A DNA stretch of 64,000 bases. Source: Pseudanabaena sp. FACHB-2040 (GTDB taxonomy: Bacteria > Cyanobacteriota > Cyanobacteriia > Phormidesmidales > Phormidesmidaceae). The stretch lies in the NCBI RefSeq assembly GCF_014696715.1, contig NZ_JACJQO010000017.1:62001-126000 (forward strand). The letters are read 5' to 3'. A program made the position numbers and the translations under genes. The notes under the pieces were generated by a model, which saw nothing but the letters and a program-made list of their open reading frames with translations, made no database searches and had not been told where the DNA came from. This document shows positions 1 to 64,000 of the stretch, one piece after another (the stretch's first letter is position 1; the number at the start of each line of letters is the position of its first letter).

Positions 1-162
1 GTCGGCATAGTGGAGAGTGTGCAGATGCTTAATGGTACGGTCGAGTACCTCTAAGCTGCCGTAGAGCACGTTGGTCACCTTCTCTCGCCTGGGTTTACGC
101 TTTCCAGTTTGGGCAGGCGGAACTGTGGGCGGCTGAGCACCCAAATCGTTTGATTGAAACAT
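1..162 (-). CDS. Conserved cyanobacterial hypothetical protein, 5' part only
   Basis: The reading frame opens with ATG at 162 on the minus strand and runs off the left edge after 54 codons. The visible part has a proline- and glutamine-rich start, a basic patch (GKRKPRREK) and then VTNVLYGSLEVLDRTIKHLH. This last stretch resembles the start of small uncharacterised cyanobacterial proteins I recall, but I cannot name a function. The candidate small RNA and its promoter lie directly upstream on the same strand with no clear terminator between, so the gene may share that promoter. The rest of the gene is outside the window. Confidence 0.6.
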   Translation of the reverse strand, partial: MFQSNDLGAQPPTVPPAQTGKRKPRREKVTNVLYGSLEVLDRTIKHLHTLHYAD

Positions 163-194
163 GTGGTTCTGGTCCCTATGTAGTGTGAACTAGG

Positions 195-388
195 AAACCA
201 GAACTCACTTTCCTAGCAGCCCCGTGGTTGTGTGCAATCGGGGCGGCAGGGGAGGTAAACTAGCCTCCACGCCTCCGAACTGCTCGCATCAGCTTCGGGG
301 GACTAGTCGCCTGTTTGTGCTGGACACACTTGCAGGCGGCGCTAAGTCAATGAGTTCCGGGTCTAGGCTGCCGCGCACGACAGCTTAA
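195..388 (-). ncRNA. Candidate 6S-like small RNA
   Basis: This gene-free segment folds, on the minus strand, like a 6S RNA. A perfect 10-bp closing stem (one G-U) pairs 351-360 with 199-208. The 5' side carries AGTCCCC followed by a hairpin with CCGAA/TTCGG arms. The 3' side carries a second hairpin with GCCCCG/CGGGGC arms. About 190 nt separate a predicted transcription start near 388 from the end of the closing stem, the usual 6S size. 6S RNA binds housekeeping RNA polymerase and mimics an open promoter. The AGUCCCC motif also occurs in E. coli 6S. It could instead be a structured 5' leader of the downstream gene that starts at 162. Confidence 0.4.
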
Positions 389-394
389 TGATTG

Positions 395-424
395 AGAATA
401 CGGTCTGCACTAAGCAGGCGTCAA
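395..424 (-). promoter_or_regulatory. Sigma70-type promoter for the candidate small RNA
   Basis: On the minus strand TTGACG (419-424) and TATTCT (395-400) are separated by exactly 18 bp, a good housekeeping -35/-10 pair. The implied start is near 388, just before the structured segment, and no gene lies upstream on this strand within the window. Confidence 0.55.
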
Positions 425-800
425 CTGTATAGGGGAATTTTTTGAGGTGGGGGAGCAGCGGGAGCGATAGGCAAAATTTCCTAACCCCTTACTTATCCCA
501 CCATCAGGTTTTCGCAAAGCCTTAGTTAAGATCGTGGCACAGGTAGATGCTAGATAACCCCAGAATCAGAGGTGTTATCCATCACTTTTGCTGGGTTAAC
601 ATATGCAAACTAGTGAGAATCTTATCCAGCAGATCTAACGCTTAATACATAATTAGACTGCTTGAATTATCGGTGTTGACAGTACTTTGAAAGGTGTCTG
701 TCAATGCAGAATATTCAGATTTATAGCAATGTTGGCAAAGGCGACGTTACAGCCAGTTCGTTACCGAAACAACGTACAAATTTAGCCTGGAGAAACAATA
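425..800. other. Intergenic region upstream of the GNAT gene, with an inverted repeat
   Basis: No coding frame or RNA gene is recognised here. The one clear structure is an inverted repeat, TTGACAG at 676-682 and CTGTCAA at 698-704, centred about 110 bp before the TTG start at 801. The left arm contains a -35-like TTGACA, so a regulator bound there could control the acetyltransferase gene. This is inference from position only. Confidence 0.4.
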
Positions 801-1310
801 TTGCAATCTCCTACACTCGAGTTCAAACCTATTAATCTAGAGCAAGAGCAAGATTTATGCGTTCAGTTCAGAGCAGACTCTTTCATTTGCAGTTTTGGTT
901 CAGCCGCTCGGTTTTATAAAGAGGATGGAAGCGGAGCTGAGGAATATTTGCAGTGGCTGAGACAGCGAATGACAAAAATCCCGAACAGTTGTGTACACGT
1001 TTGGAAAGGAGAGCAAATTATTGGGCAAATTGAGATGACGCGCTGGAAACACGATTCAAGTGTTGGCTACGTCAACTTGTTTTACCTGACTTCAGAGTTT
1101 CGAGGTCACGGTTTTGGTCAGCAATTGGATCAACACGCAGCTCATTTTTTCAAGAGTCTAGGTTGTCAGTCAGCCCGTTTGAACGTCAGTCCCACTAATC
1201 GAGTGGCAATGAGATTTTATCTCAAACACGGATGGATTGATTTAGGACAACGAGAAGATGATCCTGAAGTTCACTATCTTGAAAAGAAATATGGAGCTAA
1301 CGTACAATAG
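801..1310 (+). CDS. GNAT-family N-acetyltransferase
   Basis: The 169-residue protein matches the GNAT fold, which moves an acetyl group from acetyl-CoA to an amine. The central strand and acetyl-CoA loop are seen as YVNLFYLTSEFRGHGFGQQL (about residues 94-113), with the R/Q-x-x-G-x-G/A type pyrophosphate loop RGHGFG. The end of the fold follows as LNVSPTNRVAMRFYLKHGW. The start is TTG with GGAG eight bases upstream (789-792). The substrate is unknown. It is not in an obvious operon. A second, unrelated-looking GNAT gene follows at 1597. Confidence 0.85.
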   Translation: MQSPTLEFKPINLEQEQDLCVQFRADSFICSFGSAARFYKEDGSGAEEYLQWLRQRMTKIPNSCVHVWKGEQIIGQIEMTRWKHDSSVGYVNLFYLTSEFRGHGFGQQLDQHAAHFFKSLGCQSARLNVSPTNRVAMRFYLKHGWIDLGQREDDPEVHYLEKKYGANVQ

Positions 1311-1325
1311 CATTTCAGCCCAGCA

Positions 1326-1400
1326 GGGTGCGTTAGCACCAGCGTAACGCATTCACTTACAGCTTAAAAATGCGTTACAGCTACGCCTAACACATCCTAC
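1326..1400. repeat. MITE-like hairpin repeat (GCGTTAG type)
   Basis: Two arms of about 27 nt, GGTGCGTTAG...GCGTAACGCATT and AATGCGTTAC...TAACACATCC, form an imperfect inverted repeat around a short AT-rich loop and end in ATCCTAC. Such GTAGGATGTGTTAG / TAACGCA elements are common between genes in cyanobacteria. Related elements with GTAGG/CCTAC ends occur at 33797, 46116, 48443 and 56760. Confidence 0.7.
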
Positions 1401-1404
1401 TTTT

Positions 1405-1524
1405 GCTGAAGGATACGATCATGACAAAGTAGTTGAGGAGAAGCACAAGGAATTAACTTGGACATCATCAAAACTTGAGCCAGCACGTAAGATTTTCAAG
1501 AAGCACCTTGACATTAGCCGCTAA
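1405..1524 (+). pseudogene. C-terminal remnant of an unidentified protein
   Basis: Directly after the hairpin repeat an open frame of 39 codons reads AEGYDHDKVVEEKHKELTWT, continues with TSSKLEPARKIFKKHLDISR and ends in TAA at 1522-1524. It has no start codon and looks like a polar, charged protein tail rather than random sequence. The repeat may have replaced the front of the gene. I do not recognise the family, and it may equally be chance open frame. Confidence 0.25.
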
Positions 1525-1596
1525 AACCTAACGATGGCATGTACCCGACTACAAATCAGCAGGTCTCTTATTATAAAAGTCCCTACGGGGTGAGTG

Positions 1597-2121
1597 ATGC
1601 CTAGCATTAGCTGGCTTCGAACTTGGTTGAGGCAGTATTTTGAGCTATTTGTCGTGAAAGAAAGTAGTTTTATAATTCGTGAAGCGACTCAAAGTGATGA
1701 ATTTTTAATTGCTGAACATCTATGTCATATTGCTTTAGAACTTGGTGTTTCAACCGAATCCATTCGGCAAGACTGGCTAGACCAGACTGTTAAATTTATT
1801 GATCGTGCTCGTCATGAATTGCAATACAAGGGATTCATTGCAGAGATCAATGATCAAGTAATCGGCTCAGCTAGTTGCCAACTCCTTGAACTCTACCCAA
1901 GGGTCAGTCGGGAATATCAGAAAGGATACATCTGGGGAGTGTACGTAGTTCCATCCTTTCGAAGGAAAGGAGTTGCGACAAAATTGATGAAGAAGGCAAT
2001 GGCTCATCTAAAGGCAATTGGCTGCACCAAAGCAGTTTTGCACGCTTCTCATGAAGGTAAGCTACTTTATTCCAATCTTGGCTACACAGAGAGCAACGAA
2101 ATGGTGTTCAGTCTCATTTGA
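1597..2121 (+). CDS. GNAT-family N-acetyltransferase
   Basis: This 174-residue protein has a typical GNAT domain. It starts its fold with FIIREATQSDEFLIAEHLC, has the core strand GYIWGVYVVPSFRRKGVATKL (about residues 108-128) with the acetyl-CoA loop RRKGVA, and ends with the LHASHEGKLLYSNLGY helix-strand. The loop QxxxxLYxxLGY is usual for aminoglycoside- or amine-modifying GNATs, but no substrate can be assigned. A GTG lies three bases before the chosen ATG and either could start translation; the ribosome-binding site is weak (ACGGGG). It stands alone between gaps of more than 180 bp. Confidence 0.85.
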   Translation: MPSISWLRTWLRQYFELFVVKESSFIIREATQSDEFLIAEHLCHIALELGVSTESIRQDWLDQTVKFIDRARHELQYKGFIAEINDQVIGSASCQLLELYPRVSREYQKGYIWGVYVVPSFRRKGVATKLMKKAMAHLKAIGCTKAVLHASHEGKLLYSNLGYTESNEMVFSLI

Positions 2122-2305
2122 GGAAAAATGAAATAATCAATTTTTATGATTTGGGAATGTATGGGCACTCAGTGTTTGGAGCGTGGTTTTCAGCCATACC
2201 TTAGTCAGTTATTCTGCTTCGTTTAGTCAAGTTGGCAGTAGTTGTCAAGTTGCTTAGTTAGCATCAAGTTTAGGTCAGCAAACCAACAAAAGTTGAGGAG
2301 CGCTT

Positions 2306-2926
2306 ATGATTCAGCTTGATCGGTCAAATACCGCAATTGTCGGATTGGACTTGTATACAGTCGCAGAGCGACATCAGTTAGGGTTAGTGGATGCGATCAA
2401 AGAGCAAATCCAATACTGGAAGTCCAATTCCTACTTTGTGTCAGCAAGTGTGCATCAAAGTTTAGATGGGGTGCGCGTTTTCACCTACAGTCAATGGCAA
2501 CCCAAGTTTGATCATCGTAGCTTACAGCGTTCTGCCGTATTCGGTGAGTTTTTTCCGCTAGACTCCTTGCAGTTAGAGGTGACAGCAAGCAGATCGGTAA
2601 CAACAGAAGTTGAGATTGCTGTGGGCGATCGCATTACTCATCTTGCAGAGTTTCGCATGGTGCCGTCAAATCAACCGGAAATGGTGAAACGGACAACAGC
2701 AGAACTTGACCGAGCCATGAGCAATTCACCAGGACTAATTTCGGCAAGCTTTCATTGCAGTCTAGACGGAACGCGGATGTTCAATTACGGGCAGTGGGAG
2801 AGTAAAGAGGCATTTGAGGCGATCTTGAAACAACCAGGATTCAATCCAGACAAGCCGTATTGGGAAGGCTTAGCACGAAACGAATTTCACTTATACCACG
2901 TTGTACACACAGAGACAGCAGAATAA
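2306..2926 (+). CDS. Tandem antibiotic biosynthesis monooxygenase (ABM) domain protein
   Basis: The 206-residue protein has two copies of a ferredoxin-like dimeric alpha/beta barrel domain of the ABM type. Copy one covers about residues 8-85 (FVSASVHQSLDGVRVFTYSQW) and copy two residues 105-200 (LISASFHCSLDGTRMFNYGQW, then ESKEAFEAILKQPGF). Small ABM proteins oxidise aromatic substrates without cofactor or act as monooxygenase-like stress proteins. Covalently linked tandem copies probably form an internal dimer. GAGGAG stands eight bases before ATG, a strong ribosome-binding site. No neighbour indicates a substrate. Confidence 0.85.
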   Translation: MIQLDRSNTAIVGLDLYTVAERHQLGLVDAIKEQIQYWKSNSYFVSASVHQSLDGVRVFTYSQWQPKFDHRSLQRSAVFGEFFPLDSLQLEVTASRSVTTEVEIAVGDRITHLAEFRMVPSNQPEMVKRTTAELDRAMSNSPGLISASFHCSLDGTRMFNYGQWESKEAFEAILKQPGFNPDKPYWEGLARNEFHLYHVVHTETAE

Positions 2927-3298
2927 CAATTTGCTTGGAGCAGTCTGCTGAGATCGGTTAGTTAAATTGTATAGACAACCTGCCGCCGCTCAAGCAAGCC
3001 GCTAGAACGTTTATGCTTATTTTTATGAGACCCAAGTCCGAGCAACTTTTATTGCTGTAGCGGTGGCTTGTAAGATTGCGAATCGCAATCCTCCCTTCAG
3101 GATTTCAGCCCCAGTGAGTTTGCGTCGATTTGACTTTCGGGGTAAACAATTCAACTGCCACCCCCTCCCACATCCAAACGGGTAGAGATTGCTTTGTCCT
3201 ATCAAGGAATTCCTGACTTCCCTGCTCTCAAGGCTTATCGCAGCAGTTCTTGAAGATACGCAATAATCAGGGGATTCAGATTCAGGAGCAGCTGTCCC
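2927..3298. other. Intergenic region without a convincing gene
   Basis: Only short frames occur here. A plus-strand frame ending at about 3253 reads RVEIALSYQGIPDFPALKAY before a stop and lacks a start codon. It could be the tail of a lost gene, but it is too short to judge. No RNA gene or strong repeat was seen. The end of the region supplies AGGAG, the ribosome-binding site of the DUF1003 gene. Confidence 0.4.
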
Positions 3299-3928
3299 AT
3301 GCCCGGCGCAGAAGATATCGCTAACTCAAGGTTCGATGCAAGAACTAATGCGCGCAACCCAAAATCATCTCGAAATCAAGTTCTTACCGCTCCCTTACCA
3401 GACCCCATTACCAGAAACATTGAAGCGGTTACCTCCCTCCATACCCAAGAAGTTCGAGATATCCCTGCTCACCAGCGGCTACTAGAAGCGATCGCAACTT
3501 TCTTTGGCCGCTTCATCTTTTTGTATATCTTGCTACTTCTCCTGGCATTGTGGATGGGCGGGAGCGTTCTAGATCCCTATTTACCTTTTGACCTGCCCCC
3601 GTTTAGCTGGTCAGAACAAGGTTTAGATGCAGCTGCATTAATCATTTCAACCGGCGTGCTGGTGCGACAAACGCGCCAAGAAAACTTTGCCGAACAGCGA
3701 GCGCAACTGATGCTCCAGCTAAACCTACTCTCCGAGCAGAAAATTGCCAAAATGATTGAGCTTTTGGAAGAACTCCGCGCCGATCTGCCCTTTGTAGACG
3801 ATCGGCTTGACCCAGAAGCCGAAATGATGCAAGAAGCGGCTAACCCACTGGCAGTATTGGCAGCACTTCAAGAAACTTTAGCTCAAGAACTATCTCCCAA
3901 GGATGAAGAGAAAGACACCAAAGGCTAA
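3299..3928 (+). CDS. DUF1003 family membrane protein
   Basis: The 209-residue protein has a polar N-terminus of about 70 residues. It is followed by a hydrophobic hairpin: FGRFIFLYILLLLLALWMGG (about 71-90), then FDLPPFSWSEQGLDAAALII with a second hydrophobic stretch near 102-120. The motif VRQTRQENFAEQRAQLMLQLNLLSEQKIAKMIELL after the second helix is the mark of DUF1003 proteins, where a cytoplasmic helix follows N/T-R-x-x-x-x-D/A-R. The family has no proven function. The acidic C-terminus ends in DEEKDTKG. An AGGAG site lies about 10 bases upstream of ATG. A CTCTC/GAGAG hairpin at 3954-3972 lies before the next gene. Confidence 0.8.
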   Translation: MPGAEDIANSRFDARTNARNPKSSRNQVLTAPLPDPITRNIEAVTSLHTQEVRDIPAHQRLLEAIATFFGRFIFLYILLLLLALWMGGSVLDPYLPFDLPPFSWSEQGLDAAALIISTGVLVRQTRQENFAEQRAQLMLQLNLLSEQKIAKMIELLEELRADLPFVDDRLDPEAEMMQEAANPLAVLAALQETLAQELSPKDEEKDTKG

Positions 3929-4049
3929 CTGCGGTTTTTAGCAAGAAACTGTTTCTCTCCCTGGGCAGAGAGACACCCATTAGCGCCTCTAGTAAAGTCC
4001 TTACAGTAGCAGTCGAGCTTATCCATACCATGTTACTAAAAGGACACTT

Positions 4050-5537
4050 ATGGCCCAGCTAAATGGCGTAATGATGCAGTACTTCCATTGGTACATCCCT
4101 CCAGACGGCAACCTCTGGAATGAGTTTGCAGAACGCGTCCAAGGGTTAGCAGAAGCAGGCATTACCTCCGTTTGGCTGCCGCCTGCCTATAAAGGCACAG
4201 CCGGTGGCTATGATGTGGGCTACGGCGTTTACGATATGTTCGATCTGGGCGAGTTTGACCAGAAGGGCTCTGTTCGGACAAAGTACGGCACAAAAGAAGA
4301 ATATATTGCTGCCATCAAGGCTGCCAAAGCAGCGGGTGTGCGGGTATATGCAGATGTGGTTCTCAACCACAAGCTAGGGGCAGACGAAGCGGAAGACGTA
4401 GAAGCCACTCCCTACAATCCTGACGACCGTCATCAGCCGATTGGAGATATGCAAACAATCCAAGCCTGGACTCACTTCACCTTTCCAGGTCGGCAGGGCA
4501 AATACTCCACTTTGGAATGGCATTGGTGGCACTTTGATGCCGTAGATTACAACGCCTATAACGATGGAGAAAACGCTGTTTACTTATTCAAAGACAAGAA
4601 GTTTGACGACAACGTTGATCTGGAAAAAGGCGCTTTCGACTACCTCATGGGGTGCGATCTGGATATGGAGCATCCAGAAGTTCGGGGCGAATTGAAGTAT
4701 TGGGGCGAGTGGTTTATTGATACTACAGACGTAGACGGCTTTCGCTTTGATGCTGTGAAACACGTTAAGGCCGGCTTTTTTCCCGAATGGTTAAACCACT
4801 GCCGTCAATATGCAGGCCGTGATTTGTTTGCGGTAGGGGAGTACTGGTCATACGAAATCGAGGCGCTGCACCACTTCATTGATATTACGGGTGGCGACGT
4901 GTTGTTGTTTGATGCGCCCTTGCACTACAACTTTTGCGTTGCCAGTACCCAGGGCAATGACTACGATATGCGGCAGATTTTTGATAACACCCTAGTGCAA
5001 CACCAACCCGCTCTAGCGGTTACTCTAGTTGACAACCACGATTCCCAGCCGCTACAGGCGCTAGAGTCTGTAGTAGAAAGCTGGTTTAAGCCGTTAGCAT
5101 ATGCGTTGATCCTGCTGCGAAATGAAGGTTATCCCTGTATCTTCTACGCAGATTATTACGGTGCCCACTACAAAGATAAAGGCAGAGATGGCAACGAGCA
5201 TGAAATTTGGCTCGACAGTCATCAGTGGATTATCGATAAATTCCTGTACGCTCGTCAAACATATGGCTATGGCGACCAGTACGACTACTTTGATCATGCA
5301 AATACCCTCGGCTGGACTCGCTTAGGCGATGAAGAACACCCAGGTGGTATGGCCGTTGTGCTGAGCAATGGAGCGGAGGGAAGCAAGTACATGGAAGTAG
5401 GACGCCCCAACTGCACGTACATCGACATCACTGAACACATCAGTGAACCCATTACAACCAACGATGAAGGGTGGGCTGATTTTCGTTGCAATGCGGGTTC
5501 TGTTTCAGTATGGGTGCCTCAGCAGTCTGAGAGCTAA
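4050..5537 (+). CDS. Cytosolic alpha-amylase (GH13 subfamily 5 type)
   Basis: The 495-residue enzyme hydrolyses internal alpha-1,4 bonds of glycogen or maltodextrins (EC 3.2.1.1). It begins NGVMMQYFHWYIPPDGNLWN with no signal peptide, the pattern of intracellular GH13_5 amylases. The (beta/alpha)8 barrel motifs are all present: YADVVLNHK (region I), GFRFDAVKHV with nucleophile Asp234 (region II), VGEYW with acid/base Glu264 (region III) and VDNHDSQP with Asp331 (region IV). A short beta domain ends in VSVWVPQ. AAGGA precedes ATG by eight bases. The gene is alone, so it probably serves glycogen turnover rather than a dedicated operon. Confidence 0.95.
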   Translation: MAQLNGVMMQYFHWYIPPDGNLWNEFAERVQGLAEAGITSVWLPPAYKGTAGGYDVGYGVYDMFDLGEFDQKGSVRTKYGTKEEYIAAIKAAKAAGVRVYADVVLNHKLGADEAEDVEATPYNPDDRHQPIGDMQTIQAWTHFTFPGRQGKYSTLEWHWWHFDAVDYNAYNDGENAVYLFKDKKFDDNVDLEKGAFDYLMGCDLDMEHPEVRGELKYWGEWFIDTTDVDGFRFDAVKHVKAGFFPEWLNHCRQYAGRDLFAVGEYWSYEIEALHHFIDITGGDVLLFDAPLHYNFCVASTQGNDYDMRQIFDNTLVQHQPALAVTLVDNHDSQPLQALESVVESWFKPLAYALILLRNEGYPCIFYADYYGAHYKDKGRDGNEHEIWLDSHQWIIDKFLYARQTYGYGDQYDYFDHANTLGWTRLGDEEHPGGMAVVLSNGAEGSKYMEVGRPNCTYIDITEHISEPITTNDEGWADFRCNAGSVSVWVPQQSES

Positions 5538-5557
5538 GGTAGTTTCGATGCAGGTAC

Positions 5558-5610
5558 AGCATTCAGTGAATGCATTCTCGGCAAACTCGTCCGGTCATTC
5601 ACTGAATGCT
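5558..5610. repeat. Paired palindromes between convergent genes
   Basis: AGCATTCAGTGAATG (5558-5572) is exactly inverted at 5596-5610, with a 23-bp loop. Each arm is itself close to a palindrome (GCATTCA/TGAATGC around one central base). It sits between the convergent amylase gene and the minus-strand membrane protein gene, so a bidirectional terminator is possible, but there is no T-run. It could also be a double operator site. Confidence 0.5.
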
Positions 5611-5626
5611 AGGCCCCATAGCTGAG

Positions 5627-6136
5627 CTAGACAACGCGGTACACAATAGCCCCGTCACTTTCGCGATTGCTTGACCGCATCAGGTCTTGGTACTCAAATT
5701 CTGACAGAAGTAAGCGTACCTCATCAGCAGGCAGCTCCGTTGCAATCACGCAATCTGCCAGAGTTACTTCCCCCTGACTTTTGGCTAGCTTTAGTAGCTC
5801 AATCCGTACGTCTCGAACTTGCGGGTACTGCTGCAGTTGCAGCCCAGTTTCTCCACGTTCTGAGCGGGCTCTCAGTACAGCAACCATATTCTCTATTGTC
5901 GAACCAATCATCAGGAACCCCACAATGGGGCCAGCAAAGTCCTCATCGACCGCTGCGGAACAGATCAGCCAAATGGCACAGGTAATAGAGGCCAGCGGAT
6001 AGCGGGCTGTGTATAAATACCCGACAAAGGGTAGGGGAAAGGTCAGAAGACCCGTTACCCAAAGATTCTTCTTCGCGAGTTTCCGAGTCTCTGTAGTTTC
6101 TAAATCAGGCACTGTCAGCGCTTGTCGTACTCGCAT
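5627..6136 (-). CDS. Cyanobacterial membrane protein of unknown function
   Basis: The 169-residue protein has a short polar start and two or three hydrophobic segments (about residues 27-45, WVTGLLTFPLPFVGYLYTAR; 48-65; 68-85). The charged C-terminal half (about 100-169) looks like a winged helix: VRIELLKLAKSQGEVTLADC, then LPADEVRLLLSEFEYQDLM. That half suggests a soluble regulatory or interaction domain attached to the membrane. GGAGG lies nine bases before ATG. It converges on the amylase gene. I do not recognise a named family. Confidence 0.75.
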   Translation of the reverse strand: MRVRQALTVPDLETTETRKLAKKNLWVTGLLTFPLPFVGYLYTARYPLASITCAIWLICSAAVDEDFAGPIVGFLMIGSTIENMVAVLRARSERGETGLQLQQYPQVRDVRIELLKLAKSQGEVTLADCVIATELPADEVRLLLSEFEYQDLMRSSNRESDGAIVYRVV

Positions 6137-6336
6137 ACTTCAGCCTCCGCATAAAAAAGCGCGTGAAGGTAAGAGAAGAAAGGGTTCATGCAATTACAGC
6201 ACTCAAATCGAGCCTTGTGCAACCGCTTAACCAAATCCATTAACGCTGCAACTGCCTCTAAGCTAGCAAGATACGGATTAAAACCCAGGTCTAGGAATGA
6301 GATAAAATTGTTACAGAATATTAAGACTTTATCTCA

Positions 6337-7287
6337 ATGAGTTTGTTTCTCTGGGCGCTTGGCCTGCTCCTTGCCGCATTGGCGCTGGGCATCGCAATTT
6401 ATCTCATGACGGCTCGCCGCTACCAGTCCGCCAACTCCGTCGCCACCTCCTACGACGAGTGGACCGAAGACGGAATTTTGGAGTTCTACTGGGGCGAGCA
6501 CATCCACCTAGGCCACTACGGCTCGCCGCCTCGACGGAAGGATTTTCTAGCGGCCAAGTCAGACTTCGTACACGAGATGGTTCGCTGGAGCGGGTTAGAC
6601 AAATTTCCCCCTGGCACCACCGTCTTGGATGTGGGCTGTGGCATTGGCGGCAGCAGCCGGATTTTGGCCCGAGACTACGGATTTGCAGTCACGGGAATTA
6701 CCATTAGCCCCCAGCAGGTCAAACGCGCCCAGCAGCTGACTCCGCCAGAGCTTAACGCGCGGTTTCAGGTAGACGATGCTATGGCGCTTTCGTTTCCAGA
6801 CGCTAGCTTTGACGTGGTCTGGTCGATTGAAGCTGGGCCGCACATGCCCGACAAAGCCATTTTTGCCAAAGAACTCATGCGGGTGCTCAAACCGGGGGGC
6901 GTGCTGGCTGTCGCTGACTGGAACCAGCGAGATGATCGCAAAAAGCCGCTCAACTTCTGGGAAAAGCCCGTCATGCAGCAGCTTCTCGATCAGTGGGCGC
7001 ATCCCGCTTTCTCAAGCATTGAGGGCTTTTCCGAACTGCTAGAAGCAACCGGATTAGTCGAAGGCTGCGTAGATACCGCAGACTGGACAAAGCCCACCTT
7101 ACCGTCTTGGCTAGACTCGATCTGGCAGGGCGTAGCTCGGCCTGACGGATTAGTGCGGTTTGGGCTACCGGGCCTGATTAAGTCCTTAAGAGAAGTGCCG
7201 ACCTTGCTCCTAATGCGGCTAGCCTTTGGTGCAGGTCTTTGCCGCTTCGGCATGTTCCGTGCAGTTCGAGCCAACCCGCTGCCTTGA
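6337..7287 (+). CDS. 2-methyl-6-phytyl-1,4-benzoquinol methyltransferase (MPBQ/MSBQ MT)
   Basis: The 316-residue protein closely follows, from memory, the Synechocystis Sll0418 enzyme that methylates MPBQ in tocopherol and MSBQ in plastoquinone synthesis (EC 2.1.1.295). It starts with a membrane segment (about residues 4-24). Then come DEWTEDGILEFYWGEHIHLGH, the SAM-binding motif VLDVGCGIGGSSRILA (about 95-110), TGITISPQQVKRA, DDAMALSFPDASFDVVWSIE and the acidic/proline post-motif LKPGGVLAVADWNQRDD. The C-terminal LPSWLDSIWQGVARP and EVPTLLLMRLAFGAGLCRFGM are also family marks. The methyltransferase domain probably faces the cytoplasm or stroma side of a membrane. The hairpin at 7298 ends the transcript. 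Confidence 0.93.
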   Translation: MSLFLWALGLLLAALALGIAIYLMTARRYQSANSVATSYDEWTEDGILEFYWGEHIHLGHYGSPPRRKDFLAAKSDFVHEMVRWSGLDKFPPGTTVLDVGCGIGGSSRILARDYGFAVTGITISPQQVKRAQQLTPPELNARFQVDDAMALSFPDASFDVVWSIEAGPHMPDKAIFAKELMRVLKPGGVLAVADWNQRDDRKKPLNFWEKPVMQQLLDQWAHPAFSSIEGFSELLEATGLVEGCVDTADWTKPTLPSWLDSIWQGVARPDGLVRFGLPGLIKSLREVPTLLLMRLAFGAGLCRFGMFRAVRANPLP

Positions 7288-7297
7288 CCCCAAAAGA

Positions 7298-7323
7298 AAA
7301 TCCCCCTTGAGCAGGGGGATTTG
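7298..7323 (+). terminator. Hairpin after the MPBQ methyltransferase gene
   Basis: AAATCCCCC and GGGGGATTT pair around TTGAGCA, ten bases after the TGA stop. The T-rich tail is short (ATTTGAGG). The stem lies between convergent genes and may act in both directions. Confidence 0.6.
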
Positions 7324-7386
7324 AGGAAATTGAACCTAGGGGTCAACCCATTTCTAGAGTGAGACGAGCGACCGCCTAGGCATTAA

Positions 7387-10300
7387 TTAAGCAGAAACTT
7401 GCCGCCCTTCAAACCGGCCAAACTGCTCGTAGTGCTCAAAGCCGCTGGAGAAAGCGTTGTTTGCGATCGCACCCTGCACATCCGGGTTCAACGCCAGGTA
7501 GCTGCTCTCGCTAAACATTGAGCTAGGCATCCGTTGAGGCTCCCTCTGCCCAAACTTGACGTAGTGCTCAAAGCCACTCTCAAAAGCTCCACCCACTACG
7601 GCCTGAGCTACATCCGGGTTGTTCTGTAGGTAAAAGCCCTCATTGAATAAGAACAGCCCAGGCACCCGGTTTTCAGCACTGCCAAATTCGATGTAGTGCT
7701 CAAAAGCGCTGCCGATGGCTCGGTTAGCAACCGCAGCGGCCACATCCGGGTTGTTTTGCAGGTATTCCTGCTGGTTGAACCCAGCACTGGGGTTGCGTCC
7801 CTCTAGATGACCGTACCGCACAAAGTGCTCAAACCCGCTGTTGGTCGCCCGGTTAGTAACTGCCTGAGCCACATCCGGATTTTGCTGGAGGTAATACGCC
7901 TCGTTGAACAAAACGCTGGGGTTACGGCCTTGGAACCAGCCATTGCTCGTGAAGTGGTCGTAGCCTGACTTATACAGCCCGGCATCAACCGCTGCCGCCA
8001 CATCTGAATACTGGCTGAGGTAGTAGCTTTCGTCAAAGAGCTGATCAAAGGGCAGCCCGTTCACTTCAAAAGGCGTGTAACCCAGCTGGGTATTTGAATC
8101 TAGCTGCACGTAGCGGCTGAACTGGCCAATGTCAAACACCCCCTTCACCAGGTTTTCGCTGGGCGAAGTATAGCCGGTGACTTCAATACTCACCGTTGCC
8201 GTATCTTCCTGTCCCTGGCTATCCAGAATTGAATAAGTGAAGCTATCGGTTGCCGTCTGGCCCGTCAGCAGGCTGGTAAAGCCGAGGGGGACGTAGGTAA
8301 AGGTGCGATCGCTATTGTGAATGACCATTGAGCCAGACTTGAGGAAGGCAATCTTGCCCCCTTCCAAAATGGCATCATTGACGCGATGGAGGCTGAGAGT
8401 ATCTCCCGGATCCAGGTCTTTGTCATTGGCTAACACGTTGAGCTTAAGGCTGCGCCGCTCACTGACGGTGCCGCTGTCGTCAGCGGCCACGGGTGCGTCA
8501 TTTAGACCACTAACCTGGATCTTGACCGTTGCTGTATCCGTACCGCCTTTGCCGTCACTAACGGTATAGGCAAAGGTGTCTACCGCAATCTCACCTGTAG
8601 GAAGCGATTCAAAGGCCTGATTGGGGTTGTACTCGAAAGTGCCATCTGCCTTTAAGCTGACCAGCGCACCCGAGCCAATCTTGACCGCAGGGCCGCCAAC
8701 CGTCACCTCAGTGCCGTCGATCTGAGTAACCGTCAGCGTGTCGCCAGCATCCGGGTCAACATCGTTGCTTAAGACGCTGAGGGTAACAAAGGGGGTGTCT
8801 TCGTTGGTAGCAAATCCCTCGCCCTCATCGTCTTGGGCAGTAGGCGCATCGTTGACGTTAGTGAACTTGCCGATAGCAACAGGAGAGGGCAGGGTATCGA
8901 GGGTGCGATCGCCATCGCTGACACTAACGCTGTAGGTAGGCGGCACCTCACTGCCATTGTGGACAAAGACAATGCGCTTATCCAATACCTCCTGCTGGGT
9001 GAACTCTGTGATATTTTCCTGCTCAAATTTGCCGTCGCCGTCTAAGTCTCGGTTAAAGCTGCCGCCGGTTAGGCTGCTAATGGTGAAGGTCAGCGTATCT
9101 GGCCCATTGTCAGGATCAGCTGCCTCCAGTTCAGCCATCGTCAGCACGACTGAACCGCCTTCCTCGACAGAGAGCTTATTAGTCTTGAGCGTGGGGCCAT
9201 CGTTGACGCCCATCACCTGCACAGAGACCGTTGCCGTATCAGTTGCCCCCGCCTTGTCACCTACGGTATACGCAAAAGCATCAGTTGTTGTCTTACCCGC
9301 TGCCAGGGCTACAAATGCTCCATTAGGGTCGTAGGTAAAGGTGCCATTTTCGTTAAGGCTCACCAAAGCCCCAGAGGTCAGCTTCACCGCTGGCCCCCCA
9401 ATCGTAATGGCCTGATCTTCGACCTGTACAATCGTCAACACATCATCCGAGTCGGAATCGGTATCGTTGGTCAAAACGTTAGGCGTCGTCAGCTTAGTGT
9501 TTTGATTAGTAGAGAAGTCAAGCCCACCATCGTCAGTGGCAACAGGCGCATCGTTGACCGGGACAAACTCAATCTTGGCCGCCACAGGCGCAGTAGCAAA
9601 CTCCCCATCGCTGACGCTGATTGTGTAGCTAGGAGGCGTTTCGTCGCCATCGTCAACAAAACGCACCTGGCCTTTGCTGACTTGAGCCAGGGTAAACTTG
9701 CCGGCATTCTTCAGCTCAAAGATGCCATCGCCATCGGTGTCTACCTCAAACTGTCCCTGCCCTGGAGATGGGCCGTTGATGACAAAGGTAAGGCTAGCGG
9801 GGTCTGTATCTGGATCGGAGGCAAACAGGTTCTCTGAGGTCAAGACGACGGTGCCGCCTTCCTGCACCTTGAACTGGTTAACCGTCAGCTTGGGCGGATC
9901 GTTCACCGGGACAAACGCCACTTTAGCCGCCTCGGTAATCTCACTACCGTCGCTATCACGCACGGTAATGTCGAAGCTGGGCACCGTTTCACTGCCGTCA
10001 TGCACAAAAACAATGTCGCCATCGTTTAGCTGCTTTTGGGTAAAACTCTCAACCGGCTGGTTCAAGAAGTCGGCAAAGCGCCCTCCCTTGACGTTGCTGA
10101 TCTTGAAAAGCAAGTCTTGATCAGCAGTAGTCTCATCGTCTTCAGCTTTTAGATTGGCTAGAGCCTGATCGGGGTCATTGAGAGTCAGCAGCCCGCCCTC
10201 AGTAATGACAAAGGAGTTGATTGTCAGCCGGGGCGGATCGTTGACCGGGGTGTAATCAATCTGTGCGGGCAAGCTCGTGGTGCCACCTTGAGGATCAAGG

Positions 10301-13300
10301 GCCACAACGGTATAGCTAGGAGAGCCTTCCTCCCCATCATCGACAAAGCTCAACTGACCAAAGGCAATGGCTGACAGGCTAAAGGAAGCCTCAGGTGTGA
10401 GGAGTTTGCCGTCTAGAAGGAACTGGCCGCCCACCACGTCCTTAATCTGCAGCTTAATGCGGCTGAGGGTGCTGTCTGGGTCGGTGACGTTGAGATTACC
10501 TAGGGTCAGCACAACGGTTTCGCCTTCAGTGACCACCAGCTTATTCACCGCAATCGTGGGCGGATCATTGACGTTGGTAAAGTCACCTGCGGGAATCTCT
10601 AGCATTCTGGTAATGCTCTTGGGGGTTGAGTCGCCGGGGGTGCCGGTGTCGGCAACAGTCAGCGTGTAGCTAGGGGCTTTTTCGCCTCCGTCGTGGACAA
10701 AGCGAATTGTGCCGCTGTTTACCTCTGCCTGGGTAAAGGTGCCCCCTGTGAGAATGTCTCCAAGGGCTGTGCCCGTGAGCGGGTTAATTCGCTCGAATTT
10801 ACCAAAGGTAACCGCATCGACAGTGTAGGCCAGCGCTTCTGGCCCAGACTCTTCGTCGGTAGTCATCAAATTGAGGCTCTCAGCATTGAGCACGACGCTG
10901 CCGCCTTCAGCAATTTTGAGCGTATTGGTAGCAAAGACAGGTGCATCATTGACGACCTGGAACTCAGCGGCCAAGGGCACTTCAATCGTGATTTGCTGGT
11001 CGGCCGGAGCAAAGGTATCGGTTAGGGTGACCTTAAATTGGGGTGCTTGGTTGGAGCCGCCGTGGACAAACTGCACCGTCCCCGCACTGACGTTTGCCTG
11101 GGTAAAGGTGTAGGTCAGCGGGTCAACTTGAACCACGCCCTGACCGACAAACTTGTCTTGCTGGGCTGGGTCAGCCGGAGGATTGATCAGGGTAACGGTG
11201 TAGGTCAGGGGCTGCCCCTCAGCATCGGTGGCCAGCAGATTGGCATTGCTGAGCGTGACGGTGCCGCCTTCGGTCAAGGCGAAGGGCTGCACGTTCTTAG
11301 CATCAAAGACCGGCGCATCGTTGATGGGGGTAAAGCCGCCTGCGGGAATCTCTACCGTTTTGGTCACGCGCTTGGGTGAAGTGTCGCCTGCGGTGCCGCT
11401 GTCGCTGAGGGTGAGGGTATAGGCAGGCGGCGCTTCGCCATCGTCATGGGTGAACTGAATTAGTCCAGCATTGACCTGGGCCTGGGTGAAGGTTTGCCCC
11501 GCTTCCAGCAAAGCCACGGTGCCGGTATCAGGGTTAATCAGGCCAAACTGGCCGTGTGCCACTTGATCGATGGTATAGGTCAGCTGATCTGAGCTGGACT
11601 CTTCATCGGTGGCGACTAAGTTCAGGTGCTCCGGATCGCTGTTGAAAATCACCGTCTCACCCTCGGCAATCTTTAGGCTGTTGGTAATAAAGACAGGCAC
11701 ATCATTAACGGCATTGAAGGCAATCTTGAGATCGACGGGTACCGTAATTGGGTTGCTGTCGAAGGTGTCGGTCACGGTGACCTCTAGTTGAGGGGCGCTG
11801 TTGGAGCCACCGTGGACAAACTGCACTAGCCCGGCATTGACCTGAGCCTGAGTGAAGGTAACGGTAGATTCACTCTGAGACTTGCCATCGACGATGAAGC
11901 CATCAGGCTTACTCGGGTCGGCGTTGGTGACTTTGGCGGTGTAGGTCAGCTGGTTGGGGCCCGATTCTTCATCAGTAGTGTTTAGCAGACTGCTGCTGAG
12001 CTTGATGGTGCCGCCTTCGCTCAGGGTGATCTGGCTGACGCTGACCTTAGGGGTGTCGTTGGTGGGCGTGAAAACAAGCCTACTGTCGCTCTCAAAGGTG
12101 ATCGTCTGGCCACCCTCATCAGCAGCTGTCAGCCTAAAGCTGGGTGCAGTGTTGCTGCCGTCGTGCTGAAATGCGATCGCATCTCCCGCATTCACCTGAG
12201 CCTGGGTAAAGCTTTTAACCTCAGTGCCATCAGCATTTAAGACAAACTTGCCGCCCTTGACCTGGTCAACACTGTAGACAACGCCTTCAGCAGCAGTTTC
12301 TTCGTCGACAACGCTCAAGCTGCTGGCATTAAGCAGCACCTTTTGCCCCTCGATCACCTGCAGGTCCAAGGTTTCCAAGATAGGCACGTCGTTGATCGGG
12401 GTAAAGTTTACGACGGCATCGCTGCTGTCCACGCCCGCCGGATCGCTCAAATCACGTACCTCCACGCGGTAGGTCGGCGGGGTGTCGATAGCTGGGTCAT
12501 TCACAAAACGGATCAGCCCCAACAGCACCTCTTCCTGAGTAAAGGAAACGGGCGAAGTTGGTGGGTCGGTCTCTGCCGCTAGCAGCTCAACGACTTCCTC
12601 TCCCTCTACTAAGCGCACCCGCTCAAAGCGCCCGCCTGTAACTGCAGTAATGGTGAAGACCAGAGCGGCGCTGTTGGTTTCAGGGTCGATGGCCTGCAGG
12701 TTGTCACTGGTCAGAATGACGGTGCCACCCTCCTCCAATGTCAGGGTATTGACCTGCAGGGTTGGCACATCGTTGATCTGGGTAAAGCCGCCGGGAGGAA
12801 TCGTCACCTCGCGGGTAACGGTGCGAACCGTTGTCGAATCACCGTTAATCCCGCTGTCCTTCACCGTCAGAGTGTAGGTCGGGGCCAGCTCGTCGCCGCC
12901 GTGAACAAACTGCACCTGTCCAGCATTTACTTGGGCCTGGGTAAAGCTGTCGCCCACCTTCAGCACCGTCGTCTGTGAGGTGGCGTCAATCAGCTCAAAC
13001 TGGCCACGCGCCACTTTATCAATGGTGTAGACCAGATCCTCCGGAGCCGATTCTTCGTCAGTGGTGACCAAGTTGAGGGCCAGCGGATTTTGGTTGAAAA
13101 TGACGGTGCCGCCCTCGCTAATGCTCAGGGTGTTGGTGTTAAAAAGAGGCGCGTCATTGGTGGCTGTGAAAGCAATCTTCAGGTCAACCGGCACGGTGTT
13201 AAAACTGCCCGTCGAGGCATCACTCACCGTTAGGGCAATCTGAGGCGCGCTATTGGAGCCGCCGTGGACAAACTGCACTAGCCCAGCATTGACCTGGGCC

Positions 13301-15723
13301 TGGGTAAAGGTTACTGGAGAGGTCGTCTGGAGTGTGCCGTCGATCATAAAACCGTCGGGCTTGGTCGGGTCGGCCTGAGTCAGGGTGACGGTGTAGGTTA
13401 GCTGACCTGCTGTTGCCTCTTCATCAATGGTGTTGAGCAGAGCGCTACTGAGCTTGACAGTGCCGCCCTCGGTGACAGAGAACTGGCTGACTTGAACTAT
13501 AGGCAGGTCGTTGATGGGCGTAAAGACGATGCGATCACCGCTTTCGATAGTGATTGACTGGCCGCCCTCTGCCGCCGGACCATCGGCTGCGGTTAGGGTA
13601 AAGCTGGGTGCAGAGTTGCTGCCGTCGTGTTGAAATGCGATCGCATCTCCCGCATTCACCTGGGCCTGAGTGAAGCGAGTAACTGCAGTGCCATTTGCAT
13701 CCACAAACTGGCCGCCGCTCACACTGTCCACGGTGTAGACAACGTCCGCTGCACCCGTCTCTTCATCGCTAACGTTAAGGATGGTGGGATTGAGAAATAC
13801 CGTCTGATCCTCTGCAATTTCGAGGGCCAGGGTTTCTAGCACAGGAATATCGTTAATTGGTGTGAAGTTGATTGTGGCAACCCCACTGTCAACTGCTGCC
13901 GGATCGCTCAAGTCCCTGACCTGCACCTGATAGGTGGGCGCTGTGTTGGTATCGGGGATGTGCACAAAGCGAATTTTGCCCATCAAAATGTCGGCTTGAG
14001 TAAACTCAACTGACGCAGTGGGCGGATCGGTATCAGCTGCCAAGATCTCGACTGTCTCTGCCTCACCGACTCGCTCCACCCGCTCAAAGCGGCCTCCGGT
14101 AAGCCCGGTGATGGTAAAGACCAGATTGTCGGCGTTGTCTTCAGCATCGGTTGCCCGCAGGTTCTGAGTCGTGAGAAAGAGTGCATCTCCCTCCTTCAGC
14201 GTCAGCTGATTGGTCACCAATTCGGGTGCATCGTTAATAGAAACAAACCCACCGATTGGAATGAAAACCTCACGAGTCACGCCCAAAGCTGTGGCCGGGT
14301 TGTTGTTAATACCTGCGTCGCGCACAGTGAGTGTGTAGCTTGGCGCAAGTTCACTGCCGTCATGGGTAAACTGCACCTGCCCAGCATTCACCTGGGCCTG
14401 AGTGAAGGTGCCACCAACTGCCAGAACTTGAGCCGTTCCAGTATTGGAATCAAGGATCGCAAAGTTACCCCGCACCACTTGATTAATCCTGTAGATCAGG
14501 GCGTTTGGAGCAGACTCTTCATCAGTAGCCACCAGGTTCAAGCTGCCCTGGTTAAGAATGACCGTCTCTCCCTCCGTAATCTGGAGCGTATTGGTGAGAA
14601 AGATTGGTTGGTCATTAATGGGGGTGAACGTAACCTGGGCAGATTTAGCCTCGCTGGTCAGGCTACCATCAGAAACAGTCACGCTATATTGCGGCGTTCT
14701 GTTAGTACTATCATGCTGAAACTTAACCCGACCGGCCAGGATATCGGCCCGTGTGAAGGTTAATTTAGGCCCAAACTGCCCGCTCTGGTTTTTCACCAAA
14801 AACTGCCCTGCTAGCAGAGAAGCCCCTGTGTTGAGATCCGTAGCAGGTGCAATGGAAAAGAGCAGGCCGTCTCTGAAATTATCTGGATCAGTCGCATCTA
14901 AATTCAGGGTCGAAATGGTGACCGCTTGCCCTTCGCTAACCCTGAGCGTATTCGTCGTAATAGTAGGGGCATCGTTAACCGCAAAGGTAGCGGGATTGAG
15001 CAAGTTCATTTCTCGAACCGCTGTGCTGCCCTGGCCATCGTTCACTTCAAGGGTGTAGCTAGGCGGAATCTCACTATCAGCCCGGTGGGCAAATCGAATC
15101 AGACCCGCATCTACTTGACCTTGGGTAAACTCCGTGACGATCTTAAAAGTGCCACCTGCTTCAATCAGTTCAAACTGTCCCTCCTTAACGGAGGTCACTG
15201 TGTAGGTCAGGATAGCGCTGTCGGTTTCTTCATCGGTTGCTCGTAAATTGACCTGAGTGACTCCACCAACAACGTTCTGGTTGAGAACAACACTGCCACC
15301 TTCGGTAATAGTTAGCTGGTTGACCTCAAACAGAGGCGCATCATTTTCAGCGGAGAAAACCACCGCAGCTGGAGTGCTGGTGCTGCCTCCCTTGTTATCA
15401 GCCACCGTTACTACATAGCTGGGCGAAACCTCACTGTCATCATGGACAAATCGGATCAGGTTGCTAGCAATATCAGCTCGCGTAAACGAAACTGGAGCGA
15501 CCGAAGGATTAGCGCTAGCATCTGCCAGAACCGTTATCTTCTCCTGCCCATTCACCTGCTCAACTCGCTCAAACCGCCCGCCCACCAAGTTGGTGATAGT
15601 GAACTTCAGGGTATTAGCCGCATCATCAGCATCGTTGGCATCTAAGTTGCTGAGCGTGATGGGGATTGTTTGGCCTTCGCTAATCGTGAGGCTGTTGTTT
15701 AGAAATTGAGGAATTGCATTCAT
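7387..15723 (-). CDS. Giant CSPG/cadherin-repeat surface or secreted protein (2778 aa)
   Basis: The protein has no signal peptide and begins directly with a repeat. I count about 18 CSPG/Cadherin_3-type repeats of roughly 120 residues; 17 are consecutive over about 1-2056 and one lies near 2172. Each has N-D-x-P, a SEGGTVVL-like strand, L.A.DEE, GGxFE, FTQAQVNAG, and FVHDGSE.APSYTLTVSDG. Three Big_9/VCBS-like domains (ATDDGGLDFSTNQNT, AQDDEGEGF, AADDSGTVSERR) follow from about 2056 to 2520. The last 250 residues hold five units of about 50 residues with (F)NExYYLxxNPDVAxAV and SGFEHYxxFGxxEGR. Such proteins are usually exported by type I secretion and act in adhesion or as sheath material; both are inference here. 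The architecture closely matches its upstream neighbour. Confidence 0.85.
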   Translation of the reverse strand: MNAIPQFLNNSLTISEGQTIPITLSNLDANDADDAANTLKFTITNLVGGRFERVEQVNGQEKITVLADASANPSVAPVSFTRADIASNLIRFVHDDSEVSPSYVVTVADNKGGSTSTPAAVVFSAENDAPLFEVNQLTITEGGSVVLNQNVVGGVTQVNLRATDEETDSAILTYTVTSVKEGQFELIEAGGTFKIVTEFTQGQVDAGLIRFAHRADSEIPPSYTLEVNDGQGSTAVREMNLLNPATFAVNDAPTITTNTLRVSEGQAVTISTLNLDATDPDNFRDGLLFSIAPATDLNTGASLLAGQFLVKNQSGQFGPKLTFTRADILAGRVKFQHDSTNRTPQYSVTVSDGSLTSEAKSAQVTFTPINDQPIFLTNTLQITEGETVILNQGSLNLVATDEESAPNALIYRINQVVRGNFAILDSNTGTAQVLAVGGTFTQAQVNAGQVQFTHDGSELAPSYTLTVRDAGINNNPATALGVTREVFIPIGGFVSINDAPELVTNQLTLKEGDALFLTTQNLRATDAEDNADNLVFTITGLTGGRFERVERVGEAETVEILAADTDPPTASVEFTQADILMGKIRFVHIPDTNTAPTYQVQVRDLSDPAAVDSGVATINFTPINDIPVLETLALEIAEDQTVFLNPTILNVSDEETGAADVVYTVDSVSGGQFVDANGTAVTRFTQAQVNAGDAIAFQHDGSNSAPSFTLTAADGPAAEGGQSITIESGDRIVFTPINDLPIVQVSQFSVTEGGTVKLSSALLNTIDEEATAGQLTYTVTLTQADPTKPDGFMIDGTLQTTSPVTFTQAQVNAGLVQFVHGGSNSAPQIALTVSDASTGSFNTVPVDLKIAFTATNDAPLFNTNTLSISEGGTVIFNQNPLALNLVTTDEESAPEDLVYTIDKVARGQFELIDATSQTTVLKVGDSFTQAQVNAGQVQFVHGGDELAPTYTLTVKDSGINGDSTTVRTVTREVTIPPGGFTQINDVPTLQVNTLTLEEGGTVILTSDNLQAIDPETNSAALVFTITAVTGGRFERVRLVEGEEVVELLAAETDPPTSPVSFTQEEVLLGLIRFVNDPAIDTPPTYRVEVRDLSDPAGVDSSDAVVNFTPINDVPILETLDLQVIEGQKVLLNASSLSVVDEETAAEGVVYSVDQVKGGKFVLNADGTEVKSFTQAQVNAGDAIAFQHDGSNTAPSFRLTAADEGGQTITFESDSRLVFTPTNDTPKVSVSQITLSEGGTIKLSSSLLNTTDEESGPNQLTYTAKVTNADPSKPDGFIVDGKSQSESTVTFTQAQVNAGLVQFVHGGSNSAPQLEVTVTDTFDSNPITVPVDLKIAFNAVNDVPVFITNSLKIAEGETVIFNSDPEHLNLVATDEESSSDQLTYTIDQVAHGQFGLINPDTGTVALLEAGQTFTQAQVNAGLIQFTHDDGEAPPAYTLTLSDSGTAGDTSPKRVTKTVEIPAGGFTPINDAPVFDAKNVQPFALTEGGTVTLSNANLLATDAEGQPLTYTVTLINPPADPAQQDKFVGQGVVQVDPLTYTFTQANVSAGTVQFVHGGSNQAPQFKVTLTDTFAPADQQITIEVPLAAEFQVVNDAPVFATNTLKIAEGGSVVLNAESLNLMTTDEESGPEALAYTVDAVTFGKFERINPLTGTALGDILTGGTFTQAEVNSGTIRFVHDGGEKAPSYTLTVADTGTPGDSTPKSITRMLEIPAGDFTNVNDPPTIAVNKLVVTEGETVVLTLGNLNVTDPDSTLSRIKLQIKDVVGGQFLLDGKLLTPEASFSLSAIAFGQLSFVDDGEEGSPSYTVVALDPQGGTTSLPAQIDYTPVNDPPRLTINSFVITEGGLLTLNDPDQALANLKAEDDETTADQDLLFKISNVKGGRFADFLNQPVESFTQKQLNDGDIVFVHDGSETVPSFDITVRDSDGSEITEAAKVAFVPVNDPPKLTVNQFKVQEGGTVVLTSENLFASDPDTDPASLTFVINGPSPGQGQFEVDTDGDGIFELKNAGKFTLAQVSKGQVRFVDDGDETPPSYTISVSDGEFATAPVAAKIEFVPVNDAPVATDDGGLDFSTNQNTKLTTPNVLTNDTDSDSDDVLTIVQVEDQAITIGGPAVKLTSGALVSLNENGTFTYDPNGAFVALAAGKTTTDAFAYTVGDKAGATDTATVSVQVMGVNDGPTLKTNKLSVEEGGSVVLTMAELEAADPDNGPDTLTFTISSLTGGSFNRDLDGDGKFEQENITEFTQQEVLDKRIVFVHNGSEVPPTYSVSVSDGDRTLDTLPSPVAIGKFTNVNDAPTAQDDEGEGFATNEDTPFVTLSVLSNDVDPDAGDTLTVTQIDGTEVTVGGPAVKIGSGALVSLKADGTFEYNPNQAFESLPTGEIAVDTFAYTVSDGKGGTDTATVKIQVSGLNDAPVAADDSGTVSERRSLKLNVLANDKDLDPGDTLSLHRVNDAILEGGKIAFLKSGSMVIHNSDRTFTYVPLGFTSLLTGQTATDSFTYSILDSQGQEDTATVSIEVTGYTSPSENLVKGVFDIGQFSRYVQLDSNTQLGYTPFEVNGLPFDQLFDESYYLSQYSDVAAAVDAGLYKSGYDHFTSNGWFQGRNPSVLFNEAYYLQQNPDVAQAVTNRATNSGFEHFVRYGHLEGRNPSAGFNQQEYLQNNPDVAAAVANRAIGSAFEHYIEFGSAENRVPGLFLFNEGFYLQNNPDVAQAVVGGAFESGFEHYVKFGQREPQRMPSSMFSESSYLALNPDVQGAIANNAFSSGFEHYEQFGRFEGRQVSA

Positions 15724-15748
15724 GGGATAGTCTCTTTCAGCTTTACGG

Positions 15749-15766
15749 TATTACCGCCGGGTAATA
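15749..15766 (-). promoter_or_regulatory. Inverted repeat in the leader of the 2778-aa gene
   Basis: TATTACC (15749-15755) and GGTAATA (15760-15766) flank GCCG about 25 bp upstream of the start codon. A similar, less perfect element (TTTACC...GGTTAAA) lies upstream of the 4571-aa gene at 29819. The two may be a shared operator or a leader hairpin. Confidence 0.35.
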
Positions 15767-15900
15767 AAGATTAGTTCTGACAAGCACCTCGACAGAATGT
15801 GCTTTGAGGAAAACACAAGGCAATGGGGTGCTTTCAATTTAAAAAGGGGGTTTCAACAGAAGTTGAGTTGATTGAGCTAGCCATTGGTTGAAAGAGAACA

Positions 15901-15921
15901 TCCCTGAGTTCAACTCAGGGA
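15901..15921 (-). terminator. Hairpin after the 4571-aa gene
   Basis: TCCCTGAGTT and AACTCAGGGA form a perfect 10-bp stem about 50 bases past the TAA stop of the giant gene. On the minus strand it is followed by TGTTCTCTTTC, a weak U-rich tail. It separates the two giant genes into two likely transcripts. Confidence 0.6.
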
Positions 15922-15968
15922 CATTCTTCGCTTCTACCGCTCACATTTGTGAATGGCAGATCGCATCG

Positions 15969-18900
15969 TTATGCAAACACTTGCCGTCCTTCGAACCGGC
16001 CTGACTGCACGTAATGTTCGAAACCGCTAGACACGATGTTGTTGTTAACAGCCGCTTGCACATCAGAGTTGAGAGCCAGATAGCTGCTTTCGTTAAAGAG
16101 GGCGCTGGGGCTCCGTTGGGGCTCCCTCTGCCCAAATTTGACGTAGTGCTCAAAACCGCTCGCAAAGGCTTTACCAGCTACAGCCTGGGCAACATCCGGG
16201 TTTTGCTGCAGGTAGTAGGATTCGTTGAACAGGTACAGGGAAGGAGCTCGGTTTTCGGCGCTGCCCGATTCCACAAAGTGCTCGAAGCCACTGCTAATAA
16301 CCCCTGCCGACACTGCGTTTGCCACATCTGGGTTGCGCAGCAGGTAGTCCTGCTGGTTGAACTGGGCGCTGGGGTTGCGGCCCTCCTTGTGGCCAAACTG
16401 GGCGAAGTGGGCAAAGCCACTACTGAACGCGCCTCCCCCAACTGCCTGGGCAATGTCGGGGTTTTGGCTCAGGTAGAAAGTTTCGTTATAGAGGGTACTG
16501 GGATTGCGGCCCTCTAACCAGCCAGCGGTGACGAAGTGCTCGTAGCCTGACTTAATCAGTCCAGCATCAATTGCCGCAGCAATGTCTGAGTACTGGCTCA
16601 AGTAGTAGCCCTCATCAAATAGCTGATCAAGTGCCAGTCCGCCCACTTCGACGGGGGCGAAGGTGACTTCCGTATTAGCATCTAAGAGGGCGTAACGGGC
16701 GAACTGCTCGTAGTCAAACACACCATTGACGGCAGCAGGTGGTGTGTAACCGGCAATCTGCAGCGACACGGTAGCCGTAGCTGACTGCCCCTGACTGTCT
16801 ACTAGGCTATAGGTGAAGCTGTCGCTTCCCACTTGGCCAGAAGCCAGCCCGGCAAAGCCAAAGGGTACGTAGGTCAGAGTGCTGTCGCTATTAAGGATGA
16901 CCAGAGAACCTGAGGCAAGGGCCACCTGTCCACCGGGTGCGATCGCAGTCTCCCCAATTTTGCCAATCGTTAGGGTATCGCCCGGATCGCTGTCACTGTC
17001 ATTCGCCAGCACATTGAGCTTCAGGCTTCTCCGCTCGCTGACAGCACCCTGGTCATTTCCAGCAACCGGCGCATCATTGAGACCACTGATGGCAACTTCG
17101 ACCGTGGCTGTAGACGTGCCGCCGTTACCGTCGCTGATGGCGTAGGTAAAGCTGTCGGTCTTGGTGTCGCCATTAGAGAGGTTTTCGAATTTGCCTGCTG
17201 GGTCGTAGTTAAAGGTGCCATCGCTGTTTAGGCTAACCTTCGCCCCCGATGCAATGGTAATGGCAGGGCCACCCACCGCAATCGTGCTGCCGTTGACCTG
17301 AATAATCGAGAGGGTATCCCCGTCGATATCGGTGTCGTTGGCGAGCACACTACCCGTCTTAAACGGCGTGTCTTCATTGGTGGAGAAGCCGACCCCACTG
17401 TCTTTCACCGCTACTGGAGCATCATTGAGCCCATTAATAACGATGCTGACCGTCGCTGGGTCGCTGCCGCCATTGGCATCGCTCAAGGTATAGGTAAAGC
17501 TATCGACGGCTGTCTTACCCGCACCCAGGGACTCAAACTTGCCGTTGGGGTTGTAGTTAAAGGTGCCGTTGGCGTTGAGAGTCACGCTGGCTCCCGAAGT
17601 CAGCGTGACGCTGCTATTCACCGAGATGGCTTTGCCATCCACCTGAGTAATCGTGAGCGTATCGTTGAGGTCAACATCTGAGTCGTTGGCCAGCACTGTC
17701 GGCGTGGTCAGCGGTGTGCCCTCGTTGGTTGAGAAGCCTTGGCCGCTGTCGTCATTGGCTACCGGATTGTCATTGACACCGTTGACCACAATCTGAACCG
17801 TTGCCGTATCGCTGCCGCCTTGGCCATCGCTCAAGGTATAGGTAAAGCTATCTACCTTGTTGGTTCCTGCTGCCAGTGAATTGAACTTGCCATTGGGGTT
17901 GTAGGTGAAGGTGCCGTTGCTGTTTAGCATCATCAGAGCGCCAGAAGCCAGTTCGACAGCCGGTCCTCCCATTGCGATCGCTTTGCCATCAACCTGAGTA
18001 ATTGTCAACACAGCTCCCGGATCGCCGTCGCTGTCGTTCTTAAGGACGTTGGCTGTGGTGAAGGTCGTATTTTGGTTGGTGGTAAAGCCAGTGCCGCTGT
18101 CATCGTTAGCCACAGGCAGGTCGTTGACGTTGGTAAAGGCAATTTGAGCAGCCTGGATCGCAGTCGATATCGTCCCGTCACTAACGCTGACGCCGTAAGT
18201 GGGCGCAGTCTCGTCGCCATCGTCCACAAATCGAACCCGCCCATTGGTGACGTCTTGCAGCGTAAAGCTGGTCGCCCCTACCGTTTCGAAGGTGCCGTCT
18301 CCATCCTTATCTACCTCAAACTGTCCCTGGCCTGCAGCTAAACCACTGATGGTAAAGACCAACTCCGACGGTAGGTTATCTGGGTCAGATGCGGAAAGGT
18401 TGCTGGGAGTCAGCAAGACTGTCCCACCCTCTGAAATCGTCAGGCTATTCGCGCCCAGAACCGGCAAGTCATTGGTGGCGTTAAAGGTGATATTGGCCTT
18501 GGTCGTCGTTTCACCACCCTCTGGATCGCTAACCTTGATCGTGAAGCTGGGAGCCACTTCAGAGCCGTTCTGAAGGAAGACGATTTCCTTGCGGGTGACC
18601 TGAGCCTGGGTAAAGGTTGTGATAGGCTCGCCCCCAGAGAACAGGACAAACGTACCGCCCGTCAGGTTACTGATGGTGTAAGTAATCTTAGTGGGGTCGA
18701 TGGTCTCATCATCCTGGGCCAGCAGATTGGCGCTGCTCAGCTCCAGCAATCCGTCTTCATTAATGACAAAGGCATTTGTCATCAAGCGCGGATTGTCGTT
18801 TACCGGGATTAGCTTCACCGTTGCCGCTTGCGTCTTCACTCCACCCGATGGATCAGTAACCTCAACGGTGTAGGTAGCTGGCGTTTCATCCCCATCGTCC

Positions 18901-21900
18901 TGGAAGCTGAGCTTGCCAAAAGAAACTAATGAGGTCGTGAACGTCGTCTTATCGTCGAGAACTTTTCCATCTAAGTAGAAGGTGCCGCCGCTGACGTTGA
19001 AGATGCGGAAGGTGAGTTGGCTGACAATGTCGTCGTCATCTGTGGCACTCAGGTTGCTGGCTGACAGAACAATCTTGTTCCCTTCTTGCACCTCTAACTG
19101 GTTAGCTAGGAAGACAGGCAGGTTATTGACATTAATGAATCCGCCTGGTCCTTCTGGGAAGGTCACAGTAGTAGTCGTGCTCTGGCTGGTTGCATCGCCA
19201 GAAAGGCCGCTGTCCTTGACGGTTAAGGTGTAGCTGGGCGCAAGTTCACTATCGTCATGCTTAAACTGCACTCGGTTGTTGTTGATGTCATCCTGAGTGA
19301 AGCTGGTGGTCATTGCCCCCGTTGCAACAAACTGGAACTCGCCATTGCTCACTTGGTCAACGGTGTAGATCAGTTGAGCTGGATTGGTAGTTTCCTCATC
19401 CGCAGCCGACAAGACCGCACTAGAGAGCACTACTGCAGCCCCTTCCTGAATCTCAAAGGCGCTAGCGGTTACCACCGGCGCATCGTTGACTGGGGTGAAT
19501 GCGATCGCAGCTTTGCCCGTTGCCGAGAAAGGTCCTGCCGGAGTTACCACAGGTGGAGCGGGTACCGTATCAGTCACGGTCACAGTGTATTCAGGGGCCG
19601 CATTGGTGCCATTGTGGACGAAGCTCACCAGCCCGCCGTTGATGTCGGCTTGGGTGAAGGTCGTAGTTGCAACGCTATTGACTCTGAACTCGCCGCCGCT
19701 TAGCCCGCTTACCTGATAGGTCAGCTGGTTGGGCGCTGACTCTTCATCGTTGGTCAGCAGGTTGGCCTGGCTCAGGACAACGGTACCGCCTTCAAGGATG
19801 CTCAGCTTGTTGTTGACCAACTCTGGAGCCTGGTTCACCCGCGTGAAGGTCACGGTCGGGCTGCTCTCGACATCGGTGCCGCCCTCGCTGTCGGTGACCG
19901 TCAGCGTGTAGTTCGGTGTTGTGTCGCTGCCGTCGTGCACAAAGACAACTCGGCTCTTGTTAATATCAACCTGGGTAAAGCTGGTAATCGCGACCGTGCT
20001 GGCTGTCGCCAAGGCAAAGCGGCCGCCCTGAACGTTGCCCACCGTGTACTTCAGCTCAGCCTGCGGCGTCTCTCCTACCTCGTCAGTAGCGCTGATGTTG
20101 GCACTGCTCAGAATCACCGTGCCGCCTTCGCTGATAGAGAACCCATTGATAGTGATCTCGGGATTGTCGTTGACTCGGTTGAAGGTCACCTCAGCTGCGA
20201 CCGGAGCAGTCGAAGCAACACCATCTGAAACAGAAATCATGTAGTCAGGCTTGGTCTCGCTGCCGTCTTGAACAAAGCCAATACGACCCAGTACCACGTC
20301 AGCTAGGCTGAAGCTGACTAGCCCACTCGGGAAATCGGCACCATCCCTCTGGAATTTGCCGCCGATTACGCCATCAATGGTGAAGACCAAATCCACCTGA
20401 TTCGTCTCCAGATCTTCAGCACTCAGGTTCTCGGTTGTTAGGGTGACGCGGCCCCCTTCGTTGATACTCAGATTCTTAGCTAGAAGAACCGGTAGGTCAT
20501 TGAGGTTATTGAAGCTGCCTTCAAAGCTCACTGTTTTAGTGGCGCTCTTAGGCGTGCTATCGCCGTCTCTGACCGTCACGGTGTAGCTCGGAGCTACTTC
20601 GCTACCATCGTGGACAAACTGCACTTTGCCTGCATCAACGTCAGCCTGACTAAAGCTGGTGATGGTCGCCCCAGTTGATACCAGCTGGAAGCTGCCGTTG
20701 CTCACCTGGTCTACGCTGTAGACCAACTTGCTCGGGTCGGTGGTCTCTTCGTCGCTGGCCAACAGTTGGCTGCTGCTCAGTACAAAGGCCTTGCCCTCAT
20801 CGACGGTGAAGACGTTGGCCTGCAGCATCGGCGCGTCATTAACGGCCGTGAACTCAATGATGGCTTTGCCAGTGGCAGTGAAAGGACCGGCAGGAGCTAG
20901 AACGGGGCCGCTCGGCACGCTGTCGGTCACAGTCACGGTGTACTGCGGTGCGACATTAGCACCATCGTGGACGAAGCTCACTAGCCCACCGTTGATGTCA
21001 GCCTGGGTGAAGGTCGTAGTTGCAACGCCATTGACTCTGAACTCGCCACCGCTTAGCCCGCTCACTTGGTAGGTCAGCTGGTTAGGTGCTGACTCTTCAT
21101 CGTTGGCCAGTAGGTTGGCCTGACTCAGGACAACGGTGCCGCCTTCAAGAATGCTCAGCTTGTTGTTGACCAACTCTGGAGCCTGGTTCACCCGCGTGAA
21201 AGTCACGGTCGGGCTGCTCTCGACATCAGTACCGCCCTCGCTGTCAGTAACCGTCAGCGTGTAGTTCGGTGTTGTGTCACTGCCGTCGTGCACAAAGACA
21301 ACTCGGCTCTTGTCGATGTCAGCTTGTGTGAAGCTGGTAATCGCTGCACCAGTCGCTGTCGCTAGGGCGAAGCGGCCGCCCTGAACGTTGCCCACCGTGT
21401 ACTTCAGTTCAGCCTGCGGCGTCTCTCCCACTTCGTCAGTAGCGCTGATGTTGGCACTGCTCAAAATCACCGTGCCGCCTTCGCTAATAGAGAACCCGTT
21501 GATAGTGATCTCGGGGTTGTCGTTGACTCGGTTGAAGGTCACCTCAGCTGCGACCGGAGCAGTCGAAGCAACACCATCTGAAACAGAAATTGTGTAGCTA
21601 GGCTTGGTCTCGCTGCCGTCTTGAACAAAGCCAATACGACCCAGTACCACTTCAGCCAAGCTGAAGCTGACTGGCCCAACTGGGAAGTCAGCCCCATCTA
21701 TCTGGAACTTACCGCCCACTACATTGCTGAGGGTGAAGACCAAATCTACCTGATTCGTCTCCAGATCCTCAGCACTCAGGTTCTCGGTTGTTAGGGTGAC
21801 GCGGCCCCCTTCGTTGATACTCAGATTCTTGGCCAGAAGAACCGGTAGGTCATTGAGGTTATTGAAGCTGCCTGCAAAGCTCACTGTTTTAGTGGCGCTC

Positions 21901-24900
21901 TTAGGCGTGCTGTCGCCATCTTTGACCGTCACGGTGTAGCTCGGAGCTACTTCGCTACCATCGTGGACAAACTGCACTTTGCCTGCATCAACGTCAGCCT
22001 GACTAAAGCTGGTGATGGTCGCCCCAGTTGATACCAGCTGGAAGCTGCCGTTGCTCACCTGGTCTACGCTGTAGATCAACTTGCTCGGGTCGGTGGTCTC
22101 TTCGTCGCTGGCCAACAGTTGGCTGCTGCTCAGCACAAAGGCTTTGCCCTCATCGACGGTGAAGACGTTGGCCTGCAGCATCGGCGCGTCATTAACGGCC
22201 GTGAACTCAATGATGGCTTTACCAGTGGCAGTGAAAGGTCCTGCCGGAGTTACCACAGGTGGAGCGGGTACCGTATCAGTTACGGTCACAGTGTATTCAG
22301 GGGCCGCATTAGCACCATCGTGGACGAAGCTCACCAGCCCGCCGTTGATGTCGGCTTGGGTGAAGGTCGTAGTTGCAACGCTATTGACTCTGAACTCGCC
22401 ACCGCTTAGCCCGCTCACTTGGTAGGTTAGCTGGTTAGGTGCTGACTCTTCATCGTTGGTCAGCAGGTTGGCTTGACTCAGGACAACGGTACCGCCTTCA
22501 AGAATGCTCAGCTTGTTGTTGACCAACTCTGGAGCCTGGTTCACCCGCGTGAAGGTCACGGTCGGGCTGCTCTCGACATCGGTGCCGCCCTCGCTGTCGG
22601 TAACCGTCAGCGTGTAGTTCGGTGTTGTGTCACTGCCATCGTGCACAAAGACAACTCGGCTCTTGTCGATGTCAGCTTGTGTGAAGCTGGTAATCGCTGC
22701 GCCAGTCGCTGTCGCTAGGGCGAAGCGGCCGCCCTGAACGTTGCCCACCGTGTACTTCAGTTCAGCCTGCGGCGTTTCTCCTACCTCGTCAGTAGCGCTG
22801 ATGTTGGCACTGCTCAAAATCACCGTGCCGCCTTCGCTGATAGAGAACCCGTTGATAGTGATCTCGGGGTTGTCGTTGACTCGGTTGAAGGTCACCTCAG
22901 CTGCGACCGGAGCAGTCGAAGCAACACCATCTGAAACAGAAATCATGTAGTCAGGCTTGGTTTCAGTGCCGTCTTGAACAAAGCCAATACGACCCAGTAC
23001 CACTTCAGCCAAGCTGAAGCTGACTGGCCCAACTGGGAAATCGGCACCGTCTATCTGGAACTTACCGCCCACTACGTTGCTGAGGGTGAAGACCAAATCT
23101 ACCTGATTCGTCTCCAGATCTTCAGCGCTCAGGTTCTCGGTTGTTAGGGTGACGCGGCCCCCTTCGTTGACACTCAGATTCTTAGCTAGAAGAACCGGTA
23201 GGTCATTGAGGTTATTGAAGCTGCCTTCAAAGCTCACTGTTTTAGTGGCGCTCTTAGGCGTGCTATCGCCGTCTCTGACCGTCACGGTGTAGCTCGGAGC
23301 TACTTCGCTACCATCGTGGACAAACTGCACTTTGCCTGCATCAACGTCAGCCTGACTAAAGCTGGTGATGGTCGCCCCAGTTGATACCAGCTGGAAGCTG
23401 CCGTTGCTCACCTGGTCTACGCTGTAGACCAACTTGCTCGGGTCGGTGGTCTCTTCGTCGCTGGCCAACAGTTGGCTGCTGCTCAGTACAAAGGCCTTGC
23501 CCTCATCGACGGTGAAGACGTTGGCCTGCAGCATCGGCGCGTCATTAACGGCCGTGAACTCAATGGTGGCTTTACCAGTGGCAGTGAAAGGACCGGCAGG
23601 AGCTAGAACGGGGCCGCTCGGCACGCTGTCGGTCACGCTTACGGTGTACTGCGGTGCGACATTAGCACCATCGTGGACGAAGCTCACCAGCCCACCGTTG
23701 ATGTCGGCTTGGGTGAAGGTCGTAGTTGCAACGCTATTGACTCTGAACTCGCCGCCGCTTAGCCCGCTCACTTGATAGGTTAGCTGGTTAGGTGCTGACT
23801 CTTCATCGTTGGCCAGTAGGTTGGCCTGACTCAGGACAACGGTACCGCCTTCAAGAATGCTCAGCTTGTTGTTGACCAACTCTGGAGCCTGGTTCACCCG
23901 CGTGAAAGTCACGGTCGGGCTGCTCTCGACATCGGTGCCGCCCTCGCTGTCGGTAACCGTCAGCGTGTAGTTCGGTGTTGTGTCGCTGCCGTCGTGAACA
24001 AAAATAATTCGACCAGCATCGATATCAGTCTGAGTGAAGCTGGTAATGGCAGTGCCTGAGGTGCTGCCCAGCTCAAATCGGCCACCCACAACATTGCTGA
24101 CGTTGTACTTGAGGGCTAACCGAGGCGTTTCGCCCACCTCATCGGCGGCATCCAAATTGGCCTTGCCGAGGATCACCCGCCCACCTTCAGTAATGCTGAA
24201 GGTGTTTTTGAGGATCTCAGGATTATCGTTGACGCGCTCAAACCTGGTAACCGTTACCGGCACTGGGCTACTAGAGCCACCGTCGGCATCTTGCACAGTT
24301 ACTAGATAGGTTGGCACCGTTTCTGTGCCATTGTGCTGGAAGCTGATCCGCTGTAGTACCACATCGGCCAGAGTGAACTGTACCGCTCCACCGAAGGGAA
24401 CTCCGTCAAGCAGGAAAGAACCGCCCTGAATTCCAGTAATGGTGATTTTCAGGTCGTTGCTGAGGGTTTCTAGATCGGAGGCATTCAGGTGATTCGTGGT
24501 TAGCGTAACGAGGCCACCCTCAGAAATCGCTAAGTTGTTTGCCAGGATTTCGGGCAGGTCATTGAGGTTGGTAAAGTTGCCGTCAAAGACCACTGTTTGG
24601 GTGGCGCTCTTGGGCGTTGTGTCGCCGGGGATGCCGCTGTCCTTGACAGTTAAGGTGTAGCTCGGAGCAGCTTCGCTGCCGTCGTGGACAAACTGCACCT
24701 TGCCCGTATTGACATCAGCCTGAGTGAAGGTTGATAGCGCAGCCCCCCCCGCACTCAGGCGGAAAGAGCCATTACTGACCTTGTCCACGGTGTAGACAAG
24801 TTTGGTTGGATCGGTGGTTTCTTCATCACTGGCCAGCAGGCTGGTCGAGGATAGAGTGATAGTCTCGCCTTCTTTAATGGCAAACGCATTGGCCGTTAGA

Positions 24901-27900
24901 GTAGGCGCATCATTAACCGCCGTGAACTGGATGGTTGGGGTGCCGGTTGCTGTGAAAGGCCCGAAGGGTAGGGCCACTGGGCCAGCAGGTACCGTATCGG
25001 TGACGGTCACTGTGTATTGAGGGGCAGTATTTTTACCGTCGTGGACAAAGCTGACCAACCCATTGTTTACGTCGGCCTGGGTAAAGCTGGTTTTGGCTGC
25101 CCCGTTAACCCTGAACTGGCCACCAGCGAGGCCCGAAATGGTGTAGGTTAGCTGCTCAGGCGTCGATTCCTCATCTGTTGCTAGCAGGTTGGCCTGAGAT
25201 AAAGTGACCGTCGCCCCTTCAGTTAGGGTGAGGGTATTGTTCTTGAGGGTGGGCGCTTCATTAACCCGGGTCAAGATAATGTTGGGCGTCGTGCTGGTGC
25301 TACTACCGCCCTCGGTGTCGAGCACGGTTAGGGTGTAGGAGGGGGTGATATCGGTGCCGTCGTGGACAAAGACGATCCTCCGGCCGTCGATATCGCTTTG
25401 GGTGAAGCTGGTGATTGCGGTTCCTTGAGCAGAGCCTAGGGCGAATCGGCCACCCACCACATTGCTAACGGTATAGCTCAACGACAGTCGAGGGGTCTCG
25501 CCCGGCTCATCGGCTCCGTTTATGTTGGCCTGACTCAACAGAATGGTTTCGCCTTCTTTGATGCTGAAGGTATTGGCCGTAATCGTGGGGTTGTCATTAA
25601 CCCGGTTGAAGACGACAGTGGGCTGGCTGGTGGCAGACTTCGGCGGCGCACCCGTTGAAGTACCAGCATCAGTCACGGTTACCGAGTAGGCAGGTTTAGT
25701 TTCGCTGCCGTCTTGTCGGAAGCTGACGCGACCGAGGATGATGTCTTCTAGCTTGAAGGTGGCGGTGGCCCCCTGAGCTACGTCATTGAGCAAGAATGTG
25801 CCGCCCTGGATGCCTGTGATGGTAAATTGCAGGTCAGTGGGCAGGGTTTCGAAATCGGTGGCGTTGAGGTCAGAGAGCGTGAGCTTGGCCGTATTGCCTT
25901 CTCCAATGGTCAGGCTGTTGGCCAGGAAGGTAGGAGCGTCGTTGATGTTGATGAAGGTCGGCGTGTCAGTGCGGGTCGAGGTCTTGTCGCCATCGCTGAC
26001 GGTCACCGTGTAGCTGGGCACAGTCTCGCTGCCGTCATGCCGGAAGCTGATCTCTCCGGCGCTGATCTGGAGCTGGGTGAATTGGGTCACCTTGCTGCCG
26101 TCGCCCCGGATAAAGTCGCCGCCAACCACGTTGCTGACAGTGAAGACCAGCGAAGAGGCCAGTGAGTCGGGATCTACAGCACTGAGGTGATTTGAGCGAA
26201 TTAGGGCGGTACCTCCCTCGACTACCGTAAACGGCGTGTTGGTCGGCCCGAAGGTGGGTGCGTCGTTGACTTTGGTAAATTCCACAGCAGCGGGCACAGT
26301 GACGCTGTCTGTTCCATCAGACACCTGAATGGAGAAGGTGGGCTTTGCTTCATCGCCATTATCGGTGAAGGTCACTAGGCCATTGAGGATGTCGGCGCGG
26401 GTAAAGGTATTTTTGACGACACCATCCACCTTGAAGACGTCGCCCGTAGCCAGTCCAGTGATGGTGAAAGTGATTTTGTTGTCTTCCAGGGTTTCGATGT
26501 CGATCGCATCAAGCACACTGGTCGTTACCAGCAGAGTTTCGCCCTCGGTGACTTTGAACTGGTTGGCCAGAATCTGGGGCGGGTCGTTGGCGTCTTGAAC
26601 TGTGACGTTGTAGGTTAGGGTGTCGATACCGCCATCGCCATCGGAGACCTGGACAACGAAGGTATCGGTGCCAGAGAAGTTGGGGTTGGGCGTGTATTTG
26701 ACCTGCTGCTGATTGCCCAGGCCAGTCGACACGATTTCAACGGTGCCGTTGGTAGGCTGTGTGCTTAGGCTCCACTGCAGGATGTCGAGTACCCCAGCAT
26801 CGGTTGCGGTAATGAGTTGGGTGACGGACTTGTCTTCGGCGACGGTCAGAGACTCAATCGAGACAGGACCCGCAGGCGTGGTGATGACGGGAGCAAGGTT
26901 AGCAACCTGAATAGAGGTTGTGCTTACCAAAGTCGCCCCAGCGCTGTCGGTCACTGTCACCTTGACGTTGAAATTGCCTTCGTCTTTGTAAAGGTGATTG
27001 AGGCCAGCGGGCAGAGCAAAGCTGCCGCCACTGTTGTTAACGGCGCTGAGGGTCTGTTGGCTGCCATCGCCCCAGTCGATCGTGACAGTGTGTTTGTCGG
27101 TGATATCGACGTCCTGGAAAGCTCCGGCTAAGGTGAGGGTTTGGCCTTCATCTAGCTTGGTGGCGCTGGGAGTGAGGGTAAGGGCCTGAGGTGCATCGTT
27201 AACCGGATCAACACCAACAAAGACTTCAACGATATTGACACCGCCATCGCCGTCGTCAACGGCAATCTTGAAGCTGTCAACGCCATTGAAGTTGAGATTG
27301 GGCGTGTAGGTGACGACTTGGGTGCTGCCGCTGGGGTTAGGGGACAAGCTGACCGTGCCATTGGTTGCTTTGGAGGCAACCTGCCAGGCAAAGCTGGTAT
27401 CTGCTGGGTCGCTAGCCGTTAAGGTCAGGGTACCGGCGGTGTCTTCTTTGGTGCTGAAGGAGGTGACGGGGCCCGGTGTGACAGTGGGCGCAACGTTGTT
27501 GACGGTGATGGGAGTTGAGGCACTTGCGATCGCACCCGTACTGTCCTGCACCACCACGTTGATACCTACCGGAGCGCCTGCAGTGTCATCGGTATAGGCG
27601 TGATTGACGTTAAAGGAGTAGTTGCCCTTGCCATCGGAAACTAGAGCCGAGTTGGGCAGCACCGTCTCTGGGCTGCCGTCGCCCCACAGAATCTTGACAG
27701 TGAAAGAGTCGCCCGCATCGGGGTCAAAGAAACTGCCAGTCAGGGTCAGGGCCTGCCCTTCGTTTAGAGTGGCAGCGCTCTTAACCAGAACCAGATTGCC
27801 TGGAGCATCAGGCTGAGCGGCTACATTGACATTGACGGTGATAATGTCAATGCCGCCATCATCATCCCGGACCTGCACCTCAAAGGTATCGGTGCCGCTG

Positions 27901-29684
27901 AAGTTGGCATTCGGCGTGTAGGTAACGATCTGGTTGTTGCCGTTGGGGCTGAGGGAAACTTTGGCCGTGCCGTTGGCCGCTCCCTTGGCAACGCTCCAGG
28001 TCAGCACATCCAAGTTGGAAGGATCGGTCGCATTCAGCAGGAAAGTGGTAGACGTATCCTCGTTGAGCGTCAGCGAGGTTGTTTCCCCTTGAGTAATGGT
28101 TGGGGCGACGTTGTTGACCGTCACTGCCGTTGTTGCTTTATCGGTGTTGCCAGTGCTGTCTACAACGGTGACGTTGATGGAGTAGGCTCCATTATCCCGG
28201 TAGGTATGATTGACCCCGGTGAAGGAGCGGTTGCCGTCGGCATCTGGTAGGCTGAGATTGTCGCTGTCGATAATCGTGGAGGTGCCGTCGCCCCAATTGA
28301 TCGTGACGGTTTGCTGATCCCTCTGATCTGGATCATTGAATTGACCCGACAGACTGATTTTCGACCCTTCATTAATCGTCGTTAGGTTCGGCGTTAGGCT
28401 TTTGAAAACGGGCTTGTCTGGAGCGTCTGTTACGTTGACAAAAACCGTTCCAGCCGATGTGAAAGAGCCATCATTGGCTGCAACCTGCAGCGTGTAGAGC
28501 TGGGGATACTTCTCGTAGTCCAGATCACCCGCATCATTAATACTAAGCGCGCCGGTTGCAGCGTTAATGCTAAAAGCCGATTTGCCATCGCCGTCATTGT
28601 CGGGGTTGCCGCCAACAATTGACCACGTTAGCCCTGTTTCGTTGGCCTTGACGGTGCCAAAGGGTGCATCAGTTGGTAACGCCGACTCACTCACGGTAAA
28701 AATTTGGCCCGGATCAATTGCAGCCGGTGTATTCAACGTGATTTTGAGCGCGCCTTGGCTGCTGCCTACCCCGTCTACCGCAAAGTAGTAGGTGGTGCCA
28801 GCACTGGCCGTAAAGGTGACGCTGCTTTGAAGAGTGCCGTTGGCATCGTCGTTTTTGGCTACTTGGGTCAGGCTGTTGGGTGCTGAACCGGTGTAGGCAG
28901 CCAACACCGTGTTAATGCTGCTGCCAAAGGTGTCAACCGTGACTGGCCCTGATACGGGAGCTGTCCATTTCCACCAGGCAGAGTCGTTTAAATCTTGCTG
29001 AAACGTTGGCGCTAACCCACTTACGGTAGGGTCATGAATCGGTTCACCCATTTGCTGAGTGGCATCAACGTTGGTTCCCGTCGCTGTTGCGTTGGTTCCA
29101 GTCAGTTCTTGAGCGTTGCTGAAGTTGTCGTTGGCAGGAGCAGCTAAGACCGCATAGTAAGCGGCAGCCGCTGTCTCCGAAAGCAGGGGTTTAGCGGCAC
29201 AGTTTCCCAGGTGAGTGTCGAGGTGCCAGTCACCGCCGAGCCTGGTATGGCCCACTAGACGCTCGGAGGCAGCAATACAGGCTCCTGTCAGTGTGTGCAG
29301 CGCCTGCAAAAATTGGGCTCCGGCATCTCCTGCGGCTACATTACAGCCATACAGAAATAAGACTGATTCACTGCTAAGGGTAGTAAACCAGTCTTTTAAT
29401 TGAGGCTCGTAGTGGTCGAGGGAGTGGAGACTTAACTGGCTCTTACCCAGGTTTAAACATCCGGGCAAGCCGTGAGCAACAATGTGAATTTCAGTGGTTC
29501 CAGGATGCTGCCGCAAAGCATGGGTGATCTGCTCAACTCCATCTTCGTCTGACCTTAAAATCAGCACCTCTCCAGGCAGTGAAATACTCTCTACCAACTG
29601 CAAGTGTGCATCAACGTTTGCATCAATAAAGATAAGAGAGTTCGTGTGATTTTCCATGATTCGCATCCCAGATCGCTTTATCAA
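15969..29684 (-). CDS. Giant DUF4347 / PKD / CSPG-repeat surface protein (4571 aa)
   Basis: Domains read in order: DUF4347 (about residues 17-180; LIFIDANVD, EIHIVAHGLPGCLNLG, LFLYGCNVAAG), a PPC-like beta domain (185-330; WWKWTAPVSGPVTVDTF), a cadherin-like domain (330-435), alternating PKD-like (WGDGT/WGDGS) and Big_9-like domains (435-1033), about 25 CSPG/Cadherin_3 repeats of about 113 residues (1033-3853), four Big_9/VCBS-like domains (3853-4320) and the five-unit C-terminal module shared with the 2778-aa protein. DUF4347 is typical of large cyanobacterial exoproteins. TTG at 29684 has GGAG eight bases upstream. The ATG at 29657 (MENHTNSLIF) matches the usual DUF4347 start and is an alternative. 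Likely role: adhesin, sheath or biofilm protein. Confidence 0.85.
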   Translation of the reverse strand: MIKRSGMRIMENHTNSLIFIDANVDAHLQLVESISLPGEVLILRSDEDGVEQITHALRQHPGTTEIHIVAHGLPGCLNLGKSQLSLHSLDHYEPQLKDWFTTLSSESVLFLYGCNVAAGDAGAQFLQALHTLTGACIAASERLVGHTRLGGDWHLDTHLGNCAAKPLLSETAAAAYYAVLAAPANDNFSNAQELTGTNATATGTNVDATQQMGEPIHDPTVSGLAPTFQQDLNDSAWWKWTAPVSGPVTVDTFGSSINTVLAAYTGSAPNSLTQVAKNDDANGTLQSSVTFTASAGTTYYFAVDGVGSSQGALKITLNTPAAIDPGQIFTVSESALPTDAPFGTVKANETGLTWSIVGGNPDNDGDGKSAFSINAATGALSINDAGDLDYEKYPQLYTLQVAANDGSFTSAGTVFVNVTDAPDKPVFKSLTPNLTTINEGSKISLSGQFNDPDQRDQQTVTINWGDGTSTIIDSDNLSLPDADGNRSFTGVNHTYRDNGAYSINVTVVDSTGNTDKATTAVTVNNVAPTITQGETTSLTLNEDTSTTFLLNATDPSNLDVLTWSVAKGAANGTAKVSLSPNGNNQIVTYTPNANFSGTDTFEVQVRDDDGGIDIITVNVNVAAQPDAPGNLVLVKSAATLNEGQALTLTGSFFDPDAGDSFTVKILWGDGSPETVLPNSALVSDGKGNYSFNVNHAYTDDTAGAPVGINVVVQDSTGAIASASTPITVNNVAPTVTPGPVTSFSTKEDTAGTLTLTASDPADTSFAWQVASKATNGTVSLSPNPSGSTQVVTYTPNLNFNGVDSFKIAVDDGDGGVNIVEVFVGVDPVNDAPQALTLTPSATKLDEGQTLTLAGAFQDVDITDKHTVTIDWGDGSQQTLSAVNNSGGSFALPAGLNHLYKDEGNFNVKVTVTDSAGATLVSTTSIQVANLAPVITTPAGPVSIESLTVAEDKSVTQLITATDAGVLDILQWSLSTQPTNGTVEIVSTGLGNQQQVKYTPNPNFSGTDTFVVQVSDGDGGIDTLTYNVTVQDANDPPQILANQFKVTEGETLLVTTSVLDAIDIETLEDNKITFTITGLATGDVFKVDGVVKNTFTRADILNGLVTFTDNGDEAKPTFSIQVSDGTDSVTVPAAVEFTKVNDAPTFGPTNTPFTVVEGGTALIRSNHLSAVDPDSLASSLVFTVSNVVGGDFIRGDGSKVTQFTQLQISAGEISFRHDGSETVPSYTVTVSDGDKTSTRTDTPTFININDAPTFLANSLTIGEGNTAKLTLSDLNATDFETLPTDLQFTITGIQGGTFLLNDVAQGATATFKLEDIILGRVSFRQDGSETKPAYSVTVTDAGTSTGAPPKSATSQPTVVFNRVNDNPTITANTFSIKEGETILLSQANINGADEPGETPRLSLSYTVSNVVGGRFALGSAQGTAITSFTQSDIDGRRIVFVHDGTDITPSYTLTVLDTEGGSSTSTTPNIILTRVNEAPTLKNNTLTLTEGATVTLSQANLLATDEESTPEQLTYTISGLAGGQFRVNGAAKTSFTQADVNNGLVSFVHDGKNTAPQYTVTVTDTVPAGPVALPFGPFTATGTPTIQFTAVNDAPTLTANAFAIKEGETITLSSTSLLASDEETTDPTKLVYTVDKVSNGSFRLSAGGAALSTFTQADVNTGKVQFVHDGSEAAPSYTLTVKDSGIPGDTTPKSATQTVVFDGNFTNLNDLPEILANNLAISEGGLVTLTTNHLNASDLETLSNDLKITITGIQGGSFLLDGVPFGGAVQFTLADVVLQRISFQHNGTETVPTYLVTVQDADGGSSSPVPVTVTRFERVNDNPEILKNTFSITEGGRVILGKANLDAADEVGETPRLALKYNVSNVVGGRFELGSTSGTAITSFTQTDIDAGRIIFVHDGSDTTPNYTLTVTDSEGGTDVESSPTVTFTRVNQAPELVNNKLSILEGGTVVLSQANLLANDEESAPNQLTYQVSGLSGGEFRVNSVATTTFTQADINGGLVSFVHDGANVAPQYTVSVTDSVPSGPVLAPAGPFTATGKATIEFTAVNDAPMLQANVFTVDEGKAFVLSSSQLLASDEETTDPSKLVYSVDQVSNGSFQLVSTGATITSFSQADVDAGKVQFVHDGSEVAPSYTVTVRDGDSTPKSATKTVSFEGSFNNLNDLPVLLAKNLSVNEGGRVTLTTENLSAEDLETNQVDLVFTLSNVVGGKFQIDGADFPVGPVSFSLAEVVLGRIGFVQDGTETKPDYMISVSDGVASTAPVAAEVTFNRVNDNPEITINGFSISEGGTVILSSANISATDEVGETPQAELKYTVGNVQGGRFALATATGAAITSFTQADIDKSRVVFVHDGSDTTPNYTLTVTDSEGGTDVESSPTVTFTRVNQAPELVNNKLSILEGGTVVLSQANLLTNDEESAPNQLTYQVSGLSGGEFRVNSVATTTFTQADINGGLVSFVHDGANAAPEYTVTVTDTVPAPPVVTPAGPFTATGKAIIEFTAVNDAPMLQANVFTVDEGKAFVLSSSQLLASDEETTDPSKLIYSVDQVSNGSFQLVSTGATITSFSQADVDAGKVQFVHDGSEVAPSYTVTVKDGDSTPKSATKTVSFAGSFNNLNDLPVLLAKNLSINEGGRVTLTTENLSAEDLETNQVDLVFTLSNVVGGKFQIDGADFPVGPVSFSLAEVVLGRIGFVQDGSETKPSYTISVSDGVASTAPVAAEVTFNRVNDNPEITINGFSISEGGTVILSSANISATDEVGETPQAELKYTVGNVQGGRFALATATGAAITSFTQADIDKSRVVFVHDGSDTTPNYTLTVTDSEGGTDVESSPTVTFTRVNQAPELVNNKLSILEGGTVVLSQANLLANDEESAPNQLTYQVSGLSGGEFRVNGVATTTFTQADINGGLVSFVHDGANVAPQYTVTVTDSVPSGPVLAPAGPFTATGKAIIEFTAVNDAPMLQANVFTVDEGKAFVLSSSQLLASDEETTDPSKLVYSVDQVSNGSFQLVSTGATITSFSQADVDAGKVQFVHDGSEVAPSYTVTVRDGDSTPKSATKTVSFEGSFNNLNDLPVLLAKNLSINEGGRVTLTTENLSAEDLETNQVDLVFTIDGVIGGKFQRDGADFPSGLVSFSLADVVLGRIGFVQDGSETKPDYMISVSDGVASTAPVAAEVTFNRVNDNPEITINGFSISEGGTVILSSANISATDEVGETPQAELKYTVGNVQGGRFALATASTVAITSFTQVDINKSRVVFVHDGSDTTPNYTLTVTDSEGGTDVESSPTVTFTRVNQAPELVNNKLSILEGGTVVLSQANLLTNDEESAPNQLTYQVSGLSGGEFRVNSVATTTFTQADINGGLVSFVHNGTNAAPEYTVTVTDTVPAPPVVTPAGPFSATGKAAIAFTPVNDAPVVTASAFEIQEGAAVVLSSAVLSAADEETTNPAQLIYTVDQVSNGEFQFVATGAMTTSFTQDDINNNRVQFKHDDSELAPSYTLTVKDSGLSGDATSQSTTTTVTFPEGPGGFINVNNLPVFLANQLEVQEGNKIVLSASNLSATDDDDIVSQLTFRIFNVSGGTFYLDGKVLDDKTTFTTSLVSFGKLSFQDDGDETPATYTVEVTDPSGGVKTQAATVKLIPVNDNPRLMTNAFVINEDGLLELSSANLLAQDDETIDPTKITYTISNLTGGTFVLFSGGEPITTFTQAQVTRKEIVFLQNGSEVAPSFTIKVSDPEGGETTTKANITFNATNDLPVLGANSLTISEGGTVLLTPSNLSASDPDNLPSELVFTISGLAAGQGQFEVDKDGDGTFETVGATSFTLQDVTNGRVRFVDDGDETAPTYGVSVSDGTISTAIQAAQIAFTNVNDLPVANDDSGTGFTTNQNTTFTTANVLKNDSDGDPGAVLTITQVDGKAIAMGGPAVELASGALMMLNSNGTFTYNPNGKFNSLAAGTNKVDSFTYTLSDGQGGSDTATVQIVVNGVNDNPVANDDSGQGFSTNEGTPLTTPTVLANDSDVDLNDTLTITQVDGKAISVNSSVTLTSGASVTLNANGTFNYNPNGKFESLGAGKTAVDSFTYTLSDANGGSDPATVSIVINGLNDAPVAVKDSGVGFSTNEDTPFKTGSVLANDTDIDGDTLSIIQVNGSTIAVGGPAITIASGAKVSLNSDGTFNYDPAGKFENLSNGDTKTDSFTYAISDGNGGTSTATVEVAISGLNDAPVAGNDQGAVSERRSLKLNVLANDSDSDPGDTLTIGKIGETAIAPGGQVALASGSLVILNSDSTLTYVPFGFAGLASGQVGSDSFTYSLVDSQGQSATATVSLQIAGYTPPAAVNGVFDYEQFARYALLDANTEVTFAPVEVGGLALDQLFDEGYYLSQYSDIAAAIDAGLIKSGYEHFVTAGWLEGRNPSTLYNETFYLSQNPDIAQAVGGGAFSSGFAHFAQFGHKEGRNPSAQFNQQDYLLRNPDVANAVSAGVISSGFEHFVESGSAENRAPSLYLFNESYYLQQNPDVAQAVAGKAFASGFEHYVKFGQREPQRSPSALFNESSYLALNSDVQAAVNNNIVSSGFEHYVQSGRFEGRQVFA
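19700..24010 (-). repeat. Tandem 1353-bp superrepeat inside the giant gene
   Basis: Segments of very high identity recur every 1353 bp, for example at 20035, 21388 and 22741, and at 20728, 22081 and 23434. The period equals 451 codons, or four CSPG domains in a fixed order: NQAPELVNN, NDAPMLQAN, NDLPVLLAK, NDNPEITIN. About three near-identical copies are present, and more diverged four-domain blocks lie on both sides. The in-frame, nearly unchanged copies point to recent duplication or ongoing homogenisation. Confidence 0.85.
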
Positions 29685-30404
29685 AATGTGTACTCCATCA
29701 ATTCCCCAACCAATTAATTTAGAGGGAAATCATCGATCATCCCTGTCTAGAAATCCAGCATGAACTGTGGCAGAGAACATGCTGTCCTCTACCGCTTCAA
29801 ACTAGAAAGCTTTTAGTCTTTACCGCCAGAGGTTAAATACACCCCTGAAACCTTATGTTTGGAACGTAGACTATCTATACCCAATGAGGCGTGAAATTTT
29901 AGCAGTAGACTGTGCTCAAATAGCTGTTCGAGTAAACCGAGAGAGATGCACTAACAAATGGCTCAGAGATGAGATAGTCTTAAGAACCTCTACCCTCTAA
30001 AGATCGGTAGATTTACTGATCCTCCTTTTTCAGCTTTCATAAACCGCTAGCTGACTTGCTATGCGGAATTATGAACCTAGATGATAGTTCCCGGCTAACA
30101 GGTGAAAGAATCATCAAAGCCTTGTGAAGCGTTTCTTTTTTTACAGATGTTTACTCGTTCGGCTCGTTGAATATCGCTTTTTTCTAGAGTTGTTAGACGC
30201 CTCGATTTATTTTTGTGAATCTGAGGCCTTCTGATACCCGTTCTTTAGCGGCAGGTTTCGGCTTGGTTCAAAAATCGCGGTGATAGCGTTTGGGGCAGTT
30301 GAGCTGCAACCGTCTGATGAGCCAATGTTCTGCGGCTGAGTCTGTTCTCTGCTCATCGAACTCGGGTTAAACTACCGACAACGTGAAGCAGGACGTGGGT
30401 AGCC
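29685..30404. other. Long intergenic region between divergent genes
   Basis: About 720 bp separate the giant minus-strand gene from the BASS transporter gene. No protein frame was accepted. It holds an inverted repeat at 29819-29837 (TTTACC/GGTTAAA) similar to the one before the other giant gene, and a terminator-like hairpin at 30002. The AT-rich leader next to the giant gene probably contains its promoter, but no -35/-10 pair stood out. Confidence 0.5.
30002..30030 (+). terminator. Intrinsic terminator-like hairpin without an annotated upstream gene
   Basis: GATCGGTA and TACTGATC pair (one G-U) around GATT and are followed by CCTCCTTTTT, a good plus-strand terminator shape. No plus-strand gene lies upstream in the intergenic region, so it may end a small RNA or an antisense transcript of the giant gene leader. 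Confidence 0.4.
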
Positions 30405-31268
30405 ATGGAGTCAAGCTTTTTAACGGCCGTGTTTTTACCGCTGGCACTATTTGTGATCATGCTAGGTATGGGGTTGGGGTTGAAGCCAGCCGACTTTACC
30501 CGAGTTTGGCGCTATCCAAAAGCGGTGATGATTGGACTGTTTGCCCAAGTGGTGATGCTGCCAATAGTGGGCTTTATACTGGTCTCAAGCTTTCCGCTTC
30601 CCCCAGAGTTAGCGGTTGGGGTGATGGTTTTAGCTGCTTGCCCTGGCGGCCCTACCTCTAATATGGTGACCTATCTGGCTGGGGGAAATGTGGCGCTGTC
30701 GATTACGTTAACGGCCATCAGCAGCTTGATTACAGTGCTGACTATTCCATTGGTGGTTAACCTAGCGATGGGCGCTTTTTTGGGAGAAGGCACCTCCCTG
30801 CAGCTGCCCTTTCTCTCCACGGTGCTGCAAATCGCCGTGATTACTGTTATTCCAGTTACGCTGGGCATGGTGCTGCACCGCTACTTACCGCAGTTTGCGA
30901 CCAAAGCTGAACGCGGCGTCAAATGGCTGTCACTGTTTTTGCTGGGGCTGATTATCGTTGGCCTGTTGCTGCAGCAGCGAGCCAATGTGATGGCCTTTTT
31001 TGCCCAAGTGGGGCTGGTGACGCTGGCTTTGAACGTAGTGGCGATGGCGTTGGGCTACCTGATTGCGACGCTGGCCAGGCTGGATCGGCCCAGTTCTACA
31101 GCGATTACCCTGGAGGTGGGAATTCAGAACGGGACACTTGCGATCGCAATTGCCAGCGCCCCATCGCTGCTCAATCAACCCACTTTGGCAATTCCTGCTG
31201 CTATCTATAGCCTACTGATGTTTGTCACGGGAGGTCTCTTTGCAGGCTGGGCTGCTAGGCAGAGATGA
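30405..31268 (+). CDS. BASS-family (bile acid:sodium symporter type) transporter
   Basis: The 287-residue protein has about nine or ten hydrophobic segments covering almost its full length. It carries two family signatures: LAACPGGPTSNMVTYLAGGN (about residues 74-93) and LEVGIQNGTLAIAIA (about 240-254). In BASS proteins these crossover regions bind sodium and the substrate. Cyanobacterial and plastid members carry organic anions such as pyruvate, bicarbonate or glycolate-like acids; the substrate here cannot be assigned. The start is ATG at 30405. The perfect hairpin at 31304 separates it from the convergent methyltransferase gene. Confidence 0.9.
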   Translation: MESSFLTAVFLPLALFVIMLGMGLGLKPADFTRVWRYPKAVMIGLFAQVVMLPIVGFILVSSFPLPPELAVGVMVLAACPGGPTSNMVTYLAGGNVALSITLTAISSLITVLTIPLVVNLAMGAFLGEGTSLQLPFLSTVLQIAVITVIPVTLGMVLHRYLPQFATKAERGVKWLSLFLLGLIIVGLLLQQRANVMAFFAQVGLVTLALNVVAMALGYLIATLARLDRPSSTAITLEVGIQNGTLAIAIASAPSLLNQPTLAIPAAIYSLLMFVTGGLFAGWAARQR

Positions 31269-31303
31269 TCTTTTGCCCGTTAGAATCGGCTTGAGCTGCT
31301 ATG

Positions 31304-31320
31304 CCACTATTTAATAGTGG
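31304..31320. terminator. Palindromic hairpin between convergent genes
   Basis: CCACTATT and AATAGTGG pair perfectly around one T. The hairpin lies between the ends of the BASS gene (+) and the phosphorothioation-associated methyltransferase gene (-). It lacks a long T-run. Confidence 0.5.
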
Positions 31321-31323
31321 GGA

Positions 31324-33396
31324 TTATTGCTTTGCGGCACCTTTTGAGCGCATTGCAGCACTGATTACCTTCTTTTGATAAGGGTCGGCATCTTTGCGCC
31401 AAACGATACGGTGGCCTTGCAGATCGGCGCAATGATCCTCTAAGCACCGCAGCCAGCCACGTCGATCCATAATTTTCGTCACGTCATCTAGCAGGCCCCA
31501 TTTCCGCTCTTGCTCACTGAGCTTGGCAAACTTGGCATACCCCGGGTAGTCTGGCGTGATGAGCTGTTCTTTTTGATGCAGCAGGGGCGGATTATCCTCC
31601 GGGTCGTGGTCTTGATAGCGGACGTGTAAATCCCGCAGGCCAATAGACATGCTGGTGTGCAGAGCCGGATGGGGGTCTGTATCAAAGTCTGGATAGAACA
31701 GGTAGGTAATTCTCGGCTTGTGGATATGGAACTTTACAACCGTTGCTCCATCGGGTCGCCCCAAGGTGCGAGAGGCACAGCCTTCGTAGAGGCGTAGGAG
31801 TGGGTCAAGCTGCTCTAGGGCTGATACGTGAACCCAGAGTGAGTTGGGGCGCTGCTGACCAATGGGGCTATTGCGGCAGTGCTCTGCGATCACCTCGGTT
31901 CGGCCCAGGCTCATCAGCATTAGGTCTGCTGCGGTACAGGCTTGCTGATAGCTGCCAAAAAGCGCCTTGATGTCTGCCTGGATGGTGGGCGATAGGTCTT
32001 TGAATTTGGGGCGTTTGCCGAAGTGGCTGAGGGCGAGATAGACCAAGAGATCGTTGCGACGCTTGTCTGCGATCGCATCCCACTCGCCTGTATCGGTCGC
32101 CTGCAGAATAATCTTGAAGGCCTGCTTGAGGCTGCCAAACTGCGCCTGTAATGGCTCACAGCCATAGGTGTCGACTTCTTCAACGGCAGGCAGTCGCCCC
32201 CGCTCGGTATAGAAATCCATCAAGGGCTGAAGCAGGTTCCGGTATTCCTCAAATCGGCTGACCTTTAAGCGGATTTGGGGAGCCTTGGCCCGTGAGCGGT
32301 AGCGAGAGGCGCGAAACGTCTCTGCCTGGGCCTCATCTCGAAATACAAAGTAGATGCCCAGCGCAACCGGCACCGCATCTACCCCCAACACCTGATCGAT
32401 GTAGGTCTTTAACTCTTCCTGTTCGTAGTATTTCTGGAAGGTGTTGCGGCTGGTAATAATGCCGTCGCCGTAGGCAATCACGCCACGGGTGCGGTCATCA
32501 ATCAAGACTTGGGCGGCGACGATCAGCACCTTTTGAGCCAGCTTCCAGGCGTTAATGAGGGCTTCTCGCCGTTCGGCAGTGTCTTCAATGACGTTGATCA
32601 CGTAGCCCAGGTTCACTACACCTGCTGCGGTGCGGGGATTGTCGGGGCGGAAGTAGGGATCCCATCCGGCGCTGGTGTGCCCCAGACGGCTGATGTACTC
32701 AATATCGGCCCCATGACCGCAGCCATAGTCAAAGTAGGTGGTGTTGGGTTCAAACAAGCCCGCTTCAACCGCTAGGCGAACGGGTTTGGAGGCGGTGACG
32801 CGGGCGATCGCAGCTTTGTGCCGCTGAATCTTGGGCTTAGCTTGAGTCGGTGTGATGGCTCCTGGTTGAAGGGGGCAGGCGAGGGCATGGTCGTGGATGA
32901 TCAGGTTGCGATCGCACACCCGCTTCTCCCAAGCCTGCCGAAACCCAATACCGCGAGACTCCTCCAGCAGCCCCAGCACTTCCTCCTGCTTGGTCAACCA
33001 GGCAAAGGTCGAGTAGAGCGGGTAGTCAGGGGTAACAAAGGCTTCCTTGCGGTGAAGCACCGGGGGATTGTCGGTCGTACTGTAATCTCGTGATCCAATG
33101 GTCAGCGTCTTTAGATTGACCTGAATGCTGCTTTGCAAAGCAGGATGAGCCTCAGTATCAAAATCTGGGTAGAAAAGGTAGACAATTTGAGGCTTATTGA
33201 AGCTGAACTTAACGAGGGTCGCTTCATTAAGTTGAGGAGAGGCCGCTCTGGCCTGCTGCTCTAAAGTCTGGAGTTCTGAGGCGAGAGCATTTAGAGCAGA
33301 AAGATGAACATAGAGCGCCTCCGGCAGTCGCTTTCCCACAGGGCTGCGCTGGCATAGCTCCACATAGGACTCTAACTGAACGGGTACGCTCACCAT
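31324..33396 (-). CDS. DNA phosphorothioation-associated putative methyltransferase
   Basis: The 690-residue protein fits the family found beside dnd DNA-phosphorothioation genes (TIGR04096-like, from memory). A central Rossmann methyltransferase domain has motif I FDYGCGHGADIEYI (about 222-235), WDPYFRP and NLGYVINVIED (motif IV region). It is flanked by two copies of one further domain: residues about 10-160 (LVKFSFNKPQIVYLFYPDFD, TPDYPLYSTFAWLT) and about 510-665 (VVKFHIHKPRITYLFYPDFD, TPDYPGYAKFAKLS). The family is predicted to modify DNA or restrict unmodified DNA, but its reaction is unproven. No dndA-E genes are visible in this window. It is monocistronic here. Confidence 0.85.
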   Translation of the reverse strand: MVSVPVQLESYVELCQRSPVGKRLPEALYVHLSALNALASELQTLEQQARAASPQLNEATLVKFSFNKPQIVYLFYPDFDTEAHPALQSSIQVNLKTLTIGSRDYSTTDNPPVLHRKEAFVTPDYPLYSTFAWLTKQEEVLGLLEESRGIGFRQAWEKRVCDRNLIIHDHALACPLQPGAITPTQAKPKIQRHKAAIARVTASKPVRLAVEAGLFEPNTTYFDYGCGHGADIEYISRLGHTSAGWDPYFRPDNPRTAAGVVNLGYVINVIEDTAERREALINAWKLAQKVLIVAAQVLIDDRTRGVIAYGDGIITSRNTFQKYYEQEELKTYIDQVLGVDAVPVALGIYFVFRDEAQAETFRASRYRSRAKAPQIRLKVSRFEEYRNLLQPLMDFYTERGRLPAVEEVDTYGCEPLQAQFGSLKQAFKIILQATDTGEWDAIADKRRNDLLVYLALSHFGKRPKFKDLSPTIQADIKALFGSYQQACTAADLMLMSLGRTEVIAEHCRNSPIGQQRPNSLWVHVSALEQLDPLLRLYEGCASRTLGRPDGATVVKFHIHKPRITYLFYPDFDTDPHPALHTSMSIGLRDLHVRYQDHDPEDNPPLLHQKEQLITPDYPGYAKFAKLSEQERKWGLLDDVTKIMDRRGWLRCLEDHCADLQGHRIVWRKDADPYQKKVISAAMRSKGAAKQ

Positions 33397-33521
33397 GTTT
33401 CTGGAAAAGCTCTGCTCTAAAGGATCTCTAAGCTGCTCCCTATCCTATCGAACCATTGGGAATGTTTCTTGAAGCAGACAGATGGGAACTCTGAGGGGCA
33501 CTTACGTAAGGAGTGGATTAG

Positions 33522-33722
33522 ATGAATCAGAGACAGCCGTCACCTATCCCCTGGTTTCCTTTGGCATTTCCGGTTTCCTTCGTTTCAATATCGGCTTCTA
33601 TTTCGCCAAATACGCTGCTAGGCGACCTCGGTGAGCTGGAGCGGTATGCAGCTCTATTTATCCTGGCTCTTTTAGCAACGGGCATCATTGCAGGCGCATT
33701 GATCGATGAGTTGACCAGTTAA
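33522..33722 (+). CDS. Small membrane protein, hypothetical
   Basis: The 66-residue frame begins with a proline-rich hydrophobic stretch (SPIPWFPLAFPVSFVSISAS) and has a clear membrane helix near its end (YAALFILALLATGIIAGALI, about residues 42-61). AAGGAG lies about ten bases before ATG, which supports translation. I do not recognise the family. It stands between the divergent methyltransferase gene and a hairpin repeat, so chance cannot be excluded. Confidence 0.5.
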   Translation: MNQRQPSPIPWFPLAFPVSFVSISASISPNTLLGDLGELERYAALFILALLATGIIAGALIDELTS

Positions 33723-33796
33723 CTGAGTTATCTGCTTTTCCACAGGCCTGTTAATTAATTCATAGGGTGAACATTGTCCTGCCAAGCGGCCTCTCA

Positions 33797-33870
33797 TAGG
33801 TTGGTTAAAGCTTGGCGAAACCCAACAGTTTAAGGGGCTTGTTGGGGCTCGCAAGCTCGATACCAACCTA
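33797..33870. repeat. MITE-like hairpin repeat (TAGGTTGG type)
   Basis: Arms TAGGTTGGTTAAAGCTTGG and its imperfect complement ending TACCAACCTA pair around a short loop. It belongs to the same class as the element at 56760 (GTAGGTTGGGTT...AACCTAC), common in cyanobacterial intergenic regions. It carries no coding frame. Confidence 0.65.
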
Positions 33871-33981
33871 CAAGAAGGGTCTCGACACGCTACTAGCAGG
33901 ACAGACAAAGCAAAGCGCGCCCAGCAAAGCCTATAGCGAGTGTCTCAACCACAATTGAAACGTGGGCGCACTGCTACAAGA

Positions 33982-34282
33982 CTATGCTTGCGGCCTAACT
34001 GACGGATAGCGCTGGAGGTAGCGCAGCACATCACCAGGATCGGGGCGTACCAGCAGGCCGCCTTCGGGGATGTCAACGACGTGGCTCCACTCAAACTGCT
34101 CGGCATAGCCGAGGTGATGCAGACTTGCGATCGCACCTCGCGTATCAGCATCAGATCCCACTAAATAGGCGTAACCGTCTACGCCGGGGCTGCACCAGAG
34201 GAATCTGGGGCGCAGCAGGCTGAGTCGCCGCCCCCCAGGTAGGCTCTAGGGGAGACGACAGAAAATATTGAATTTGCAGCAT
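33982..34282 (-). pseudogene. Frameshifted gene for a conserved-looking 99-aa protein
   Basis: Reading from ATG at 34282 (AAGGAA upstream) gives MLQIQYFLSSPLEPTW, then the frame is lost at a run of six C on the plus strand (34231-34236). Removing one base of the run joins it to GGRRLSLLRPRFLWCSPGVD, GYAYLVGSDADTRGAIASLH and HLGYAEQFEWSHVVDIPEGG, ending RYLQRYPSVRPQA and TAG. The interval is 301 bases, exactly 100 codons plus one base. The rejoined product has the look of a compact folded protein, but I cannot name it. The shift may be a real mutation, phase variation at the homopolymer, programmed slippage or a sequencing error. Confidence 0.6.
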
Positions 34283-34302
34283 GATCAGGGGATTCCTTCA
34301 AA

Positions 34303-34518
34303 TCAATGGGTAGGAATCCCCGAAATCTGGCCACCCATGACATGAGCGAGTAGCAGGGCGGCTAAAATTAGCACAGCCCGTGCGACAGCTTGGACTGTCT
34401 TTCGGGTTAGCTGCCGGTTTGTGTTGGTCGCACTTGCCGGTAGCGTCGGACTCAGTTTTCGGGGAAAAGCAAGCTGCTCTGCAACAGCTATGAGGATCGA
34501 TATTAGGTCATCTGATCC
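34303..34518 (-). CDS. Small one-helix membrane protein with no standard start codon
   Basis: An open frame between stops at 34519-34521 and 34303-34305 reads ILIAVAEQLAFPRKLSPTLP, then a basic stretch (NRQLTRKTVQAVARA) and a membrane helix (VLILAALLLAHVMGG), ending QISGIPTH. It lies 20 bp upstream of the frameshifted gene and the sequence looks coding. No ATG, GTG or TTG occurs before the helix. Translation would need ATA, ATC or CTG, or the front may be damaged. The exact start is unknown and the boundaries given are those of the open frame. Confidence 0.35.
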   Translation of the reverse strand, partial: GSDDLISILIAVAEQLAFPRKLSPTLPASATNTNRQLTRKTVQAVARAVLILAALLLAHVMGGQISGIPTH

Positions 34519-34599
34519 TCAAACACAAGTAACAATTGACACAGAAGCTCAAAGTTTTACCTGTGGAAGCCGGAGCCAGAATCGTAGGCTGGGCTAAGG

Positions 34600-34938
34600 C
34601 TAAAACAATCTTCTCCGTCTGGTCAGCATCTTGTAGCCAATGCCCATCATCGTCAGCGACAGAAAGAACTGCCACAGGCTAGTGGGGCTCAAAATAGCGC
34701 GACTGCTAGCAAACACACAAATAATGCCAAAGGCCACTGCTACCCAACCCAAAGACTTAACAGCCGATGGCAGAAACACCAGGGCAAAGACACCGATACA
34801 GAGGGAAAGAACCGAGACGTCGGCAGCAATACCTCGCCACCAAGGGTAAGCATGGGTAGTAAATACAATGTTCTTACCCAAGAAGTAAATACCCAACAAA
34901 ATCAACGCTAGTCCAAAGATGTAGGAAAAAAATCGCAT
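34600..34938 (-). CDS. Small four-helix membrane protein, hypothetical
   Basis: The 112-residue protein has about four hydrophobic segments (residues about 4-22, 38-57, 62-80 and 86-103) and a basic tail (KMLTRRRRLF), so its C-terminus is probably cytoplasmic. GAAGG lies eight bases before ATG. It follows the nuclease cassette on the same strand after an 86-bp gap and could be cotranscribed with it. I do not recognise a family or function. Confidence 0.65.
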   Translation of the reverse strand: MRFFSYIFGLALILLGIYFLGKNIVFTTHAYPWWRGIAADVSVLSLCIGVFALVFLPSAVKSLGWVAVAFGIICVFASSRAILSPTSLWQFFLSLTMMGIGYKMLTRRRRLF

Positions 34939-35024
34939 AATGCCTTCACAGGTATTAATGGGTAGATTATTGAAATTGGCTAAAGCCTAGACTTTTACGT
35001 AGTTACTCATCTTGCAATCAGGCT

Positions 35025-36425
35025 TCAATCGAACTCGGCCAGATTACGCAAGAAGTAAAAGCGATCATTCTGCGAGTTTTGACTTTGCACTCGCCCTAAG
35101 TAGCCCAATAGTGGTGAGGAAAGCTCTATCAGTATTTCGTGAAACTGCTTTTGAGGTAAACGTTTAGGAGGATTGGAAGCAGTATAAACACCAAAGAGCA
35201 CATCTATATTGACGTCTGCTTCTTCAACCAAGTCTAAGTGCTTTTTAACCGTCTGAACAATATATGATCTTAACTCTACTTCCTTTGAAACCTTTTCAAT
35301 ATACTCATCGATCTTATGGTCAATCTGTCCCGGCTCTAGGTAGTCCTTTAACTGAATCAAGTTTACTGAACCTGGATATTTGGCCTGTAATTCAACTAGC
35401 TTTTGCAAACTCATAGGATTAATGATACTAACTCTCCACTTTGCTGCTGCGGTCAAAACATCTTGAGTAGGTTGACCAGGGCCAATAACTAACTTTGCAG
35501 AGTTAAGGAACTGCTCCGTATCTAAATGCATTCCTCCAAGCCTAATCAATTCCTGAGTTGTTCCGCTAGGAATTTTTTTGCCCGCTTTGCATTCACCCAC
35601 CAAGGGATACGGTTTCGAGCAATATAAATCTAGGCCGCCCGCCCCACCCCTGTGGGCTTGATCAATGGAAAAACCGAGGAAGGTAAGGCTATCCCGCACG
35701 ATGTTCTCAAAGTCTGTACCTGCCTGATAGTTACTTTTTCCTGTGTCGTCTTCCTTACTACGATTGCCTAAAGAGACAATTTCATGAATCCAGTCCAACT
35801 CTGACTTTTTTTCCTTCAGAGCTGTTTTACTCTTCCAGCCTAGAAAACTTTGGACGAGATCGTCTAGGCTCTTAGCTCTCTCGTCTCTAGCAGCCAATTC
35901 TGCAATAGACTTCTGTAGTTCTTCTAATTCAGGGTGTGGAGGTAGCTCTAGATTCGTTAGCTGTTGCTTGCGCTGATAAAAGAAGTCATCAGGCAACACA
36001 GGATTATTTTGAATAGTTGATGGGAAGTTAGGCAGTTTAATAAAACTCCCTATCCGGTTAGAGTTGAGGTTTCCCGATTTCAGCTCAACGGGTTGGGGTA
36101 TTTGAAATACACGCAAGCACAGTAGAAAAAGCTTGTGGCGTTCCTGCAAAGCGCTCTGTAGCTCTTCGTTTGACCAAATGGTTAACCGCGCAAGCTTTTC
36201 TATGTCTTCAGGATTGCTATAGATTTTGCAGGACTCAAGCTTTGCCCAAAGGTTAATAGAAATAGTGGGATTACTATTTCGTTCTTCAATAGGGCAAAGG
36301 GCAAACTGCTGCATCGAACCAATAAACGTTCGAGATAAAGCAGCAATCATTCGCCCTTTGCCGAGTGCTGCGACATCTAAAGCTGGCAAACAAAGCGCAG
36401 TGTTGATCGACATCGCGTTACTCAT
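35025..36425 (-). CDS. PD-(D/E)XK nuclease-domain protein (third gene of cassette)
   Basis: The 466-residue protein has an N-terminal region (about 1-170: CLPALDVAALGKGRMIAALS, LTIWSNEELQSALQERHKLF, PPHPELEELQKSIAEL) like cyanobacterial proteins I recall being labelled DUF1802-type; this label is unverified. The central region has a restriction-endonuclease-like core: Glu240 in a helix (TDFENIVRDSLTFLGF), then GGAGGLDLYC with Asp266 and VGECKAGKK with Glu278-x-Lys280. The C-terminal part is helical and charged. The likely reaction is metal-dependent DNA cleavage. It starts 14 bp after the ATPase stop, so the two are probably translated from one message. AAGGA-type sites are weak. Confidence 0.75.
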   Translation of the reverse strand: MSNAMSINTALCLPALDVAALGKGRMIAALSRTFIGSMQQFALCPIEERNSNPTISINLWAKLESCKIYSNPEDIEKLARLTIWSNEELQSALQERHKLFLLCLRVFQIPQPVELKSGNLNSNRIGSFIKLPNFPSTIQNNPVLPDDFFYQRKQQLTNLELPPHPELEELQKSIAELAARDERAKSLDDLVQSFLGWKSKTALKEKKSELDWIHEIVSLGNRSKEDDTGKSNYQAGTDFENIVRDSLTFLGFSIDQAHRGGAGGLDLYCSKPYPLVGECKAGKKIPSGTTQELIRLGGMHLDTEQFLNSAKLVIGPGQPTQDVLTAAAKWRVSIINPMSLQKLVELQAKYPGSVNLIQLKDYLEPGQIDHKIDEYIEKVSKEVELRSYIVQTVKKHLDLVEEADVNIDVLFGVYTASNPPKRLPQKQFHEILIELSSPLLGYLGRVQSQNSQNDRFYFLRNLAEFD

Positions 36426-36439
36426 CAGTATTTATGCAG

Positions 36440-38332
36440 TTAAGCGACCGACAAAATCTCTAAAGCCTCAGATGCTTCATCATCAGATGTACCAGCAGTC
36501 TCTCCAGAGAGCAGTTCTCCAAGCCCACTATCTTCGTCAATGACTTCCTGAGGACTTTGTCCTGAGGGGTCACTCAAAATATCACGAATAAGCGGGTTTT
36601 TAAGAATTGGCCGTTTTTCATCTATGAAGCGGTGAAAATCTGCCTCAGTAAAAAAGTCTCTATCTAGTTCTCTAGACATTTTATGAAGCGTGAGAAGGGG
36701 TTTGATTTCCTCATCCTTGAAAGACACCCATTCCCCACCCTGTCTTCCCAAAAGTTGCTCTAAGCCCGCATTCGCAACTTGCCAATGTTTTTTGATTGAC
36801 TTTGACCTAATTAAGCAACCACGGGTCAAGTCAAAGTCCTTGTATAAAGTTAAATACTTAATACAGGCTCCAACGCTTTTACCGTGAACATCTTGCACAA
36901 CAGAAACGCCAATTTTGACTTCTTTCCCATTCTCCTCACCAAGAATTCTAAAGTTAATACGTCTGCTATGTTTTGAGCGAGGGTAAACTTCTCGATCTAA
37001 TTCTTTGAGAGTAACGCCTTCTACTGTTTTTCCTTGCAAATGCTGTAAGCCAAAAGCTAAGGCATTCGCAATCTTTTCATTGTCCTCTAAGAAATCATCT
37101 AATGTAGCTTCAACTTGTTGGTAAATTCTTTCAAGCTTCTCAGTTGGATCAGCTTTGACCGAGCTAAAGTTTTGAGCGCACCACTGTAAAATATCTCTAA
37201 CCGCTGCTCCATCTCCAAATTCTCGAAGCTGGCTCTCTTCAAAGGGATAAACAGCATGAGGAGGGGTTAAGCCTCTTTCGGAATAGAACTTCTCAAGCCA
37301 AAACGCCACTAACATGACAACGTCATTGGACTTTAAATAGCTTAATCCTATTTCTTTTTGGGCCATTCGATCCTTGACACTGCTGCTCTTAGAGATAGTT
37401 TGAAACTCTTCTCTCCAAGTTTGAGCGTACAAAGCAGTTATCAGAATGCCACGCTTTAGGCTGTTATAGATGTCCTTTGCCAAGCTAGCAACTACCTGCG
37501 CCCTGGTGTAGCCTCCTAGCATGGGATCTGATTCATCTGCTAGTTCTGTCCCATCTAGCTCATCAAAACAGATGACGGGCGTTGTGTAGTAGCTAATTAG
37601 AGCCAATACTTGACGAGCAGTATTAGATGCCTCTACATCTCTGTCATCTTTGCTGAGGTCAGGCAAGTCCATCATGTTTGCCTGCGCTTCAGATAGATCT
37701 CGACCAGCAAGCCAGTTAACCGCAAAGGGAGCATGGGCCTGAGATAAAGTCCAGAGAATTGCTTTGACAATATAAGGGTTATCAACGTCTGGACATTTTT
37801 GCAGAATCTTCTGGGTTAAGTGATTAATAACTTTAGGATTTTTTGCCAGCGCTTTTGGAAACTGCTCAATTAGCTGTTTTGGTGCAAGGTTTTTCTCCAT
37901 TCCCAGATTGACTAAAGCTGTAGCCAACTCCTGCCACTGCATCACTCCCTGATTTCCTAGCTTTCTCAAGCTGAAGGCTAGGCTTTGCAAAAACTGGTGC
38001 TTGATTAGGCTTAGGTTGCCATATTCACACATGTAAATGAAGAATCCTTCACCCTTACGCTTTAGGTGATGACGAATTCTACTCAGAACATGAGTCTTCC
38101 CCACCCCTTTAGGAGCTAGAATGGCAAACCCAACTGTTCCACTCTGCAACTGTCCAGAATTGATTTTTTGAATTGCTTCCAAGATGCTTTCTGAAGCATG
38201 GGTATGCAAGCAGGGCAAGTCTAGGAAATTGTCATCCCAAACATGGTAAGACTTGGTAACAAAATTGCTCTCAAACGGATTGCATTCCTGAATAGCTTCG
38301 TTGAGGGCTTCAGGGGAAGAATAGGCCGACAT
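36440..38332 (-). CDS. AAA-type P-loop ATPase (second gene of cassette)
   Basis: The 630-residue protein begins NPFESNFVTKSYHVWDDNFL, then has Walker A APKGVGKTH (73-81, Lys79) and Walker B VICFDELDG (253-261, Asp257-Glu258). The arrangement resembles ORC/Cdc6-like or BREX-type (BrxD-like) ATP-binding proteins. A helical insertion of about 170 residues lies between the Walker motifs (NWLAGRDLSEAQANMMDLPD near its end). After the ATPase core (to about 400) comes a domain of unknown type (about 440-560; RRINFRILGEENGKEVKIGV, YKDFDLTRGCLIRS). The tail is acidic (DEDSGLGELLSG). It probably loads on or senses DNA and controls the nuclease encoded next. Confidence 0.8.
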   Translation of the reverse strand: MSAYSSPEALNEAIQECNPFESNFVTKSYHVWDDNFLDLPCLHTHASESILEAIQKINSGQLQSGTVGFAILAPKGVGKTHVLSRIRHHLKRKGEGFFIYMCEYGNLSLIKHQFLQSLAFSLRKLGNQGVMQWQELATALVNLGMEKNLAPKQLIEQFPKALAKNPKVINHLTQKILQKCPDVDNPYIVKAILWTLSQAHAPFAVNWLAGRDLSEAQANMMDLPDLSKDDRDVEASNTARQVLALISYYTTPVICFDELDGTELADESDPMLGGYTRAQVVASLAKDIYNSLKRGILITALYAQTWREEFQTISKSSSVKDRMAQKEIGLSYLKSNDVVMLVAFWLEKFYSERGLTPPHAVYPFEESQLREFGDGAAVRDILQWCAQNFSSVKADPTEKLERIYQQVEATLDDFLEDNEKIANALAFGLQHLQGKTVEGVTLKELDREVYPRSKHSRRINFRILGEENGKEVKIGVSVVQDVHGKSVGACIKYLTLYKDFDLTRGCLIRSKSIKKHWQVANAGLEQLLGRQGGEWVSFKDEEIKPLLTLHKMSRELDRDFFTEADFHRFIDEKRPILKNPLIRDILSDPSGQSPQEVIDEDSGLGELLSGETAGTSDDEASEALEILSVA

Positions 38333-38392
38333 AATATTTAGCGAGGAGGTGGGCTAGGAATGGCTAAGCGGTAAAAGGATTGAGCTAGCTTG

Positions 38393-39070
38393 TTAACGCT
38401 TCACATAGCAGCGCAGCTTGCCCAGTTTGGTCGTAACAGAGTCTTCGATTTTGTCGGGAGCGCCATCTTCCACGCTCTCTTCCAATAGCTGAAGAAGATT
38501 CTCAGACTGCATTTCAAACAGCCACTCATTAAATTGAGACCGCGAGACTCGATTACCGATTTCCCTACGAATGCGGTAAACAGGCACCATATTGCCCATG
38601 TTGTAATCTTGATTGAGATGATTAAACATCTCTAGTGCAACCTGCTTGAATTCTTCATAAGAGCCAATGGCATCGCTTACGGCCTTACCGTTTGTTGCCG
38701 CTCCCTGTGCCGTTGCGCCTGTCTGCTGAATCCACTGGTTTAGTGCTCTTGCTACCCAGGCTCCTACGATGGTTCCCTCAATCGCCAAGCCAGAGTTCTT
38801 CAAGTGCTGACCCAACAGGTCTTTCCCTTCATTTAAAAGGGCGACTTTCCCTGCCGTGATTTTGATTGCGCCTTTATCTTCTAGTTGAGAAAATACATCA
38901 TTGTAATCGCTGCTCTTTTCGCCCTTACGCTTAAGCCGCTCAGTCAACTTCCCTTTAGGAACCTCTGTCTCTCCCCAGGACCATAAAGCTAGAAGTAACC
39001 GAGTTGAGCTATTAGCAGTTTGAGTATTTATACTTGTAGATTTCTTGGCTGCAACTGTTGCTGATGTCAT
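38393..39070 (-). CDS. Two winged-helix-domain protein (first gene of cassette)
   Basis: With the start at ATG 39070 (AGGAG seven bases upstream) the product is 225 residues; a longer frame from 39127 lacks a ribosome-binding site. The first winged-helix-like region is about residues 20-90 (TRLLLALWSWGETEVPKGKL, VFSQLEDKGAIKITAGKVAL). The second is about 130-215 (SYEEFKQVALEMFNHLNQDY, VPVYRIRREIGNRVSRSQFN, EWLFEMQSENLLQLLEE). Such proteins bind DNA or act as adaptors for ATPases. It precedes the ATPase gene by 60 bp on the same strand. I know no named family for it. Confidence 0.7.
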   Translation of the reverse strand: MTSATVAAKKSTSINTQTANSSTRLLLALWSWGETEVPKGKLTERLKRKGEKSSDYNDVFSQLEDKGAIKITAGKVALLNEGKDLLGQHLKNSGLAIEGTIVGAWVARALNQWIQQTGATAQGAATNGKAVSDAIGSYEEFKQVALEMFNHLNQDYNMGNMVPVYRIRREIGNRVSRSQFNEWLFEMQSENLLQLLEESVEDGAPDKIEDSVTTKLGKLRCYVKR

Positions 39071-39503
39071 AGCAATTCTCCTGAGTCCTGTGACAAGCAC
39101 TTTCTTCAGTAGAATGCCCCTGTTCATCCATCAAATCACGAACAAACTTCAAAAGTTGTTGAAGTCTAGATGAGTCTTTGTAAAGCTTAGAATAAGGGAT
39201 TTTGTTTTGAGGGGCAACAGTGCCAATTGTACTGACGTTGTTGAAGCAGAAGCCCTCACACATCAGGTTTTAATTAGAATCGAGCCGTTGTTATCAAGTT
39301 TTTTGTGGAGTGCCTATAGGGCATCGCAGAGCCAGAGCTTTGAAAGCAGGAGTCGGGCGCAGGAGTAGAAGGTCTGCTGATTCAACTGCTGAGTTCCGCA
39401 GCTATAGCCAAAACGGTATCAAAAGATACATTTTACCTCCGCAAATCTACAAATAATTAAGCTTGGTCTAAGACCAGTGCTCTATCCTATCGTCCAAACT
39501 TTT
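39071..39503. other. Divergent intergenic region
   Basis: This stretch separates the three-gene cassette (-) from the acetamidase gene (+) and must hold both promoters. A minus-strand frame from ATG 39263 overlaps the front of the winged-helix gene and was not accepted. The segment before 39504 is AT-rich. No clear -35/-10 pair or operator was found. Confidence 0.4.
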
Positions 39504-40826
39504 ATGCCAAAGCGTCGCGACTTTCTGGTGGGCAGTGCTGCTGCTGCTGCTGCTGCCACTTCTCTACTGCATACAACAAACGTTAAAGCTCAAACCAAAC
39601 GAGAAGAAATTAAAGCTTTACAAGAGGGTTTTGTCGGGCAGTATCAAGGCGGAGTTTATCTTCTTCCCGCGACGAATGAAACTGTGCAATGGGGCTGGTT
39701 TAATAACGCTGAAACTCCCCGTGCTCGCATTCAGTCTGGAGATACCATCATTCTTGAAACCATGATGGCTTCTCAGAACCAAATTCTACCAGGCGTTTCT
39801 ATTGAAGAAATTACAAAACTGCGGGTAGATCACCCAGGGCGCGGACCACACACTGTGACAGGGCCAATTTTCGTTGAGGGTGCACAGCCTGGCGATGTCC
39901 TTAAGATCAAGATCAACCGGATTGTACCGCGCTCCTATGGCACTAACTGGAACTTGCCAGGTGAGTTGAATCTAGGGCAATTTCCGCAGCTTTTTCCTGA
40001 ACCACAAGCGAAACACTTCTACCTTGACTTGAGGCGGGGAGTCACAGAATTTCTACCCGGTATTGAATTACCGGTGCGCCCTTTTCCAGGCATTTTGGGT
40101 GTTGCTCGACCTGAAAGTGGCCAGTATAGTACCGTTCCTCCGGGTCCTTTTGGTGGAAACTTGGACTGCCGGGAAATAGTAGAAGGCACCACCGTCTACA
40201 TCCCAGTTTTCGTAGAGGGTGCCCTGCTTTGGTCGGGAGACTCCCATGCTGTTCAAGGAAATGGTGAGATTAACTTAACTGCAGTAGAGTCGGCATTTAA
40301 TGAGCTGAATCTCACCGTTGAGGTAATCAAAGGCCAACCTTTAACTTGGCCTAGAGTAGAATCGCCTACACACTGGTTGACCTTGGGCTATGACCGGGAT
40401 ATGAATACCGCCATTCGGATTTTGGAGGAGGAAACCATCAAGTTCATCTCCGAATGGAAAGGAATGAACAGCCGTGAAGCGCGTCAGTATATGACTACCT
40501 ATGGCGATATTCGAGTTGCTGAAGTGGTAAACCAACTCAAAGGGGTTTATTGCATGCTGCCTAAAGAAGCCAGCCCAGCTTTACCGCCACTCCCTCAAGC
40601 AGACACGCGTGACTATTACGTCACGCACGCAGTAAATGCAGACGCAATGGAGGCCATGAACGTATCTGCACTAGCCCTGATCGAACGGATTCAGGAAGAG
40701 AAAGGGCTAGTCCCACTAGATGCTTACTCTTTGGCGAGTCTGGCGCTAGATGCTCGCATCGGTATTTTAGAACCCGGAGCACAAAACGTTCATTGCCTAA
40801 TGCCCAAATCTGTTTGGGTTTCTTAG
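39504..40826 (+). CDS. Tat-exported acetamidase/formamidase family protein
   Basis: The protein belongs to the FmdA/AmdA family, which hydrolyses small amides to ammonia and acid. It starts MPKRRDFLVGSAAAAAAATSLL, a twin-arginine signal (RRDFLVG) with a likely cut after KAQ, so it probably acts in the periplasm. Family regions seen are VDHPGRGPHTVTGPIFVEGA (about 112-131), GPFGGNLDCREI and the metal-site motif GDSHAVQGNGEI (about 249-260). A GTG 27 bases upstream (39477) could extend it by nine residues; the ATG is preferred because it places the Tat motif at the start. Family members are usually cytosolic, so export is notable. Confidence 0.88.
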   Translation: MPKRRDFLVGSAAAAAAATSLLHTTNVKAQTKREEIKALQEGFVGQYQGGVYLLPATNETVQWGWFNNAETPRARIQSGDTIILETMMASQNQILPGVSIEEITKLRVDHPGRGPHTVTGPIFVEGAQPGDVLKIKINRIVPRSYGTNWNLPGELNLGQFPQLFPEPQAKHFYLDLRRGVTEFLPGIELPVRPFPGILGVARPESGQYSTVPPGPFGGNLDCREIVEGTTVYIPVFVEGALLWSGDSHAVQGNGEINLTAVESAFNELNLTVEVIKGQPLTWPRVESPTHWLTLGYDRDMNTAIRILEEETIKFISEWKGMNSREARQYMTTYGDIRVAEVVNQLKGVYCMLPKEASPALPPLPQADTRDYYVTHAVNADAMEAMNVSALALIERIQEEKGLVPLDAYSLASLALDARIGILEPGAQNVHCLMPKSVWVS

Positions 40827-40889
40827 TCTGAGCGGGTTTTCGTCTGAATCCGCCATAAGAACGACACAGCAGATGCTCCGCTGCTAGTA

Positions 40890-40927
40890 AAGCCCTAGAT
40901 CCTTGCTTTGCCTGAGATCTAGGGCTT
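40890..40927. terminator. Bidirectional terminator between the acetamidase gene and glmS
   Basis: AAGCCCTAGATC and GATCTAGGGCTT form a perfect 12-bp stem with a 14-nt loop. It lies between the convergent acetamidase gene (+) and glmS (-), so it can serve both. Confidence 0.8.
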
Positions 40928-40937
40928 CAGCATAGCT

Positions 40938-42845
<1,908 letters not shown>

Positions 42846-43073
42846 GGCAGATTCCTCAATAAATGGAATGTCTGAACTTCCTAATGAGTAACGTTGCGTC
42901 ACATTTTTTAGCTGCTCAATAGGATACACGCTGCACTGGACCTCAAGATTAATCGAGAGACAGTTTTATAGAGGTATCTAAATGCCAACTGTTCTCGCCT
43001 GACTTCTCTGAAGGGGCAAACCTGCTAGATAAAAGATCAGCCCGATAGAAACCCTAAGGGGCTGGAGATATCG

Positions 43074-43868
43074 ATGTTTGATCAAGCTGCACAAGTCGCT
43101 GACCGGCCCATTTTTCAAATCAAGATTATCAACGGCAACACCTGCGAGGAGATGACCCAGAGCATTGACGCAACGGCACAGGCGGTGCGATCGCACACCA
43201 CCACCCTCACCACCGTACAGCCCAAAAGCGGCCCTGCCTCAATTGAGTGCTACTACGACGAATATCTGGCGATTCCCGGCATTCTAGAGCAAATCATTTT
43301 AGATACCGACTCCCACGCCTTTATCTTGGCCTGCTGGGGTGACCCCGGCATTGAAGCGGCCCGCGAAATCACCCGCCGCCCAGTGATCGGCATTGCTGAG
43401 GCCAGTATGTACGTTGCCAATATGCTGGCCGCTAAGTGGAGCGTGGTGACCACCACCCATCGGGTGCGAGACATGGTTGAGAAAACAGTGCAAAAAACGG
43501 GCTTTGGCAGCCGTTGCGCCTCAGTTAGAACGACAGACCTAGCGGTGCTGGAGACGTGCGATCGCACTGCCACCCTCGCAGCCTTAATTGACATGGGCCG
43601 CCGCGCCATTGAAGAAGACGGGGCCGAGGCGCTGTGCCTAGGCTGTGCCGGCATGAGCGGGCTCGATCAGGCGTTAGAAGCCGCTCTACAAGTCCCTGTG
43701 ATTGATGCCGTGGCGGCAGCCGTCAAGCTAGCAGAGTCGCTGGTCGCGCTAGGCAAGACCACCAGCAAGCAGCTCACTTACCGTTCCCCTGAACTCAAGC
43801 CAATTCAGGGATATCCAGACTACATGCAGCCAAAATGTCTGCAGGAGCAGCAGTTTTTAGGAAAATAA
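43074..43868 (+). CDS. Asp/Glu/hydantoin racemase family protein
   Basis: The 264-residue protein resembles hydantoin/allantoin racemases. It begins IKIINGNTCEEMTQSIDATA, has the first catalytic-type cysteine in FILACWGDPGIEAAREIT (about residues 84-101) and the second in LCLGCAGMSGLDQALEAALQ (about 191-210), and ends VPVIDAVAAAVKLAESLVAL. The two-cysteine pair performs proton abstraction on each face of the substrate in this family. The natural substrate is unknown. GGAG lies eight bases before ATG. A 29-codon frame overlaps the stop by one base (TAATG), suggesting coupled translation. Confidence 0.88.
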   Translation: MFDQAAQVADRPIFQIKIINGNTCEEMTQSIDATAQAVRSHTTTLTTVQPKSGPASIECYYDEYLAIPGILEQIILDTDSHAFILACWGDPGIEAAREITRRPVIGIAEASMYVANMLAAKWSVVTTTHRVRDMVEKTVQKTGFGSRCASVRTTDLAVLETCDRTATLAALIDMGRRAIEEDGAEALCLGCAGMSGLDQALEAALQVPVIDAVAAAVKLAESLVALGKTTSKQLTYRSPELKPIQGYPDYMQPKCLQEQQFLGK

Positions 43869-43957
43869 TGGGAAAAAAGGGGCGAAACACTGCTGATGAA
43901 ACCCTTGCAAAACTGCGTGGACTCATTCTGCAATACCTCGCCCTCAAGCTGGGGTAA
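43868..43957 (+). CDS. Possible coupled 29-aa protein
   Basis: ATG at 43868 shares its A with the TAA of the racemase gene, an arrangement for translational coupling. The frame reads MGKKGRNTADETLAKLRGLI, then LQYLALKLG, and stops at 43955-43957, ten bases before the convergent gene ends. It would form a short amphipathic or hydrophobic helix with a basic start. No family is known to me. It may be chance. Confidence 0.3.
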   Translation: MGKKGRNTADETLAKLRGLILQYLALKLG

Positions 43958-43966
43958 GCGAAATGC

Positions 43967-44344
43967 CTACTTCTTCATGTCCCGGGCCATATTGCGGAAC
44001 ATGTCCATGCTGCTGTCGAGCTGCCGCTTAGACTGCTCTTGCTTGGGCGCAGCAGATCCGTTGGACTGACCATTCAAGGTGATTTCAGGAGAGCCATCTT
44101 CAAGCAGACGCTGCATCTGCATAGCAGAGATTTGCTTGACGCTAGCTAGCTCCTCGGCCACTCCTTTCTTGCGGGCAAAGGTGCGCCTCACCGTCTTGCT
44201 GGTGCGCATGTACTCGATGTTGCCATAGGACTTGGCATCATCAGCATCTAAAAAGTAAGCTGCCTTTTCCTGTGGGGTAAGAGGCCGCTGCTCTTCCTTC
44301 TTTTTGCCATTACCACCAAACAAACCGCGAATAAATCCGGTCAT
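43967..44344 (-). CDS. Cyanobacterial conserved hypothetical protein
   Basis: The 125-residue soluble, charged protein starts MTGFIRGLFGGNGKKKEEQR. It has a conserved-looking core YFLDADDAKSYGNIEYMRTS, then KTVRRTFARKK, a low-complexity linker with LNGQSNGSAAPKQEQS and a helical end (SSMDMFRNMARDMKK). AGGAGAGG stands just before ATG. Similar proteins exist in cyanobacteria without known function, in my recollection. It converges on the racemase gene. Confidence 0.75.
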   Translation of the reverse strand: MTGFIRGLFGGNGKKKEEQRPLTPQEKAAYFLDADDAKSYGNIEYMRTSKTVRRTFARKKGVAEELASVKQISAMQMQRLLEDGSPEITLNGQSNGSAAPKQEQSKRQLDSSMDMFRNMARDMKK

Positions 44345-44703
44345 GAACCTCTCCTGCGTCCGCTCTCAACAATCAACTTGTCTCTATATTAACTTTTGCC
44401 CATCGAATAATGGTTTCCTGAGACACAACCCAGGCAAAATTTTCCTTTTTTCAGACAGTTCTGCATAGAAATCCTCGCTGTCGCAGTCTTTTCTCACTGT
44501 CTGCCGGCTGGCCCTGAAGCTTTACCCAAGATGAGAGCCCCGCCCCGGAGTGTTAAGCCCCATAAAGGAACATTAATTCCACCCCAAAACAAAACCCCGG
44601 ATCGAGCTGATCCGGGGTTAACCAAAATGGCAACGAGAGCACACCTCAAAAAGAGGCTTTTCCTTCTGCTCTCTGCCTTACAGCCTCTGCCTCCAAACAA
44701 ACC
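44345..44703. other. Intergenic region with the cluster terminator
   Basis: No protein or RNA gene was accepted. The right half contains the hairpin at 44593-44619 that ends the DUF3181 transcript. The left half should hold the promoter of the 125-aa gene; its AT-rich part (TATATTAACTTTTGC near 44384-44398) is the likely place. Confidence 0.45.
44593..44619 (-). terminator. Rho-independent terminator of the moaC-DUF3181 cluster
   Basis: AACCCCGGATC and GATCCGGGGTT form a perfect 11-bp stem with a 5-nt loop. On the minus strand it is followed by TTGTTTTGG, a U-rich tail. It lies about 85 bases after the DUF3181 stop. Confidence 0.85.
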
Positions 44704-45012
44704 CTAGAGTTTGTCCTGATAATCCTCCAACAGTCGCAGCAGGTCACGCTGAGCAGACGACGGCAGAAATTCAGCCAGAGGCAGCTGACGTCGCCCGCCA
44801 CCGATCGCCACAACCATGCTTTGCAGGGCCTCGCTAATCGCGTTTTCGGACAGGCTGCGGTTTTGCAGCAGGGGATAAAGCCGCTCAGCTAAAGGCGTGT
44901 GCAGCTTGGCATCACGCAAGTACAGGTGCCACTTGGCAATGTCGAGGTAGATATTTTCGCCAATCTCAGCCGCTAGGGCTTCGATCGCTTCTGAAGTCGT
45001 GGAATAAGCCAT
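44704..45012 (-). CDS. DUF3181 family protein
   Basis: The 102-residue protein matches the cyanobacterial DUF3181 pattern: ALAAEIGENIYLDIAKWHLY (about residues 12-31), LRDAKLHTPLAERLYPLL and LPLAEFLPSSAQRDLLRLLE. It is all-helical by appearance and soluble. No function is known. It starts three bases after the stop of the 2TM gene, so the two are surely cotranscribed, and it is the last gene before the terminator at 44593. Confidence 0.88.
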   Translation of the reverse strand: MAYSTTSEAIEALAAEIGENIYLDIAKWHLYLRDAKLHTPLAERLYPLLQNRSLSENAISEALQSMVVAIGGGRRQLPLAEFLPSSAQRDLLRLLEDYQDKL

Positions 45013-45015
45013 AAC

Positions 45016-45297
45016 TCAAGATCCTTTGTTACTCGCAGCATCCTCCTCGGGGGTGTAAGTGCCTGAGTAATCTGCGATCGCAAATACATACACCGCATGA
45101 GCCCCTAACGCTACCAGCCAAATCGGCGTAAACTGGCTCACCCAGGGCACCCACATCGGATCGATCTGATGAAAGAACCACAGCCCTGAGTTGATAGCAG
45201 AAAACACCGCCACATGAATTGCAAAGTTCATCCGGTCATCCAACCGGCGAAAGGCAGGATCGTTACGGTCAGGCTTACGGGGCCAACGAGGGGGCAT
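45016..45297 (-). CDS. 2TM domain membrane protein
   Basis: The 93-residue protein starts with a basic stretch (PPRWPRKPDRNDPAFRRLDD). Two hydrophobic segments follow: FAIHVAVFSAINSGLWFFH (about 25-43) and FTPIWLVALGAHAVYVFAIA (about 56-75). This fits the 2TM domain family (PF13239). The ends are probably cytoplasmic. It lies between moaC and the DUF3181 gene, and its tight spacing to the latter suggests a joint role in the membrane, which is unknown. Confidence 0.82.
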   Translation of the reverse strand: MPPRWPRKPDRNDPAFRRLDDRMNFAIHVAVFSAINSGLWFFHQIDPMWVPWVSQFTPIWLVALGAHAVYVFAIADYSGTYTPEEDAASNKGS

Positions 45298-45334
45298 AGT
45301 TTATTTGTCAGTGATGTCTCCTCTTTTATTGTAC

Positions 45335-45832
45335 TCACGCCCAATACTCCCCCGACTTCCCTCCCGTCTTTTTCAGCAGCCGAATGCCGCCGATCTCCAT
45401 CGACTTCTCTAGGGCTTTGGCCATGTCGTAGAGCGTGAGAGCAGCGACAGAGACAGCGGTGAGGGCTTCCATTTCGACGCCGGTTTCGGCCTTGATTTTG
45501 ACGGTGGCCTGAATCTGGTAGCCGGGTAAGGCGGGATCGGGAGTGATTTCTAGCTCGACTTTTTGAATCGGTAGAGGGTGGCAGAGAGGAATCAGGTTTG
45601 AGGTCTGTTTGGCTGCCATAATGCCAGCGATGCGGGCGGTGCCGAGAACATCGCCTTTAGGGGCATTGCCTGCTTCGATTTGGGCTAGGGTTTGGGGCTG
45701 CATTTTGACGTGGGCGGTTGCGATCGCTTCTCGCACCGTCTGGTCTTTGGCCGAAACGTCTACCATGTGGGCCTGCCCCTGAGCATCAAGATGGCTGAGA
45801 CTGGCGGGAGAATCGGCGTCGGAATGGGTCAT
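45335..45832 (-). CDS. moaC: Cyclic pyranopterin monophosphate synthase
   Basis: MoaC converts 3',8-cyclo-GTP to cyclic pyranopterin monophosphate in molybdenum cofactor synthesis (EC 4.6.1.17). The 165-residue product shows [40 protein letters not shown] with CHPLPIQ (substrate-binding and catalytic His), [20 protein letters not shown] and [15 protein letters not shown], all family hallmarks. The ATG at 45832 with an AGAGA site is preferred over a GTG eleven codons earlier, which lacks a ribosome-binding site. It heads the moaC-2TM-DUF3181 cluster. Confidence 0.96.
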
Positions 45833-45897
45833 GACAAAATCTCTCAGAAAAACCTTTTGGGCCACGGAAATTGTATGTTATGATAAGGAGCCGATGA

Positions 45898-45971
45898 GGG
45901 CGTGTAGCTCAGTGGACTAGAGCACGTGGCTACGGACCACGGTGTCGGGGGTTCGAATCCCTCCTCGCCCG
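45898..45971 (+). tRNA. tRNA-Arg (anticodon ACG)
   Basis: The 74-nt gene has the acceptor arm GGGCGTG/CTCGCCC (one T-T mismatch), D-arm TAGCTCAGTGGACTAGAGCA, anticodon stem CGTGG/CCACG with loop CTACGGA giving ACG, a short variable loop and the T-arm with loop TTCGAAT. The discriminator is G and CCA is not encoded. ACG is the anticodon edited to ICG by TadA to read CGN arginine codons. A terminator follows at 45995. Confidence 0.95.
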
Positions 45972-45994
45972 TTACAACCTGAATTGATAGTGCT

Positions 45995-46029
45995 AATGCC
46001 AGAGGTCATCTTGACGCTCTGGCATTTTC
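45995..46029 (+). terminator. Terminator of the tRNA-Arg gene
   Basis: AATGCCAGAG and CTCTGGCATT form a perfect 10-bp stem with a 12-nt loop, followed by TTCATT. It begins 24 bases after the tRNA. Confidence 0.8.
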
Positions 46030-46115
46030 ATTGTGCAAAGAAATGCCATTCAGCAACGCTAAAAGCCTATCCCCACTCTGAGGGGTGCATAGGGCTGAGG
46101 CGCGGTTCAGGCTTT

Positions 46116-46194
46116 TGTAGGCAAAGGGCAATAGCCCGTGCCCATCTTTAGCGGCCCATGCTGTGATGGGCACGGGCTATTGCCCATCCTACAG
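46116..46194. repeat. Long hairpin repeat (GGCAATAGCCCGTGCCCAT type)
   Basis: GGCAATAGCCCGTGCCCAT is exactly inverted about 15 bases later, and the element has GTAGG/CCTAC-type outer ends (TGTAGG...ATCCTACAG). It looks like a MITE-type or REP-like element. A shorter related copy with GATGGGC/GCCCATCCTAC lies at 48443. The whole gap between the tRNA terminator and the MFS gene (46030-46231) is filled by this and an AAAAGCCT/AGGCTTTT pair. Confidence 0.75.
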
Positions 46195-46231
46195 TTCTGG
46201 TGGGCCTGGATAAACTCAAGTCCCTCAAAAA

Positions 46232-47524
46232 CTACGGATCTACGGAATACACATCCTGCCCCCGACTCAGCGAAAACCGCAGCGAGTGCAGCAAGTCCTT
46301 GCTAGAAGTCGTCACAAAAATTGCTACCCCCAGCAGAGTCATTATTCCAGAGAGGCCAAAGATTCCCCGGTAGCTCAGCAGGTCAGCAATACCGCCAAAG
46401 ATCGGCCCAGCTAAAGCAATCCCCACATCAAAACCGACCATCACCAGGCCAAAGATGCGGCCTCGCTCATCCGGGTGAGATCGATCGCCCATCAGCGCTG
46501 CGATCATGGGGATTAGAGTGCCGCCTGCAGCCCCTTGGAGCAGCCCCGCCAGCAAAAACATGGGCGCTGTGCGAGCCGTCCAGAAGACCAGCATAGCCAC
46601 CGTGTAAAGCGCCAAGCTCACCGTGATGAAGCGCCCTCGACCATAACGGTCAGATGCCCGCCCCACCAGCAGGCGACTGCCGAAGCTGGCCATTGCAGAG
46701 GCAGCATAAATCAGGCCCACATTCAGGCTAATTCCGGCCTCGCGCACATAGAGCGGGATAAAGGTGCTGATTGTGCCAAAGGCTAGACCCACCAGCAGCA
46801 GGATAATAGCTGGGGTGCGAACGCGGGGCGTCCAGAGCAGCCGCCAAAAAAGTTGGGGCTGTCCACCCGCCGCCACAGCAGGACTAGGCTCGTAAGTTTC
46901 CTGAATCTGGCTAATCAGCACCAAGCCGACGATACCCAAAATGCCCATGGTCAGGAATGCCCAAAAGAAGCCCGACCCTTCGTAGAGAAAGCCGCCTAGG
47001 GCAGGTCCCAACGCCAGACCAATCGGGTTGACCAAGCTCATGTAGCCAATCAACTCACCCCGATTAGCGGGCGGAGAAATATCGACGACCAGAGCACTGT
47101 AGGCTACGACAAAAGCAGCAATGCTAAGACCGTGAAAGGCCCGGATCAGCATCATCGCCAGCAGGGAAAAGTCTACGGCAACGGGCAGCCCAAACAGGAA
47201 GACCTGAGTTGTGTAGTGGGGCAGGCTTTGCACCAGTAGGTAGCCGAAGGGGGCAATTGCGATCGCAACCAACCCAATAATTAGCACCAGCTTGCGCCCC
47301 TTCACATCGGCCAGCCGCGACAGGCTAGGTCGGGCCAGCAGCAGCCCAACGGCAAAAGAGGCCATAACGATACCAATTTGCTGGCCGCTGGCCCCCAGTG
47401 TTTCGATAAACAGGGGCAGGGTGGGCAGCAGCCCGGCCAGCCCCGCCCAAAAACACAGGCCCGCCGCAAACAGCAACAGCAACTCCCGCCGCAGGGCTGG
47501 ACTAAAGGTTGTGAAGATTCTCAA
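46232..47524 (-). CDS. MFS transporter
   Basis: The 430-residue protein has about twelve hydrophobic segments and the layout of the major facilitator superfamily (drug:H+ antiporter DHA1-like). The loop between helices 2 and 3 reads RPSLSRLADVKGRKLVLIIG (GxLaDrxGRrxxl-type motif A), and the second half has the related RLLVGRASDRYGRGRFITVS. A central cytoplasmic loop is ISQIQETYEPSPAVAAGGQP. It is predicted to be an inner-membrane exporter of a small compound; the substrate cannot be read from sequence. The gene is divergent from the DUF1643 gene. Confidence 0.9.
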   Translation of the reverse strand: MRIFTTFSPALRRELLLLFAAGLCFWAGLAGLLPTLPLFIETLGASGQQIGIVMASFAVGLLLARPSLSRLADVKGRKLVLIIGLVAIAIAPFGYLLVQSLPHYTTQVFLFGLPVAVDFSLLAMMLIRAFHGLSIAAFVVAYSALVVDISPPANRGELIGYMSLVNPIGLALGPALGGFLYEGSGFFWAFLTMGILGIVGLVLISQIQETYEPSPAVAAGGQPQLFWRLLWTPRVRTPAIILLLVGLAFGTISTFIPLYVREAGISLNVGLIYAASAMASFGSRLLVGRASDRYGRGRFITVSLALYTVAMLVFWTARTAPMFLLAGLLQGAAGGTLIPMIAALMGDRSHPDERGRIFGLVMVGFDVGIALAGPIFGGIADLLSYRGIFGLSGIMTLLGVAIFVTTSSKDLLHSLRFSLSRGQDVYSVDP

Positions 47525-47644
47525 GGTCGCTCAACTCCTGGCAGGGCATCCTGTTCCAATAGGAGTAGGAGAGTTGTTTCCGGCTCACGACGCTCCCCTA
47601 TCCATACTGGAATTGTAAACATTCGTTGCAGAATTGGTAGCCCA

Positions 47645-48151
47645 GTGTACGGAACGGCCTGCTTTGACACCAGCGGCACCTATCGCTACACCCTCAGCCG
47701 CAGGTGGGATGAGGCCAGACCAACCATCGCCTTTGTCATGCTCAACCCGAGTCAGGCCAACGATGCCTACAACGACCCAACGATCCGGCGATGCATTGGT
47801 TTAGCACAGCAGTGGGGCTACGGCAGGTTGGAGGTGGTCAACCTGTTTGCCTACTGCAGCGCCCATCCTCGCGATCTAACCCAGGTCAAAGACCCAATCG
47901 GGCCAGAGAATGACCAGTATCTTCTTTCTACCTGTGAGCAGGCGGAGCGAGTCTTGCTGGCCTGGGGCAACTGGGGCAGCCGGCTAGGTCGCGATCGCAC
48001 CGTCCTCACTCTCTTAGAACCGCACTGGGTGAAGTGTTGCTCGCTAGGGCTGAACCAAACCGGCCTGCCCCGGCATCCTCTCTATGTCAAGCGAGACAGC
48101 CAGCTCCTGCCCTGGCAGCTTATTGGGACAGGCGTTGACGCAGCCCTTTAA
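47645..48151 (+). CDS. DUF1643 family protein
   Basis: The protein has the DUF1643 pattern: YRYTLSRRWDEARPTIAFVM, LNPSQANDAYNDPTIRRCIG (about residues 28-47 of the chosen product), LAQQWGYGRLEVVNLFAYCS, DPIGPENDQYLL and LAWGNWG. The family is of unknown function and is often carried by mobile or phage-like DNA. No ATG precedes the domain in frame. GTG 47645 (VYGTACFDTSG) is chosen as the first plausible start, so the true start may be a few codons upstream. Its end overlaps the convergent Uma2 remnant by 32 bp. Confidence 0.8.
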   Translation: MYGTACFDTSGTYRYTLSRRWDEARPTIAFVMLNPSQANDAYNDPTIRRCIGLAQQWGYGRLEVVNLFAYCSAHPRDLTQVKDPIGPENDQYLLSTCEQAERVLLAWGNWGSRLGRDRTVLTLLEPHWVKCCSLGLNQTGLPRHPLYVKRDSQLLPWQLIGTGVDAAL

Positions 48152-48440
48152 GCATGGTGCTAGTGCCTTCTGTAAAAGCCTGCTGCACCAGTTGAGGAAT
48201 CAGCTCCCTCACATCCAAAGAGGGAAAGGTGGAGCTGGCCGAAGATTCTGCATATTCGCCTGATTGCAAAACGTAGACTCTCAGCCTGCCTTCTTCGTAA
48301 ATCCAGACCTCAGGTACGCCCATGACTTCATACACGTCAAGGGTTGTCCTGGAGGTCACATCAGCTTCGATTGCTAGATCGGGTGGGGGGTCGCTCTCGT
48401 GGTTTAGGCGCATGCGATCGCACATCAGCACCGCAAGCAC
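48120..48440 (-). pseudogene. Uma2-family (DUF820) nuclease-fold gene, N-terminally truncated
   Basis: The 106-codon frame keeps the C-terminal half of a Uma2 protein: DPPPDLAIEADVTSRTTLDV (about residues 18-37), VPEVWIYEEGRLRVYVLQSG and FPSLDVRELIPQLVQQAF. Uma2 proteins have a restriction-endonuclease-like fold and are about 190 residues long, so some 80-90 residues are missing at the front, including the first active-site acid. A hairpin repeat begins three bases upstream of the frame at 48443. Beyond it a short frame again reads ELIPQRLQKAF, like a Uma2 tail. The region is probably a decayed Uma2 locus rather than an active gene. Confidence 0.7.
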
Positions 48441-48442
48441 TT

Positions 48443-48484
48443 GTAGCCTTCAAAGATGGGCACGCTCTGCTTCGCCCATCCTAC
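48443..48484. repeat. Short hairpin repeat next to the Uma2 remnant
   Basis: GTAGCCTTCAAAGATGGGC and GCCCATCCTAC pair imperfectly. It is a short relative of the element at 46116 and lies exactly where the Uma2 gene is cut off. Confidence 0.5.
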
Positions 48485-48551
48485 AAGACTGAAAAGCCTT
48501 CTGCAGCCGTTGGGGGATCAGTTCGGGTTCCGAGTTTCCGTCTCGATAGCG

Positions 48552-48953
48552 TTACCGATCTGGCCCATCGTCCTCATAGCGGGGCAGGGAATCCTGCAGT
48601 TTGAACCAGGAAAGCTGGGTGTTAATCCAAACATGATATTCAGGCAAAACCGCTTCCGGATCGTCTAGCGACAGCGAGTTGATATCTACCTCATCGCTAT
48701 CGGGGCGGCGAAAGGTGACCTGAGTGCCACAGGTCGGGCAGAAATAGCGAATGCCTCGGGGGGAAGACTCAAAGGCTGAGGGGTTTCCCCGAGTGAAAGC
48801 AAATCCAGCAGCCGGAACGGAAATCCAAACAACGGCAGGAGCCCCACAGGTGCCCTGGCAAATTCGGCAGTGGCAGTAGCCCGCATCAATGACGGGGGCT
48901 GTGCTGAGATAGCGCACCGCTCCGCAAAAACAGCCGCCTACTAGTTCAGTCAT
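48552..48953 (-). CDS. GFA family (glutathione-dependent formaldehyde-activating type) zinc protein
   Basis: The 133-residue protein has the full GFA/CENP-V zinc pattern: GCFCGAVRY (residues 7-15), CHCRICQG (27-34) and FCPTCGT (71-77). The seven or so cysteines bind two zinc ions. The founding member joins glutathione to formaldehyde, but most relatives have no proven reaction. Its ATG overlaps the cupin stop by four bases (ATGA), so the two are translationally coupled. It ends 68 bp before the Uma2-like remnant. Confidence 0.9.
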   Translation of the reverse strand: MTELVGGCFCGAVRYLSTAPVIDAGYCHCRICQGTCGAPAVVWISVPAAGFAFTRGNPSAFESSPRGIRYFCPTCGTQVTFRRPDSDEVDINSLSLDDPEAVLPEYHVWINTQLSWFKLQDSLPRYEDDGPDR

Positions 48954-49459
48954 TTAGAACCGCTATCCTCTAAATCGACATAATCCCGGTTTTCTCCGGC
49001 CCTGTACATTCGCTTGCCCAGCCTGGGGTAGTCGCAGATGTCATACTCCAGCCGCATACCGCCCACCAAGTAAACCAGATCCTCGTCATAAGGGTTTCGC
49101 AAGCTGTGGGCGACTCCCTTGGCTGCAAAGCCCAGAAAATCTCCTGGCCCCACAGTAAAGGTTTCTTCTCCAATATCAGCCTCGCCCCGGCCCGACAGAA
49201 CATAGATAAACTCCTCCTCTAGCTGATGCACATGCTGCTCGGTGGAATTGTGACCGGGAGCCACGCGCACCCAATGCACCCCAATATGGTGAAAGCCCAC
49301 GACATCGCCTAAAGACTTTGTCTGACGGATTGCTCTAGGATTGAGGGGATGAACAAAGACCTGCTCTGGCATCTGGGCAATGGCGTCAGCAGTGAGCAGG
49401 GGATGGGGTAAGGTGTTATCTCCGGGGGTCATATTGGCTGCCTGGATGACGGTGTTCAC
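48950..49459 (-). CDS. Cupin domain protein
   Basis: The 169-residue protein has a single cupin barrel. Motif 1 is WVRVAPGHNSTEQHVHQLEE then EFIYVLSGRGEADIG (about residues 63-97), with the metal-type His-x-His and Glu. Motif 2 is VGPGDFLGFAAKGVAHSLRN (about 103-122). Many such proteins bind sugars, acids or metals; the substrate is unknown. The start may be GTG 49459 or ATG 49432 (MTPGDNTLPHP); neither has a strong ribosome-binding site. It is coupled to the GFA gene and divergent from argS. Confidence 0.85.
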   Translation of the reverse strand: MNTVIQAANMTPGDNTLPHPLLTADAIAQMPEQVFVHPLNPRAIRQTKSLGDVVGFHHIGVHWVRVAPGHNSTEQHVHQLEEEFIYVLSGRGEADIGEETFTVGPGDFLGFAAKGVAHSLRNPYDEDLVYLVGGMRLEYDICDYPRLGKRMYRAGENRDYVDLEDSGSK

Positions 49460-49498
49460 AACTGTAATCGAGAGTTTTAGTAAAGCGGACGCTAATCC

Positions 49499-51256
49499 AT
49501 GAAAGCTGCGATCGCAACCCTAGAAGCCCGGCTCAAGCAAGCTCTGGTAGCGGCCTTTGGCCCCGACCTAGCAGGGGCTGACCCCATGCTGGTGCCCGCC
49601 AGCAATCCTAAGTTTGGCGACTTTCAGGCCAATGGTGCCCTATCGTTGGCCAGGCAGCTGAAGGATAAACCGCGTGCGATCGCAGAAAAAATCCTGGCCC
49701 ACCTCGACGTCAGCGATCTGTGTGAACCGCCAGAAATAGCGGGCCCTGGCTTTATTAACCTGCGCCTCAAAACTGAGTATTTAGAACACCAGCTCAAGGC
49801 TATCCAGGGCAGCGATCGGCTCGGCGTAGAACCGGCCAAGCAGCCACAGAAGGTGATTGTAGACTTCTCCAGCCCCAACATTGCCAAAGAGATGCACGTG
49901 GGCCACCTGCGCTCTACCATCATTGGCGACTCGATTGCGCGGGTGCTGGAGTTTATGGGCCACGATGTGCTGCGGCTCAACCACGTCGGCGACTGGGGCA
50001 CCCAGTTCGGCATGCTAATCACGCACCTCAAAGAGTCATCCCCAGAGGCGCTGACCTCGCCAGAATCTGTGGATATGGGCGATCTCGTGGCCTTTTACAA
50101 AGAGGCCAAAAAGCGCTTTGACGAAGATGACGCCTTCAAAACCCGCTCCCGCGAGGCCGTGGTAGCGCTTCAGTCAGGCGATGAAGCCGCCCGCACAGCC
50201 TGGAATGCCCTTTGTGAGCAGTCTCGCAGAGAGTTCCAGAAAATTTATGACCGGCTCGATATTCGCATTGAGGAGCGGGGTGAGTCCTTTTACAATTCCC
50301 TGCTGCCTGCCGTAGTGCGAGACTTAGAAGACCTGGGTTTGCTGGTAGAAAACCAGGGTGCCAAGGTTGTTTTTGCCGAAGGCTTCATTAATAAGGACGG
50401 CGATCCGCTGCCCCTGATCATTCAAAAATCTGATGGCGGTTACAACTATGCCACCACCGATTTGGCCGCAGTTCGCCAGCGCACCGATAAGGAAGGCGCT
50501 AATCGAGTCGTTTACGTAGTAGATGCAGGCCAGTCCAACCACTTCGAGCAGGTGTTTCAGGTGGCCGAGAAGGCTGGCTGGGTGCCGGAAAATGTTGAGC
50601 TGATCCACGTTCCCTTTGGCGTGGTGCAGGGCGAAGACGGCAAGAAGTTTAAGACCCGCTCCGGCGAAACGGTGCGGCTTAAGGATCTGCTGGATGAAGC
50701 AGTCGAGCGCGCCCAGGCAGATATGAACAGCCGAATTCAGGCAGAAAGTCGGGAGGAGTCGCCAGAGTTTGTTCAAGATGTCGCTGAGAAGGTGGGCATT
50801 GGCGCAGTCAAGTACTCAGACCTGAGCCAAAACCGCACCAGCAACTACATCTTTAGCTACGACAAAATGCTGGCCCTCCAAGGCAACACCGCGCCCTACA
50901 TGCTCTATGCCTACGTGCGGGTGCGAGGCATTAGCCGTAGGGGCGGCATTGATTTCGAGCACCTGCCCCCCGATGCCACGGTGCATCTAGAAGACGAGGC
51001 CGAGTTTGCCCTGGCCCGACACCTGCTCCAGCTCGATGAAGTGTTAGAGGAAGTCGCCAAAGAACTCTTCCCTAACCGGCTGTGCCAGTACCTGTTTGAG
51101 CTGAGCCAGAAGTTCAACCAGTTCTATGACCGGTGCTCGGTGCTCCAGGCCGAGGAGCCTCAACGCACCTCTCGGCTCATTCTCTGCGATTTGACCGCCC
51201 GCACCCTAAAGCTGGGCCTGTCGCTCCTGGGAATTCAGGTGCTGGAACGGATGTAG
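49499..51256 (+). CDS. argS: Arginyl-tRNA synthetase
   Basis: ArgRS charges tRNA-Arg with arginine (EC 6.1.1.19). The 585-residue class I enzyme has an N-terminal Add-1 domain (about 1-110), the HIGH-type motif HVGH in [20 protein letters not shown], and the catalytic core through [11 protein letters not shown] and [14 protein letters not shown]. The KMSKS-like loop is [20 protein letters not shown]. The C-terminal helical DALR domain (about 460-585) contains [19 protein letters not shown] and ends [10 protein letters not shown], the usual ArgRS terminus. The matching tRNA-Arg(ACG) gene is 3.6 kb away, probably by chance. Confidence 0.97.
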
Positions 51257-51345
51257 TCCCTCGGTTCGGTTCCCCTACCCTAGGCCCTATATCGGGGGGG
51301 AACCAAACCAGATAGGATGAAAAGCATGTTTTTGCATTGAGGCCC

Positions 51346-51375
51346 GCCCCAAGCAGCCCCAAGCAGCCCCAAGCA
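51346..51375. repeat. Triplicated 10-bp unit between argS and accD
   Basis: GCCCCAAGCA occurs three times in direct tandem about 35 bp before the accD ATG. Its position in the accD leader could affect spacing of regulatory elements, but no function is evident. Confidence 0.6.
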
Positions 51376-51408
51376 GCATTGGTTGTTTCTTAAGTATCCC
51401 TCTTTAAA

Positions 51409-52335
51409 ATGTCCCTGTTTGATTGGTTTGCCAACCGACGAAAATCTGGTCCGATCAGCGAAGAGCGCCAAGAGCGTGAGATTGCCGATGGACTATGGAC
51501 CAAGTGTGAATCCTGCGGCGTTCTCACCTACACCAAGGATCTGCGGGCCAACCAGTGGGTCTGTGGGGACTGCGGCCATCACCACAGGATTTTCAGCGAA
51601 GAGCGCATTCGCCAGCTGATTGATGCCGACACCTGGCAGCCGCTAGACACTCAGCTTTCTCCTAAAGACCCCCTGCGGTTTCGCGATCGCAAAGCTTACG
51701 CCGACCGCATTCGAGAAACCCAAAACAAAACTCAGCTGCCCGATGCCGTCCAGACCGGAGTAGGCGAGATGGAAGGCCAGTCCGTGGCTCTAGGAGTGAT
51801 GGACTTTCGTTTTATGGGCGGCAGCATGGGCTCGGTCGTGGGCGAAAAGCTGACCCGCATGATCGAGCGCGGCACCGAAGAAGGCCGCGCCGTGGTGATT
51901 GTCTGCGCTTCCGGCGGCGCAAGAATGCAGGAAGGCATGCTCAGCCTGATGCAGATGGCCAAAATCTCAGGGGCGCTGCACCGGCACCAAGAAGCCCGAC
52001 TGCTGTTTGTGCCAGTGCTGACCCACCCGACTACTGGAGGCGTCACTGCTAGCTTTGCCATGCTAGGCGACATCATCGTGGCAGAACCGAAGGCCACCAT
52101 CGGCTTTGCCGGACGGCGGGTAGTCGAGCAAACCCTGCGCGAGAAGTTGCCCGACGATTTCCAGACCGCTGAGTATCTGCTCAATCACGGTTTTGTCGAT
52201 GTCATTGTGCCGCGCACCCAGCTCAAGCAGACCCTGGCTCAGCTGATTGGCCTGCACCAGCCCCACAGCAGCCCCATCGGCCATATAGCTAGTCCAGCTT
52301 CAGCCCCTACGGTCGGTCTGGCTAGCTCTATCTGA
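51409..52335 (+). CDS. accD: Acetyl-CoA carboxylase carboxyltransferase subunit beta
   Basis: AccD, with AccA, transfers the carboxyl group from biotin to acetyl-CoA, giving malonyl-CoA for fatty acid synthesis. The 308-residue protein starts [13 protein letters not shown], then shows the Cys4 zinc ribbon CESCGVL...CGDCGHH (about residues 33-58) and the carboxyltransferase crotonase fold. The latter includes [60 protein letters not shown] and [18 protein letters not shown] variable tail (after about 285) rich in Ser, Pro and Ala ends the protein. It begins about 150 bp downstream of argS. Confidence 0.97.
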
Positions 52336-52526
52336 GTTTGTCTGAGTTCTATCTGAGTGCTTTTACTCAGTCGGTCAAACGCTATCAGGCCAAGAAGTCA
52401 GCGCATTCTGGAATACTTTGGGAATGGTACCCTTCGGTGGCATGATATTCATACTAGAGTGACTCATTCGATTGAGTCAGGCTGTGTTGAAAGTCCAAAC
52501 CGAGCCATCTATTTTCGAGGAGAACC

Positions 52527-53027
52527 ATGCTGAAGAGATGCATTTGGCTTGTTGCGATCGCACTCTTCTTTGTCAGCCACCTGGTGATGGGTGATGCGAT
52601 CGCGGCAGAGCTGGATGAAGCGACTCGCACTATTAAGCTCAACCCAGAGGGTGACACGTTAGTGCTGTCCCTGGAGCAAGTCGCCCGGGGTCGTAAACAA
52701 TTTAACTATGCTTGTGGCACCTGTCACGTAGGCGGCATTACCAAGACCAACCCCACCGTCGGTCTCGATCCAGAGACTTTAGCCGGTGCTTTGCCTCCCC
52801 GTGACAACGTCGATGCCCTAGTAGACTACCTGAAGAATCCAACCACCTACGACGGGCAAGAAGACATTTCTCGTCTTCACCCCAGCACCAAGAGCGCCGA
52901 CATCTTCCCCAAGATGCGTAGCTTTACCGAAGAAGACCTGGTTGCAATATCAGGCCACATCCTGCTTCAACCCCAAGTCGTCGGCGACATGTGGGGCGCT
53001 GGTAAGACCCGCTTCTCTGCTCCCTAA
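52527..53027 (+). CDS. psbV: Cytochrome c-550, extrinsic photosystem II subunit
   Basis: PsbV binds the lumenal face of photosystem II and protects the oxygen-evolving cluster. The 166-residue precursor has a signal peptide (CIWLVAIALFFVSHLVMGDA; cut near AIA-AEL). The mature part shows ELDEATRTIKLNPEGDTLVL, the heme site CGTCH (residues about 63-67, His as proximal ligand), then NPTTYDGQEDISRLHPSTKS with the distal His and SFTEEDLVAISGHILLQP. The overall pattern fits PsbV rather than cytochrome c6. GAGGAG lies seven bases before ATG. petE follows on the same strand after about 235 bp with its own promoter. Confidence 0.96.
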   Translation: MLKRCIWLVAIALFFVSHLVMGDAIAAELDEATRTIKLNPEGDTLVLSLEQVARGRKQFNYACGTCHVGGITKTNPTVGLDPETLAGALPPRDNVDALVDYLKNPTTYDGQEDISRLHPSTKSADIFPKMRSFTEEDLVAISGHILLQPQVVGDMWGAGKTRFSAP

Positions 53028-53128
53028 CCAACTTGCTAAGCTCTTCCTGTCATAGGGAGAGCTTGTCGCTTAGAATAGGGACGACTTTGGGAATAACCTG
53101 TGAGCTTACTGCCGGTCTATCAAGACTC

Positions 53129-53175
53129 AGCCAAACCCAGTCCCTAGCGGACTTCACAGTTTGGCTTGATATAAT
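53129..53175 (+). promoter_or_regulatory. petE promoter with overlapping inverted repeat
   Basis: An extended -10 element, TGATATAAT (TATAAT at 53170-53175, TG at 53167-53168), lies about 90 bp before petE. An 8-bp inverted repeat, AGCCAAAC (53129-53136) and GTTTGGCT (53159-53166), ends directly before it. No -35 of good match is seen, so an activator or repressor at the repeat is plausible. In other cyanobacteria petE responds to copper through the BlaI-type repressor PetR; whether this site is related is unknown. Confidence 0.5.
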
Positions 53176-53263
53176 CGCCTGGTAGAAAAAACGGTTTTAA
53201 TCCGAGATAGAATACTGTCTCAGAAACCTGCGAACTGGAGAAATTCGCCTTTAGAGGTTCATT

Positions 53264-53683
53264 ATGAAACTTGTTGCACGTGTTACTCGTAGTTTGGGTA
53301 TCGCTTTCCTGTCCGTCCTTCTGGTAGTCGGTAGCCTAATTTTGGCTGCAGCTCCCGCGTCGGCCACCAACTACGAAGTCAAGATGGGATCTGATTCAGG
53401 TCTGCTGATTTTCGAACCCGCTAACCTGTCTGTTAAGCCTGGCGACACCGTCACCTGGGTTAACAACAAAATGGCTCCTCACAACGTCATCTTTGATGAG
53501 GCCAGCATTCCTGGTGGAGAAAAGGCTGTAGCCACTAAGCTCTCCCACGACCAGCTCACCTTTGCACCTGGGGAGTCCTACTCCACCACTTTCTCTGATG
53601 ACCTGCCTGGTGGCACTTACACCTACTTCTGCGCCCCTCACCGTGGCGCTGGCATGGTCGGCAAAATCACCGTTGAAAAGTAG
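53264..53683 (+). CDS. petE: Plastocyanin
   Basis: Plastocyanin carries electrons from cytochrome f to photosystem I in the thylakoid lumen. The 139-residue precursor has a signal peptide of about 34 residues ([20 protein letters not shown], cut at ASA-TNY). The copper ligands are His in [14 protein letters not shown] and Cys, His and Met in [18 protein letters not shown]. Acidic and Asn residues near [11 protein letters not shown] are usual for cyanobacterial types. It ends with a strong terminator at 53736. AGAGG lies before ATG, and an extended -10 promoter lies upstream. Confidence 0.98.
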
Positions 53684-53735
53684 GCTTGAGCTTAAGTAAC
53701 TCTTGAGCTTCTAGCAGCTTTTAAGCAACTCATAG

Positions 53736-53768
53736 AAAGGGCTTCCTCTGGAGGCCCTTTCTTGTTTT
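53736..53768 (+). terminator. Rho-independent terminator of petE
   Basis: AAAGGGC and GCCCTTT pair around TTCCTCTGGAG and are followed by CTTGTTTT. It lies about 50 bases after the petE stop. Confidence 0.85.
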
Positions 53769-53779
53769 ATGAGCACGTC

Positions 53780-54170
53780 TCTAACGGTTCCGTGGAAGCC
53801 TGCCACTGGCTTGTTCAGGGCGTCTAGGCTTGTTACCAGTGAAGATTCGGAGTGTTGGGTCGCGCTGCGCTTGACGCCAGCCTACAGGGCTATCTTCCGG
53901 CTCTCTGGTGCGATCGCATAGGTTGCCTCACGATAGGCGATGACGCACCGAAACCCAGCTCTGAGATGCGCTGGGCGGTTTTAGCCAAAATTGGTGTTGG
54001 GTTTGGCTTTGCTTAACCCAAGACTCCTCTCTAAAGCTGAGGGCTACTCCATTCAAGCCAACCCACTTAATCCTCTATTTAGGGGCGTTAGGAGCGGACT
54101 AGGATGAGCAGGTAGGCCGCTACCTACAGCTCAGCGAAGTGTTGTACTCGCCCGAAACGGCTGTATTTCT
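53780..54170. repeat. Intergenic region with decayed repeat fragments
   Basis: No gene is seen between petE and petA. The sequence contains fragments like GTTGGGTCGCGCTGCGCTTGA, CAGCCTACAG, and GTTGGGTTTGGCTTTGCTTAACCC, resembling the arms of the GTAGGTTGGGTT hairpin elements found at 33797 and 56760. They look like degraded or partial copies. Confidence 0.45.
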
Positions 54171-54180
54171 CAAAATTAAA

Positions 54181-54202
54181 GGGGCGCAGATACCTGCGCC
54201 CC
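54181..54202 (-). terminator. Terminator of the petC-petA operon
   Basis: GGGGCGCAG and CTGCGCCCC pair with a 4-nt loop. On the minus strand the stem is followed by TTTAATTTT, a clear U-rich tail, about 40 bases after the petA stop. Confidence 0.85.
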
Positions 54203-54242
54203 AACCACTTCACAAGAGAGATTAATAACAGCGGATAGCTTA

Positions 54243-55211
54243 CTAGAAGCTCATTTCGGCCGCCTGTACGCGCTCGACCTGCTTCTTCTTCAGCACCAGC
54301 ATGATTTGGGTCAGCATGGTCGCTGCTAGGAAGGCAATCAGGCCCTTGACCCGATTGGGGCTTTGCAGCACGATTTCAGCATCTATCTGACCAAAGCCGC
54401 CCACGTTGGGGTTGCTAGTCAGCGGAGCACCTGCAGCCACGACGTCGCCTTCAGAGACGACTAGCTCAGGCCCAGCCGGAATCGCCAGAGACACCGCTTC
54501 GCCGGACTCCGGCTGAATGGTCACCTGGTAGCCACCTGCGTCTTGAGCAGCCACCGCAGCGATAGTGCCCGCAACAGAGGAGTTGTAAGCCGTGTTGTTG
54601 CTGGATTGACCGGTCGGATAGACCTGCCCCCGACCCCGGTTGCCGCCTACATGGATTTGGTATTTGCCAAAGTAGACGTTCTTGTCTTCGTTGGGATTGG
54701 GAGAGAGCACCGGGAAAACGATCTCCTGATACTGCTCACCTGGCAAAGGACCCACCAGCAAGATGTTGTCTTGGGTATCGCTGTAGGGCAAGAAGTAGGT
54801 GCTGCCCACTTCTTCCTTCAGCTCCTCAGGAATCCGATCTGGGGGAGCCAGCTTGAACCCTTCAGGCAGGACGACCACTGCACCCACGTTCAGCCCGCCT
54901 TTGCTGCCGTCACCTAAAACCTGCTGAGTATTGAGGTCGTAGGGAATTTTAACGGCCAGCTTAAAAACAGTGTCGGGTAGAACCGCCATTGGCGCTTCTA
55001 CCTGAGTCGGCTTTTGGGCCAAATGGCAGTTAGCACAGACAATCCGGCCAGTCGCCTCGCGGGGAGATTCGTAGTTTTCCTGCGCCCAAAAGGGATAGGC
55101 CGAAGCGGGTTGGGCATCGGCCAACAGCCCGGTGATGAAGAGAATTGCGGTTGCGATCGCAATCGCCGCAGGCTTAATAAACCGCCGTAGAGATAAAAAT
55201 CGTCCTTTCAT
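54243..55211 (-). CDS. petA: Cytochrome f precursor
   Basis: Cytochrome f is the c-type heme subunit of the cytochrome b6f complex and passes electrons to plastocyanin. ATG 55211 ([20 protein letters not shown]) is preferred over a GTG thirteen codons upstream because it gives a normal signal peptide. The mature protein starts at YPFWAQ, whose Tyr N-terminus is an axial heme ligand. The heme site is [12 protein letters not shown]. The lumenal body follows ([33 protein letters not shown]), then a C-terminal membrane anchor [20 protein letters not shown]. The product is 322 residues. It lies 75 bp after petC, the usual petC-petA order. Confidence 0.97.
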
Positions 55212-55286
55212 TCGCTTAAACGCCAATTGTTTTGTCAATCTCAAGCACACGCTTACGTGCCAAGGAGGGAGAGCCGCAGCTGCGAG

Positions 55287-55829
55287 CTAGCTCCACCAGG
55301 GCGACTCGTCAGTCCGGAAATCGGTCTCGGTCCAGGGAGAGAGCACCACTTTGTCGGCTTCACTGACATCAGCATGAGCCAGGGCCAAAGACAGCGGTGC
55401 CGGTCCACGCACGACCTTACCAGTAGCGTCATACTGAGAGCCGTGGCAAGGGCACATGAACTTGTTCTCAGCAGCATTCCAGGGCACTACACAGCCAAGG
55501 TGTGTACAGACAGAGTTAATGCCGTAGTTTTCCAGACTGCCGTCGGTCTTGACCACCAGATAGGTAGGGTCGCCCTTTAACCCCTGCACCAGCACCCGGT
55601 CGCCAGGGTTATGGGATTGCACAAATTGGCTAGCAACAACGTCGTTACCCAGTTCGTTCTTGGCTGTTACGCCGCCGCCAGCCCCACCGCTAGAAGGGGG
55701 GATGAAATAACGAACGACCGGATAAAGCATTCCCGCAATCGTGCCAGTCGCTGCGCCCAAGGTCAGCAGGTTCATAAACTGGCGTCGTCCCAGATTGGGG
55801 ACATCAGAGGTTCCAGAAGCTTGAGTCAT
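55287..55829 (-). CDS. petC: Cytochrome b6f Rieske iron-sulfur protein
   Basis: The Rieske subunit takes electrons from plastoquinol and gives them to cytochrome f. The 180-residue protein has one N-terminal membrane anchor after RRQ ([20 protein letters not shown], about residues 18-37), a flexible glycine-rich hinge ([10 protein letters not shown]) and the [2Fe-2S] cluster boxes CTHLGC (about 108-113) and CPCHGS (about 126-131). The end, [14 protein letters not shown]...[14 protein letters not shown], is typical. Tat-like RRQF precedes the anchor. It is first in the operon with petA. Confidence 0.97.
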
Positions 55830-56417
55830 GATCCAGGCTGTTATATCCGTTCAAACGTAATGGAATTTAAGCTGAGCCCCCACGCAAGTGAGCGGCTTAT
55901 CAAACTGGCGACTGGCGGCTTCCCCTACTGCTAGGGGGAGAGCGAGAAGACATGCTTCAAGCCACTAACAACCGCTGAATTGTCACAGAAGTTTGCAGTT
56001 TTTCTGAAGAGTATTATCGCACTTTGGCGTTCCCGATGAAACCTGAGAGCTGCAAGGAAATCGGTCAGCCGCTTCAGAAAAATTTTTTATATTTGTAGAA
56101 TAAACCCTGTTTAAACCGATAAATCTGCATCTACCAGCGCTTTCTCCGCCCAGGCAGAGGCTGGTTCTGACAGAAACCGCCGCAGCACCCTTTATGCTGG
56201 CATTTGGGGTTTGCTCCAGTCAGCTTGGCTGTTTTTTCAAGATGGGAAAGCAATGAAGATTTGTAAAGCAGGCCCTATGTTCCCCTGAAAATGCAGTCGC
56301 CTAGTGCACGCAGCAAACTCTATAGCAATTTTCAGCACAACATGCTTTATAACGGCACACCTCGCGACGACAAAGATCGGCTGCTAAAAACCGTCGCGTA
56401 CTCTAGGAGATAGGAAC
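55830..56417. other. Divergent intergenic region before petC and the DUF3067 gene
   Basis: The left part must hold the petC promoter; an AT-rich block lies at about 56081-56105 (AATTTTTTATATTTG). Near the right end CGCGACG (56363-56369) and CGTCGCG are inverted, about 30 bp apart. There is also a 24-codon frame from ATG 56342 to TAG 56413 (MLYNGTPRDDKDRLLKTVAY), ending four bases before the DUF3067 ATG. That frame may be a leader peptide. No RNA gene was recognised. Confidence 0.4.
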
Positions 56418-56735
56418 ATGACAGGGCAAGAGCTGCAGGCACTCTTAATCTCCAAGTGGGGATATTCCTACGATCTTCAGATGCGCCGCACCCAGGGCAA
56501 AATTTTTCTCCAGGTCATGTGGCGCTACCAGGAGCAAGCCTCCTTTCCACTGAGCGAAGCCGAATATTTGGCACATCTAGATCAGGTCGCCAGCTATCTC
56601 ACAGCCTGGAACCAGACTGATTATCTAGAAACCTGGATTGAACAGACTCGAGAGAAGCCGCGCTTAGGCAAAGCCGTCAACATTCCCCTCGACCTAGGCC
56701 AGCGCGCCTCAGAGTGGTTGGCCGACGAGTTTTAG
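56418..56735 (+). CDS. DUF3067 family protein
   Basis: The 105-residue soluble protein matches DUF3067, found in cyanobacteria and plastids: LQALLISKWGYSYDLQMRRT (about 6-25), GKIFLQVMWRYQEQASFPLS, EYLAHLDQVASYLTAWNQTD and the RLGKAVNIPLDLGQRASEW end. The function is unknown. An AGGAG site stands eight to ten bases before ATG. It is preceded by a short upstream frame and followed by a hairpin repeat at 56760. Confidence 0.88.
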   Translation: MTGQELQALLISKWGYSYDLQMRRTQGKIFLQVMWRYQEQASFPLSEAEYLAHLDQVASYLTAWNQTDYLETWIEQTREKPRLGKAVNIPLDLGQRASEWLADEF

Positions 56736-56759
56736 CCGTACCCGCATGTCTAGCTTTTT

Positions 56760-56840
56760 GTAGGTTGGGTTAAGCGAAGCGAACCCAACGTCTTCGAGTT
56801 TTTAGCTTATTGGGCTTCGCTTTGCTCAACCCCAACCTAC
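56760..56840. repeat. MITE-like hairpin repeat (GTAGGTTGGGTT type)
   Basis: GTAGGTTGGGTTAAGCGAAG and its near complement ending CAACCCCAACCTAC make a long imperfect inverted repeat with a short AT-rich loop. This is a well-known type of cyanobacterial and plant-type genomic hairpin repeat. The whole gap between the DUF3067 and VOC genes consists of it. Confidence 0.8.
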
Positions 56841-56856
56841 GAGGGCTAGCCGCCAA

Positions 56857-57246
56857 CTAAGCCTCGTATAGCTCTAATGGCAAATCATCGGGGTCTTTGA
56901 AGAAAGTAAAGCGCTTGCCTGTTAGTTCATCCAATCGGATTGGTTCAGTCTCGATGCCCTTGGCCGTTAATTCTGTCACTGCCTCTGCCAAATCTGCCAC
57001 CACAAAAGACAAATGCCGCAGCCCACAGGCCTCGGGCCGCGAGGGGCGAGATGGCGGCTCAGGAAACGAAAATAGCTCGATTTGACTGCCGTCTGGCAGA
57101 CGCAGATCGAGCTTATAAGATTGACGCGCTGCCCTGTAAGTCTCAGCAACCACCTGCAAGCCTAGCTGCTCCACATAAAACCGCTTAGAGGCTTCATAGT
57201 CAGAGCAGATAATGGCCACATGATGAAGGCCCTTAGCCAGGGGCAT
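56857..57246 (-). CDS. VOC superfamily protein (glyoxalase I / YaeR-like)
   Basis: The 129-residue protein has one glyoxalase/bleomycin-resistance (VOC) domain: GLHHVAIICSDYEASKRFYV (about residues 5-24), then EQLGLQVVAE, LDLRLPDGSQIELFSFPEPP, GLRHLSFVVADLAEAVTELT and KRFTFFKDPDDLPLELYEA. Metal-ligand-type residues are His8 or His9, Glu57 (IELF), His (GLRHLSF) and Glu (LELYEA). It resembles YaeR-type proteins more than true glyoxalase I. The substrate is unknown. It is divergent from the glycosyltransferase gene. Confidence 0.88.
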   Translation of the reverse strand: MPLAKGLHHVAIICSDYEASKRFYVEQLGLQVVAETYRAARQSYKLDLRLPDGSQIELFSFPEPPSRPSRPEACGLRHLSFVVADLAEAVTELTAKGIETEPIRLDELTGKRFTFFKDPDDLPLELYEA

Positions 57247-57302
57247 ACGCGTTTTCCTCTGTAATAATCAGTCTGAACAGTCGTGCTGTTTTCAGGTTCT
57301 CT

Positions 57303-59840
57303 GTGGCGACAAATTCTTCTGTGGGGCCAACTGCCCCAATATCCAAACCCACTCCTAAGCTAGCTGATGATGGGCGAGATCTGGCTATTTTGGGATGTGT
57401 CTGGCTAGCTGCAACCTTTGTAGATGGGCTTTGGCTATGGCTAGATCAGGCCCCCCCTGCCTGGGATCAGGGCGAGCATCTAACCCGCGCTCTGAACCAT
57501 TGGGAACTATTTCAGACCCCAGCGTTTACTGAGGAATCTTGGTGGCAGGCGCTGTGGCAGCTCTCGCCGACTTACCGGGCTCCCTTTGTCTACTTAATGA
57601 CGGTGCCGCTTTTCCAGGTTCTAGGACGAGGGTTTGACCAGGCGGTGCTGGTCAACAGCGTATTTAACGGGCTGCTGCTACTGTTGACTTACTCCCTGGG
57701 GCGGCGGGTTTTTGACCGACAGACAGGATTGTGGGCAGCAGCCGTCTGTGCGCTGGTGCCCGTCTTGCTGCTGCTGCGAGTCGATTATCTGCTCGACTAC
57801 GGCCTGATTGTGTGTGTGCTGGCCGGCTTTCTCTGCCTCACGGCTTGGCGCACTGCTGGAGCAGCCGGGCGCTGGGGCTGGGCACTGGGTTTTGGGGTGA
57901 GCTTTGGCCTGACCCTTTTGACCAAGCCCACCGGGATCTTGTTTTTACTGTTGCCAATGGGGTGGATAGCGGTTGAGTCTTTGCTGAAACGGCGCTGGCA
58001 CCTTTGGCTGCAGTGGGGCCTCGCCGCTGTGGTTGCCGTAGCTATCTTTTGGCCCTGGTTTCAGACCAACTGGATCACCATTCTCTCTACTAGCGGTAAG
58101 TCAAACGCTGGCTGGATTGCAGCCGAACTCGACCTAGAAAGTCGTTGGTCTGTTTGGACCTACTACCTGCGAATGTTGCCCCGGATGATCACACCAGCCC
58201 TTCTCTGGGCAGGCGTGGGCAGTTGGATCCTGGGGCTAGTCGCCTGGAAGACTGGCCTGATCAAGCCTGCTGTTAACTGGGATCGCCCTCACCCAAATCA
58301 AAAGAAGCAGTGGCTTTGGCTGTTGAGCTATGTCGTGGGCACCTACGTGCTGCTGTCTCTTCTGCAGAACAAAGATCCGCGCCATATCGTGCCCTACGTG
58401 CCGATAGTCGTGATCTTGCTGGTGCGAGGGCTAACGGCCTGGTCAGGGCGAGGGTGGGCCTGGCTCAAGCTGGGTTTGGTCAGTGTTATTGCGGTTTTTG
58501 CCGCTGGCACGCTCTTTCCCATCGGCTCCCTGCCCCAGGCCCAGTTAGCAAAATATCCCTACCAGGGACCAGTTTGGCCCCACTCGCAGTTGATTGAGAC
58601 GGTTTTAACGACAGAGCCCTATCTGCGTTCGACCATTGGCGTTTTGCCCAATATCGCTGAACTCAACCCCATGAATGTGGACTTCTATGGGGCTTTGAGA
58701 GACCTGCGGGTGTTTGGCCGGGAAGTTGGTTTTAGCCCAGAGTACGCGCCGCTGGATGCGCGATCGCTCACCTGGGTTTTGACCAAGGCTGGGGACCAGG
58801 GGCCGCAAAACAGTGGCAATGAGGCCAAAGTCGATCTTCAAGCCCAGGTCGAGCAAAGCTCCGATTACCAGGCGGTGCGAACCTGGCCTCTGCCAGACAA
58901 TACGGAGATGACCCTGTACCATCGAGAGCCTGCCCCTGTAGAGGTCACTCCCCTAGCTCAGCCTCAGAACCGGGTTAGCCTGACTGGGGTCACTGCTCCT
59001 GCCACCGCTACCGTTAATAGCACAGTGCCCGTGTCTTACACGCTGCAGGGGCCGTGGGACGAGCTGGCCGAAGGGTTGCTGATCCTGACATGGCAAGCCG
59101 AGTCAGCCAGTCCGGGATCGCAGCCAGCTATACAGTGGATCCACGACCACGGCATTGGCCTAGGCAATTTGGATACTGGCCCAGAGTCACCTGCCAACGC
59201 TGGATTTACCGTTGTAGAGCGCTTAGGTATGGTCGTTCCAGCCGACATCCAACCGGGCCGATACCGACTGGTCGCTGAGTATGTTAATCGCCAAACGGGG
59301 GCGTCTTACCCCTTGCCGATCGCAGATGCTGCGATCGCAATCACCTCTGGAGAGAGCACTGTCTCCGGCCCAGAACCGGATCTGGTTAGCCAGCTCTATG
59401 GGCTGAGCCAAGGCCTGGCAGAGGGCAGTTTGGATCCTATTTTTAATACCGTAGGCCGCATTAATCAATATGACCCGCTGCAGGATTACTTGAAGCAGGC
59501 TGAGCAAGCCATGGGGTATCGCCTTGAGACGGCACCGGCCCGGCTAGAGTGGCTATATACCCGAGTCATGGCCCAGGTGCTGCAGCAGAAAGCAGAGAGT
59601 GCGATCGCAACCCTCACTCAGATCACGACCCTCGCCCCTACCAACCCCTATCACTGGCTCTACCTGGGCTTTGTTCACCTCTATCGCTGGCAGCCCCATG
59701 CCGCTGATCGGGCTCTCAACCAGGCCGCCACGCTGGCCCCTGACCTGCCAGAGCTGAAGGTTCTACAGGCAGTAGCCGCCCTGCAGCGGCTCAACTTGCT
59801 CCGAGCCTGGCAGCTGGTTCAGGCTAGCGGACTCTTGTGA
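57303..59840 (+). CDS. GT39/PMT-like membrane glycosyltransferase with C-terminal TPR region
   Basis: The 845-residue protein has about ten membrane segments in its first 420 residues. A GT-C-type acidic motif lies in the first outer loop (PPAWDQGEHLTRALNHWELF, about residues 49-68), and FDQAVLVNSVFNGLLLLLTY and LLTKPTGILFLLLPM are like the PMT_2/ArnT family, which moves sugars from polyprenyl-phosphate carriers. Residues about 430-690 form a soluble part with a beta-rich domain. The last 130 residues contain TPR-like helices (NPYHWLYLGFVHLYRWQPHA, ALNQAATLAPDLPELKVLQA). The start is GTG 57303. It is divergent from the VOC gene; the acceptor is unknown. Confidence 0.85.
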   Translation: MATNSSVGPTAPISKPTPKLADDGRDLAILGCVWLAATFVDGLWLWLDQAPPAWDQGEHLTRALNHWELFQTPAFTEESWWQALWQLSPTYRAPFVYLMTVPLFQVLGRGFDQAVLVNSVFNGLLLLLTYSLGRRVFDRQTGLWAAAVCALVPVLLLLRVDYLLDYGLIVCVLAGFLCLTAWRTAGAAGRWGWALGFGVSFGLTLLTKPTGILFLLLPMGWIAVESLLKRRWHLWLQWGLAAVVAVAIFWPWFQTNWITILSTSGKSNAGWIAAELDLESRWSVWTYYLRMLPRMITPALLWAGVGSWILGLVAWKTGLIKPAVNWDRPHPNQKKQWLWLLSYVVGTYVLLSLLQNKDPRHIVPYVPIVVILLVRGLTAWSGRGWAWLKLGLVSVIAVFAAGTLFPIGSLPQAQLAKYPYQGPVWPHSQLIETVLTTEPYLRSTIGVLPNIAELNPMNVDFYGALRDLRVFGREVGFSPEYAPLDARSLTWVLTKAGDQGPQNSGNEAKVDLQAQVEQSSDYQAVRTWPLPDNTEMTLYHREPAPVEVTPLAQPQNRVSLTGVTAPATATVNSTVPVSYTLQGPWDELAEGLLILTWQAESASPGSQPAIQWIHDHGIGLGNLDTGPESPANAGFTVVERLGMVVPADIQPGRYRLVAEYVNRQTGASYPLPIADAAIAITSGESTVSGPEPDLVSQLYGLSQGLAEGSLDPIFNTVGRINQYDPLQDYLKQAEQAMGYRLETAPARLEWLYTRVMAQVLQQKAESAIATLTQITTLAPTNPYHWLYLGFVHLYRWQPHAADRALNQAATLAPDLPELKVLQAVAALQRLNLLRAWQLVQASGLL

Positions 59841-60189
59841 GCAGCCGCGAGTTGGATTGGCCTAATCGCCAAAAGTTAAGCCTTTCTCTAATTTTTAGGT
59901 CTATGATCGGATTGATATATCATTTTTTTAAATAACAAACATTTCATTTTGTATCTAAATGCCGCAGACAGGGGTGCGTTGGTGAGCATTTGCCAACATT
60001 TGCTGAACGTCTGGGGCTGGTTTTAATCCTTGCTGCTGCTCACAACATTTCGCTCATCGAGCTGCATCAGCTCTTATTTTTTCCGTAGTTCTTCTGTTTC
60101 TTTACCCCCTAGAGATGGGAAAAATGCTCAGAAGAATTCCAAATTGGAATGCTAGGATTTCCTAGGTGAACACGCTTTGAGGGCCCGCT
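59841..60189. other. Intergenic region before prs
   Basis: About 350 bp with an AT-rich stretch (59915-59960) that may hold a promoter. No coding frame, RNA gene or strong repeat was seen. GGGCCCGC precedes the GTG start of prs. Confidence 0.5.
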
Positions 60190-61182
60190 GTGATTCGCTC
60201 TGCCACGCTGCCGCTTCAGACACCGCTTCCGTCTCTGGGTGACAACAACCGGCTTAAACTGTTTTCGGGATCGGCCAACGTAGAGTTGGCTAGAGAGGTT
60301 GCCCGGTATTTGGGAATTGACCTAGGCCCGATGGTTCGCAAACGCTTCGCTGATGGCGAAGTCTATATCCAGATCCAGGAATCGATTCGAGGCTGCGATG
60401 TTTATCTGATTCAGCCAACCTGCTATCCGGTGAACGATCACCTGATGGAGCTGCTGATTATGATTGACGCCTGCCGTCGTGCTTCGGCCCGTCAGATCAC
60501 CGCTGTTATTCCCTACTACGGCTACGCTCGGGCAGACCGCAAAACAGCAGGCAGAGAGTCGATCACCGCCAAGCTAGTAGCCAACCTGATGACCAAAGCC
60601 GGGGCCAATCGCGTTCTGGCCATGGATCTGCACTCTGCTCAGATTCAGGGCTACTTCGACATTCCCTGTGACCACGTCTACGGTTCCCCCGTCGTAATCG
60701 ACTACATCGCCAGCAAGAAGCTGTCAGACATTGTGGTGGTTTCCCCCGACGTTGGGGGGGTGGCCCGCGCCCGCGCCTTTGCCAAGAAGCTCGATGATGC
60801 CCCTCTAGCAATTATTGACAAGCGTCGTCAAGCCCACAACGTCGCTGAAGTCATGAACGTAATCGGCGATGTCGCAGGCAAGACAGCCGTGCTGGTCGAT
60901 GACATGATCGATACGGCTGGCACCATCTGCGAGGGGGCCCGTATCCTCAAGCAGGAAGGCGCTCGCCAGGTCTACGCCTGCGCCACCCACGCTGTGTTCT
61001 CACCGCCAGCTGTGGAGCGGCTCTCCAGTGGTCTGTTTGAAGAAGTGATCATCACCAACACCATTCCAATGATGGATACGCGGCGCTTTCCTCAGCTGCG
61101 GGTGCTCTCAGTCGCTAACCTGCTAGGCGAAACCATCTGGCGCATTCACGAAGAAAGCTCCGTCAGCATCATGTTCCGCTAA
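60190..61182 (+). CDS. prs: Ribose-phosphate pyrophosphokinase
   Basis: Prs makes PRPP from ribose 5-phosphate and ATP (EC 2.7.6.1) for nucleotides, histidine and tryptophan. The 330-residue protein shows LKLFSGSANVELAREVARYL, KRFADGEVYIQIQESIRGCD, the flexible-loop and catalytic region DACRRASARQITAVIPYYGY then ARADRKTAGRESI, MDLHSAQIQGYFDIPCDHVY, DKRRQAHNVAEVMNVIGDV and the PRPP loop VLVDDMIDTAGTICEGA. The start is GTG 60190, with about twelve residues before the usual Prs start. A 36-bp palindrome follows the stop. Confidence 0.97.
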   Translation: MIRSATLPLQTPLPSLGDNNRLKLFSGSANVELAREVARYLGIDLGPMVRKRFADGEVYIQIQESIRGCDVYLIQPTCYPVNDHLMELLIMIDACRRASARQITAVIPYYGYARADRKTAGRESITAKLVANLMTKAGANRVLAMDLHSAQIQGYFDIPCDHVYGSPVVIDYIASKKLSDIVVVSPDVGGVARARAFAKKLDDAPLAIIDKRRQAHNVAEVMNVIGDVAGKTAVLVDDMIDTAGTICEGARILKQEGARQVYACATHAVFSPPAVERLSSGLFEEVIITNTIPMMDTRRFPQLRVLSVANLLGETIWRIHEESSVSIMFR

Positions 61183-61217
61183 TTTCGCTTTCTAGCACTA
61201 GCACAATTTGTATATTC

Positions 61218-61253
61218 AGCAGTAGAGCCGCGATTAATCGCGGCTCTACTGCT
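61218..61253. terminator. Perfect 36-bp palindrome, bidirectional terminator
   Basis: AGCAGTAGAGCCGCGATT is followed at once by its exact reverse complement. It lies between the convergent prs gene and DUF3531 gene, and its right end includes the first two bases of the DUF3531 stop codon. As RNA it forms an 18-bp stem with little loop on both strands, followed by short AT-rich flanks. Confidence 0.75.
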
Positions 61254-61704
61254 AACTGTCCTCACTCTCAAACTCAGGCCGACCGCTATTAGGAACAGGC
61301 CAGTCCGAGTTTTCACCCCCAATCACCAACCGTTTCAGGGCGAAAAAATCCCGATTGAACTGAGTGAAGGCATTGATTAGCACATCGACTGCGATCGCAT
61401 CACTCGTGCCCATATCAACCCAGCACCGAGCCCAGGTGCCCTCATACTCTACGTCGCCTATGTTATGCATAAGCGACAGCAGGCTATCGCCCGCCAGAGT
61501 ATTGTCATAATCCATGTAGCTGATCTCGAGGCCCGTTTCTTGAACCTGTAGGTTCTCGGCATTAAAGCCGCCCAGCTTACCCAGGAAAAACCAGGAGTCA
61601 AAGATCTCTTCAATGTATTGCCGCTCCATTAGCGAGGGAGTGGTTTCAAACTCCAGCCAAAGCCAAAGATTGAAAAAATTGCATTCCCTAAATTCAACCT
61701 GCAT
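61252..61704 (-). CDS. DUF3531 family protein
   Basis: The 150-residue protein matches DUF3531, shared by cyanobacteria and plastids: QVEFRECNFFNLWLWLEFET (about residues 2-21), MERQYIEEIFDSWFFLGKLG then GFNAENLQVQE, ARCWVDMGTSDAIAVDVLIN and FTQFNRDFFALKRLVIGGEN. It is soluble, with no signal peptide. The function is unknown; plant relatives are chloroplast proteins. The TAG stop overlaps a palindrome shared with prs. Confidence 0.88.
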   Translation of the reverse strand: MQVEFRECNFFNLWLWLEFETTPSLMERQYIEEIFDSWFFLGKLGGFNAENLQVQETGLEISYMDYDNTLAGDSLLSLMHNIGDVEYEGTWARCWVDMGTSDAIAVDVLINAFTQFNRDFFALKRLVIGGENSDWPVPNSGRPEFESEDS

Positions 61705-62032
61705 AACTCACCCTAGTAGAGCCAGATAAACCTTATCCCAATTTGACGCGAACCTGCGCTAAATCAGGTCAAAAGGCGGAAGCGCAGAGATCTGCACCCA
61801 GCCGAAGCAGAAGTAGGCATTAGCGCTCTTTATGAAGGGAGCTCATACCAATTCCAGAAAAAAGCGCTGCAGATAGGGGGTGAGAGAGTGGATGGGTGGA
61901 TGAGTAGCGGCTGTTTAGAGAATTGGTATTAAAGGCTTGAGAACCGCTCTCTACTGTGATCCCCCCAACCTCCCATAGGAGATTGAGGGGTCGGCAGTTT
62001 GTCAGCTCTTTTAATTTTAGAAGGGTTGGGGA
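61705..62032. repeat. Intergenic region with an ATACCAATTC inverted repeat
   Basis: ATACCAATTC (61845-61854) and GAATTGGTAT (61920-61929) are exactly inverted 65 bp apart. Pairs of this 10-mer are a familiar cyanobacterial intergenic repeat. Between them lies GGGTGAGAGAGTGGATGGGT, a G-rich track. A GGAGATTGAGGGG stretch follows at about 61978. No gene was found. Confidence 0.55.
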
Positions 62033-62962
62033 TCAGCGCTGGGCCTGGCTCGCTCGCTCAGAACAGGCTTCACCAGCAAGGCCTTCAGCCAAACACTTCT
62101 CAAACCGGATTTGCCAGACTGTCTGTTTGGGCATTTGGTCAGCATAAGCTAGGGCCTGCTCATAGAGAGGAATACTGAGAGCAGTGTTGCCCTGTAGCTG
62201 ATTAATCTGAGCCTTTAAGTAAAGCAGATCAGGGTTTTCAGGAGCAGCCTGCAGCGCCAAGTTGACCTCTTTGATCGCCTCGTCGTATCGGCCAAGATCC
62301 CTTAGCCCAATGGCAATGCCTCGATTTGCCAGATAGGGCGGATGGCTGCTGCGGAGGCGAGCAATAGCCTGATCAGGGTTAGCAAAGGGCAGGTTGACTG
62401 CCAGCAGCAAATCCATAAATCCTTTGAGCAAGCTCAACTCAGGATCGTTGCGGTTGATATCTTCGGCTTGCCCCAGCTCGTTAAAGACCTGCTGCAGCAT
62501 TCTTAGGGCCGTAGGGGTGCCCCGAGCAATGCCCTGAGTCTGCAAAACATAGCCCCCTTCTAGAAAAATGCCAACAGCGGTATATAGGTGTCCGCGCAGC
62601 GGATCGGCATCGACCAGAGCTCGCGCCTTTTGCTGCGTAAGCTTGGCCCGTCGATCCATTTCGGCCAGGTCTTGATCCAGGTATGCCATAGCTGACGCCA
62701 TCGCCTGAACCATCGGCTCATCGGGTTCACTCGCCAAGGCAGCATTGATGAGCTGCCGCGCTTCTACATAGTCGCCAGCGTAGAACATCGCATTAAAAGC
62801 CTCTTCGGAGGCGTCGCCAATGCTGTGAGGATTGACCGTGCGGAATGGGTCAGCCGCGAACGCGGGCAAGCTCGCAAGGCTAATCGTGACAGCCAAAGTC
62901 CCTGCAAACCAGCGCTGAAACTGTTGAGCGTGGCGAGAAAACTTAAAAGATCGCAGTGCCAT
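62033..62962 (-). CDS. Sll0314/Alr1548-type TPR protein, exported
   Basis: With ATG 62962 the 309-residue product starts MALRSFKFSRHAQQFQRWFA followed by a signal-peptide core TLAVTISLASLPAFA and a cut before ADPFR. The mature part begins with a helical domain (IGDASEEAFNAMFYAGDYVE), contains LYTAVGIFLEGGYVLQTQGI and has TPR repeats near the end (GLRDLGRYDEAIKEVNLALQ, YLKAQINQLQGNTALSIPLY). This matches a periplasmic family known from Synechocystis Sll0314 in my recollection. A TTG nine codons upstream is an unlikely earlier start. The likely role is protein interaction in the periplasm. Confidence 0.85.
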   Translation of the reverse strand: MALRSFKFSRHAQQFQRWFAGTLAVTISLASLPAFAADPFRTVNPHSIGDASEEAFNAMFYAGDYVEARQLINAALASEPDEPMVQAMASAMAYLDQDLAEMDRRAKLTQQKARALVDADPLRGHLYTAVGIFLEGGYVLQTQGIARGTPTALRMLQQVFNELGQAEDINRNDPELSLLKGFMDLLLAVNLPFANPDQAIARLRSSHPPYLANRGIAIGLRDLGRYDEAIKEVNLALQAAPENPDLLYLKAQINQLQGNTALSIPLYEQALAYADQMPKQTVWQIRFEKCLAEGLAGEACSERASQAQR

Positions 62963-63210
62963 AGAAATACCGTGTGTGCAGAACCACAACCAGTGAGCAA
63001 TCTAATTCTGAAACCAGGATAGCGTTTACTAGGCAGCAACCGTGTAGCAGCCAGTTGCATCAAAGCTTCCTGTCAAGGGGGCGACAGTTGGGGGCCAGAG
63101 AAAGGGGGCTTCAGTGACTGTCTCCAGACCGTCGGTTTCTGTTTCCGGATAAAGAGCAGCGGTCTAGAGCTAGCTTGTAGCCGACTATACCTGAAGACGG
63201 CAAACTACTG

Positions 63211-63294
63211 GGGGAGTTCCCTGAGAGTTCTTGAGAGTTCTTGAGAGTTTTCTGGAAGTTCTCTGGGAGTTTTCTGGAAGTTCTCTGAAAGTTG
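63211..63294. repeat. Tandem 10-11-bp repeat (core RRRAGTT) upstream of an ABC gene
   Basis: Eight degenerate units with the core GAGAGTT, GGAAGTT or GGGAGTT follow one another with 10- or 11-bp spacing, that is, one DNA turn each. They end about 150 bp before the ABC transporter ATPase gene, in a 480-bp gap (62963-63442) without other features. The spacing suggests protein binding along one face of the helix, but it may be only slippage expansion. Confidence 0.7.
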
Positions 63295-63442
63295 TCCTTA
63301 TAACAGAGGGTCTGTAGCGAATCCGGGCGAGTTGCTTAAGCCAGCCTGTAGCATGGGTAAAGAGATGCCGTCGTTACAGCTTCTAGTCCTGTTTCAGCTT
63401 GCCGGTCGGGCATACTGAAGCTAAGCAAACTTTCCTTGTTTA

Positions 63443-64000
63443 ATGCTTTACCTCCGCAACCTTACTTACCACCCCACTGCTAGTCCTGTAGCCATTTTGA
63501 AAAACATTTCACTCGAACTGGCTCCCCAGGAGATGGGGCTGGTAACTGGGCCGAGTGGCTCTGGCAAAAGTACGCTGCTAGAAATCATGGCAGGGTTAGC
63601 CCAGCCAACCCTAGGCGTCATCCAGTGGCGAGACCAACCTCTCAATACGGAATCGTTGCAACAGATTGCTGGGCTGGTTTTTCAGTTTCCAGAGCGCCAC
63701 TTCTGTGGCCATACCATTTTAGAAGAACTGCGCTTGGGGCACCCAGAGCTAACCCAGGAGCGGATGAGAGAAGCGATGGCAGCAGTGGGTTTGAGCGATA
63801 TAGATCTCGATGTCATGCCCCACTCCCTCAGTGGTGGGCAGCAAAGACGCCTGGCTCTAGCGGTGCAGCTAATCCGCCAGCCCTATCTGCTTTTGCTGGA
63901 TGAGCCTACTGCTGGGCTGGACTGGTCAATGCGGCGGCAGGTAGTCGATCTTCTCAAGCAGCTGAAGCAAGAGTGGAGCCTGCTAGTGGTTTCCCACGAC
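63443..64000 (+). CDS. ABC transporter ATP-binding protein (ABCI11/EcfA-like), 5' part
   Basis: The first 186 codons are in the window. They show Walker A GPSGSGKSTLLEIMAGL (about residues 36-52), the Q-loop in GLVFQFPERHFCG, the signature HSLSGGQQRRLALAVQL, Walker B LLLLDEPTAGLDWS and the start of the switch region VVSHD. The beginning, MLYLRNLTYHPTASPVAILK, is like cyanobacterial relatives of plant chloroplast ABCI11/NAP14. It hydrolyses ATP to drive a partner membrane protein, possibly for metal or cofactor uptake. No partner gene is seen in the window. Confidence 0.93.
   Translation, partial: MLYLRNLTYHPTASPVAILKNISLELAPQEMGLVTGPSGSGKSTLLEIMAGLAQPTLGVIQWRDQPLNTESLQQIAGLVFQFPERHFCGHTILEELRLGHPELTQERMREAMAAVGLSDIDLDVMPHSLSGGQQRRLALAVQLIRQPYLLLLDEPTAGLDWSMRRQVVDLLKQLKQEWSLLVVSHD

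What the first reader, a model, noticed from the sequence alone, without database searches (positions are those of the whole stretch)
35025..39070. Candidate three-gene defence-like cassette: winged-helix protein, AAA-type ATPase, PD-(D/E)XK nuclease
Seen: three minus-strand genes in a row (60-bp and 14-bp gaps). The first product has two winged-helix-like regions. The second has Walker A APKGVGKTH and Walker B CFDELDG with a large insertion. The third has Glu240, Asp266, Glu278-x-Lys280 in a nuclease-like core. The block looks more AT-rich than its neighbours and lies 2 kb from a phosphorothioation-associated methyltransferase. Known: ATPase plus nuclease plus DNA-binding adaptor is the usual make-up of anti-phage systems, and BrxD-like ATPases occur in BREX. 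Inferred: this is an undescribed or poorly described defence or DNA-processing system. I do not recognise it as Gabija, Septu, Druantia, Wadjet or Zorya.
Basis: partly seen in the sequence, partly recalled or inferred. Interest (0 to 1): 0.8.

Follow-up and report, generated by a model that had tools for sequence, protein, structure and literature searches.

The report
Cyanobacterial defence cassette with swappable parts
Three neighbouring genes (a predicted DNA-binding adaptor, an ATP-driven switch and a DNA-cutting enzyme) form a unit that many cyanobacteria carry together, most likely to cut invading DNA, and related species exchange its parts in place, the likely sensing part most often.

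Summary
In detail: three minus-strand genes with the stated gaps, motifs and AT-rich composition. They form a real unit: 74 of 79 named loci carry all three in the same order; four of the other five are cut by contig ends. The nuclease models as ASCH-like domain, FokI/Nt.BspD6I-like PD-(D/E)XK core and ORC-like winged helix; the ATPase as ORC1/Cdc6/TnsC-like AAA+. Catalytic E-D-E-K is intact in 99 of 104 distinct nucleases; the five without it are solo or second copies.
New here: a mosaic. Of 98 pairs matching on both outer flanks, ATPases are under 60% identical in 68, nuclease cores in 37, wh-N in none. In the 36 with divergent ATPase but cores at least 80%, divergence spans the wh tail, the ATPase and nuclease residues 1-140, the ASCH domain. 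I read this as an anti-invader restriction system with exchangeable recognition parts.
"Undescribed" is too strong: PMC10853773 mentions operons of this composition in one sentence. The phosphorothioation methyltransferase looks like a chance neighbour. No activity was tested; neighbours were not defence-enriched.

The parts
38393..39127 (-). wh: predicted winged-helix DNA-binding/adaptor protein, 244 aa (225 aa if it starts at 39070); first gene of the operon
   Evidence: ORF; weak winged-helix Pfam hits; 18 of 18 matches at E < 1e-50 lie beside the ATPase
36440..38332 (-). ORC1/Cdc6/TnsC-like AAA+ ATPase, 630 aa
   Evidence: model pLDDT 82.5; fold matches
35025..36425 (-). ASCH-like (DUF1802) + PD-(D/E)XK + winged-helix nuclease, 466 aa
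   Evidence: model pLDDT 85.5; fold matches; conservation
36006..36422 (-). nuclease residues 2-140: DUF1802, ASCH/PUA-like fold (possible modified-base reader)
   Evidence: Pfam DUF1802 82.1 bits; Z 10.0, 3.2 A over 113 residues to 2dp9; Foldseek probability 1.00 to ZmASCH 5y6b
35391..35798 (-). nuclease residues 210-345: PD-(D/E)XK core with E240, D266, E278, K280
   Evidence: Z 14.9, 2.9 A over 169 residues to N.BspD6I 6qnz; FokI 2fok Z 14.6; 99 of 104 with EDEK
35025..35282 (-). nuclease residues 382-466 (plus stop): ORC/Cdc6-like winged helix
   Evidence: Z 10.9, 1.9 A over 83 residues to 7jgr_G
37148..38320 (-). ATPase residues 5-395: AAA+ domain with Walker A K79 and Walker B D257-E258
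   Evidence: Z 15.1, 3.5 A over 244 residues to 1w5t; conservation
36668..37030 (-). ATPase residues 435-555: alpha/beta domain, possibly the inactive REase-like domain reported for related Orc/Cdc6 systems (not proven)
   Evidence: secondary-structure order; published description
36006..38515 (-). position, in window coordinates, of the block most often exchanged between related species: wh residues ~205-244, whole ATPase, nuclease residues 1-140
   Evidence: inferred from other species; exchange at the window's own site was not observed

Best explanation
A stand-alone, restriction-like defence cassette against invading DNA. Inferred action: the winged-helix protein and the ORC/TnsC-like AAA+ ATPase assemble on DNA or on an invader-derived trigger; ATP binding or hydrolysis acts as the switch; the ATPase then docks, through the ASCH-like N-terminal domain, the nuclease subunit, whose FokI/Nt.BspD6I-like PD-(D/E)XK core cuts DNA. 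Recognition sits mainly in the block that recombination replaces most often (wh C-tail + ATPase + ASCH domain); the nuclease core is exchanged too, less often. Shown by computation: the conserved triplet, domain folds, intact active sites, mosaic exchange. Inferred: defence, DNA as the substrate, who senses what, the order of events.
For: Same-order triplet in 74 of 79 named loci. In 143 genomes: 18 of 18 wh matches at E < 1e-50 lie beside an ATPase (one seen only with an ATPase fragment at a contig end), 19 of 20 strong ATPase places and 19 of 21 strong nuclease genes lie beside each other. Patchy: 19 of 143 genomes. Active sites kept. Folds: nuclease core Z 14.9 to N.BspD6I, ATPase Z 15.1 to ORC2. 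Exchange at syntenic sites: of 98 pairs homologous on both outer flanks, 68 have ATPases under 60% identical. In the 36 of these with core >=80% (21 loci), 33 have the ASCH domain under 65%, 31 the wh tail under 70%, and 25 keep residues 141-205 at 75% or more. AU tests reject 23 of 24 exchanges of trees among wh-N, ATPase, DUF1802 and core. Besides the three genes, no family was shared by more than 4 of the triplet neighbourhoods. A decayed cassette (wh N-part only) stands at the same site as an intact one in the same genus. Published genomics assigns related operons to anti-invader defence.
Against: No activity is shown anywhere. PADLOC found no excess of defence families beside the cassette: 19 families among 95 neighbour proteins, 63 among 137 control proteins, many of the latter Pbe models. 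The nuclease core is not constant: under 60% in 37 of the 98 flank-matched pairs. DUF1802 and ATPase trees also reject each other, so they do not always move together. No match in 72,556 plasmids (nuclease, ATPase) or 50,697 phage records (ATPase), none confirmed in viral contigs (ATPase). Exchange could also reflect escape from inhibitors or neutral recombination. Two weaker wh relatives (G130:C86, G133:C79) and one ATPase homologue (L043) stand without the partners.
Confidence: 0.72

Rival explanations
1. A modification-dependent (type IV-like) restriction enzyme: the ASCH-like domain reads a modified base in phage DNA, and the ATPase and wh only load and license the nuclease. (A narrower form of the main reading, so the odds overlap.)
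For: DUF1802 models as ASCH/PUA-like, the superfamily that holds EVE and YTH modified-base readers (passages of PMC7641849); PUA-superfamily sensors fused to nucleases are known (abstract of PMC7897488 in the listing); the divergent stretch ends at the domain border.
Against: Free-standing DUF1802 proteins of ~200 aa are common in cyanobacteria, suggesting other ligands; the exchanged block also holds the whole ATPase; no pocket or ligand was tested; ZmASCH is reported as a ribonuclease (reference title seen).
Confidence: 0.35
2. A restriction arm of phosphorothioation (DndFGH-like), served by the nearby dnd-related methyltransferase and the Dnd locus elsewhere in this genome.
For: TIGR04096 gene 1.6 kb away; a DndC over cut-off on contig C28 of the same genome; the published DndG-like wHTH parallel.
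Against: DndC over cut-off in only 3 of 19 cassette genomes, 8 of 124 others; no translocase in the cassette; no Dnd or Ssp family hit in the three proteins; TIGR04096 relatives not labelled beside the other triplets fetched.
Confidence: 0.06
3. A housekeeping DNA-repair, replication-initiation or chromosome-maintenance module.
For: ORC/Cdc6-like ATPase and winged helices; kept at the same site within some groups of genera.
Against: Present in 19 of 143 genomes, patchy within genera, decays, duplicates in tandem, and exchanges its parts.
Confidence: 0.1
4. A domesticated transposition-target-selection complex (TnsC/MuB-like ATPase).
For: TnsC Z 14.0, MuB Z 13.5 among the best folds.
Against: No gene family besides the three is shared by more than 4 triplet neighbourhoods, so no conserved transposase; the nuclease core is FokI/Nt.BspD6I-like, though TnsA-like cutting was not excluded.
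Confidence: 0.05

Closest known systems
Orc/Cdc6 + ASCH-REase + DndG-like triple wHTH operons (Rakesh, Aravind, Krishnan 2024, PMC10853773, section 22)
   Same: Same composition: an Orc/Cdc6-clade ATPase, a REase fused to an ASCH domain and a wHTH protein in one operon
   Different: The paper gives one sentence and no name; its main text held no match for DUF1802, 'cyanobacteri' or Mrr and its supplement was not readable here, so identity of the families is probable, not proven. The mosaic exchange, dead paralogues and cyanobacterial spread are from this work.
Orc/Cdc6 + HerA/FtsK capture systems (same paper); here L046, L047, L060, L069-L072 and L049, L050, L059
   Same: Relatives of the ATPase beside a wh-like gene; nuclease domains in the operons examined (L046, L049)
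   Different: They carry a FtsK/HerA translocase (fused to exonuclease and PD-(D/E)XK domains in L046, to the ATPase in L049) instead of the ASCH nuclease; the wh-like gene of the L049 type did not cluster with wh
DndFGH / SspFGH
   Same: General idea of a DNA-binding subunit, NTPase and nuclease acting together
   Different: No Dnd or Ssp family hit in the three window proteins; no translocase; not coupled to DndC
BREX BrxC/BrxD ATPases
   Same: ORC/Cdc6 AAA+ fold (BrxC 9zdx Z 12.2, rank 50)
   Different: No BREX family hit in the three proteins; the cassette has its own PD-(D/E)XK nuclease
EVE-nuclease and other PUA-sensor modification-dependent restriction enzymes
   Same: PUA-superfamily domain fused to a nuclease
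   Different: Different domain (ASCH-like DUF1802) and two constant partner genes

Membership tests
Orc/Cdc6 + ASCH-REase + wHTH operon (PMC10853773) | Orc/Cdc6-clade AAA+ ATPase | tested here: met
   AF2 model; ORC2 1w5t Z 15.1, 3.5 A, 244 aligned; K79 and D257 conserved
Orc/Cdc6 + ASCH-REase + wHTH operon (PMC10853773) | REase fused to an ASCH domain | tested here: met
   Fold matches N.BspD6I Z 14.9 and 2dp9/ZmASCH Z 10.0/9.0 in one protein; EDEK in 99 of 104
Orc/Cdc6 + ASCH-REase + wHTH operon (PMC10853773) | DndG-like triple wHTH protein in the same operon | tested here: inconclusive
   Partner gene in 74 of 79 loci, but winged-helix hits are weak and the number of wHTH domains is unknown
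Orc/Cdc6 + ASCH-REase + wHTH operon (PMC10853773) | inactive REase between AAA+ and C-terminal wHTH of the ATPase (stated for the HerA/FtsK relatives) | tested here: inconclusive
   alpha/beta domain at residues 435-555 in the model; fold search dominated by the AAA+ domain
Orc/Cdc6 + ASCH-REase + wHTH operon (PMC10853773) | anti-invader function | not testable with these tools
   Needs phage or plasmid challenge
DndFGH/SspFGH | HerA/FtsK translocase subunit in the system | tested here: not met
   No such domain among the three proteins; Pfam, PADLOC and NCBIfam scans
DndFGH/SspFGH | coupling to phosphorothioation genes | tested here: not met
   DndC over cut-off in 3 of 19 cassette genomes
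BREX | PglZ and BrxC/PglY families among the components | tested here: not met
   No BREX family in the three proteins; the wider window was not scanned for PglZ
Gabija, Septu, Druantia, Wadjet, Zorya and other PADLOC systems (2023) | match to a PADLOC model | tested here: not met
   0 families at E <= 1 for each of the three proteins
Modification-dependent (type IV-like) restriction | reader-like domain plus intact nuclease site | tested here: met
   ASCH-like fold and intact catalytic residues; reading of a modification is not shown
Modification-dependent (type IV-like) restriction | cleavage depends on base modification | not testable with these tools
   Needs biochemistry

The most novel reading that the evidence does not exclude
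An innate immune cassette with exchangeable variable regions: selection by invaders drives in-place replacement of a recognition block (adaptor tail + AAA+ ATPase + ASCH reader), shared between genera, faster than that of the effector core; catalytically dead full-length nuclease copies beside or apart from it act as regulators or nicking partners.
Probability: 0.3. Interest if true: 0.78.

Novelty: new member of a known kind. Interest (0 to 1): 0.6.

Why it matters
If the central block is the recognition part, nature has already joined many sensors to related nucleases: 43 ATPase classes (70% single linkage) in 81 cassettes. That makes 'what does an ORC-like defence ATPase recognise?' directly testable by block exchange between natural alleles. 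It would also give DUF1802, named in 1 paper of the searched library, a likely fold and context, and add an operon to the known restriction repertoire of cyanobacteria.

Tried and rejected
Defence-island test: 95 neighbour proteins (>=120 aa) of 11 of the 14 triplet neighbourhoods of 10-18 kb, against 137 of 138 control proteins from 11 regions of the same genomes (one dropped for the residue cap; the own-genome control L163 was fetched and not used). PADLOC at E <= 1e-15 matched 19 families beside cassettes (HEC-02, TIR/Thoeris-like, AriA, mad3 and others) and 63 in controls (first 25 shown: Pbe, MzaA, IetA, mad3); no enrichment. Control L153 lies about 20 kb from a cassette on the same contig.

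Empty site: in the same-genus genome G001 (78% complete) homology stops at window 31262 on one contig and starts at 40333 on another contig's first base, so the cassette is not found there but an assembly gap is not excluded. A search with the neighbouring amidase gene gave matches in 83 of 143 genomes and no usable empty site was worked out. No clear terminal repeats; promoter and terminator scans uninformative; no Rfam family at 28000-44000.

PDB sequence searches with the three profiles gave only weak hits. Foldseek alone gave one hit at E <= 0.001 for the nuclease (an ORC chain at 21 A) and none for the ATPase; the VIA rows are a second look at Foldseek's candidates.

Weakened on checking: my first reading that the nuclease core stays constant. 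One search shows cores under 60% in 37 of 98 flank-matched pairs, so the core is exchanged too; the odds of the novel case were lowered from 0.35 to 0.3 for this. The last list ('cross-background') is partly mislabelled (pair order) and is not used.

Papers, what I saw: PMC10853773 abstract, outline, passages, sections 19, 22 and 26 in full; PMC12839542 abstract, outline, passages; PMC7641849 and PMC11662687 passages; PMC7897488 and the rest in search listings only. Statements that something was not found in print rest and the counts; supplements were not readable.

Full report
OBSERVATION. The order of transcription is wh (38393-39127), ATPase (36440-38332), nuclease (35025-36425).

IS IT A UNIT? 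I searched the same 143 relative genomes with each protein in turn. Strong matches: 20 ATPase places, 19 of them beside the nuclease and one (L043) alone; 18 wh matches at E < 1e-50, all beside an ATPase, one of them seen only with an ATPase fragment at a contig end; the next two wh matches (E 9e-34 and 8e-29) have no ATPase beside them and one is a remnant. 21 nuclease genes at E < 1e-50, 19 beside the ATPase and two alone. A scan of the genome-contig collection (84,980 species) with one peptide pattern from the nuclease alignment gave 153 relatives, of which the tool kept 80 (79 loci): 78 titled as cyanobacteria and one contig filed under a Planctomycetaceae MAG. In 74 of these 79 all three genes stand in the same order on one strand; in four the missing part lies beyond a contig end (L073, L110, L120, L124) and one (L144) lacks wh and the start of the ATPase. 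The two sets overlap, as some contigs agree in length. In the first neighbourhoods (10-18 kb) no other gene family is shared by more than four of the triplet loci.

PARTS. Nuclease: AlphaFold2 pLDDT 85.5, pTM 0.55, so domains are better defined than their arrangement. Residues 2-140 (Pfam DUF1802, 82.1 bits) resemble ASCH/PUA folds (2dp9 Z 10.0, 3.2 A, 113 aligned; ZmASCH Z about 9; Foldseek probability 1.00). Residues 186-381 resemble N.BspD6I (Z 14.9, 2.9 A, 169) and FokI (Z 14.6, 2.7 A, 147). Residues 382-466 resemble ORC/Cdc6 winged helices (Z 10.9, 1.9 A, 83). Pfam Mrr_cat is below cut-off in the window protein; 10 of 17 members of A1 match it at E <= 0.1. E240, D266, E278 and K280 are all present in 99 of 104 distinct sequences. 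The five exceptions are the two solo genes (L051, L052) and three second copies directly behind a complete cassette (L078, L117, L131): long open frames without an active site. ATPase: pLDDT 82.5, pTM 0.70; residues 8-393 resemble archaeal and eukaryotic ORC/Cdc6 (1w5t Z 15.1, 3.5 A, 244), TnsC (Z 14.0), MuB (Z 13.5), RdrA (Z 13.1) and, at rank 50, BrxC (Z 12.2). wh: no strong family; weak hits, some to winged-helix families.

DISTRIBUTION. 19 of 143 relative genomes carry it. In one genus, an intact cassette (L040) and a remnant holding only the first part of wh (L068) stand beside the same two genes. Tandem cassettes or extra copies occur (L094, L147, L125, L135, L118, L096). No plasmid (nuclease, ATPase), phage (ATPase) or confirmed viral-contig (ATPase) relative was found.

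MOSAIC. For 81 loci (one triplet each; further copies in a locus dropped) I compared pairwise identities by segment. Of 127 pairs with nuclease cores at least 85% identical, 90 have ATPase AAA domains under 60%. Identity of the wh tail follows the ATPase AAA domain (Spearman 0.79), so does the DUF1802 domain (0.68), whereas the core does not (0.15). All 29 pairs with AAA domains at least 80% identical have wh tails at least 80% identical. There are 43 ATPase classes (single linkage, 70%). Among 77 loci with enough flank, 98 pairs (36 loci) are homologous on both sides: ATPase under 60% in 68 and at least 75% in 16; core under 60% in 37 and at least 80% in 49; wh residues 40-195 under 60% in none. 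So all parts but wh-N are exchanged, the ATPase most. In the 36 pairs (21 loci) with ATPase under 60% and core at least 80%, the longest outer-flank matches have median DNA identities of 84% and 90%. Mean identity is 73-89% over wh 35-194, 74% at 195-214, 49% at 215-234, 23-66% over ATPase 1-580, 54-61% over nuclease 1-140 and 84% at 141-160; the 16 same-allele pairs keep 88-91% over wh 215-244 and 82-94% over nuclease 1-140. Pair by pair, 33 of 36 have residues 2-140 under 65%, 31 of 36 the wh tail under 70%, and 25 of 36 residues 141-205 at 75% or more. ATPase and core were used to choose these pairs, so their contrast is built in; the wh tail and the ASCH domain were not. Pairs share loci and are not independent, so I tested trees: in two sets (9 and 12 loci), 23 of 24 tests of one segment's data on another segment's tree reject at AU p < 0.05; Nostocales wh-N data accept the ATPase tree (p 0.068). 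DUF1802 and ATPase reject each other too, with the smallest likelihood losses for DUF1802 data on the ATPase tree, so they travel together often, not always. Reverse cases exist: 11 pairs have ATPases at least 75% but cores under about 60% identical. L104 and L088 are titled complete or nearly complete genomes, and L100 and L107 are not labelled MAG, so mis-assembled metagenomes do not explain the pattern.

READING. The most frequently exchanged piece is contiguous and ends at the ASCH border. The simplest reading is that wh tail, ATPase and ASCH domain must match each other and together determine what is recognised. A recombination tract also keeps neighbours together without any contact, so the interface is inferred. 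Exchange of parts, patchiness, decay and duplication fit host-invader conflict better than housekeeping.

KNOWN OR NEW. [quoted passage not shown] I take the window cassette to be this kind. The same section covers the HerA/FtsK relatives that I met as L046-type and L049-type loci. PMC12839542 speaks of rapidly evolving wHTH domains in such systems (passage). In the texts and searches named I found no name, test, DUF1802 assignment or exchange of parts for this operon.

LIMITS. No biochemistry; structures predicted for two of three proteins; defence-island enrichment not shown; phosphorothioation link not supported.

Noticed in passing
33990-34571: A ~570-bp element with 14 copies over 500 bp (its own included) and 2 fragments in this genome (70-85% identical) and at least 4 in the same-genus genome; the 6 copies examined share a short peptide frame, the window copy seems interrupted; no Rfam match.
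   Followed up: partly
31324-33396 (-): 690-aa dnd-related putative methyltransferase (TIGR04096, 850 bits); two related shorter ORFs lie in the Dnd locus of the same genome (L065, 2032-4143).
   Followed up: partly
L051 4701-6332, L052 6024-7661, L078 7848-9305, L117 7679-9127, L131 7564-9012: Long nuclease relatives with a destroyed catalytic site, either alone or directly behind a complete cassette.
   Followed up: partly
L046, L047, L060, L069, L070, L071, L072: Sister operons: wh (~270-320 aa) + ATPase (~660-750 aa, split in L069) + FtsK-family protein cluster, which in L046 carries exonuclease and PD-(D/E)XK domains.
   Followed up: partly
L067 6805-8064: 419-aa protein near a contig end with two tandem matches to the wh C-terminal half.
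   Followed up: no
L043 7563-9473 (-): ATPase homologue (about 30% identical) with neither wh nor nuclease beside it; neighbours include a VWA protein and metabolic genes.
   Followed up: no
L152-L162 (control regions): One or more control regions hold strong PbeA/PbeC-like genes; which region is not known.
   Followed up: partly
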